Shown one piece after another: positions 1-31,686 of a stretch of DNA of 31,686 nucleotides. Numbering within the stretch: position 1 is the stretch's first letter; every line of letters starts with the position of its first letter. This DNA is from a virus. A program made the translations under genes and the position numbers. The stretch is from positions 1 through 31,686 of the IMG/VR virus record IMGVR_UViG_3300022934_002923; one strand, given 5' to 3'. The notes under the pieces were generated by a model. The model was not told where the DNA came from, ran no database searches, and worked only from the letters and a program-made list of their open reading frames with translations.

Positions 1-126
1 TGCTTCTGTAAGCCAGACTTTACTTTTTATTTGGCCTTTCCAAAAACTTTCTAATGTACGATACCTATCTTCGCTATCGCGGATAGCGTCCATCCAAAAC
101 AATATATCTTCTATTTCAATTTTCAT
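1..126 (-). CDS. Partial CDS, N-terminal 42 residues of an unrecognised phage protein
   Basis: An ATG at 126-124 opens a frame that stays open to the left edge, so only the first 42 codons are present. It begins MKIEIEDILFWMDAIRDSED and continues with an aromatic and basic stretch containing SFWKGQ and SKVWL. The ATG overlaps the TGA of the preceding gene as ATGA, the usual coupling in this operon, which supports the start. The function cannot be decided from this fragment. The SKxWL-type segment recalls the start of SAM-methyltransferase-like proteins in marine phages, but that is a weak impression only. Confidence 0.6.
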   Translation of the reverse strand, partial: MKIEIEDILFWMDAIRDSEDRYRTLESFWKGQIKSKVWLTEA

Positions 127-554
127 AATTTATATTCAAAATTTTGACAGGTTTTGCCTTTACGTAAAAATTTTGCACCATTACGCAAATGAAACTTTTC
201 TGCCATTTCAGTTAACGGACTTAGTGTGCAAAATCTTTTGATGTGAGGCTTTTCTTGTTGTATTTTTTCTGCTGTACTAAAAATAATTTCTCTGCCGGCA
301 CCTTTATCATAACTCCATACAGTATAAAACATTGCTGTATTAGGATTATCAGTGTTGTTTAGTTCTTCTTCTGTAATAACAACACCGTTAGTATATGCAA
401 CACAAACAACTGCACGAGCAACAAACTCTTCGTCGTCTATTAAACAGTAAACTTCTCTACCGTTTACTGTCCGCCAATGCATTGGCAAATGAGGACGTAC
501 TGGATCGTCTTTTACATAACCTAATGTCCAATCGTCATTAACTAATTTTAACAT
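123..554 (-). CDS. GNAT-like acetyltransferase (tentative)
   Basis: This 143-residue protein has the alternating beta/alpha look of a small GNAT-type N-acetyltransferase. A central strand with the acidic turn CLIDDEEFVARAVVCVAY is followed by a helix (REIIFSTAEKIQ) and a C-terminal TLSP...MAEKFHLRNGAKFLRKG segment, which resembles the end of GNAT folds, where a helix leads to an xNGA-type strand. I do not see a clean Q/RxxGxG/A acetyl-CoA loop, so the family call is weak. The start at 554 has AAGG about 9 bases upstream. It overlaps the radical SAM gene before it by 17 bases and the next gene by 4 bases, so it is probably co-translated with them. If it is an acyltransferase, it could acetylate an amino group on a sugar made by the cluster; that is inference. 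Confidence 0.45.
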   Translation of the reverse strand: MLKLVNDDWTLGYVKDDPVRPHLPMHWRTVNGREVYCLIDDEEFVARAVVCVAYTNGVVITEEELNNTDNPNTAMFYTVWSYDKGAGREIIFSTAEKIQQEKPHIKRFCTLSPLTEMAEKFHLRNGAKFLRKGKTCQNFEYKL

Positions 555-1536
555 TTTCTTTTACCTTTGGTAGTTTACTGTCTGCTGAACTTACACAACT
601 TGGTGTAACACATGCTTGGGGCTCTTTAAATATTTCAAATCCTTCAGATAATGTACCCAAAGGTTCTTCGTGACAACTGTAACTACGTTTTACTTCGTTT
701 TCACGTATAACTATTCCTTGGTAACCTGCATTGCAAGTCCACCCTTGAAACTTATTAAAGCCAAACGCATTAAAACGTTCTGCTTGATCTAATTCGTACT
801 CTATTCCTTTATCGTCGTAGAGCGCAACTTGGGCGACTTGGACTTTTCCGACTTGTTGTGGGAATCCGGTTCGCATTTTTTGTATTTGTTCATCAGTGTA
901 TCCATGTACCACGTAGCTGGCGGTAGGATCGGACTGTGGCTTGAGAGTGACGTTAATACCTCTGGCGGCAAATCGTTCAAGCCTTTCGTAAAGATCTTCA
1001 AAAATTTCAGGAACCATAACTTGATTGATTGTAACATAGGTTCCTCCTTTCATTAATTGCAAGCATTTGTCTCCAAACTCTTGCTCGTTAGCAAACTCTG
1101 CATGGTAACTTGCAGTTATACTTCTGCGTTGCAGAGTCTTAGTTGTTTCTAACCATTTGTTCCACCATTTACTTCCTGGACTTAGGTTAGTAGTCATATG
1201 TATACTTTGATATTCAGGTGCTGTATCACTACAGTAATGCTCTATGAGCTCCCCAAAGTATTTATAGGCTGTTGGCTCACCTCCGCTGAAACTGAAATGA
1301 AAGTTATTAAATCCGTTTTCTCTTGCTTGCATTTTTATTTCAGTAAGAGATCGTTTATATAATTCTAAATCTTGATGATCAGGAGTACTTGATCTTGCAT
1401 AAGGCCAGCAGTAACTACAATTATAGTTACAAAATCTCGCAAGAATCCAAGATACTGTAAACAAGTCAGTATCTAATAAAGTTTTTTGACCAAACTTTGT
1501 TATATTATTCCATGGTATGTTTTCGAAATTGTTCAT
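538..1536 (-). CDS. Radical SAM enzyme with C-terminal cysteine cluster (copy 2 of the module)
   Basis: This 332-residue radical SAM protein carries C36-x3-C40-x2-C43 (FCNYNCSYCW), which binds the catalytic [4Fe-4S] cluster, and a GGEP motif at 85-88 (FSFSGGEPTA), which contacts the SAM amino group. After the barrel, Cys268, 288, 309 and 314 form a C-x19-C-x20-C-x4-C set that suggests a twitch/SPASM-like auxiliary Fe-S site. SPASM and twitch proteins often modify peptides but also sugars and alcohols, so the substrate is open. The gene overlaps the GT-A-like gene 1505-2179 by 32 bases and the GNAT-like gene by 17 bases. No strong ribosome site precedes the ATG at 1536, so translation probably depends on coupling. 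The same GT-A-like/radical SAM order recurs at 7144-9416. Enzyme class is secure; reaction is not. Confidence 0.88.
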   Translation of the reverse strand: MNNFENIPWNNITKFGQKTLLDTDLFTVSWILARFCNYNCSYCWPYARSSTPDHQDLELYKRSLTEIKMQARENGFNNFHFSFSGGEPTAYKYFGELIEHYCSDTAPEYQSIHMTTNLSPGSKWWNKWLETTKTLQRRSITASYHAEFANEQEFGDKCLQLMKGGTYVTINQVMVPEIFEDLYERLERFAARGINVTLKPQSDPTASYVVHGYTDEQIQKMRTGFPQQVGKVQVAQVALYDDKGIEYELDQAERFNAFGFNKFQGWTCNAGYQGIVIRENEVKRSYSCHEEPLGTLSEGFEIFKEPQACVTPSCVSSADSKLPKVKENVKIS

Positions 1537-2179
1537 ATAGCCAATCGTAATCGTTAATTAACTGAAGATTATCGCTGTTAGAAATGCCAAACTCCATACC
1601 AGCCCGAGCACCTCGTATCGCATATTCACCAAAGTTTCCATTGCTGACTGTAGTCCATGTGTTAAGCCTTGCGTCTGTTTCTTCATTTACTTGTCCTTGT
1701 ATCGTTTTGCTTGATAGTTTAGCACATTCTCTAAATGCACTGCGCCATGTACTGTACGGATCTGCATTAAAAGCAGTAATATTTGATATTTGATTTACAG
1801 CACAAAATTTATCTGATATGCTTGTAGTCATATCAGGTTTACTTAAATCCATATTGATAGTAAGTTTGCGTGGAAGTAATTTTACTCCACCATAACCGTA
1901 TTCTAAATTGTTAATAGGGTTAATACTACGCCAAACATGCACAGTTTCTAAATTATATTCGTCTACTTCATAGTCAAAGTTAAAGTCGTTTACTAATTGT
2001 GCGTCAGCATCAACAACCCAAAACATTTTAGTAAAACATTTTTTAGCCGCTTTAATGTGTGCTTGGTGTATACCTTTTACGCCGTCAACACGTTTTGCTG
2101 TTGGAAACTTACTTTTTAGCAAATTCCAATTATCTTCTGCATATGCTTCGCCATAACTAATAAAGACAATATCGTACAT
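1505..2179 (-). CDS. GT-A-like glycosyltransferase family protein (copy 2 of the module)
   Basis: This 224-residue protein begins with a Rossmann-type strand (DIVFISYGE) and has FWVVDADAQL, with DAD at 57-59, matching the DxD metal/nucleotide-sugar site of GT-A transferases. It is clearly a paralogue of the 297-residue protein at 8523-9416. Shared elements in order are DIVF(I/L)SY.E..AE.N, AKRV.GV.G...AH, VDAD, YG.GG.K...RK...NM, P...WR..FRE..K and GAR.G. This copy is shorter at both ends and has replaced the loop after the DxD. The donor and acceptor sugars are unknown. It starts the last block of the operon, 31 bases after the SGNH-like gene, and overlaps the radical SAM gene that follows. 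Its ATG has no close Shine-Dalgarno sequence; a weak promoter candidate at 2186-2214 would give a nearly leaderless message. Confidence 0.7.
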   Translation of the reverse strand: MYDIVFISYGEAYAEDNWNLLKSKFPTAKRVDGVKGIHQAHIKAAKKCFTKMFWVVDADAQLVNDFNFDYEVDEYNLETVHVWRSINPINNLEYGYGGVKLLPRKLTINMDLSKPDMTTSISDKFCAVNQISNITAFNADPYSTWRSAFRECAKLSSKTIQGQVNEETDARLNTWTTVSNGNFGEYAIRGARAGMEFGISNSDNLQLINDYDWLYEQFRKHTME

Positions 2180-2185
2180 TTTACT

Positions 2186-2214
2186 ACTTTAACATCTTTC
2201 CTTATTTTTGTCAA
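2186..2214 (-). promoter_or_regulatory. Weak sigma-70-like promoter candidate
   Basis: On the minus strand TTGACA (2214-2209) is separated by 17 bases from TAAAGT (2191-2186), a full -35 and a 4/6 -10 match. It lies in the only gap longer than 1 base within the accessory operon. The predicted start of transcription falls close to the ATG at 2179, so the message would have almost no leader. Chance occurrence in AT-rich DNA is possible. Confidence 0.3.
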
Positions 2215-2999
2215 GTGTTTCGTAAGTATGACCAAATTAAAGAAGCATTTCTTTTATTGTCAAGACGGCCGCAATGTGTTAAATCTCTTGCAGTATTACC
2301 AAACTCTAATTTGTGGCATTTTCCGTAGTATGCCGCATCATCAAAATACGATGCATTAAAAGTTTTTGTACTACTCCACATCCATTTAATTTGATCTATC
2401 TTGAACATTGCTGACATAATAGGATTATATTCGTTTTCAAAAAATCCAGACCAATACGGATCATCTTTAGACCATAATCCTAAAAACTCTGGATGCATTT
2501 TTTTGTAACGTGTTAGTCGGTGTGTATTTGTAAACAAATTAATAACTGCCCACGGCTTAGGATAATTTTTTCTTAATAGATAATTATTAGTTAATGTAAA
2601 GTCTAATGCCGCGCCTGGAACACCTAAATTAATAACAGGCCGATCTGCTTTTTTACTTAGATAGTGAGTAATTGTTTCATCTTCTGCTACTCCAATACCA
2701 GCAGTCATTGAACACCCAAATACAACTATAGAATCTCTCCAAGGTATATTATCAAATTCTGGTGCTCGGTATCCTTTAGAATTTACTATGTATTCAACTT
2801 TTTTAGTTCTATAGTGCCAATCTTCAGGCTGTGTTTGTAGATTTTGTTGAAACAATTCGTATGTGTCACCTGACGAAAATTTATTAGTAAGGACATTAGG
2901 GTTATCGTGATCAAACAACGTTAACCATTTATAAGTTAACAGCTCTTTATCAGTATAATACTCAGGAACCTCTACAGGGGCTTGCGGCCATTCATGCAT
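2211..2999 (-). CDS. SGNH/GDSL hydrolase-like protein
   Basis: This protein of 262 residues (from ATG at 2999) has the SGNH layout. The nucleophile block is VVFGCSMTAGIGV with Ser97, where GCS replaces the classic GDS; a glycine block NLGVPGAALD follows; an asparagine-containing strand INLFTNTHRL fits block III; and DLTHCG near the C terminus fits the DxxH block. Family members are esterases, lipases or carbohydrate O-acyl transferases/deacylases, so here O-acyl removal or addition on a glycan is plausible. An upstream in-frame ATG at 3047 would add 16 residues and overlap the previous gene by 56 bases. I prefer 2999 because GGAG lies 9 bases before it and the overlap drops to 8 bases. The neighbour at 2992-4035 is a second SGNH-like protein. 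The family is fairly sure; the activity is not. Confidence 0.72.
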   Translation of the reverse strand: MHEWPQAPVEVPEYYTDKELLTYKWLTLFDHDNPNVLTNKFSSGDTYELFQQNLQTQPEDWHYRTKKVEYIVNSKGYRAPEFDNIPWRDSIVVFGCSMTAGIGVAEDETITHYLSKKADRPVINLGVPGAALDFTLTNNYLLRKNYPKPWAVINLFTNTHRLTRYKKMHPEFLGLWSKDDPYWSGFFENEYNPIMSAMFKIDQIKWMWSSTKTFNASYFDDAAYYGKCHKLEFGNTARDLTHCGRLDNKRNASLIWSYLRNT

Positions 3000-4035
3000 T
3001 AATATGTTCTCCAAGTAATTTTGCATACAAATCGTGTGCTTTTGCACTTGGATGGCAACAAACTGTTACCCAATGATTCTTTGTTCCTTTACCGTTATAA
3101 TCCCAAAAACCTTTATTAAAGATGCCTTCTTTCTTTAAACACAGATCCATAAAAGTTTCGCAACCATCAGGATAGAACATTTTATCCCAAGGCCATTGAT
3201 CTACAAGTTTTTTAAGTGTTTCTAAATGACCTTCGTGACGATTAGCTTTTAATTTTTCTACAGCGGCTTTACTATCAGAGGCTGACTGATAATAAGTTAT
3301 ATTTTGTCCTCCGTCTCGAACACTGTAATCTTGTAGGATTAAATTAAATTTTTCTTTTGTATAATTTTTATCAAACCCTGGAGTAATAATTAATTTTGCA
3401 TCATTCGCTATACACCAATTTTTTAACTCAATAACATTTCCAATTTGTTCTAAAACAGCAGACTTTTCAGAATATACTGCTTCAGCATAACCTTGCCATA
3501 GAGTTCTTTTAGAGCCCGAAGGTTGATCCCTATAATGTGGCCACATACAATGAAATTGTCCATGTTCATTAAACTCATCATTTGCAAGATCAAATCTTTC
3601 TTGTCCGCTTGGCATATAAATTACTATAATTTCTTTAGCATGATGCCAATCAATATCAGGCCAAAGATATAAAGATCTAATTGATGCTCTATTTCCTCTT
3701 CCTCTTAAGCCAAAATTAATTGGCGTATATTCTTTCTTTAAATATTTTTTACATAAAACATTTACAAAAGAATTTTTATATTCCATGTTTGTCCAATCAA
3801 TCTGATCTCCTTTAAGTTCAAGCTCTGGATAATCTTTAACTAATTGTTTCTTAGCATTACTATCAAGTTTTGGAGCCATAGGAATACCTGTTTTATCCAT
3901 ATGCCAATCGTAACTTTCATACAAGTCTTGATCAACTGCTCCTTGTCCTTCAACAAAAGAACAACCTAAACTAATAACTGCTTTTTTTGTACGTTTTAAA
4001 TCTTTGTTTATTTTATCTATATATTTAAAATACAT
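2992..4035 (-). CDS. SGNH/GDSL hydrolase-like protein, second copy
   Basis: This 347-residue protein opens with a strand and nucleophile block AVISLGCSFVEGQG (Ser26), followed by INFGLRGRGNRAS as the glycine block and VIYMPSGQERF where block III should be. It ends in VCCHPSAKAHDLYAKLL, a C-terminal His block typical of SGNH proteins. About 100 residues before the end form an insert with aromatic and lysine-rich segments. No signal peptide or membrane segment is seen, so it should act in the cytoplasm of the infected cell or in the virion. GGAG lies 8 bases before the ATG, and the previous gene ends 1 base away, so the two are probably translated together. It is only distantly similar to the next gene outside the catalytic blocks. 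A carbohydrate esterase or acyltransferase role is inference. Confidence 0.65.
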   Translation of the reverse strand: MYFKYIDKINKDLKRTKKAVISLGCSFVEGQGAVDQDLYESYDWHMDKTGIPMAPKLDSNAKKQLVKDYPELELKGDQIDWTNMEYKNSFVNVLCKKYLKKEYTPINFGLRGRGNRASIRSLYLWPDIDWHHAKEIIVIYMPSGQERFDLANDEFNEHGQFHCMWPHYRDQPSGSKRTLWQGYAEAVYSEKSAVLEQIGNVIELKNWCIANDAKLIITPGFDKNYTKEKFNLILQDYSVRDGGQNITYYQSASDSKAAVEKLKANRHEGHLETLKKLVDQWPWDKMFYPDGCETFMDLCLKKEGIFNKGFWDYNGKGTKNHWVTVCCHPSAKAHDLYAKLLGEHINA

Positions 4036-4036
4036 G

Positions 4037-5362
4037 TTAGTCTCCTACGTGATCTTGTATTTTTAAAACCGACGATGGAAGTTTTTTAGTTGTATTATCA
4101 ATAAGTACTTCATAATTATAGTCTAATACCGGTTTCATTGATTTAAACCATGTTAATTTTTTATCGTTTGGCATTTCTTTTATTTCTTTGATTAATTTAA
4201 TAATTGCTTCTAATCTATCCCATGTATCGAGTTCGTCGTAACTTTCGTCAAAATAATCGCTAAATGTTTTGTATCCTAATTCATGTAAATATTTAAGACT
4301 ATGTTTATTTCCGTATGTTATAAACGGATGTCGAGCCGCAACAGGTTTAAAACTTTTTTCACTAATAAAACAGGTATTCTCAGCAAAAGATGCTTCGCTT
4401 ACAACACTTATCCAACTATCTCGTGTTTCTTGATGATACAAATCTCTTTCAAAAAGTCCTCCCATAGGCCCTTCAAATTCTTTTCTTTTTAGATCGTTTA
4501 AATCTTTTCTTGGATACATTGGAAGTAAAGGCGCTAATTTATTATACTCATCAACTGTAAGAACCTTGCCTTCATAATGAGAATTTCCTCGAACAAAAAA
4601 ATTCATACTGTTTATGCCATCATCTAACAAATTATTTTCTACTAACTTATGAAACATCCAAATACGATGTGGTCTATTTCTTTTTTGAAAACAGTTATAT
4701 GTTTTGATATTGTCTAAATTAGCAGACTTGTATTCAATATGATCATCAACTGTTGGTAATACATCTTGTTGTTTTTTAGCACTATCTTGTATAAAGGATT
4801 CAAATTGAATATTAGGAATTACACACATTTGTTCTGTAATATTGTTTAAATTACAATATTCTTTATATTGTGCTTCAACTGCCATATTACCCGTAACATA
4901 TATAATTTGTGATGGTGGCAAATTGTATTTTTTACATGCATCATGAAACCAATCAAACAACCAGTCAGTATGATATCCTTCGTGAGACTGATCTAATAAT
5001 AAAAAGGCTTTTTGTTTTCTCATTGCACCTAAAATTTTAGGATGCAGATAATAAAAAATAGTATAACGATCTACCATTGATCTATCATATAATTTATCTA
5101 AATCTTTAAACCCACACCAGTCCCAAGGAGCATGTGTTACTCCAACCGGAATTACATATTTTTTATATTTTTTTCTGTTGTTAAATGTATCAAAAACAAC
5201 TTCTCCTGGAGAAAAATTATTAAATTTCCATTTTAAAGTTTTATATCTTGCAAGTGTGCCAATAAGAGGACTTGCTGGAAATCTTTTAATTGTAGACGGA
5301 TTAACATCTTTACAATTTTGTACATTTAATTTTTGTGAAAGATCTTCAAAAATAAAATTCAT
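4037..5362 (-). CDS. Glycosyltransferase-like protein with EKxFKP motif
   Basis: This is a 441-residue protein from the ATG at 5362, which overlaps the previous stop as ATGA. An in-frame ATG at 5374 would add four residues (MGKE) and is the alternative start. The C-terminal third has SVVSEASF, then FISEKSFKPVAARHPFI at about 332-348 and LKYLHELGYKTF. This order of a Glu-containing strand, EK(S/T)FKP and HPFI, then a GYKTF helix is seen in many phage and bacterial proteins related to GT-B sugar transferases, including fucosyltransferase-like (GT10-like) ones, where it forms the nucleotide-sugar side. The N-terminal half, with VTHAPWDWCGF and LLLDQSHEGYH, I do not recognise. Position between a 2OG oxygenase and SGNH-like genes fits a glycan role. 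Donor sugar and acceptor are unknown. Confidence 0.6.
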   Translation of the reverse strand: MNFIFEDLSQKLNVQNCKDVNPSTIKRFPASPLIGTLARYKTLKWKFNNFSPGEVVFDTFNNRKKYKKYVIPVGVTHAPWDWCGFKDLDKLYDRSMVDRYTIFYYLHPKILGAMRKQKAFLLLDQSHEGYHTDWLFDWFHDACKKYNLPPSQIIYVTGNMAVEAQYKEYCNLNNITEQMCVIPNIQFESFIQDSAKKQQDVLPTVDDHIEYKSANLDNIKTYNCFQKRNRPHRIWMFHKLVENNLLDDGINSMNFFVRGNSHYEGKVLTVDEYNKLAPLLPMYPRKDLNDLKRKEFEGPMGGLFERDLYHQETRDSWISVVSEASFAENTCFISEKSFKPVAARHPFITYGNKHSLKYLHELGYKTFSDYFDESYDELDTWDRLEAIIKLIKEIKEMPNDKKLTWFKSMKPVLDYNYEVLIDNTTKKLPSSVLKIQDHVGD

Positions 5363-6126
5363 TTCCTTACCCATTCCTCAACATTAGTACCAGTAACTTT
5401 ACTTCTACGTTCAATTAAGTCTAATATTGTTTTATCATTTTTTTGAGCATCTGTTGGCAAAAATAATGCTCGCTGTCTTTTGTCTGCATCTTTATCAGGA
5501 TGTGTTAGATAATATACTGCAATACTATTACGTGTTTTATCAACTGGGCAATTAACTTCTGTTGCAAGGCCATGCCAGCTATCCTGCGTAGTATCAAAAA
5601 AGATTGCTCTATTAAATAAAGGAGCAATTTTTTCTTTTAAATTTTTGTCTTTATCCCAAAGTCCAAAGTGTCCGCCCCATTCTTCTTGCCAATCAGGTGT
5701 TAGATAAATTAACAAATTAAATTTTCTTTGTAGTCCTAACTTTGGATGTATACTATAATCTAAATGAGGATTTAACTTTCCGCCTGCAGGATGTGTATGC
5801 CAACCACCGCCATGTAATCCTGGATCAGAATATAAATCATTGCATCCTGTAAGTTCTGAAATAATTTTAATAAATTCAGGAGAATTTAATTCGTGTAATA
5901 ATTTATAAGTATTAGGCAAAAATTTATCCCAAACATTACATGTCTTCTTTAATTCAATTTCGTTATCATAATTACCGTTATAACTTTTAGAATTAAAATT
6001 AGGAAATTCTTGTGCTACCTTATCAGCAACTGTTTGATCTAAAAAGTTGTCTATAACACAATAATTAAAAGGCTTTTTTTTAGAAAAATCTTTAAATTGT
6101 GTTTCCAGACTGCACACATTAACCAT
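5359..6126 (-). CDS. 2-oxoglutarate/Fe(II)-dependent oxygenase (prolyl 4-hydroxylase-like)
   Basis: This 255-residue protein shows the double-stranded beta-helix oxygenase signature. H121-L-D123 (NPHLDYS) and H185 (DSWHGL) form the Fe(II) facial triad, and R199-N-S201 (KTRNSIAVYYL) is the RxS pair that binds the 2-oxoglutarate carboxylate. Spacing and the WGGHFGLWD turn match the prolyl 4-hydroxylase/2OG-FeII_Oxy_3 family, which hydroxylates proteins or small molecules using O2 and 2-oxoglutarate. Such enzymes are frequent in marine T4-like phages, but targets are mostly unknown. Here it lies between the RmlB-like gene (8-base overlap) and a glycosyltransferase-like gene (ATGA overlap), so hydroxylation of a sugar or of a glycosylated protein is a reasonable guess. 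Class is secure; substrate is not. Confidence 0.87.
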   Translation of the reverse strand: MVNVCSLETQFKDFSKKKPFNYCVIDNFLDQTVADKVAQEFPNFNSKSYNGNYDNEIELKKTCNVWDKFLPNTYKLLHELNSPEFIKIISELTGCNDLYSDPGLHGGGWHTHPAGGKLNPHLDYSIHPKLGLQRKFNLLIYLTPDWQEEWGGHFGLWDKDKNLKEKIAPLFNRAIFFDTTQDSWHGLATEVNCPVDKTRNSIAVYYLTHPDKDADKRQRALFLPTDAQKNDKTILDLIERRSKVTGTNVEEWVRK

Positions 6127-7147
6127 TAACCAGCCACCTATTATTATCTAAAGTCCAATGAATTACTTTTTCAAGTTTATCAAATGCACTACTTGGCTTC
6201 CATCCCATATCTGCCATCTTTGTTCCATCAAGTGCATAACGTAAATCATGCCCCGGACGACTGCTATGGAAATCGACCATTTCATAATTTAAAGGCTTAC
6301 CTTGTGTATCTGCAATAAACTGTGCAAGTTCAAGATTGTTAATTTCTGTACTACCTACAATATTAAACTTTTGACACTTAGCTCCTGTTTCGTCTGGCTT
6401 TAACTTGCTTAAATCATACTGGTATAAAAATAATAATGCATCTGCAACATCTTTTGCATGAATATAATGTCGACTTCCTGCAACTGTTTTTTCTGCGTTT
6501 GAATGCACTGTTACTAATTCGTTATCTCTTACTCGTTTAATACACATAGGAATATACTTTTCTGCATTTTGTCTTTCACCAAATACATTCATAGTATGTG
6601 TAATAATAGCAGGTAGGCCGTAAGTGTTTTCGTAAGCAACAACTAATTCGTTGCCTGCCGCTTTTGTAGCACTATAAGGATTTGTGCTATTATATCTATC
6701 ATTCTCTTTATAACTAATACCGGCCGGTGCAGGGCCAAAAATTTCATCTGTACTAAAGTAGGCAAACATATCTAAACTATCTAAGTTTCGAGCATAGTCT
6801 AACAAATTTGTTGTTCCAACTACATTATCTAACACAAATTCCATTGGATATGAAATACTGCGATCAACGTGTGATCCTGCGGCTAAGTGAGCAATAAGAT
6901 CTACTTTGCCTATCATTGCACGAATTTGCGGATTTAGTTCTGCCTTTAAATCATGATGTACTATGCGAACACGTTTACGTTCTTGTTCTGGATATGTCAT
7001 CATTACTTCATGCAACCTATTTAAGTTGCCGCTGTAATCTAATCTGTCTAATGTAACAATTCTCCAATCAGTTTCTGATAGAATTTTATCTATCAAATGA
7101 TGTGCAATAAATCCTGCTCCGCCGGTTACTAATACTGTTTTACTCAT
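6119..7147 (-). CDS. rmlB: dTDP-glucose 4,6-dehydratase-like (RmlB family)
   Basis: This is an extended short-chain dehydrogenase of 342 residues. The N-terminal TGGAGFI (8-14) binds NAD, TDE at 133-135 (FSTDEIFG) is the dehydratase Asp/Glu pair with its Thr, and Y158-x3-K162 (YSATK) is the catalytic pair. RPGHDLRYALD near the C terminus is characteristic of RmlB, which turns dTDP-glucose into dTDP-4-keto-6-deoxyglucose, the precursor of rhamnose and many deoxy/amino sugars. GDP-mannose dehydratases are an alternative, but the C-terminal motif argues for dTDP. The start at 7147 overlaps the previous stop as ATGA and has AGGA 7 bases upstream; a longer in-frame start at 7171 is less likely. 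RmlA, RmlC and RmlD are absent from the window, so the remaining steps come from the host or from elsewhere in the phage. Confidence 0.88.
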   Translation of the reverse strand: MSKTVLVTGGAGFIAHHLIDKILSETDWRIVTLDRLDYSGNLNRLHEVMMTYPEQERKRVRIVHHDLKAELNPQIRAMIGKVDLIAHLAAGSHVDRSISYPMEFVLDNVVGTTNLLDYARNLDSLDMFAYFSTDEIFGPAPAGISYKENDRYNSTNPYSATKAAGNELVVAYENTYGLPAIITHTMNVFGERQNAEKYIPMCIKRVRDNELVTVHSNAEKTVAGSRHYIHAKDVADALLFLYQYDLSKLKPDETGAKCQKFNIVGSTEINNLELAQFIADTQGKPLNYEMVDFHSSRPGHDLRYALDGTKMADMGWKPSSAFDKLEKVIHWTLDNNRWLVNG

Positions 7148-8526
7148 AGTTCTTCCTGTGTTAATTTCCAAAAATTTTCTAATTCTGGAAATGTGTCTAT
7201 CAAATTAGTGTTACGTCTACGATCATGTTCTGTAAACCAATTATAAAAATTTTTTCTTGCTAATTTTAAATTAGATTCTTCATAATGTGTCGACTCCATG
7301 TAATCAACAACTCTTTTAAATTTTTCGTATTCTAAAGATGTAAATTTAGTACGATCAGAATCATTTACATTATCTTTAATAAATTGCAAATGTTTATGCA
7401 TATATGGCATATATTCCTCTTTTGGAAGAATATTCATATCATAAATTGTAGGCTCTTTTAAATGCGGAGTATCAAATCTTACACGTTGCCATTGTGTTTC
7501 ATTTTTATCTCCGTTATATTTCTTACGCCATTCTAAAATCTTAGCAAGCAATGTATCAAAACTTGTTACACTAAACAAATTAAAAGTAATCATAAATGTT
7601 ACTGGCCAACCTGTATTAGACAAATAATAATCTAAATTCTTTTCCCAAAGACCAATATCTAAACCTGTGCGTGTATATTCTGCACGTTTTGTCCAAGTGT
7701 CAATACTTGTATACAATTTAAAACTACGAATTTTATTTTCGTCTTTTAAACGTCTTACTGTATCAGTAAGTTTTTGTACTAATTTATGTTTGACACCTAA
7801 ATTACTATTAAGTTCTATTTGAATATGCGGCTTAGGATCATTATCTAACCGTTCAAAAAGCTCCCATGTGCTTTTGTGCATAAGAGGTTCACCTCCTGTA
7901 ATACGCAAAATGTTAAGTGTCTTGCTTACTTCAGGCCACCATTTCCACCAGGCATCTACATAGGGGTTGTCTTCTTCACGTTGATATACTTTAAACCAAT
8001 CTATGTCTTGTCTGTGGTCGGTGCTTTTTTCGTAAGGACCGTGTTGTTTGATTTCGTTCCAGTATCTGCTGGAGGCTTTCGGGTGACAGTAACCGCACTT
8101 AAAGTTACATTCATTCGAGAAAGATATTTCAATATATTCAGGGTTGATATCATAATTAAATCCGTTTTCTTTAATCTCAGTTAATCTTTCAGGAGTATAT
8201 ATACTCGCTGTTTTAATATGTCTATCACTTACATAGTCTTTACCCATTGCTTCAATTTTCCAGCAATAGTTACAACCAGTAGGCTTTTGGCCTTCTATCA
8301 TTTGCCTGCGTTGATCTTTTTTCTCTTTTGTATTATGTAATGCACTTGGGTTATCTGCAATCTCTTCTAAAGGAATAGGATGAGGTGCAGGATGATAACA
8401 CGAATGCGTTTCGCCTGTTTGTAAATATATTGTTGTGTGATGCCATTTAGCCATACAGAATGTAGGACTTATTTCTTTATCTGTAATTGGCAAAATGTTT
8501 TTAATTTTAATTAATTCGTTATTCAT
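7144..8526 (-). CDS. Radical SAM protein with N-terminal cysteine cluster (copy 1 of the module)
   Basis: This 460-residue radical SAM enzyme carries C140-x3-C144-x2-C147 (NECNFKCGYC) for the catalytic [4Fe-4S] cluster and GGEP at 211-214 (RITGGEPLMH) for SAM. Before the barrel a second cysteine set, C24, C43, C85 and C88 (C-x18-C-x41-C-x2-C; FCMAKW...SCYHP...CNYCW), probably holds an auxiliary cluster in twitch-like fashion but at the N terminus. Proteins of this layout are often annotated as twitch-domain radical SAM proteins in marine viruses and bacteria; no reaction is established that I can name. The start at 8526 overlaps the GT-A-like gene as ATGA and has AGGA about 8 bases upstream. 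It is much longer than the copy at 538-1536 and carries its extra cysteines at the other end, so the two may act on different substrates. Confidence 0.88.
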   Translation of the reverse strand: MNNELIKIKNILPITDKEISPTFCMAKWHHTTIYLQTGETHSCYHPAPHPIPLEEIADNPSALHNTKEKKDQRRQMIEGQKPTGCNYCWKIEAMGKDYVSDRHIKTASIYTPERLTEIKENGFNYDINPEYIEISFSNECNFKCGYCHPKASSRYWNEIKQHGPYEKSTDHRQDIDWFKVYQREEDNPYVDAWWKWWPEVSKTLNILRITGGEPLMHKSTWELFERLDNDPKPHIQIELNSNLGVKHKLVQKLTDTVRRLKDENKIRSFKLYTSIDTWTKRAEYTRTGLDIGLWEKNLDYYLSNTGWPVTFMITFNLFSVTSFDTLLAKILEWRKKYNGDKNETQWQRVRFDTPHLKEPTIYDMNILPKEEYMPYMHKHLQFIKDNVNDSDRTKFTSLEYEKFKRVVDYMESTHYEESNLKLARKNFYNWFTEHDRRRNTNLIDTFPELENFWKLTQEEL

Positions 8527-9416
8527 TTATAAGTCCTAACTACACGAGGAGTATTTCTATAAATTGACTTAAAAAAATGACTCGACTCTGCGTCTAACTC
8601 TCCAATTTCTATGCCTAAAGATTCTCTAAGTTTATCGCCTAACTCTTTAATTTCGTTATTGATGTCATTAATGCCTTCAACGTTGTTTGACCAATAATCA
8701 TTTAACCATTTAAAGTCTCTTACTTCTGCATGGTTCCAATCAGTACACATTGTTTTATATAATCCTTGACGAGCACCTAAAATGCTCCAAAGTCCGTGTT
8801 CTACATCTGCACCTACTGAGCACCAAATACGCAAACGGTCAAAGTTTTGCCACCAAGTTTTGCGAAGATCTTCTACTTTAGTCCCTTGATCCAAACACAT
8901 CTTAACACCTTCACGAAAACCCGCCCGCCAAGCCTGCCAAGGTGTCGCATTAGTATAAGAAACGCTGTAGTTCTCGTTAAACTGGTAATACTTGTCATCA
9001 AAACAAAACTCCACTTGTCCTTTATCGTCGCCATCTTCACTTGCTTCGTGCGTTTTCATGTTGTGAACAAATTTACGTGTCCACATTTTAAGTCCGCCGT
9101 TGCCGTACATTAGTCCATTAACATGTACTTTGCCACACCAACTAAAAACATGCTCAGGTGTAACGCCTAATTCATCTAAATCTATCTCCTGATTTAAAAA
9201 CTCAGGATTAATAATATTGTCTGCGTCTACAGTAACAAAATATTCAGTTTCACTTATGTCTGCACACGCTTTGTGTGCGGCATCACTTCCGTGTACACCA
9301 TGTACACGTTTAGCCCAAGGAACTTTTTGACACAAATCAGCATAGTTCTTTTCTGCGTTAGGTTCATCATAACTTAAAAAAACTATATCTTGGTCAACAA
9401 CTCTAATCTTGCTCAT
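8523..9416 (-). CDS. GT-A-like glycosyltransferase family protein (copy 1 of the module)
   Basis: This 297-residue protein is the longer paralogue of the protein at 1505-2179. It opens with a nucleotide-binding-type strand (DIVFLSYDEPNAE), then AKRVHGVHGSDAAH and FVTVDADN with a DxD at 64-66, followed by MYGNGGLKMWTRKFVHNM and a WQAWRAGFREGVK helix. The DxD after a hydrophobic strand supports a GT-A nucleotide-sugar transferase, although I do not recognise a defined GT family. A C-terminal helix rich in Glu (residues about 250-280, near NDINNEIKELGDKLRE) may form a coiled coil. AAGGA lies 7 bases before the ATG. The gene overlaps the unknown 194-residue gene by 14 bases and the radical SAM gene by 4 bases. 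Confidence 0.7.
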   Translation of the reverse strand: MSKIRVVDQDIVFLSYDEPNAEKNYADLCQKVPWAKRVHGVHGSDAAHKACADISETEYFVTVDADNIINPEFLNQEIDLDELGVTPEHVFSWCGKVHVNGLMYGNGGLKMWTRKFVHNMKTHEASEDGDDKGQVEFCFDDKYYQFNENYSVSYTNATPWQAWRAGFREGVKMCLDQGTKVEDLRKTWWQNFDRLRIWCSVGADVEHGLWSILGARQGLYKTMCTDWNHAEVRDFKWLNDYWSNNVEGINDINNEIKELGDKLRESLGIEIGELDAESSHFFKSIYRNTPRVVRTYK

Positions 9417-9987
9417 TAAATATCCTTGTTAAACTGTAAGTGTCAAACTTTCTTGCAGTATAAACACTTAATACCTGTTTTTCTGTTTCAAAAGGCATAC
9501 TAAACGGTACTACATAATAGTTATCGCTCATTGCTTGGCCGACATGGACAGAAAGAGTTTTATAAAGTATGTTAGGATCACCTTTAGCTGTTACACTAAA
9601 CAATATTGAAGAATTTAAATTAACACCTTTTGCTCTAATATTCTTTTTAAGCTGATTTCCTACTTTAATTTTCCAACAAGTATTTGGTATGTCTTGTACT
9701 AACTGTATATCAGCATCGTCAATTTCATTTTCTGGTATTTCGTATATAAAATCTTTAACTGATATCGAATCTAAAAAGTGTTCATATTTACTTTGCAGTT
9801 CTAATTCCTTTGTTTTAGGATTATACTGAACACTATAGTTACTTAATGGTTCTATACCTTTCTTTAAAGACATAACATCTGACAAAGGTACAGTAATATA
9901 AGTATCTTCTTTAGTAACTATATTTGATATACTAATTATTTTTCCGTTTTCTTTATTAAAAACTACATAAGCTACTCTGTCAGACAT
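9403..9987 (-). CDS. Unknown protein, 194 residues
   Basis: I do not recognise this protein. It is beta-rich, with an N-terminal strand pair (VAYVVFNKENGKIISISN), a polar middle with a short acidic stretch (PENEIDDADIQLV), and a C-terminal half with alternating hydrophobic strands (LYKTLSVHVG, YYVVPFSM). No signal peptide, membrane segment, metal motif or nucleotide-binding loop is visible, and only one cysteine is present. It overlaps its upstream and downstream genes by 16 and 14 bases, so it belongs to the operon. Its place between a GT8-like and a GT-A-like transferase suggests a helper or acceptor role, but a structural protein is equally possible. Confidence 0.7.
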   Translation of the reverse strand: MSDRVAYVVFNKENGKIISISNIVTKEDTYITVPLSDVMSLKKGIEPLSNYSVQYNPKTKELELQSKYEHFLDSISVKDFIYEIPENEIDDADIQLVQDIPNTCWKIKVGNQLKKNIRAKGVNLNSSILFSVTAKGDPNILYKTLSVHVGQAMSDNYYVVPFSMPFETEKQVLSVYTARKFDTYSLTRIFNEQD

Positions 9988-10808
9988 TTTTCATACTTCC
10001 TTATTATATCATCAGTAACAAAATTGTTTTCAGTGTAATGAAAAATTGAATCTTGTAAATGATTACCAATTTTTAACTTTAAATCATTAGAAACATAAAC
10101 GCCAACTCTGCTTTGCCATTCAGAAACACTATTTTTCCATCCTTGAATGGCAGGTTTCATATGTACTATTAATGGCATATCGTGTTTAGCATTGGTTATT
10201 TCTGTATCAATATCTAAAATTTTTGCGGCAATAGCACAAGTAACATCCATACTTGGCATTTTAGGATAAAAGTTTTTACAGAAATTACCGTAAAATAACT
10301 CCCAGTTATTTGAAATAAGTTCTACCCATGTAAAGTATTGTTTACTTTTATCGCATTTTTTAAAGAAATGTAAAGTATTATATACATTTGGTAAATTATT
10401 TGCAACAAATGCCTTGCGATAGAAATTACTGGTAACTAATTCTTGTCTATATGTAAAAACTCTGGTTGGATAGTAAAGATCATAGTTTTCCATTAAAGAC
10501 CAAAAGTGCTCTAAGTCTTGTTGTACAAGAATATCAGTGTCTAAAACTATGGTTTCTTCATAAGGACTTACGTGATACAACTTCCAACGATTTTCTACTT
10601 GAAATCTGCTGTTAGTTTTCTTATACCAAGGAATGTCAATTACCTTATCAAACACCTTTTTATAAGTGTCTGAGATATTATCGTTAGAAACAATACTTAT
10701 AGGATATTGATTTCCGCTGGCTTTAAGACTTAATGCACACAAATATGCTTGCTTTACATATGTTTCGCCTGATGCATATACTAAAAAGCCTCTATTCGGT
10801 AATTTCAT
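9972..10808 (-). CDS. GT8-like glycosyltransferase (tandem copy 2)
   Basis: This 278-residue protein has the layout of GT8-type retaining transferases. An N-terminal strand and helix (GFLVYASGETYVKQAYLCA) is followed by SNDNISDTYKKVFDKVI and the core RWKLYHVSPYEETIVLDTDI with the metal-binding DTD at 90-92. Later NNWELFYGNF and MDVTCAIAAKIL fit the second half of the fold. It is a paralogue of the next gene upstream (10792-11682): both share YxKQAYxxA, SPY(E/D)ET(I/L)(V/L)LDTD and an NW..(F/Y).N motif. Overlap is 17 bases with that gene and 16 with the unknown gene after it. No membrane segment is seen. Donor and acceptor are unknown; glycogenin-like and LPS-type transferases belong to the same family. 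Confidence 0.7.
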   Translation of the reverse strand: MKLPNRGFLVYASGETYVKQAYLCALSLKASGNQYPISIVSNDNISDTYKKVFDKVIDIPWYKKTNSRFQVENRWKLYHVSPYEETIVLDTDILVQQDLEHFWSLMENYDLYYPTRVFTYRQELVTSNFYRKAFVANNLPNVYNTLHFFKKCDKSKQYFTWVELISNNWELFYGNFCKNFYPKMPSMDVTCAIAAKILDIDTEITNAKHDMPLIVHMKPAIQGWKNSVSEWQSRVGVYVSNDLKLKIGNHLQDSIFHYTENNFVTDDIIRKYEKCLTE

Positions 10809-11682
10809 CTATGCACCTATTTAAACTAAATTTATTCATAACGTGAACATTGGCGTTTTTAACACGCATTGGGGTATATTCTCCTTTATGTTCTTGTTTT
10901 TCTAATAACAGCAACATAGAAGTATCATTTAATGTCCATAATATACTTTTATCTGTTGTATAATATAATGTACCCGGCATTGGTTTTGCAAAGTCGCCTT
11001 TTTGGTATCCGTTCATAATATGAATAGCGATTGCAAAACTATAATCATTTCTATAATACGGAGTATTAATTTGGAATATGTTATTATAGTGTGTCCAATT
11101 TTCTTGTATATGTTGAAGCAGATCAAAGAAAATTTTATTTTCTTTTGTCTTTCTAAAAAAGACACAAGTTGCCCAGTAAAAATCTACACTTGTATCTGAA
11201 ATTCTTTCAAAAACATTAGATCGATCTTGTTGTGCAAGATCATATGAAGTTTTATAAATTAAAAAGTTGTGTTCTTGATCAAAGCACTTAGTAAAAATGT
11301 CATTGCAAATTACAACATCTGTATCTAAAATTAATGTTTCGTCATATGGAGAGATATCATATGCAAGTGTTCGTGTTTCATTTTTAAACTCTAACTTTTT
11401 CTCAATTAATGTGCCATCATTAAAAGTTCTAATCCCATGCTTTTCTGTCTTTGATAAAGTTGTATTATTTTTTAAATCCTCTTCTTTCCAAACAATACTA
11501 ACAATATTATCAAATACATCTGTTGCATCCGGATATTCAGACAATAAAAATGCTGTACTATCTGTTACAATAGTAGTAGGCAAATTTAAGTATTTGCGTA
11601 TACGTTTTGCAAGAAAATATGCTTGCTTGCAATAATCAATCTGTGCATTATTACGAGCAAATAATAATACACCTTTACTCAT
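10792..11682 (-). CDS. GT8-like glycosyltransferase (tandem copy 1)
   Basis: This 296-residue paralogue of the gene at 9972-10808 opens with GVLLFARNNAQIDYCKQAYF, and the DTD metal site is at 120-122 (DETLILDTDVVICNDIF). A 30-40 residue polar insert (about 66-105, KNNTTLSKTEKHG to LEFKNETRT) separates the first strands from the DxD part and is absent from its neighbour. The second half has FYWATCVFFRK, ENWTHYNNIF and DYSFAIAIHIM, matching positions in the partner. The ATG at 11682 overlaps the stop of the small first gene by 8 bases and has only a weak ribosome site, so coupling is likely. It is the first enzyme gene after the sigma-70-like promoter. Fold call is moderately sure; substrate is unknown. 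Confidence 0.68.
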   Translation of the reverse strand: MSKGVLLFARNNAQIDYCKQAYFLAKRIRKYLNLPTTIVTDSTAFLLSEYPDATDVFDNIVSIVWKEEDLKNNTTLSKTEKHGIRTFNDGTLIEKKLEFKNETRTLAYDISPYDETLILDTDVVICNDIFTKCFDQEHNFLIYKTSYDLAQQDRSNVFERISDTSVDFYWATCVFFRKTKENKIFFDLLQHIQENWTHYNNIFQINTPYYRNDYSFAIAIHIMNGYQKGDFAKPMPGTLYYTTDKSILWTLNDTSMLLLLEKQEHKGEYTPMRVKNANVHVMNKFSLNRCIDEITE

Positions 11683-12028
11683 ACTCTACTAACTTCTCTA
11701 CACTTCGATTTGTTTTTAATTTTGTATACTCTGCATGATATTCATTTGCCGCAGAAAAATAACTGTCAACAAGATCACTTAAAAATTCTTCTAAGTTCTT
11801 AATCATAATCGGAGTTTCATTATCGTCAATTAATACAATATCTTCAGAATTATCTCTTTCAACTAACATGTTGACAAATGTAATTAATTCTTTAGTAATT
11901 GTAAACTGTCCGCCTTGATGATAGAAAACAGTTTGTTCACGATAACGTTCTTTTAGTACACGCTTTTGATTGTTTAGCGTTACCATGTAGTTAGAAAAGT
12001 CTAATGCTTTACTTAATCTTTCGTCCAT
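11675..12028 (-). CDS. Small unknown phage protein, 117 residues, first gene of the operon
   Basis: This 117-residue acidic protein begins with a helical, basic stretch (KALDFSNYMVTLNNQKRVLKERYRE), continues with two strands (TVFYHQGGQFTIT, then a helix ELITFVNMLVERD), a strand IVLIDDNETPIMI and a long C-terminal helix (DLVDSYFSAANEYHAEYTKL). No catalytic motif is seen. Proteins of this look occur beside tail genes in T4-like marine phages, but I cannot name a function. The start at 12028 has AGAGG 6 bases upstream and lies about 17 bases after the predicted transcription start of the promoter at 12052-12080. As the first gene of the accessory operon it may be expressed early. Confidence 0.72.
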   Translation of the reverse strand: MDERLSKALDFSNYMVTLNNQKRVLKERYREQTVFYHQGGQFTITKELITFVNMLVERDNSEDIVLIDDNETPIMIKNLEEFLSDLVDSYFSAANEYHAEYTKLKTNRSVEKLVEYE

Positions 12029-12051
12029 AAGAAACCTCTATTCTTTTGTAT

Positions 12052-12080
12052 ATTATACATGAATAGGTAGGCTATGTCAA
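12052..12080 (-). promoter_or_regulatory. Consensus sigma-70 promoter of the accessory operon
   Basis: On the minus strand TTGACA (12080-12075) and TATAAT (12057-12052) are separated by exactly 17 bases, a perfect match to the bacterial housekeeping consensus. The site occupies most of the 59-base gap between the stop of the structural gene at 12088 and the ATG at 12028, where AGAGG follows as ribosome site. Early genes of T4-like phages use host sigma-70, so this predicts early expression of the genes to the left, unlike the late motifs before the structural genes. No clear terminator hairpin is visible upstream of it. Confidence 0.85.
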
Positions 12081-12087
12081 GAGATAT

Positions 12088-13101
12088 TTAAAGTTGATCT
12101 GTTACTGCAATAGAAGGATTTGCAACTTGAACATTACTTCCAAATGCTCTTCTTGTTCCAATAGTAACTGTAATGTCAGCAGTGACATCTTCATCTTCTA
12201 ATGGACCAAATGGTGACGGTGGACTTGGATTTGGTCTGTCACCAGTATCGTTGTCTTCAAGTTGAACTCTAAATTGGAGTCTGGCTCCGTTGTCGCCGTC
12301 TGGTTGACGAACTTCAACACGATATCTATTTTCAGAATAAACTGCTGCCTGGCCTTCTTTTACCATTATTTCAGTAAATCCAGTTCCAGATAAATCATAA
12401 TTTCCATCTGAAGTTAATGTAACACCAGAAGTCGAACCTGATAATGTAGTATAGTTATATCCAAATTGTATTTGACCAGGGTTAGTAATCATTGTAATCC
12501 AGTCAGAATCTTTAGAACCACTTCCGTTTGATCCTGTAGTAGATATTCTTATTTGTCCGCCAGAGTTAAAAAAGTGTCGTCTATGATCAGCATCTGTAAA
12601 TGTACAAGTAAAAGTACAGTTGATATTACCATTCCACGAACTTGTACGAGTACTTGTTGCAATATCCGATATGTCGTCTTCACCGTCGTCAATATCAAAT
12701 CTATTTAATTCAAGCTCGTCCATTTTAGATAGATAATCATTAAATCCGCCTGTAATATCAGGATTATCAAATGTATAACTGCCGTCTGTTGCAAAAATTA
12801 AATCATCGCCTGTTTGATCAGCACCAATAACATCACCTTGAGCAATATTTTTTACTGGAATATTTTGACCAGTTTGGTGTGTCCAGGCTTTATTCATATC
12901 TATTCTTAAGTCAATCATCTGTTGTGCTGTGACTGAATCACCGTCTCCGGCGCCTGGCGAGGATGGGTTAGCGACTTGTGAACTGGTTACAGCTTGACCA
13001 TAACCAAAATTACCAGATCCGTTTCCTAAAACTTGTTCAATTCTACTTTGTAAACCGTTATATTGAGCGGCGGTAATTGCATCACCTACGTTAACTGCCA
13101 T
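12088..13101 (-). CDS. Virion structural-type protein, 337 residues
   Basis: This 337-residue Gly/Ser/Asp/Thr-rich protein has no enzymatic motif. The N terminus has VGDAITAAQYNGLQSRIEQVLGNGSG and GYGQAVTSSQV, a segment found in presumed structural proteins of marine T4-like phages. A helical stretch (TAQQMIDLRIDMNKAW) follows, then beta-rich sequence including FTCTFTDADHRRHFFNSGGQIRIS and repeated NG/SG turns. This composition fits a fibre or tail-surface protein. It follows the three tail-fibre genes in the same orientation and has its own late promoter motif in the 44-base gap before it, with AAGGA 9 bases before the ATG. A decoration or fibre-associated role is inferred; exact virion position is unknown. 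Confidence 0.72.
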   Translation of the reverse strand: MAVNVGDAITAAQYNGLQSRIEQVLGNGSGNFGYGQAVTSSQVANPSSPGAGDGDSVTAQQMIDLRIDMNKAWTHQTGQNIPVKNIAQGDVIGADQTGDDLIFATDGSYTFDNPDITGGFNDYLSKMDELELNRFDIDDGEDDISDIATSTRTSSWNGNINCTFTCTFTDADHRRHFFNSGGQIRISTTGSNGSGSKDSDWITMITNPGQIQFGYNYTTLSGSTSGVTLTSDGNYDLSGTGFTEIMVKEGQAAVYSENRYRVEVRQPDGDNGARLQFRVQLEDNDTGDRPNPSPPSPFGPLEDEDVTADITVTIGTRRAFGSNVQVANPSIAVTDQL

Positions 13102-13127
13102 AATTTGTGTTCCTTATAATATGCGTA

Positions 13128-13150
13128 CATTTATACTTCAAGTATTTATA
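13128..13150 (-). promoter_or_regulatory. T4-type late promoter motifs (TATAAATA and TATAAATG)
   Basis: The minus strand has a perfect T4 late -10 motif TATAAATA at 13150-13143, overlapping the stop of the tail-fibre gene, and a one-mismatch copy TATAAATG at 13135-13128. Both lie upstream of the 337-residue structural gene starting at 13101. Late promoters of T4-like phages need only this element together with the phage sigma and sliding clamp. Similar GATAAATA motifs precede two other structural genes here. Confidence 0.7.
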
Positions 13151-14660
13151 CCTTTAATACGCATTCAACTAATTTTTCTGATTCGTTGTCGTTTGATTCT
13201 AATGCTACACCTACAATGCTTCCACCGTTAATTGCTGTGCTTGCACAACCATCTTTGTCAACGTATACTGCATCACCTTTCTTAACTGCGCCTAATACAC
13301 GTACAGGAACACGCCCTTTAAGTGCAATTGACTGTCCGTCTAAATCTTCATTCATAATAAGTGCAGGTTGTGTTGAAACAACGCCCATTGCAATGTTTCC
13401 TACATTTGCAACATCAACTTCATGATCTTCGTGCTCGCAAACTGATACAACAGTTCCTGGAGTTAAATCACCTGGAGTTGTATATTTTTCTGCTAAGTCA
13501 GCAAATTTTGCAGTTAATGCAGTACCTCTAAACAAGTTTGCACGTAAATCGCCACTTGCATCGCGAACTGCTACAGTATTTGCAGAAATTGCAGTGTCAC
13601 CTGTTCGTGAATCACCGTTAACAACAAGAGCAGTTGCTTTTTCTGAAGTACCTATAAAGTTACTTGCATACACTCTATTAAATTGAGCAGTTTCTGCACC
13701 TAAGTCCATTGTTGCTATTGTTGCTCCGTCACCAGTAAATCCAGGTTCAAAACTATTTGATTTAACAACTAAAGATCCTGGAGTATCTGACGGTCTGTTA
13801 GCATCATCAGTATTTAAAGTAAGTGCTCTAAGGAAAATTTTTGTAGCTGTATTTTCAATTTTAACTTCATTATCATTGTCAACAAACACACGTAAATCGT
13901 TTGCATCACCAACTGCAAAACCGTTATCGGAAAATTCTACAATTTCTGAAAATACTGTAGGCGAACCAACTGACGAAACAACATATTTGTCTGCGTCAAT
14001 TCCGTTAAGTTTTTTAGCGTTAGATGCTGTTCCCCAGAATATATGATCTGTAGATGTAACACCAGTAGTAGCAGAAGTATTAATTAATGTAATACCTTTT
14101 TTAACAAGAGTAAATCCAGGAATTCTGTTCTCTGCATCCGAACTATCAATAGTAAACGTTTCATTAGAAATAATATGAACAACAGTATCGTTGATAACAG
14201 AAACAATAACAGGGTGATTTATATCGTTTGTGTCACGAACAGTTCTTGACTGCATTTGAGTTACGCCGTCGCCAGCATCTTGTGGACCTACAAGAACAAA
14301 GTCTGAACCATTATATGCATATAATTGCTCGTTTGTAGTATCCCACCAAAAGTCGCCTTGTGTTAAGCCCGATGGTGCAGTGTTAAGGACTTCTGCGCCG
14401 CCTGTAGTACGCCATTTTGTGCCGTCAAAGAATTTAAGTTTACTTGTACTTGTATCAAACCAAACTTGACCGCTAATTGCTTTAGGTGGTGCTGTTGATC
14501 CTGCAAAATTTTCTAATAAGAAAACAAAATTTTCATTTTGTATTTCACCGTAACCAGCATAGTTTTTACCAACTAATTTAATGTCAGTAGTCTGGTCTAA
14601 TGTCCCGTCCTCAACTACTGTTAAGACCGTTCTATTGTATCTGTCGATAGTATATGCCAT
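13146..14660 (-). CDS. Tail fibre paralogue with peptidase-G2-like C terminus
   Basis: This 504-residue tail-fibre protein begins with the module shared by all three tandem fibre genes: GKNYAGYGE...ENFVFLLENFAG...PPKAISGQVWFDTS..LKFFDGTKWR at 30-95, then W.D...QLY.Y.GSDFVLVGP and, after IPGFTL, FWGTASNAKKL. The middle is a beta-rich shaft. The last 118 residues (from 387, ADLAEKY...PGTVVSV...MGVVSTQPALIMN...GRVPVRVLGAVKKGD) resemble the C-terminal domain known in fibre proteins as peptidase_G2-like, an autoproteolytic or trimer-tip domain in some phages; self-cleavage here is not shown. A GATAAATA late motif at 14686-14693 and a GGGG ribosome site precede it. It probably forms a receptor-contacting or accessory fibre. 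Confidence 0.82.
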   Translation of the reverse strand: MAYTIDRYNRTVLTVVEDGTLDQTTDIKLVGKNYAGYGEIQNENFVFLLENFAGSTAPPKAISGQVWFDTSTSKLKFFDGTKWRTTGGAEVLNTAPSGLTQGDFWWDTTNEQLYAYNGSDFVLVGPQDAGDGVTQMQSRTVRDTNDINHPVIVSVINDTVVHIISNETFTIDSSDAENRIPGFTLVKKGITLINTSATTGVTSTDHIFWGTASNAKKLNGIDADKYVVSSVGSPTVFSEIVEFSDNGFAVGDANDLRVFVDNDNEVKIENTATKIFLRALTLNTDDANRPSDTPGSLVVKSNSFEPGFTGDGATIATMDLGAETAQFNRVYASNFIGTSEKATALVVNGDSRTGDTAISANTVAVRDASGDLRANLFRGTALTAKFADLAEKYTTPGDLTPGTVVSVCEHEDHEVDVANVGNIAMGVVSTQPALIMNEDLDGQSIALKGRVPVRVLGAVKKGDAVYVDKDGCASTAINGGSIVGVALESNDNESEKLVECVLKV

Positions 14661-14685
14661 CTGTTCTAACCCCTGTTATATTTAA

Positions 14686-14693
14686 TATTTATC
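14686..14693 (-). promoter_or_regulatory. Late promoter motif GATAAATA
   Basis: GATAAATA on the minus strand is one base from the T4 late consensus and fits the looser NATAAATA form of marine T4-like phages. It lies in the 46-base gap before the tail-fibre gene starting at 14660, 26 bases from the ATG. The same octamer occurs at 19234-19241. Confidence 0.5.
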
Positions 14694-14706
14694 GCTTTTG
14701 TAAATA

Positions 14707-16563
14707 TTACGCTGTTCCGATCCAAGACCAAACACCACCTGTTACCCTAAATGTCATAGTTTGTCTGGATGGTGTTAAATTTGCAAGTGCATCAACTGGA
14801 CTAAAGTTAACGTCTTGTACTACCGACTGTGCTGTTGAATCGTCTGTCAGCACTGACAAATAGCTTTTACTCATAGCAGATTGTACATCAATACCTGTAA
14901 CTTCAACACCTGTATATGATGTACAATGAATTCTTGCAACAGTATTTTCTTCTTTCTCTGATGCTGGGAAAAGTGTCTCTAAAATACCAATTACATCTGT
15001 ATAAGGATTTCCAGCACTTGGAGATGCTAATCCAGTAGTATCTAATGCCATTACTACAGGTTCTGAGTCAACAACCCTATCAACATATGCCTTAGTTGCA
15101 GAATCTTGTGGATCTGTTGGATCATTAACATCTTTAATTTGTGTATTTGATACGTTCATTGGACCAGATAAATCAAATGTTAGACCAGTAACTGATGTAC
15201 TAATAGTATTTCCATCTAAGTTAATGTTGTCTACATTAAGATTAACTAATGTGCCAATTTGTGAAAGACCACTTGCTAATGTTATACCTGATCCTAATTC
15301 AGTAGAACTTGCTATAAGTGTATCATTAATTCTAAACTCATTTCCAGCTTCAAGATTAAAATTTAAATTTGAATCAAATGACGTTGTACTATTATCGTAA
15401 ACAAACGTCTTGTCTCCTTCTGATGATTTAATAATAATGCCTGCGCCGTCTACTCCTGCATCATTCTCTATTGAACCGTCTGACACTCCTAATTCAATAT
15501 TAATATCTTCAACTTGTAAGTTTTGTACATTAACATATGTGGCATCACCGTTTACTGTTAAGTCGCCATCAATTATTACACTTGACGATGTGTGCATTGT
15601 TCCTGCAACATCAAGTGTATATTCTGGCTCACTTTTAAAAATGCCCATACGACTATTAATTGCATCAATTTTTAAAGCATCAGTAAACTGGTTTCCGCTT
15701 CTTGTTCTAATAGCAACATCAGTTCCACTTTGTTGTGTTTCAAGTGTAGTAGTTGTACCTACAATTTTAAGTGTCATATATTCAGTATCAGCAATACCAA
15801 TACTTAAACCTGCACTATTTTTAATTTTTATAGAACCAGTTGTCTCACCATTTTCGCCTGTAGGTAAAAAGTCAGCTGATGAGTATGCAGTTCCGTCTGT
15901 ATCAACAAGAGATCTTGCTTCTGAAGCTGTTCCTCTATACCAAAAATTTGAATCTACTAAATTAAATCCTTGACTGTACTTTTGTCTTTTTGGTATAACA
16001 ATATCATCTTCATCATCAGGAAATCCAGGTATTTTGTTTTCACCTGCAAGTAAAAATTCTTCTTTTGTAATTACACCAAATAATGTACCACCAATCCATA
16101 TTTTAAGAACAACACGTTCACGTGCTGAAATATCAATAACTGATGCTACTTCAAATCCAGTTTGTCCTTGTGCCGCATCATATTCAGGACCTACAAGTAC
16201 TAAATCTGTACCGTCAAAGAAATACATTTTATTGTTTTCGTTGTCAATCCAAATATCACCTGCAACCATATCTGGTTGAGTATTTGATACTATTGGTCCG
16301 CCAGCAGTTCTAAAAGTACTTCCATCATATAATTTCAATCGTGCTTGGCCAGTATCATACCATAATTGACCTACTAATGGTTTGCCTGGAGTATTAGTTC
16401 CGGCAAAATTTTCTACCATTTTAATAAAGTTTTCGTTTATAAACTCGCCAAAACCTTTATAATTTTTACCAACTAACGTTATGTCAGTAGTGGAATTATC
16501 AATGATACCATCTGCTAATTCTACTAAAAGTTCGCCATCAGTTTTATTTAATTTATAGCTCAT
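14707..16563 (-). CDS. Tail fibre paralogue, 618 residues
   Basis: This is the second of three tandem fibre genes. The N-terminal module is recognisable (GKNYKGFGEFINENFIKMVENFAG, GKPLVGQLWYDTGQARLKLYDG, GDIWIDNENNKMYFFDGTDLVLVGP, then IPGF and FWYRGTASEARSL). The shaft has repeated beta turns, including EYTLDVAGTMHTSSSVIIDGDLTV and DINIELGVSDGS, ending in DPTDPQDSATKAYVDRVV at about 480, a stretch typical of phage fibres. The last ~130 residues are a beta domain ending VTGGVWSWIGTA with no known tip signature. Only 3 bases separate it from the preceding gene, so these two are translated from one message. It presumably trimerises, as phage fibres do; receptor is unknown. Confidence 0.8.
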   Translation of the reverse strand: MSYKLNKTDGELLVELADGIIDNSTTDITLVGKNYKGFGEFINENFIKMVENFAGTNTPGKPLVGQLWYDTGQARLKLYDGSTFRTAGGPIVSNTQPDMVAGDIWIDNENNKMYFFDGTDLVLVGPEYDAAQGQTGFEVASVIDISARERVVLKIWIGGTLFGVITKEEFLLAGENKIPGFPDDEDDIVIPKRQKYSQGFNLVDSNFWYRGTASEARSLVDTDGTAYSSADFLPTGENGETTGSIKIKNSAGLSIGIADTEYMTLKIVGTTTTLETQQSGTDVAIRTRSGNQFTDALKIDAINSRMGIFKSEPEYTLDVAGTMHTSSSVIIDGDLTVNGDATYVNVQNLQVEDINIELGVSDGSIENDAGVDGAGIIIKSSEGDKTFVYDNSTTSFDSNLNFNLEAGNEFRINDTLIASSTELGSGITLASGLSQIGTLVNLNVDNINLDGNTISTSVTGLTFDLSGPMNVSNTQIKDVNDPTDPQDSATKAYVDRVVDSEPVVMALDTTGLASPSAGNPYTDVIGILETLFPASEKEENTVARIHCTSYTGVEVTGIDVQSAMSKSYLSVLTDDSTAQSVVQDVNFSPVDALANLTPSRQTMTFRVTGGVWSWIGTA

Positions 16564-16566
16564 TGA

Positions 16567-18597
16567 TTATACCCTGCCTGTCCAAATAATATAATTCATC
16601 GTTAATGTTGGATTCATAATATTCAACGGAATACCTAATTCTTCTGCATCAGTTAAAATACCACCACTGTTTGGTAGAGCCTGGCCGTTGCCGCTTGCAT
16701 TAGGTGCGTCATAAACGATAGCTTCGTTATCATTTGGTGTGCCGCTAATATCTCTAATGCCATAGTACTGATCGCCGCTGTCGCCTCTCATATCATGCTT
16801 GTGTTCTGGTAAATTTTCAACTGCAATATTTTCTGTTTCTGATCCGCCAATCTGTCCAACACCGTCTGCATAATCTGCGGTAACAGTATCTGCACTTTGG
16901 CCACCCATGTTATCTGCACCAAGAGGCAATCTACCTCTTAAGTCTGGGACTTTAAAAAATCCTGCTGTAATTGTAGCACGAGCTCCAAAAGAATATCCAA
17001 TAGCTTCAAATAGTAATCCGTATTCTGAAATTCTTACTTCACTTCCGTCACATAGTAACCAACCCTGTGGAACTGCTGAACCTGCATATGGCAATACAAC
17101 CCCTGGCGGATTAGTTGGCACTGAATCTAATAAGTTACGTCTTGAAATTTTATATAATCCAGTATTACCTGTAGTTCTGTTAATAAGTAATTCGTCGTCA
17201 ATTTGAGATTCAAACGTTTCATCCTTACCAGAAACAATCTCATTTGAAATAATTGTTTGGAATGTTTTTAACGATCCGCCGGTTTGTCCGTCAAATACTA
17301 CATCTTCTGTTGTTGCAACGTCACCTGCAATTCTAAACGAACTTGCAGATGTTAATTTATTTGCTGAACCTGCAATACCTGATACAGTACCGTTAACATT
17401 ACCAGTTAAGTTACCAATAAATGTAGTTGAATAAATGTTACGCCATTTAGAAGCAGGTGCTCCTAAATCTCTTGTGTTATTGCCATCTGGAATTGTTGGT
17501 CCTAATGTAGTAATTCCTAATACTTGTGTATTGCCGCCAACATTTAAATTTCTTGCAATACCTACGCCGCCTTTAACAATAACACTTCCTGTATTAATTG
17601 TAGAACTCTGTGTAGTGCCATTTACAAATAAGTCTGAATCTGTTTGAATATTTCCAATAACATCAAGTGCTTCGTCTGGAGCAAGATTGTTAATACCTAC
17701 ACGCAAATTAGAATCAACACGCAAAACTGTACGAGTTGAACCAGAATTTTTAACTTGTAAGTCAATATTAGAGCCTTCAATTTGGTGTCTAATAACACCA
17801 GCTTGGCCGTCAACACCTACGTTTAGTGCCGCATCTGTACCAATAATTAAACCTGTATTATTTTGTACTGTTACAGGAAATAGCGTAGTACTACTTACAT
17901 CACCACGTAAAAAGTTACCAGCGTCAACAGGAGTATTATTAACAATTAAGTTTTCTGCTTTTTCTGCTGTGCCATAAAATTTAGGAGATCCGCCTTCTCC
18001 TGTAAAATCTCTTGTGGATAAATTTATACCTGGATTAATAACTGTAAATCCTGGTATAACTACTTTAGGTGTAAAGGTATCTGCAGAAATAATTGCTACA
18101 GGTTGTGCTTCAACTTCTACCTGTAAAACTGTATAATCCTGATTATCAACACCTGTTAATGTTAGAGGTGTTGCACCTGTTGCTAAACCATCACTAAATG
18201 TAGGACCAACAAGTACCCAACCAGAACCTGAGTTTAAATAAAGTTGCTGATTATCTGTGTCAACCCAAAGATCACCAGTTTGAGAAAATGCAACATCTGG
18301 TGCTGTCGGAGCTCTATTTAAACCGCCTGCTGGAACCCAAACTGTTCCGTCATATACTTTAAGTTGTTCTGCTCCCGGAGTAGTATTATACCATAACTGA
18401 CCTTCTGTTGCTCTTGGAGGTTCTGTTGCACTTGCAAAGTTTTCAAGCATATGCAGGAAGTTTTCAGCAATAGCACTACCATATGATGTTACGTTTTTAC
18501 CAGGAAATTTAATTGAAGTACTTTGATCAATAGTATTATCAATTACAGTAATAGTACCATTGTTTGCTTCATCTGTATATGGAATAGTATATGGCAT
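16567..18597 (-). CDS. Tail fibre/short tail-fibre protein with collar domain
   Basis: This 676-residue protein is the first and longest of the fibre trio in transcription order. The N-terminal module (FPGKNVTSYGSAIAENFLHMLENFA, GQLWYNTTPGAEQLKVYDG, GDLWVDTDNQQLYLN, then IPGF and FYGTAEKAENL) matches its two neighbours. After a beta shaft comes a phage tail collar domain at about 498-570 (PYAGSAVPQGWLLCDGSEV...FFKVPDLRGRLPLG), as in T4 gp12 and many fibre tips, followed by NLPEHKHD, a His pair that in gp12-like tips binds metal. It ends NPTLTMNYIIWTGRV, a terminal strand common in collar-domain fibres. GAGG lies 8 bases before the ATG, and the previous gene ends with tandem TAA TAA 3 bases upstream. 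It probably binds the host surface. Confidence 0.87.
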   Translation of the reverse strand: MPYTIPYTDEANNGTITVIDNTIDQSTSIKFPGKNVTSYGSAIAENFLHMLENFASATEPPRATEGQLWYNTTPGAEQLKVYDGTVWVPAGGLNRAPTAPDVAFSQTGDLWVDTDNQQLYLNSGSGWVLVGPTFSDGLATGATPLTLTGVDNQDYTVLQVEVEAQPVAIISADTFTPKVVIPGFTVINPGINLSTRDFTGEGGSPKFYGTAEKAENLIVNNTPVDAGNFLRGDVSSTTLFPVTVQNNTGLIIGTDAALNVGVDGQAGVIRHQIEGSNIDLQVKNSGSTRTVLRVDSNLRVGINNLAPDEALDVIGNIQTDSDLFVNGTTQSSTINTGSVIVKGGVGIARNLNVGGNTQVLGITTLGPTIPDGNNTRDLGAPASKWRNIYSTTFIGNLTGNVNGTVSGIAGSANKLTSASSFRIAGDVATTEDVVFDGQTGGSLKTFQTIISNEIVSGKDETFESQIDDELLINRTTGNTGLYKISRRNLLDSVPTNPPGVVLPYAGSAVPQGWLLCDGSEVRISEYGLLFEAIGYSFGARATITAGFFKVPDLRGRLPLGADNMGGQSADTVTADYADGVGQIGGSETENIAVENLPEHKHDMRGDSGDQYYGIRDISGTPNDNEAIVYDAPNASGNGQALPNSGGILTDAEELGIPLNIMNPTLTMNYIIWTGRV

Positions 18598-18600
18598 TTA

Positions 18601-19215
18601 TTAAACCTCGTTAAAACCTGATAATGATTGAATTCTTACGGTATAATCTACTTGGATTAATCTATTCAATGATTTTTGCACAGGATGGAAAATAACATGT
18701 GTAAGCAGACGTCCTGTACCTTGTGTTGAATAAGCCCTTAATCCCAGTTCATCAAAAATAAATGAACTTGCTTCGTCAGTTGCATTATCAAATGCATCTT
18801 GACCTGCTGGCTCTCCGTAGTCTAATAAACAAGTAACAACAATATCTGTGTAGTTAGTACCGCTAATGTGTCTTGTTTCAATTTTATTTCTAATTGGATC
18901 AATATTGTTAACACTTCTGTCATCTACAACTTTTGTATAAGTTTGATTATACAAACTTGCATTTGTTCCAGTACTGTTAGGAGTAAGGTACGTAATAATA
19001 CCTGTAGGATCCACTGATGTTCCTCCATTACCAAAGCTCATTTCGTATATCCAGCCGCTACCATTATTAGCTAATGATTCAGCTAACGAAATACTCATGT
19101 TTTCGTAGTGGATAGCATTACGCTTATCTACAATAACTTTTCCTGATTCTGGGTCAGTTATCTTAATATGACCTTGTATCAGTGTTCCATTAAAATCTTT
19201 AAATTTGTCTGCCAT
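18601..19215 (-). CDS. Virion structural-type protein, 204 residues
   Basis: This 204-residue protein is beta-rich with no catalytic motif. The N terminus contains FNGTLIQGHIKITDPESGKVIVDKRNAIHYENM, followed by WIYEMSFGNGGTSVDPTG, a polar loop region, and a C-terminal half with DIVVTCLLDYGEP and LLTHVIFHP...RLIQVDYTVRIQS strands. The FGNGGTSVDPTG turn and overall layout are usual in tail or baseplate proteins of T4-like marine phages. It follows the giant gene after 21 bases, with a GATAAATA late motif overlapping that gene's stop and AGGA about 8 bases before the ATG. It is placed between a giant tail/baseplate-type protein and the fibres, so a connector or baseplate-attachment role is plausible but unproven. 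Confidence 0.72.
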   Translation of the reverse strand: MADKFKDFNGTLIQGHIKITDPESGKVIVDKRNAIHYENMSISLAESLANNGSGWIYEMSFGNGGTSVDPTGIITYLTPNSTGTNASLYNQTYTKVVDDRSVNNIDPIRNKIETRHISGTNYTDIVVTCLLDYGEPAGQDAFDNATDEASSFIFDELGLRAYSTQGTGRLLTHVIFHPVQKSLNRLIQVDYTVRIQSLSGFNEV

Positions 19216-19233
19216 TTTATTTTCCTGCTATAC

Positions 19234-19241
19234 TATTTATC
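19234..19241 (-). promoter_or_regulatory. Late promoter motif GATAAATA
   Basis: GATAAATA on the minus strand overlaps the stop codon of the giant gene and ends 19 bases before the ATG at 19215. It matches the NATAAATA form of late promoters in marine T4-like phages and is identical to the motif at 14686-14693. Confidence 0.5.
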
Positions 19242-22200
19242 GTGGTAGCTCAGTTGTCTTAGCACGTAAGAACTTAGCAATGTTAGAATCGCTATTTGCT
19301 ATAGTAGTTCCTCTGTCAGACCATGTTGTACCGATCTTTCTAATAATAGTTACTGTTGTCCCTTCTGGTGGTGGAGTTGTTAAACGCACATATGCTCCTA
19401 TATTTTTATTTACAGCATACTCTGCCTCTAAGATTATGTCCCCTTCTGGACTATCTTGTGCATCGTAATTATACTTACTTATCGGAGTTTTACGTAAACG
19501 CCTACCAGCTACGAAAACTTCAATATCCTGTGCTTCCCAATATTCTTCTGGAATAGTGTCTTTATACCAATCTGTTGCACTTGCTGGGTTAGGAATAGGT
19601 GCAAATGGTAATAAAATTTGAACATATTTAATACCTCCAGGAACAACAAAACTTGTTTGTGGAGTATCAATAGGTACAGTTGTAAACGGATTTACAACAA
19701 TCAAGTCATATGATCCAACAGGTAGTGCAGGAGTTACAAAGGTTAATTCATTTTCTGAAATAAATGTTGCTTCGCATTTTGTTGTTCCAACGTAAATTTC
19801 TACCCTATCTGTAAATCCTGTTCCAATAACTGTTGTTACTTGTCCGCCTAATGGAAATGCCGTATTATTATTAAAGTCATATGTAATACTGGTTACGCCC
19901 ATTCCTGGGCTGTTTTCATAACTGTCGCTTCCAGTACTAAATCCAGAAGATGTAACTGTAATTATTTCTTCTTCGTCTTTGTATGGTAATGTAGTATCAA
20001 CACCTTGTTCCATAAGCATTGTGCCAGCGTCATAAACATCTTTAACACCTGTTCCAAGTGTTCCTCTGCGAAGTTGTAATAGTTCGTTACCTACTTTCCT
20101 AAAGTATTCAATTCTCTCACCCTCAATAAAGATAACGCCTGGATATTTTGCTCCAACTTCAGGCTCCGGTAATCCGTTACCGTCAACAACTTTAATTGTC
20201 TTATCATACCAATTTAATGGCTCTTCTAAATGATAAATTTCTTCAAGACGTTTATAATGAGTTCTATTAAGAATGTCTTTAAACTGACGCCAGCCAAACT
20301 TATCAACTACTGTATTATCAGAAAAATGTAATACTTGTAGTTTGTCACCTTCGTTTGGTTGTTGAACTAATTTAACATAACGTCTATTTGAAGTAATACT
20401 ATAATCAACACTTGGAGATAGTAAATCGCCGTTTTTAACTACCCAAACATATTCTGCGTCTCTTGCAGGTTTACGTAATGTAATATAGCCTTTTTCAAGT
20501 AGTTTAAAATCGTAATATAATTTAGTACCAGGTGTAGTTTCAGTTTTTTCTGTAACTTCAAAACTTTGTCTTTCAAAACCTTGACTATCGTGATTACTAA
20601 ATTGGTAAACTGTAATAGTATCATCTTCGCTAAATGCATTATCTAAGTTTAATACTTTTGGCGTTTTAACATATGTATTATCTTGTTCATAATACCCCAT
20701 TCTGTATTCACCCGAAGTAAGAACATATACTGTTAATTCATCACCATCTTCGCCAATACCTGCGGCAAGTGTAACAGTGCTACCTGGCTGCGATTGAGGA
20801 GGTACATTTGGATTAAACGATCCTGCGCCTTCAAATGTCCAGTTTTGTAAATACTCAAGTTCAATACCGTTTAGGTATACTGCCAAGTCAAAAGAGTTAA
20901 CTGTTGCAGTTGGAATTTGTGTTAAATCTAATTGGTATTCTCTTAGTGCAGTAGTAACTTCAAATTTTTGACTGTAACCAGGATCTAAAATCTTATTGTT
21001 TACTTTAACTAACACATAAGCACTTTCTGGCTGTTGTTCAAATGGTGCTTGAGACAATTCGTATTGTGTTGTGCTTCCATCGGCAGTAAATGTATCAATA
21101 TTTACAGTACTGTATTGCTGGAATATTTCAACGCCGCCTACTGCTAACATCATTTGTATAATTGCGCCATCTTTAGGCGGCGTAGCAAATCTTACTACAA
21201 AATTACCACTATTTTCGTATGTGTCATCGGACTCGACTAAAGTTATGTCTACAACTTCGCCATCTACAGTTACTAATCCGTTTGCATTATCTTCAAATCT
21301 TGCATTAGTTAAGAAATCTATTGTAGTTCCGTTACCAATAAATGTATCAATATCTAAAATTGTTGTTGCACTAACTCCAAGATTAATAATATTAATTCTT
21401 GAATTATCTGCAGGCGGATTAAAGAAAATTACTTGATTAGTTGCAACGTCTACTGTATAATCATTTGTGTTCATTACTGTGTAATCAACTTTAACAAACA
21501 AGTTGGCAAATTGACCTATTGGTGTTCCTATGTCAAAATTAGATTTTACTCCATTACCAATATAATTTCTACAAGTAATTTGACTACTACCACCAGATGG
21601 TTTTTCGTAAACTTGGATATCTACAGTGTCTAATGTTTGTCCTGGAACAATTTCTTCAGGACCTTTAGATGTTGTTGGCGTAACAAATCCGTCGCCGTCA
21701 ATATTAATATCTGCAGAATCTAATCCTGTAGCTGTTCCATATATTAAATTGCCGCCATCAATTGATGTGTCAAAACTATCTGGATCAGGAATAAACGATC
21801 CGTCTGAAGTAACTTTACGAATTACTATTGCAAGTCTTACTTCTCCTGTTTGTAATTCAGTATCTAAACCTAAATCATTAACATCAAGTTCAGTTTCTTG
21901 ATTTCCTTGTATTGGTAGCATATTTGCATACGGATTATCCTGTGTACCTACTGTAGAGCCGTCCCATTCAGAATCATCAACTCTATAATTTGTTAAGACT
22001 TGCCCATTAGCATCATATGCTGTTCTGTAAACATTATATTCTATTCCTTCTTCAAGCGGAGTGTTTAAAGGTAATGTATTACTAACATTAATTGGTGTTC
22101 TAACAGAGCTATCTGCGCCAATTAGCGTACTATCTTCTCCATATATTTCATCTTCTGTTGAAAAATTAGAATCAAAGTCTGCTTGCAATGTTACAGTTGT

Positions 22201-25200
22201 TTCGGTAGATCCAATTACTTTACCTGATGCAAGTGTATTGTTTTGTGTTAGTACTTCATTAGGTCTAACACTAATTGGCGAATCAAATTCTATTATTACT
22301 GTTTTAAATAAGAATATTTCATCTTCAAATGCAGTGTCAAATACGTCCCAACCCTGTGTCATCCACGGTGCTGTATTCCAGCCAGTTGTTCCGCCAAAAT
22401 CAAAAGATCTTACTTGAACTCCGCCGTAGTCAACGCCGTCCATTAGTTGTCCTAATGTTTTACCAAAGTTATCGCCAGTTGGTTGATATGCTAAATTAAT
22501 ACGATCTTGTGCTTTTAATAAATTTATATCTTTAGAATATTCAATTCTAATGTTTGAATTTGCAACTGGTGGATCAACAAACTTTAATTGACCCAAGTAT
22601 CTATCATATCCTTTAGATTTATCAAGTTGGTTAGAATATGTATAACGTCTTGCAAGGACTTCGTCGTCATTTTCAAAAACACGAACAGTTGTTGTTCTTA
22701 AATCCATAGGCCAATCTAAATCAAATGTAATTATAGATCCAGATGCTACAAAGTTTTGTATTGTGTCTAAATTTACAAATTCATATGTTCCAGATACTCT
22801 ATCAAATTTTATGATTGTTTTTATACTTCTTACAGGACTATTTCCTATAATAGCATATGCACTTGCTTCTCTTCCTCCAGGAGAAATAGAACCATTTAGT
22901 GTAATCTTTGGCGACTCAAGATATCCTTCTCCTTGATCAAATACTCGAATTCCGCTAATAGAACCATTTTTACCTAATGACGCTTTTGCTACTGCACCTT
23001 TATTTCCTTCAATTGTAACAGTAGGTGGTGATGTATATCCTTGACCTGGATCATCTAATTCAATTTTAACAACTTTATATCCAGAATTATCAATCCAGTT
23101 TTTATTTGGATAATTTTCAAGTTCTTCAGGATTGTCTGCAACAATTCCTGTATTATAAGATTTAACTCTTAATGGTTCAATTCCGTCTGATGTTAAAACG
23201 TATCTTGCAGGTAAATCAAAATCTGATACATTATTTCCTGCAACGTCAGTACTTTCGTAAGAGCTTAGATATTCTCTAATTTTAGTCTTAAATGGTTTAA
23301 CTTCTTTAATATATTCTTCATAACTTGGAAGATTATCGTTCTGGAAGTTTACTTTTTGTTCTAATTCACCAACATTATGTTTTGCTTTTATAAACGACGA
23401 TTTAAATGCCCAATCAACATAATTTTGTTCTGCAAAAACATAACGCAAACTTGCAAAAAACAATTTATTATATTCTAATGCTAATTCTTCAATAAAGACA
23501 TTGTCTTTAATAGTGTTTAAAATAATTCTTGTTTCTGTTGTTGGTAGACTATCAAAAGTTAAGGCATCATAATTAGTAGTGTCAAATCCAACTTTAGAAT
23601 CTTCAACATTATATAAAGTTTCTTTAAATTGTATAGTACCGTTTTCTCTACCAATAGTTTTATAATTTACTGAATAGTCTTCGCCTTCTTGATTATTAAT
23701 CTTTTCAAGCAGTAGCCAGCCGCCTGTACCTACTGTTTGTATTTTTACAATATCACCGATACTATCATTTAGTCTACTTAAATCATATGATTGTTCAATT
23801 ACTGTATCAATTTTTGTAAATGAATTGTACCCCGGAGCATACCAGTCAATATAATCCCAATACTTAGTTACATCGTATGCTTGACTTTCAACTAAAATCC
23901 ATTCTTTAGCAACAGTATCTCTTTCGTATAATGCCCATTTGTTATTTAATGATTCGTCTGCTTTAACTAATACCGTATAACGTCTAACTGCTAATCTTGT
24001 ATTATCTTGTGCATAGTTAGTTCCAGCATTTTCAATAATAACATCTGTAACAGTGCCTTGATTGTTAATTACTGTTTTAATTTCTGCATCTTTACCTGTT
24101 CCTAAAACTGTAACTGTTGGTTCTTGCAAATAGCCTCGACCGCCGTTAGTAATGTTTACACGAACAATTTTTCCGTTTTCGACAACAGGTTCCAGTGTTG
24201 CTTGTTCTGCTTTAGCAACACCAACAAATTGTAATTCAATCTTTGTATCTACACTTCTATCCCAGACCTTAGATGACTTAGTTGGCTCTGGATCTATGTC
24301 TGTAAGATTAGTAATATCTTTATCATCACTAATTAGGTTGTCTTTTAAAACACTATTAATTCTTTCAATTGTTTCTTTAAGTGCTTCTTCTCTATTTATA
24401 AACCATCCTTGTCTTGGTTTATTTAAAATACCATATTTTTCTTTTGCACTTAATTCCGGAGCAGGTACTTGTCTATTTTTCTCATCGTAGCCAACTAAAC
24501 TATCAAACCATTTTCTTTGAATGTCAGTACTTGGAAGACTTGTCTCTAATCCTTCGGTAATAATTTGATATTGATTATGTATATTAATATTTTGATCTTC
24601 AATGGTCCAATATTGTATACTTAATGCAATATCTCTATCACTTAATATGTTTTCGCAGTTAAATACGGCAAATTCATTTTCAGTAATTAGTGCAATAAAC
24701 TTATAGCCTTCATTTGCTGGGTCTCTAATTAATCTTGCAACATCTCTTGCAGTTGTTTTTCTATCTTCAATAGCAGGTAATGTAGTTTTATTTCTTACCC
24801 AGTAATAATAATAATTAGTAAAGGTACCTGATGCAGTATCATATACACGTTTAAGAACATAAGCATCGTCGCCTGATCTTGTTTTGCCAGTTATACCTTG
24901 CTTCAAACCTTCATTTGTACCAGATTTTTCATCCCATTCACTTGGAAGATATTTTGATTTTACCCATTCATAAACATCGATAGAATTTTGATTTGAAAAA
25001 CTTGAATTCCAATTATTTGAACTAAAGATTACATTTCCTTGATAAGGATTTCTAAACTTAGCATTTGTTAAATCCCACCATAGTTGACCTTCTTGGGCTT
25101 CTCCCCAGCTATTTGTTTTGTCAGTATTTGGAGCAATACCAGTATTATATGTTGCAGGATCATATGGTGTTTTATATGTCAACTCTTGTTCTGCTGGTCC

Positions 25201-28200
25201 TGCAATTTTTCCTTGTAGTACATCTATATAATCAATATACTGAAGAATAGTATTTGTTTTTGTATTGTATAATACAGCACGTTTAATTTTGCTAACATCT
25301 ACAGGATTTTTAGTTACACGAAGATTTTCCCATATTGTAGTATTATCGTCTAATCTATAATCAACTACTGCGCCAGTATATATGCCTGACTTAAATGTTG
25401 GTAGTCCTGCATAAACATGGTTTTTTCTTAATAATACACTACGTCCAAATAAACTAACGTTATCTCTATCAAAATCAATAGTTTGTGAATATAACATATA
25501 GTCATTTAGTCTTTCATATACTCTAATGTTTCCTGTATCTTGAGTTATATTTTTAAAAGTAGTAAATTCTTTGTCAAATGTAGTAACTGGTTTTTCATTT
25601 CCAACACTGCTTCCGTCAAAAGTAGTTGTAATTAACGAATCTCCGTTAGCAGAACCAATAATAAGTCTATCACCATCAAAGTCAACTGACCATCCAAACA
25701 ATTCTGTTTTATCATCTTTTGGACTATAAAGTTTTTGTGACTCTAAGAAAGATCCATCTTGTTGTTTATAAACATAAACAGTACCATGGTCTAATCCTTC
25801 ATCATCATTGTATGGTGCGCCTACTGCAATTAATTTTCCATCATTACTTAATGCAATATTACTTCCATATTGAGTTAATTTACTTGGTGATAATATTGTT
25901 TGATCTCTATAAAATAGTCCATTTATATTACGATAAATTTCTACAGTATTTTCAGCATTTTCATTGTATGTTGTTGTTATAACAATTACTTCACCGTCTT
26001 TGCTTATATCATAAGCTCTTGCAAATTCTAATAAATTTTCGTCTTCAATAATTTGATCTGCATCTGTTACAATGTTTGCTGATCTATTTGGAATAAATCC
26101 TAAGTAATTAACATTTTGATCTAATTCATTCCAATCTCTTACATCAAATGTTCCGGGTCCATTTAGTATCTCTGCCTGATATAACTTGTTATTATAATAA
26201 ACAATTTCTTGTGGATAATATAATGTTGTATCGTCAAATGGGCCTCTATAATTTTTATCTCTTGCTGATTCCCAGCCGTAGTCAATACCGTTAAATTCAC
26301 CATTGTTAAACATATAAAGTCTGCCAGGATTTGTATTTGTTCCGTCACCTGTTTGTTTAACAATTAGTCTATAGAATTCGTTATTATTTGAAACTTTTAA
26401 TTCACTACCTAAATATTGATTGTTGCCGCGTTCTGTAACTGTAAACGAATTAAGTTTTACAAATGCTCCAATACCTTTTCTTTCGTAGATAGAAAACATT
26501 CCTTCTTTTGTAAGTCCACTTTGCACACCGTCAATAGATGCAGGAATGTTATAAATTAATTCCCAATCGTTATTGGCTATAGTAGGAATGTTTGCAGGAC
26601 GAGCAATACCTAATACTGTTTCTTCTCTATAGAACCAATATTCGTTATCTAAAATAGTGTCTTCTTTTGTGGTTACATCAGCATCAACATCTTGAACATT
26701 AATAGTTGCAGAGTTATCAAACACCACAAGTTTACCAATATTTGCTTCATCTAACGGAAATGCTCTTTGTTCAATCTGACCAAAAACACGAGATCCCGAA
26801 ATTGGATCATAAAGTGCATCTCCAGAACCATCTGCTAAAAACTCAATTTCTCTGTTTTCGCCAAATAAATTACCAACTGCCCAGTTACCTGTAACATTTT
26901 TAACATATATTCTACCATTATTTGTATCAAATCTTTGATAAAACATAACTTCGGCTGTTCCAAGATTAGTAACATCTCTAACAGTAAGTCCAACTTTAGG
27001 TTCAATTGGAATTCCGCCTAAGTTTTTAGTTATTCTAAAATCAATGTATCCATCCCACACATCATATATTGTGTGCGTTTTATTCATTTGCTCAACGCCA
27101 AGACCAATATCTTCTGGATTATTAAAATTACCTGTATTATAATTAGGCAAATCATTATAGAAGAAATCAACAGTATCATTACTTTGATCTCCTGGAGCAA
27201 CTACATTTAACACATCCGTTAACGGCTTAGGTGCTCTTGCTACCCATAAAGACGATTCAAAGTCATCTGTTACCCCGCCTGGGCCAGGATTACCTCGATA
27301 ACTTAATGTAGTAATTTGACTATGAATTGAATCTAAACTTGAAGATATATCAGTTTGATAATTTAAAATATTATAGTAAAATCTATTTGGATCAGGATTA
27401 CCAGACGGAATAACATCAGTGTAAACTAAACCTCGTCCTACATCAGAATTTATAGAACTTACAAGATAAGGTGCTTTTTCAACTCTCCAGTAACCGCCCC
27501 ATTTTTCGTCTGCATCGGCTACAGTATCATTTGGTGCAACAGTAACATACTCACCAACAAATTCACCAATGCTTGTAGTTAACGATCCAAAGAATCCAAA
27601 TGTACCGTTTTGATTTTTAATATAAATTGTTGCTTTTGCACCGTCATTAAACGTATAAGAAACTTCACCAAATCCAGTTTGTGTTTCTACAATTTGACCT
27701 ACTAATGGAATAGTATTACTATTTTCAACATAAAGAATACTATCAATTTTTTCAGAAATAATATGTCCAGCAGTTAAAAATTCAGCACTTAAATCAGGTA
27801 CTTGATCAGCAAAAGGTAAAACTTCTTGCAATGTGTCAATATCTTGGTTTGCTTGGGTTAATTTATTCCAAACTAATTTTACTGTATCGCCAATTCCAGA
27901 CCCTTCATACATATCAAACGGTGCTTTAATTAAAAAGTGATCTGTATTAATATTTGTGAAAGGATAATCACCTGTGAGTAGCGCAGGTTTAATATCGGCG
28001 TTACTTTCTATTTGGCCCAAGTCTCTTAATATTTCAGGTACTGATTCAAAACTGCCAAAATTAATGTTTACTTCGGCGCCTTCGATGTCTTTTGTTGCTT
28101 GCCAATTATTATCTTTGTAAGTAACAATATCAAATTGGCTATAATCTTGAGAGCTATCATAATCGCCTTTAAATGTACTACGAACATTTGATGCTTCAGG

Positions 28201-31200
28201 AGAACCAACTATTAAATATCTTCCATTATCAGTAACTGCAACTGATGCTCCAAATTTTTGATTAGAATCTGCAATTCCTAACTCTGGTTCTACAACTTGA
28301 TTTAGCGAGTAAGCACCTGAGTTACCAGCTCTAACATAAACAAAAACTTTTCCGTCATCGTCATCTGGCGAGCCAACTACTAAAAGTGTATTATTATCAC
28401 TTGCGTCTATTGAAATCCCATATTGATTACGTAATCCAGACTCAGTATTTGATATAACTTGATGCTCTTCAAATGAGGCTTTCTGCTCTATAACTCTCCA
28501 TTTTTTATCTAAATCTTCATCAATCCAAATCTTTCCAATATTTGTTTTAAAAGTTTGGACTAATTTAGAAGCTTCGTCAAAGTCTTTTACACGCACACTA
28601 ATAAACCTTGAAATAATCGGATTAGTTATTGTTTCTGACTCTTGAGCAGATGTATTATTAACTTTAATTTTATTATTAAGAACTTGAGTAACTTTTGCAA
28701 GTTCTTTAACCTCTACTCCTTCAGCATCGGTATATTCTATACCAATAATGTCGCCTTCGCTAAACATTGTAGGCAATGTTTTAAATACAAATTCTTTTTC
28801 TGCACTTACAGATTCTAAAACAATGTCTGCACTTGTATACAGATAGACATCCCATCCTAATCCAACATTTCCTGCCCAAACAATATCTCCATATGATAAT
28901 TTAGTATAATCAATGTTTGTAATATTATCAAATGTTGAAACTGTAAAGTCAACGTCTTCTGGATTAACATAGCCGCTATTTTTTGTATATGTTTTATCAA
29001 CATATGTTGTTGGGAACGGTTTATGATCATAATCGGTTGGACGTAAAAATACTTCAAACGGACGTATTCTATAAACTAAGTCTGTTTCGTCACCTCGAAT
29101 TTGATTTACTAACTCTACACTTTGAGGCTGTAATTTAAACTGATCTTCATCTAAAATAAATTCAACTTCTTCAAACCCTTGTGCCGCACCGTATTGACCT
29201 TGTTTAATTGCCCATTCTTCATAAAACTCTAAACTGTCTTTGTCTGCACTGCCAAGAACATCAAAAAGTTTAGTAAGAGCGTTCTTTGAACCTTTATCTT
29301 GGATCATTCCTTGATAGAATTTGTACTGACTAACATCATCATTAATAATGTTTGCCAAATAGTCACGGTTTTGATATCCAATTAGATGCTGTGCAAATTT
29401 TTGTTGTTCAACATCAAAATTATCTGTATCTAAGTCATAAAAATCAGCAAACTGATTAGTTTTATATTCAAAGTTTGGAATTAGACCCATTTCGGGTTTT
29501 TCAGACAACCTAACCCATTCTGAAGCTACAAATACTTCTGTTCCTGTTACTTTATTTTTTGCACTATAATAAAATTCTTTATACTTTACAAGGTCTCCAA
29601 TTGCATAATCCTGCCATGGTTTCCATTCAGTTATTTTGGCGTCATCAAAAACAAACCCAGGAATATTTAAACTTCCGTCCCAATTATCTGTTCTATATCC
29701 TAAAACTTTAAGTCTTTGTTGTCTATAACCAGGTTCTTGATCGTAAATAATATCGCCAAATACTGTTTTATTATCTATAATCAAAGCATGTTCTTTTTGT
29801 ACTAACGACAAGCGAACAGAATAAATTCCGTCTTCTGTTGCTTTAGGTTTAATAATAAATTCTTTTGGATTTTCTCTTGTTAACGTAACATTTTCTGGTT
29901 GTAACTTTTTGCCGTCAGCTTTTAATAAACTATATCCATAAAATGTATCGTAAATATCATCAACTACAGAATATTCACTAATAAATTTAATTTGAAATGC
30001 TCCCGGACTTAATGTAATTACACTACCAGCATTCCAATTCTGTGTAGTCCAAAACATAAATTCTTTTGCACTTGTTTGCCAATTAGAAACAAATTCGTCT
30101 TTTGCTGAATAAAAATCAAATACAAAACCTTGTTTTTCTAACCAATAACCGTATCCTAATAAAAAGTCAACTAAATCTTGTATATTTTTAAACACAGTAC
30201 CGTATGGCAATCTTTCTGAGTTGTTTTTAAATGCTTTTCTAAAATACGCTTCGCGGCCGCCTTGTACTGGTAATTCAGGAATTTTTACAAATTTAGTTTC
30301 GTCAAATTCTTGACCGCTGTCGTGTGTTTCTACAACTCTATAAAAACTATTTTGATGCTGTACTATTGCACCTGCAACATAAGTTTTTCTACTATCCCAT
30401 TCAACAAAACTTGCATTTATTCCTCCAACATTAATAAGAGGATCATTTTGTAAGGGTATTGCAGGATTATATGTAAAATACGGCGCTACTTGATCGTAGC
30501 CTCTTACAATAAAACCAAAACTTTGTTTTTCTATAATTACACCGCTATATGTAATACTTTTTACAGGTGAACTTTTGTTTAAGAAAATATTATAGTTTTC
30601 TTCTGGTACAAAAACATTACCTTTATTTAAAGGTGTTCTTGAATCTAATATTAGTTTAAATTTATCTTTGGTAGTAAAACCACCAATTTTAAATCCAAGT
30701 TGGTTATTAATTGTTGATAAACGATTTTTATAATTATTAAAAGTAGTAGTAACACTACTTGCCAAATAATCGTAAACATAATTAATTAAACCAGATGTAA
30801 ATACTCTGTTAGTTTCATTAACGTCATTTGGAAAAACAAGTTTCTGTAAAGTAATATGTTCATTAGGACCAAGATAATTTCTTTGACCTAATAAATTTTT
30901 TGTCTGTCTAACTCTATCAAATATTGACGCAAATGTTCTTGCTGGCTGGTTTAAAACCAAAGCAGTAATTAATGAAAATGGGTATTCAGAACCTTTCCTC
31001 CAAGCTGTTTCAATTGGACTATGATCTCCAAAAACAAAATTACGATTTAACTCAGTTGTGTTATAACTTTTAACAAAACTACTATAAACTGGACTTAGTA
31101 GATTTCCGTCTTCGTCTACTGGTATATTATTTGTTATATTATTCCTTGCAAATTTAGGAACACTTACCCCTGGAGTATCTGGAAAACGCACAATGCCTTT

Positions 31201-31686
31201 TTCAATATCTTCCCACATTAATAGGTTATTGCTTGTGTAAGGTGCAGACCCATATTGGTCTTCCCACCAATCTGGTTTAATACTAAACCCTTGCATTTCC
31301 CAAGGATGTGTATGAGGACGGTCTGTATCAAAAGCGTATTTGTAAACTGCTCTCCACCAACCGTTTAACGGTCTATCTTGCGGATCAAACACTCCTGTAT
31401 AATTAAATGTAAACGAGTTTTCTCTTTCAAAAAATGTATTGTTTGTATAATCTTCGTCAACTAATTGAATCCATTGAATAAAATCACTAATCATTGAATC
31501 GTTAATTTGTGATTGTTCTATTCCTGTATTTCTACTATGTCCTGGTATGTAATCATAGATGTCAAACATATCAGGGTCATAGTCAACTTTAATATTATTA
31601 TAAATTCTTTTTTCAAGTTCTAATATTAAGTCATCTCTAAAATCATCATATGCAACAGTAATACTTCCATCATGTCCTTGTATTAC
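19237..31686 (-). CDS. Giant modular virion protein (tail/baseplate or fibre type), 5' end outside window
   Basis: The frame ends with TAA at 19239-19237 and is open to the right edge: 39 sense codons (QGHDGSITVAYDDFRDDLIL...) precede the internal ATG at 31569, so that ATG is not the start and at least 4149 residues are encoded. RPHTHPWEMQGFS and GWWRAVYKYAFDTD near the start are typical of very large virion proteins of marine T4-like phages. Modules, numbered from the ATG: W/Y-rich carbohydrate-binding-like units near 390, 650, 1130 and 1780; FG-GAP-like propeller blades between about 1045 and 2075; GGxGY..PPTVT repeats near 2470 and 2830; repeated beta units at 3330-3630; and a TIG-like Ig domain at about 3890-3960. 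No protease, lysozyme or transmembrane part was seen. It probably forms a tail, baseplate or fibre component that touches host glycans; virion position is inferred. Confidence 0.85.
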   Translation of the reverse strand, partial: VIQGHDGSITVAYDDFRDDLILELEKRIYNNIKVDYDPDMFDIYDYIPGHSRNTGIEQSQINDSMISDFIQWIQLVDEDYTNNTFFERENSFTFNYTGVFDPQDRPLNGWWRAVYKYAFDTDRPHTHPWEMQGFSIKPDWWEDQYGSAPYTSNNLLMWEDIEKGIVRFPDTPGVSVPKFARNNITNNIPVDEDGNLLSPVYSSFVKSYNTTELNRNFVFGDHSPIETAWRKGSEYPFSLITALVLNQPARTFASIFDRVRQTKNLLGQRNYLGPNEHITLQKLVFPNDVNETNRVFTSGLINYVYDYLASSVTTTFNNYKNRLSTINNQLGFKIGGFTTKDKFKLILDSRTPLNKGNVFVPEENYNIFLNKSSPVKSITYSGVIIEKQSFGFIVRGYDQVAPYFTYNPAIPLQNDPLINVGGINASFVEWDSRKTYVAGAIVQHQNSFYRVVETHDSGQEFDETKFVKIPELPVQGGREAYFRKAFKNNSERLPYGTVFKNIQDLVDFLLGYGYWLEKQGFVFDFYSAKDEFVSNWQTSAKEFMFWTTQNWNAGSVITLSPGAFQIKFISEYSVVDDIYDTFYGYSLLKADGKKLQPENVTLTRENPKEFIIKPKATEDGIYSVRLSLVQKEHALIIDNKTVFGDIIYDQEPGYRQQRLKVLGYRTDNWDGSLNIPGFVFDDAKITEWKPWQDYAIGDLVKYKEFYYSAKNKVTGTEVFVASEWVRLSEKPEMGLIPNFEYKTNQFADFYDLDTDNFDVEQQKFAQHLIGYQNRDYLANIINDDVSQYKFYQGMIQDKGSKNALTKLFDVLGSADKDSLEFYEEWAIKQGQYGAAQGFEEVEFILDEDQFKLQPQSVELVNQIRGDETDLVYRIRPFEVFLRPTDYDHKPFPTTYVDKTYTKNSGYVNPEDVDFTVSTFDNITNIDYTKLSYGDIVWAGNVGLGWDVYLYTSADIVLESVSAEKEFVFKTLPTMFSEGDIIGIEYTDAEGVEVKELAKVTQVLNNKIKVNNTSAQESETITNPIISRFISVRVKDFDEASKLVQTFKTNIGKIWIDEDLDKKWRVIEQKASFEEHQVISNTESGLRNQYGISIDASDNNTLLVVGSPDDDDGKVFVYVRAGNSGAYSLNQVVEPELGIADSNQKFGASVAVTDNGRYLIVGSPEASNVRSTFKGDYDSSQDYSQFDIVTYKDNNWQATKDIEGAEVNINFGSFESVPEILRDLGQIESNADIKPALLTGDYPFTNINTDHFLIKAPFDMYEGSGIGDTVKLVWNKLTQANQDIDTLQEVLPFADQVPDLSAEFLTAGHIISEKIDSILYVENSNTIPLVGQIVETQTGFGEVSYTFNDGAKATIYIKNQNGTFGFFGSLTTSIGEFVGEYVTVAPNDTVADADEKWGGYWRVEKAPYLVSSINSDVGRGLVYTDVIPSGNPDPNRFYYNILNYQTDISSSLDSIHSQITTLSYRGNPGPGGVTDDFESSLWVARAPKPLTDVLNVVAPGDQSNDTVDFFYNDLPNYNTGNFNNPEDIGLGVEQMNKTHTIYDVWDGYIDFRITKNLGGIPIEPKVGLTVRDVTNLGTAEVMFYQRFDTNNGRIYVKNVTGNWAVGNLFGENREIEFLADGSGDALYDPISGSRVFGQIEQRAFPLDEANIGKLVVFDNSATINVQDVDADVTTKEDTILDNEYWFYREETVLGIARPANIPTIANNDWELIYNIPASIDGVQSGLTKEGMFSIYERKGIGAFVKLNSFTVTERGNNQYLGSELKVSNNNEFYRLIVKQTGDGTNTNPGRLYMFNNGEFNGIDYGWESARDKNYRGPFDDTTLYYPQEIVYYNNKLYQAEILNGPGTFDVRDWNELDQNVNYLGFIPNRSANIVTDADQIIEDENLLEFARAYDISKDGEVIVITTTYNENAENTVEIYRNINGLFYRDQTILSPSKLTQYGSNIALSNDGKLIAVGAPYNDDEGLDHGTVYVYKQQDGSFLESQKLYSPKDDKTELFGWSVDFDGDRLIIGSANGDSLITTTFDGSSVGNEKPVTTFDKEFTTFKNITQDTGNIRVYERLNDYMLYSQTIDFDRDNVSLFGRSVLLRKNHVYAGLPTFKSGIYTGAVVDYRLDDNTTIWENLRVTKNPVDVSKIKRAVLYNTKTNTILQYIDYIDVLQGKIAGPAEQELTYKTPYDPATYNTGIAPNTDKTNSWGEAQEGQLWWDLTNAKFRNPYQGNVIFSSNNWNSSFSNQNSIDVYEWVKSKYLPSEWDEKSGTNEGLKQGITGKTRSGDDAYVLKRVYDTASGTFTNYYYYWVRNKTTLPAIEDRKTTARDVARLIRDPANEGYKFIALITENEFAVFNCENILSDRDIALSIQYWTIEDQNINIHNQYQIITEGLETSLPSTDIQRKWFDSLVGYDEKNRQVPAPELSAKEKYGILNKPRQGWFINREEALKETIERINSVLKDNLISDDKDITNLTDIDPEPTKSSKVWDRSVDTKIELQFVGVAKAEQATLEPVVENGKIVRVNITNGGRGYLQEPTVTVLGTGKDAEIKTVINNQGTVTDVIIENAGTNYAQDNTRLAVRRYTVLVKADESLNNKWALYERDTVAKEWILVESQAYDVTKYWDYIDWYAPGYNSFTKIDTVIEQSYDLSRLNDSIGDIVKIQTVGTGGWLLLEKINNQEGEDYSVNYKTIGRENGTIQFKETLYNVEDSKVGFDTTNYDALTFDSLPTTETRIILNTIKDNVFIEELALEYNKLFFASLRYVFAEQNYVDWAFKSSFIKAKHNVGELEQKVNFQNDNLPSYEEYIKEVKPFKTKIREYLSSYESTDVAGNNVSDFDLPARYVLTSDGIEPLRVKSYNTGIVADNPEELENYPNKNWIDNSGYKVVKIELDDPGQGYTSPPTVTIEGNKGAVAKASLGKNGSISGIRVFDQGEGYLESPKITLNGSISPGGREASAYAIIGNSPVRSIKTIIKFDRVSGTYEFVNLDTIQNFVASGSIITFDLDWPMDLRTTTVRVFENDDEVLARRYTYSNQLDKSKGYDRYLGQLKFVDPPVANSNIRIEYSKDINLLKAQDRINLAYQPTGDNFGKTLGQLMDGVDYGGVQVRSFDFGGTTGWNTAPWMTQGWDVFDTAFEDEIFLFKTVIIEFDSPISVRPNEVLTQNNTLASGKVIGSTETTVTLQADFDSNFSTEDEIYGEDSTLIGADSSVRTPINVSNTLPLNTPLEEGIEYNVYRTAYDANGQVLTNYRVDDSEWDGSTVGTQDNPYANMLPIQGNQETELDVNDLGLDTELQTGEVRLAIVIRKVTSDGSFIPDPDSFDTSIDGGNLIYGTATGLDSADINIDGDGFVTPTTSKGPEEIVPGQTLDTVDIQVYEKPSGGSSQITCRNYIGNGVKSNFDIGTPIGQFANLFVKVDYTVMNTNDYTVDVATNQVIFFNPPADNSRINIINLGVSATTILDIDTFIGNGTTIDFLTNARFEDNANGLVTVDGEVVDITLVESDDTYENSGNFVVRFATPPKDGAIIQMMLAVGGVEIFQQYSTVNIDTFTADGSTTQYELSQAPFEQQPESAYVLVKVNNKILDPGYSQKFEVTTALREYQLDLTQIPTATVNSFDLAVYLNGIELEYLQNWTFEGAGSFNPNVPPQSQPGSTVTLAAGIGEDGDELTVYVLTSGEYRMGYYEQDNTYVKTPKVLNLDNAFSEDDTITVYQFSNHDSQGFERQSFEVTEKTETTPGTKLYYDFKLLEKGYITLRKPARDAEYVWVVKNGDLLSPSVDYSITSNRRYVKLVQQPNEGDKLQVLHFSDNTVVDKFGWRQFKDILNRTHYKRLEEIYHLEEPLNWYDKTIKVVDGNGLPEPEVGAKYPGVIFIEGERIEYFRKVGNELLQLRRGTLGTGVKDVYDAGTMLMEQGVDTTLPYKDEEEIITVTSSGFSTGSDSYENSPGMGVTSITYDFNNNTAFPLGGQVTTVIGTGFTDRVEIYVGTTKCEATFISENELTFVTPALPVGSYDLIVVNPFTTVPIDTPQTSFVVPGGIKYVQILLPFAPIPNPASATDWYKDTIPEEYWEAQDIEVFVAGRRLRKTPISKYNYDAQDSPEGDIILEAEYAVNKNIGAYVRLTTPPPEGTTVTIIRKIGTTWSDRGTTIANSDSNIAKFLRAKTTELPR
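19688..19900 (-). other. TIG/IPT-like Ig domain near the C terminus of the giant protein
   Basis: The segment encodes ITYDFNNNTAFPLGGQVTTV followed by IGTGFTDRVEIYVGTTKCEA, then ELTFVTPALPVGSYDLIVVN. The order GG..TT..G.GF......V.(V/I)G...C.......TP..P.G..D..V.N is the TIG/IPT Ig-fold signature. Such domains in phage tail proteins often bind surface sugars or extend the fibre. Confidence 0.65.
20698..21575 (-). repeat. Tandem beta units (fibre-like) in giant protein
   Basis: About three to four units of roughly 70-90 residues repeat the pattern F.G(N/D)G....F.L...........V.V.......Y......V.F..PP..G..I. Examples are YIGNGVKSNFDI, FIGNGTTIDFLT and FTADGSTTQYEL, each followed by a V-rich strand and NPPADNSRI or TPPKDGAII. 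This resembles repeated beta domains of phage fibres. Confidence 0.5.
22900..23070 (-). repeat. GGxGY..P-type beta repeat, copy B
   Basis: It encodes KIELDDPGQGYTSPPTVTIE, then GSISGIRVFDQGEGYLESPK and ITLNG. Two half-repeats of about 30 residues each are recognisable, and the unit resembles copy A at 24013-24165. Confidence 0.5.
24013..24165 (-). repeat. GGxGY..P-type beta repeat, copy A
   Basis: The segment encodes VNITNGGRGYLQEPTVTVLG, a central TVINNQGTVTDVII and a closing NAGTNY. The same half-unit arrangement, G.GY..(P)PTVT..G then G.(V/I)..(I/V), occurs at 22900-23070. Confidence 0.5.
26121..26240 (-). repeat. Carbohydrate-binding-like W/Y module 4 in giant protein
   Basis: FDDTTLYYPQEIVYYNNKLY followed by QAEILNGPGTF and DWNEL fits the same pattern. 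It lies between two groups of propeller-like blades. Confidence 0.45.
28072..28170 (-). repeat. Carbohydrate-binding-like W/Y module 3 in giant protein
   Basis: YDSSQDYSQFDIVTYKDNNW followed by QATKDIEGAE keeps the Y....D.V.Y....W.A pattern. It directly follows two FG-GAP-like blades. Confidence 0.45.
29515..29625 (-). repeat. Carbohydrate-binding-like W/Y module 2 in giant protein
   Basis: The encoded segment begins WKPWQDYAIGDLVKYKEFYY and ends VASEW, again matching W...Y..GD.V.Y...FY.......F..S.W. It is the clearest of the four modules. Confidence 0.55.
30304..30399 (-). repeat. Carbohydrate-binding-like W/Y module 1 in giant protein
   Basis: The encoded segment runs W-DSRKTYVAGAIVQHQNSFYRV, ending with DSGQEF. 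The pattern W...Y..G..V.....FY.. is the short beta motif of CBM5/12-type chitin/cellulose-binding modules and of many phage fibre inserts. Similar units occur at three other places in the gene. Confidence 0.5.

Follow-up and report, generated by a model that had tools for sequence, protein, structure and literature searches.

Introduction

What is made by GT-A-like transferases and radical SAM enzymes encoded side by side in a phage operon that also contains tail genes, and is each pair of genes a unit in its own right? The question is raised by IMG/VR record IMGVR_UViG_3300022934_002923, of which positions 1 to 31,686 were analyzed (31,686 nt, the whole stretch, referred to as the window). 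Such a pair occurs twice in the window, and a preliminary description interpreted the two occurrences as a duplicated module in which the transferase adds or positions a substrate that the radical SAM enzyme then modifies.

Results

Organization of the locus

The genes of the window form a nearly continuous run, all on the minus strand, extending from the gene for a 4110-aa protein through a tail-collar protein gene to hyp143; no tRNA or Rfam RNA was found in a search of the whole window. The 4110-aa protein (19237-31569, −) contains FG-GAP, TIG and CBM5/12 domains and is likely a giant tail adhesin. Its gene and the tail-collar gene are contiguous with the operon, and the GT genes lie downstream in the same run. 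Between the tail-collar gene and a gene for a GT8/Mannosyl_trans3-like transferase (9972-10808, −; PF11051, E 5e-5) are further structural-type genes. The latter gene, placed in the same operon by its conserved order, is preceded by p296 (10792-11682, −), related to its family by shared profile hits, and followed by p194 (9403-9987, −), a small gene conserved in order upstream of the first GT-A-like gene.

The first GT-A-like gene, GTl_long (8523-9416, −; 297 aa), overlaps rSAM_long (7144-8526, −; 460 aa) by 4 bp, and the second, GTl_short (1505-2179, −; 224 aa), overlaps rSAM_short (538-1536, −; 332 aa) by 32 bp, in agreement with the arrangement initially reported for both sites. Most adjoining genes of the window overlap, so that overlap is an operon-wide rule and nothing special to the GTl/rSAM pairs.

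The island between the two pairs encodes a nucleotide-sugar 4,6-dehydratase/epimerase-like protein (6119-7171, −; GDP_Man_Dehyd, E 3e-47; 240 bits to TIGR01181, under its 365-bit cut-off) and a 2OG-Fe(II) oxygenase (5359-6126, −; PF13640, E 7.5e-18). These are followed by p445 (4037-5374, −), the commonest variable island gene family, which had 56 members in 37 of 45 loci and matched no Pfam family. Next are a putative SGNH-hydrolase-like protein of 347 aa (2992-4035, −), assigned from its GCS start motif with no Pfam match, and a tentative SGNH/GDSL-like protein of 278 aa (2211-3047, −) with weak matches below cut-offs. Downstream of rSAM_short, hyp143 (123-554, −) resembles the MCD C-terminal domain (PF05292, 25.8 bits, cut-off 23.2) and is possibly a GNAT-type acetyltransferase. 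The final gene is the 5′ end of a methyltransferase gene (MKIEIEDILFWMDAIRDSEDRYRTLESFWKGQIKSKVWLTEA; 1-126, −), homologous to L433:13621-14223 and cut by the contig end.

The GT-A-like paralogues

GTl_long and GTl_short were confirmed as paralogues (33% identity over 231 alignment columns, E 1e-29), and the sequence blocks named in their support (G..AH, YG.GG.K and W...FRE) were largely invariant across 44 aligned GTl homologues. In the VDAD sequence, a DxD metal-binding motif, D63 and D65 were invariant in all 44, as were about thirty positions overall. Neither protein matched a Pfam family, or an NCBIfam family at E ≤ 0.1, and a sequence search against PDB returned noise only.

The AlphaFold model of GTl_long (pLDDT 87.8) was compared with PDB by Foldseek. 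The leading matches were GT-A nucleotide-sugar transferases with E values down to 5e-5, at a query TM of only about 0.3, a remote match at the level of the superfamily. Of 15 PDB matches at E ≤ 0.001, 14 were glycosyltransferase chains and one was a nucleotidyltransferase of related fold. The matches were led by ThuS/SunS and included polypeptide GalNAc transferases, RmlT, the PBCV-1 capsid glycosyltransferase, TarP and SpsA. The model thus supports the GT-A-like fold first suggested for these proteins at the superfamily level, as a class of fold and not as an activity.

Phages and bacteria alike contained both GTl forms, which were in some cases adjacent and in one case fused: on a Bdellovibrionales chromosome, a single 516-aa ORF beside pheS/pheT joins GTl_long to GTl_short (L460:8486-10036, −). 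All 12 longer phage contigs examined had one GTl_long and one GTl_short gene, adjacent or several kb apart. In a tree built by a quick method, with moderate support, the long and short forms were separate groups with bacterial members in both, indicating that the GTl duplication is old. GTl genes also lie beside GT-B glycosyltransferase genes with no cassette in Rhodobacterales (L367/L368), Streptomyces (L424) and Dyadobacter (L386), and in a Paraburkholderia MAG an EryCIII/UDPGT-like GT-B domain is fused to a GTl domain (L372:6732-8930). These associations outside the cassette argue for a glycan role.

Some GTl_short proteins (350-680 aa) contain several degenerate repeats of the N-terminal half-domain ahead of an intact C-terminal domain, with VDAD replaced by VW.N/VWYD in the repeats (L121:6897-8933, L113:1929-3632, L085:9337-10722 and L137:6897-8636).

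The radical SAM partners

Both partners contain the Pfam Radical_SAM domain (PF04055, cut-off 29.5 bits; rSAM_short 53 bits, rSAM_long 34 bits), and the domain together with a CxxxCxxC motif was also present in rSAM360 and NTwi480, two proteins of the cassette described below. As originally observed, the partners differ in length and their extra cysteines are at opposite ends: Cys 24, 43, 85 and 88 of rSAM_long precede the core C140/C144/C147, whereas C268, C288, C309 and C314 of rSAM_short follow the core C36/C40/C43, all being invariant in 61 aligned homologues of each. The extra cysteines mark a predicted four-Cys auxiliary (twitch/SPASM) cluster site in both proteins, N-terminal in rSAM_long and C-terminal in rSAM_short. 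PF13186 was above cut-off in NTwi480.

Profile comparisons contradicted the idea of a duplicated two-gene module. Family NF033640 (N_Twi_rSAM, cut-off 170) was matched by rSAM_long at 317 bits and by NTwi480 at 390 and 421 bits, whereas rSAM_short (36 bits) and rSAM360 (42-50 bits) were below cut-off. By hhalign, rSAM_long aligned with NTwi480 from end to end (430 columns, E 9e-36). Its alignment with rSAM_short was confined to the core (155 columns, E 2e-8) and went no further than that with rSAM360. Judged from these profiles, rSAM_long and rSAM_short belong to different families, and the separation of the long and short GTl clades, each with its bacterial members, also speaks against a duplicated module.

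The match of rSAM_short to its nearest solved structures was confined to the core. An antiviral function resembling viperin/pVip was considered for rSAM_short and rejected, the match to NF038283 being 39 bits over residues 27-100 only (cut-off 180). Viperin-like defense was also excluded by PADLOC, in which the match to pVip reached 35 bits over the core only.

SPASM/twitch auxiliary clusters are common among radical SAM enzymes that modify peptides, and the main rival to a sugar pathway is a peptide modification in which the radical SAM and GTl proteins would act on a protein, either a tail fiber or a RiPP-like precursor, to yield C-glycosyl, thioether, epimerized or methylated residues. Enzymes bearing such clusters often act on peptides, the leading fold matches of GTl, ThuS and SunS, are peptide S-glycosyltransferases, the partial NCBIfam matches include peptide maturases, and the cargo 2OG enzyme weakly matches a peptide-modifying 2OG oxygenase (26 bits, cut-off 150). 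However, the NCBIfam matches cover the radical SAM core only and fall far under their cut-offs, the phage and bacterial cassettes showed, short of a dedicated search, neither a precursor peptide nor an RRE-like gene, and bacterial GTl genes are adjoined by genes for glycan enzymes. Modification of a peptide is considered unlikely, and a pathway directed at a glycan is preferred.

A recurring gene set in phages

In phages, GTl_short and rSAM_short recurred together with genes for a class I methyltransferase, rSAM360 and NTwi480, the last a radical SAM enzyme of the N-terminal-SPASM kind. Of this cassette the window covers the first genes, beginning with GTl_short, and it stops 42 codons into the methyltransferase. 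For 44 non-redundant rSAM_short genes of phages the next five genes could be read, and these included the methyltransferase at all 44 loci, NTwi480 at 39 and rSAM360 at 31; in several of the remaining loci, rSAM360 was located just upstream instead. The methyltransferase is 200 aa in length and without a confident Pfam match, and its model (pLDDT 96.4) matched class I SAM methyltransferases at E 1e-9 and TM 0.6-0.7.

The frequency with which a GTl gene adjoined a radical SAM gene depended on the query used. In the sample obtained with GTl_long, the next gene was GTl_short in 37 of 66 non-redundant cases and rSAM_long in 23, while with GTl_short as the query rSAM_short was next in 39 of 50. Many of the sampled phages have the GTl pair with no radical SAM gene inside it or behind it; scarcity of radical SAM neighbors was found in part for the pair but not for the GTl_short cassette, where the link held. 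The functional unit envisaged in the preliminary description is upheld insofar as a GTl/rSAM link is conserved in phages and Bdellovibrionota, but two genes are too few and the real unit is larger.

Island cargo of sugar type included UDP-glucose/GDP-mannose dehydrogenase, epimerase, and DegT and class III aminotransferases; 2OG oxygenases, a hexapeptide transferase and a carbamoyltransferase were also present. In one 91-kb phage contig, P450-, tryptophan-halogenase- and AMP-binding-like genes seemingly adjoin GTl_short (L015:7023-10674; ORFs assigned from the pooled Pfam tally and the ORF sequences). A T4-like viral contig contained 15 radical SAM matches in 37 kb (G001, 16.5-53.4 kb), 14 of them above the family cut-off.

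The islands of most cassette phages with long contigs contained 5 to 15 radical SAM genes, and the cargo other than radical SAM genes varied strongly among loci. Both observations would be expected if the link were merely positional, with a hypervariable slot after GTl into which abundant radical SAM genes fell by chance or selfish transfer. Against this, phages and two bacterial classes have the same families in the same neighborhood despite different gene orders, and the methyltransferase was never missing from the 44 loci. The positional explanation is disfavored and appears very improbable, leaving a functional gene set as the preferred interpretation.

Three cargo-free contigs (73-161 kb), inferred to be of freshwater type, had at most one radical SAM match each, below cut-off. 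GTl genes occur without the cassette in these freshwater-type phages, as in Rhodobacterales and Streptomyces, and so do not depend on it. In the quick tree, moderately supported, cargo-free phages fell inside cargo-bearing ones, making loss of the cargo at least as likely; the tree leans toward loss in freshwater-type phages rather than their never having had it. An ancestral cargo-free GTl pair split by insertion, as suggested by adjacent pairs (L109-L159), was dropped as unproven.

The phage lineage was characterized through related contigs. One of 67 kb (G010) encodes GTl_short, rSAM_long and rSAM_short at 100% identity to the window proteins, and is among seven related contigs with a T4-type gp23 capsid gene (PF07068). 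The nearest relatives of its capsid protein, at about 70% identity, were several unrelated jumbo myoviruses, among them Sinorhizobium phage Phosso and Vibrio phage 2.275.O. By tblastn, GTl_long, GTl_short and rSAM_short had no match in deposited or isolate phage records but hundreds of matching stretches in IMG/VR, indicating a lineage that is common but uncultured.

Occurrence of the cassette in bacteria

A scan of bacterial genomes, most of them MAGs, detected GTl in Bdellovibrionota, Rhodobacterales, Streptomyces, Bacteroidota and others. Orthologues of rSAM_short in Bdellovibrionota were 46-59% identical to the window protein, two being partial. In this phylum GTl clusters with rSAM_short, NTwi480, rSAM360 and often a methyltransferase, in varied order and strand and mostly on large contigs. 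Of the 273 genomes in two class-wide surveys (144 and 129), 16 encoded both rSAM_short and GTl, 5 only rSAM_short and 4 only GTl, for totals of 21 with rSAM_short and 20 with GTl (Fisher p 3e-18, uncorrected for shared ancestry). In 11 of the 16 genomes with both, the two genes were no more than about 6 kb apart. The clustering of the same set on Bdellovibrio-related chromosomes indicates that the cassette is probably a working pathway that makes or alters a surface sugar.

In genome G020 the cassette directly follows pheS and pheT (both named from sequence), which places it on the chromosome, and it adjoins phage-like p337, p296, MT3 and p194 genes and a second GTl_long. The phage-like p337-p296-MT3-p194-GTl_long block, at L460:11388-15799, is on the Bdellovibrionales chromosome that also bears the fused GTl gene. 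Such a block beside a chromosomal cassette is the trace of genes having passed between phages and this phylum.

These bacterial loci also bear on whether the product would reach the virion at all. Genes acquired from Bdellovibrionota-like hosts might instead alter host surface polysaccharide, giving superinfection exclusion or protection from competitors, with no virion role. The orthologous cassettes on large bacterial contigs and the chromosomal cassette next to the phage-like block would fit such a function, and the glycosyltransferases of pelagimyophages are interpreted likewise in PMC7029224. The phage genes, however, are in one operon-like run with tail adhesin genes. We regard an exclusively host-directed function as rather improbable, and prefer a pathway whose product may be placed on the tail adhesin or on the host surface.

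Discussion

The fold classes, conserved cysteines and gene order lead us to propose, with the chances about evenly balanced, that the GTl pair and radical tailoring enzymes build an unusual glycan, destined for the tail adhesin or the host surface, by a chemistry that is inferred. In marine-type T4-like phages the GTl pair stands at the end of the tail-fiber operon and frames a variable island of sugar genes, whose dehydratase, oxygenase and acetyl/acyl enzymes may make or vary a nucleotide sugar. GTl_long and GTl_short, probably acting together as glycosyltransferases, would move this sugar onto an acceptor, probably a glycan on the host surface or on the tail adhesin of the virion. Oxidations, C-C bond changes or methylations beyond the reach of ordinary sugar enzymes could come from the methyltransferase and the three radical SAM enzymes of the cassette, and the rare decorated sugar might alter adsorption or superinfection.

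A broader version of the model, somewhat less probable and offered tentatively, is a pathway that T4-like aquatic phages have in common with Bdellovibrionota: a GT-A-like transferase working as a heterodimer, together with three radical SAM enzymes and a methyltransferase, would build a radical-made sugar or sugar-peptide to decorate the phage adhesin or the cell surface. The remoteness of the PDB matches to GTl, the lack of a characterized close relative for any cassette protein and the use of GTl without the cassette in other phages and bacteria weigh against this model, as do a co-occurrence statistic uncorrected for shared ancestry and the predominance of MAGs among the bacterial genomes. 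The true substrate of the cassette could also be a peptide or a small molecule instead of a sugar.

Among known families, NF033640 accommodates rSAM_long and NTwi480 but not rSAM_short and rSAM360. In mycofactocin-type clusters, a radical SAM/SPASM enzyme, a GT-A glycosyltransferase and a methyltransferase act on one product, and the cassette, which likewise combines these three kinds of enzyme, may be compared with them as a working analogy. It differs from mycofactocin in that GTl does not match the MftF model (no NCBIfam match), three radical SAM enzymes are present and no precursor was noticed.

Islands and genomes rich in radical SAM genes are already known from T4-like marine phages through two studies (PMC5332604, PMC7029224). 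Nishimura et al. (2017, PMC5332604) counted 12 radical SAM genes in TARA_ERS488813_N000010, a marine viral genome that is T4-like; compared by description, these were attributed to Fe-S metabolism, and no cassette or GT link is stated in the portion available. Zaragoza-Solas et al. (2020, PMC7029224) described a host recognition cluster (HRC) of pelagimyophages, with radical SAM cassettes in marine members and no radical SAM genes in freshwater ones, a contrast that agrees with the cassette-bearing and cargo-free phages found here. VrlC and gp14 delimit the HRC island within a T4-like genome, and the present islands are likened to it through the T4-like capsid (PF07068). As differences, the G010 capsid is nearest to the named jumbo myoviruses, no deposited phage record matched GTl or rSAM_short, and the cassette, the GT-A-like pair and the bacterial counterpart are not defined in that available text.

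The open literature, with subscription journals and preprints outside the search, yielded no description of the cassette, the GTl pair or the Bdellovibrionota version. What is new in comparison with the earlier studies is a defined gene set with a Bdellovibrionota counterpart and a possibly unusual product. The radical-SAM-rich islands of marine T4-like phages had been noted before but left unexplained; the recurring set, its bacterial version and the fused GTl point to a concrete pathway, one that could reveal new glycan chemistry in abundant aquatic viruses.

Follow-up and report, generated by a model that had tools for sequence, protein, structure and literature searches.

Among the described systems comparable to this locus are the branched tail spikes of CBA120 and RaK2, in which, according to PMC10253068, several fibre proteins (gp526-534 in RaK2) are joined via shared N-terminal domains. 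That paper gives gp098 and gp526-534 as the RaK2 adsorption complex, of which gp098 and gp531 are required for attachment. Other relevant systems are T4 gp10 and gp12, the T4-type short fibres or pins with a collar domain at their end, and phi29 gp12, an autochaperone with a cleavage point between S691 and D692. For phage XacN1, the published description reported no homologues of tail fibres. The locus analysed here resembles the CBA120/RaK2 spikes in that several fibre proteins share N-terminal domains, but differs in that no sequence link of the shared base was found by PDB profile search, that no depolymerase domain was recognised in the three proteins and that the tips are conserved per gene position.

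The locus lies within a virus record of 31,686 bases (the window), and the count of fibre genes refers to this record. It contains three tandem paralogues, F1, F2 and F3, and two upstream genes, the larger of which has a reading frame that runs open to the window end. The features are collected in Table 1. The triplet was not named in the title or abstract start of the papers found in our literature search (open-licence PMC papers).

Table 1. Features of the tail-fibre locus, in positions of the window.
Feature	Position	Strand	Basis
F1, 676-aa tail-fibre paralogue, collar-tipped	16567..18597	(-)	
F1 shared base, ~residues 1-330	17608..18597	(-)	profile-profile alignment with F2
F1 internal tandem GQLW/GDLW beta modules, residues 59-131	18205..18423	(-)	E 6.1e-09 between the two copies
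F1 Phage Tail Collar domain PF07484, residues 499-558	16924..17103	(-)	57.4 bits, cut-off 24
F2, 618-aa tail-fibre paralogue, end mostly beta	14707..16563	(-)	
F2 shared base, ~residues 1-343	15535..16563	(-)	profile-profile alignment
F2 internal tandem GQLW/GDIW beta modules, residues 58-128	16180..16392	(-)	E 5.8e-10; strands in model
F3, 504-aa tail-fibre paralogue, Peptidase_G2/phi29 gp12-like end	13146..14660	(-)	
F3 shared base, ~residues 1-283	13812..14660	(-)	profile-profile alignment
F3 internal tandem GQVW/GDFW beta modules, residues 57-127	14280..14492	(-)	E 3.6e-08; strands in model
F3 predicted intramolecular chaperone domain, residues 388-504	13149..13499	(-)	VIA-align to 3gqh
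F3 predicted self-cleavage site between A387 and D388, motif F-A-D-L-A-E	13497..13502	(-)	predicted; aligned with phi29 gp12 S691 and D692
Conserved 204-aa gene directly upstream of F1, presumed baseplate part	18601..19215	(-)	phrog_11259 E 4.2e-73
Giant 4110-aa virion structural protein gene, upstream of F1-F3	19237..31569	(-)	phrog_10938 E 1.5e-220
F4, 337-aa gene after F3, without shared base	12088..13101	(-)	

A first-pass annotation had described the three genes as tandem paralogues with a common base of about 250 residues and differing tips. The relationship was confirmed by BLASTP (F1/F3, E 3e-39; F1/F2, E 3e-34; F2/F3, E 1e-44) and by profile-profile alignment (single comparisons), which matched residues 1-331 of F1 with 1-343 of F2 (E 3e-61), 1-421 of F1 with 1-363 of F3 (E 5e-59) and 1-291 of F2 with 1-283 of F3 (E 2e-57). 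The extents of these alignments put the common base nearer 280-330 residues, so that the sharing holds and the length has to be adjusted. Every block of the base is common to F1, F2 and F3 by profile-profile alignment, and an internal tandem repeat (GQLW...GDLW; E 3.6e-08 to 1.4e-13 between its two copies) occurs only in the middle of the base. The possibility that the similarity is limited to low-complexity or convergent repeats was tried and rejected, because non-repeat blocks match by profile on their own: the N-terminal 57 residues (E 1.6e-20, 7.7e-25 and 2.4e-28 for the three pairs) and the IPGF region (E 6.5e-13 to 8.7e-12, pairwise between the paralogues). The last blocks (F1 331-676, F2 331-618, F3 346-504) gave no mutual match (probability below 1% in all three pairs); the tips are of unrelated types, collar (F1), unassigned beta (F2) and Peptidase_G2/phi29 gp12-like (F3). 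The last block of F1 did match residues 210-345 of F3 over 33 columns (E 8.1e-08), so the shaft similarity of these two proteins extends beyond F1 residue 331. The base profile found no match among PDB sequences (best E 8.9), and the base regions of the F3 and F2 models showed weak matches only to small beta domains (Z at most 4.7), including the collagen XVIII trimerisation domain and the Major Tropism Determinant; T4 gp10 was absent among the matches listed for these regions.

We compared 81 records, consisting of the window and the best 80 of at least 597 related IMG/VR stretches, which reach 261,806 bases among the matches listed. Three or four base copies, directly following the 204-aa gene, were present in 71 of these 81; in the other 10 the contig stops at most 132 bases past the last copy (in L049 just past the 204-aa gene), which is too early for the copy number to be told. 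A phylogeny, as had been suggested in the first-pass annotation, was run for the base (233 copies from 80 of the 81 records) and yielded one clade per gene position, or slot (SH-aLRT 98-99). A recent duplication is rejected by these slot-specific clades and by the presence of at least three copies in 71 of the 81 records. The proposed course of duplication followed by tip divergence is supported by the three clades, but as an old event, and the sequences support an ancient origin of F1-F3. The tips were grouped by single-linkage clustering (BLASTP, E 1e-4), leaving out those shorter than 380 aa or interrupted by a contig end. Each slot had its own main cluster, which contained 76/76 of the F1, 67/70 of the F2 and 65/66 of the F3 tips; three F2 tips were of another type, and a fourth base copy with its own tip occurred in 6 loci. 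On this clustering, in which no cluster spans two of the slots, an exchange of tips among F1, F2 and F3 was rejected.

The collar domain of F1 scores above the curated cut-off and was recovered in all 32 F1 orthologues scanned (E <= 0.01), and weak Gp10_C matches were seen in four of the 32 (best E 0.0026). F2 matched PHROG families without a telling function, with phrog_6002 annotated as 'virion structural protein' (E 2.2e-16), and had only weak Pfam matches (Phage_T7_tail in 9/32, best E 7.5e-05). Its tip is without a fold match, the best Foldseek hit (E 1.1e-03) and the best Z (5.6) both being to the shaft region. The likeness to T4 gp10/gp12 lies in the F1 end alone; a PDB profile search found no sequence link of the base. 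The Gp10_C matches would fit a scheme in which F1-F3 assemble into a single heteromeric ring of the baseplate or into a branched fibre, on the pattern of T4 gp10/gp12 or CBA120, with a mainly structural role, the receptor binders being encoded elsewhere. Such a scheme would also agree with the strict gene order (F1-F2 spacing, median -1 base in 65 loci), with the conserved tips, with the annotation of PA5oct gp358 as T4-like gp10 and with the RaK2 adsorption complex being built from other genes (PMC10253068). However, when its profile was searched against PDB sequences, the base matched neither T4 gp10 nor the CBA120 heads, and no gp10-like head domain was recognised among the matches listed in the PDB profile and fold searches, misses that exclude nothing; the faster evolution of the F2 tip moreover suggests outside contact. 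We consider this scheme rather doubtful. As a separate observation, the F1 of L059 (161 aa) and the F2 of L080 (194 aa) are short open frames.

As regards the end of F3, the F3 of the window did not reach the curated cut-off of PF11962 (Peptidase_G2), with no match even at E up to 1. When seven F3-type proteins were scanned one by one (E up to 0.1), two matched, both below the cut-off of 25 bits (16.1 and 18.1 bits). By VIA-align, the best match of model residues 388-503 was 3gqh_A, the C-terminal fragment of phi29 gp12 (Z 13.9, rmsd 2.2, 107 residues, 21% identity). In this comparison A387 and D388 align with the phi29 cleavage point, and D-L-A-E is found there in 21/21 aligned sequences. The motif (F-A-D-L-A-E / D-x-A-E) is present in 65/66 F3 and missing from F1 (0/76), F2 (0/70) and the F3x-type copies (0/6). 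The sequence alignments at the cleavage point are weak (E 0.012 with 3gqh and 0.22 with full gp12), and the model has low confidence around the predicted cut site (residues 381-390, mean pLDDT 47). F3 thus resembles phi29 gp12 in its C-terminal domain fold and in D-x-A-E at the cleavage point, while the remainder is unrelated as far as compared, the residue before the cut is Ala in F3 and Ser in phi29 gp12, and cleavage of F3 is a prediction. Given the likeness to the autochaperone and the motif, the end is probably cut off, and with a cut between A387 and D388 mature F3 would end near residue 387. The end is most probably a self-removing chaperone rather than a receptor tip. It is unlikely, in our view, that it is instead a stable cement-like beta barrel kept on the virion, even though capsid cement/decoration proteins have the same fold (Z 8.9-12.5; HFTV1 12.5, Sf11 10.8), Foldseek of the F3 model places the Borrelia BB1 procapsid (E 6.3e-04) and a T1 capsid chain (E 8.7e-04) above 3gqh (fourth, E 1.2e-03), and the only Pfam matches of the window's F3 are two cement families, both under the cut-off. 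Against such a barrel stand the phi29 autochaperone as top VIA match, the near-universal motif and the fact that Peptidase_G2 is matched by most members (17/32 F3 orthologues at E up to 1, best E 7.8e-08, versus 10 and 3).

The variation within slots was examined in 65 of the 81 records, 16 lacking a complete trio of closed genes of the set length. Median pairwise identity was 0.33 for the F2 tip and 0.31 for the F3 middle, compared to 0.59-0.65 for the bases, and because these two regions evolve faster, receptor binding may take place there. Values of dN/dS were 0.02-0.40 in every region where they could be computed (nine pairs, NG86); these are whole-region averages, with dS often >1 or not computable, so that a few selected sites may exist. 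Strong diversifying selection on whole tips was rejected, and the tips appear to evolve under purifying selection. After near-duplicate removal (59 of the 65 records), base and tip distances were correlated within F1, F2 and F3 (Mantel, observed value reached in 0/499 permutations), and F1-base and F3-tip distances were not correlated with each other; the F3x-type copy that stands as 'F3' in L082 was retained in the identity and distance counts. Nearest neighbours agreed between regions in 0.42-0.73 of cases, and this low agreement, together with the uncorrelated F1-base and F3-tip distances, makes some recombination between lineages likely.

The first-pass annotation had gone on to read the three tips as alternative receptor-binding ends that provide several host specificities on one platform. 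That reading could draw on the differing tips on a common base, the variable F2 tip and F3 middle, the few F2 tips of another type, the fourth own-tipped copies, the five or six copies in related phages and the probable exchange between lineages. We nevertheless consider it improbable: against it stand the conservation of tips within slots across 66-76 loci, the pairwise dN/dS of at most 0.40, the slot-bound tip clusters and the resemblance of the F3 tip to a removable chaperone. Duplication and tip divergence are therefore retained from the earlier interpretation, and the several receptor specificities are not.

Tips that are kept to their slots, together with purifying selection, point to three fixed virion parts rather than a changing receptor panel. 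As a whole, we find it likely that F1-F3 are paralogous tail-fibre or tail-tip proteins, probably trimers, which make up a fixed set of three in a large phage with a contractile tail that is related to Atu_ph07, RaK2 and PA5oct. The base, which is built of a helix-bearing short N-terminal arm, a pair of tandem beta modules, one beta domain and the first part of the shaft, would most likely dock all three proteins to the baseplate beside the product of the gene at 18601, and each slot would have its own job: F1 ends in a collar domain as do T4-type short fibres or pins, F2 ends in a beta tip, and F3 has a predicted phi29 gp12-type autochaperone that would promote the folding of the trimer before removing itself at the predicted site; receptor contact of any of the three is likewise presumed. 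The host-range story thus gives way to a division of labour, open to testing, among three fixed fibre paralogues, with an exact self-cleavage site predicted in F3.

Neighbouring genes tie the virus to jumbo phages of the Atu_ph07/RaK2/PA5oct type. Megablast of positions 10000-22000 against phages gave no match, and none of the 14 genes downstream of F4 had a match in 13 isolated-phage regions at E 1e-5; homologues of both the 204-aa gene and the giant gene occur near a base-bearing gene in 9 of these 13 regions. The 204-aa gene has homologues in 60 phage records (best identity 56.7%). Atu_ph07, Phosso, PA5oct, SCTP-2 and Vibrio phage 2.275 have the giant gene upstream on the same strand, and RaK2, 121Q, BF and CBB have it further on, on the opposite strand. 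Atu_ph07 and Phosso resemble the window in their base (E 1.1e-42 and 1.1e-40), in the 204-aa homologues (54.6% and 56.7%), in a base-bearing gene that follows giant-gene homologues (31% and 28% identity over ~800 residues) and, by tip clustering, in the F3 tip type, but each has a single strong base copy instead of three, and no F1 or F2 tip was seen. PA5oct likewise has giant-protein and 204-aa homologues and two consecutive base-bearing genes, of which gp359 carries the F3 tip; its record marks gp357, gp358, gp359 and gp360 as ESI-MS/MS (virion mass spectrometry). It differs in having two copies at this array and three in a second array elsewhere, the end of gp358 falls outside the F1 and F2 tip clusters, and the base was not found in gp360.

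The base module thereby links an uncultured virus group (at least 597 related stretches) to cultured jumbo phages. We tentatively suggest, as an idea with somewhat less than even prospects, that it represents a family of baseplate adapters, as yet without a name, in RaK2/Atu_ph07/PA5oct-type jumbo phages and their many uncultured relatives, of which the one to six tandem copies found in isolated phages would set the number of fibre kinds per virion, and of which one member would be matured by phi29-type chaperone self-cleavage before or during docking. Such a family would also supply the fibres of XacN1: six tandem base copies were found there, indicating candidate fibre genes where none had been recognised. 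A smaller base tree that takes in isolated phages was less clean and poorly resolved: its F1 group includes rows of XacN1 and RAS14 but not the first copy of L077, and RaK2-type rows are found among F3.

The window, 31,686 bases of a virus record, reads on the minus strand from a giant gene, whose product hits the virion structural protein family phrog_10938 (E 1.5e-220), through a gene for a 204-aa protein (phrog_11259, E 4.2e-73) to the three tandem tail-fibre paralogues F1, F2 and F3, and then to F4. F1, F2 and F3 share an N-terminal base, which F4 lacks, and each ends in a tip of its own.

Genes of the fibre region in the window, in minus-strand reading order
Gene	Coordinates	Strand	Product (aa)
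Giant gene	19237-31569	minus	4110
204-aa gene	18601-19215	minus	204
F1	18597-16567	minus	676
F2	16563-14707	minus	618
F3	14660-13146	minus	504
F4	12088-13101	minus	337

The similarity between the paralogues is real, and the shared base proposed in the first-pass annotation was borne out: pairwise BLASTP gave E-values of 3e-34 to 1e-44, and in a block-wise profile comparison every pair matched over residues 1-57, over the GQLW and IPGF regions and where the shaft begins. The base (~280-330 residues) is more than a set of repeats, because only the GQLW region, a short beta module, is an internal tandem repeat and the blocks that flank it are not. F1 331-676 and F3 210-345 also matched across 33 columns (E 8.1e-08), and the shaft similarity of these two therefore extends further; the last blocks of the three showed no match among each other. 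In Synechococcus phage S-N03 (L093, whole record) nine weak base-profile matches were all confined to the GQLW part, which suggests that other tail proteins carry the beta module by itself. A GQLW-like motif at residues ~2152-2173 of the giant protein was not significant (BLASTP E 0.16).

Scanning with the 204-aa protein recovered at least 597 related stretches, and the best 80 loci among them were taken. The base profile found 233 copies in 80 of the 81 records, and 71 records held three or four; in the other ten the contig ended at most 132 bases from the last copy or (L049) directly past the 204-aa gene. Ten large uncultured contigs (85-262 kb, possibly incomplete), searched whole, gave exactly three strong matches each. 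A quick, midpoint-rooted tree of the 233 bases split into F1 (SH-aLRT 99), F2 (98) and F3 together with F3x (98), an extra fourth paralogue. A careful tree of 19 loci and 13 base copies from isolated phages, for which the program warned of few columns and long branches, was weaker: F2 99/95, F1 83/87 (joined by XacN1 and RAS14 rows but missing L077's first copy) and the F3 side 91/81 (RaK2-type rows within). The triplication is older than the uncultured group. F3x is present in L006, L007, L009, L010, L013 and L078, and the third copy of L082 groups with it; in L006 (6589-9918), L007 and L013 F3x, with its own tip, and three small genes lie ahead of F3, one of which (L006 8950-9447) weakly resembles 2OG-Fe(II) oxygenases. 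F1 of L059 (3196-5219) and F2 of L080 (5393-7361) are short open frames of 161 and 194 aa, each followed by a long gap up to the next paralogue, and may be broken genes or assembly errors.

When the last 160 residues were clustered (BLASTP E 1e-4, single linkage), the tips fell into one cluster per slot, i.e. place in the tandem order, for 76/76 F1, 67/70 F2 and 65/66 F3 copies; the odd F3 tip (L082) joined the six F3x copies. The tips of Atu_ph07, Phosso and PA5oct gp359 clustered together with those of F3. Duplication with divergence of the tips, as suggested earlier, is supported; a set of interchangeable receptor specificities agrees less well with the data than three fixed fibre paralogues with a common anchor and separate jobs. 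Median pairwise identities over 65 loci were 0.61 (base) and 0.43 (collar end) for F1, 0.59 and 0.33 (tip) for F2, and 0.65, 0.31 (middle) and 0.50 (tip) for F3. For F1, F2 and F3 alike, base distances correlated with tip distances (Spearman 0.61, 0.48 and 0.40; 0/499 permutations each), and L004 was the nearest neighbour of the window in 9/9 regions. Some exchange between lineages is likely, since, over all loci, the share of nearest neighbours that agreed from region to region was only 0.42-0.73, and distances of the F1 base showed no correlation with those of the F3 tip. NG86 dN/dS for nine pairs, with dS often saturated, was 0.02-0.40 wherever computable, low for the 204-aa gene (0.02-0.07) as well as for the bases (0.02-0.12) and highest in one F3 tip (0.40), the F3 middle (≤0.31), the F2 middle (≤0.30) and the F2 tip (≤0.29).

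The F1 tip is a Collar domain (57.4 bits; 32/32 orthologues). The F2 tip matched PHROG families that do not tell its function and gave weak Pfam matches, and structure searches with the F2 model (mean pLDDT 71.2) found no confident fold match for it. The AlphaFold2 model of F3 (mean pLDDT 68.9, pTM 0.30) reached pLDDT 86-92 in ten-residue blocks over 391-500, save 64 at 431-440, after 47 at 381-390. Its best VIA-align match was the C-terminal fragment of phi29 gp12 (Z 13.9, rmsd 2.2, 107 residues), ahead of capsid cement proteins (Z 8.9-12.5); Foldseek placed capsid chains first and gp12 fourth. In phi29, the gp12 end serves as an autochaperone and is released once the protein has trimerised. 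Peptidase_G2 was matched by 17/32 F3 orthologues at E ≤1 (best 7.8e-08), and the window F3 had no such match in the Pfam profile search. The F3 motif Y/F-A-D-L-A-E aligned on W-S-D-F-A-E of gp12, with weak profile matches (E 0.012 and 0.22); this motif occurred in 65/66 F3 and in 0/76 F1, 0/70 F2 and 0/6 F3x copies. The released gp12 fragment (3gqh) starts at residue 692, and mature gp12* is described as modelled up to residue 691 (PMC6542822).

On the preferred reading of fixed paralogues, the base would dock to the baseplate, the paralogues would form trimers and contact the receptor, and F3 would be cleaved. The assembly principle is already known, because in CBA120 and RaK2 several fibres are described as assembled via shared N-terminal domains (PMC10253068); the window array is a variant of it by virtue of its base family, its fixed set of tips and the end of F3.

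The 204-aa gene had matches in 60 phage records (best Phosso 56.7%, Atu_ph07 54.6%), and in 9 of the 13 isolated-phage regions the 204-aa protein and the giant protein both had homologues. Atu_ph07, Phosso, 121Q, RaK2, BF and CBB each have one base-bearing gene after the 204-aa homologue, as do Salicola phage SCTP-2 and Vibrio phage 2.275, the last with a second copy elsewhere; PA5oct carries two copies at this place and another three in a second array, and its record flags gp357-gp360 as detected by ESI-MS/MS. XacN1 and RAS14 carry six tandem copies each, in stretches with no homologue of the 204-aa or giant protein. Those of the Xanthomonas phage XacN1 (L091, 4522-13578) are ORF237 to ORF232, with 0 Pfam matches at E ≤ 0.01; the XacN1 paper states that tail fibre homologues were not detected and that tail fibres are apparently lacking. 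Among those of the Stenotrophomonas phage RAS14 (L089, 10674-19351), the ends of four match XacN1 genes and one gene is annotated as D-alanyl-D-alanine carboxypeptidase.

Relatives of F4 with a closed frame measured 267-370 aa, apart from two at 985 and 1280 aa, and the gene is present twice at some loci, so that F4 may be a tail protein that varies more. Beyond the fibres, window 123-11682 holds an enzyme-like gene run, in which two genes encode radical SAM proteins, one a 2OG-Fe(II) oxygenase and another a nucleotide-sugar epimerase. For the oxygenase gene and for the radical SAM gene at 538-1536 there were 0 matches in the relatives' stretches, many of which stop short of that position; the three genes closest to F4 recur in 44-47 of the 80 relatives.
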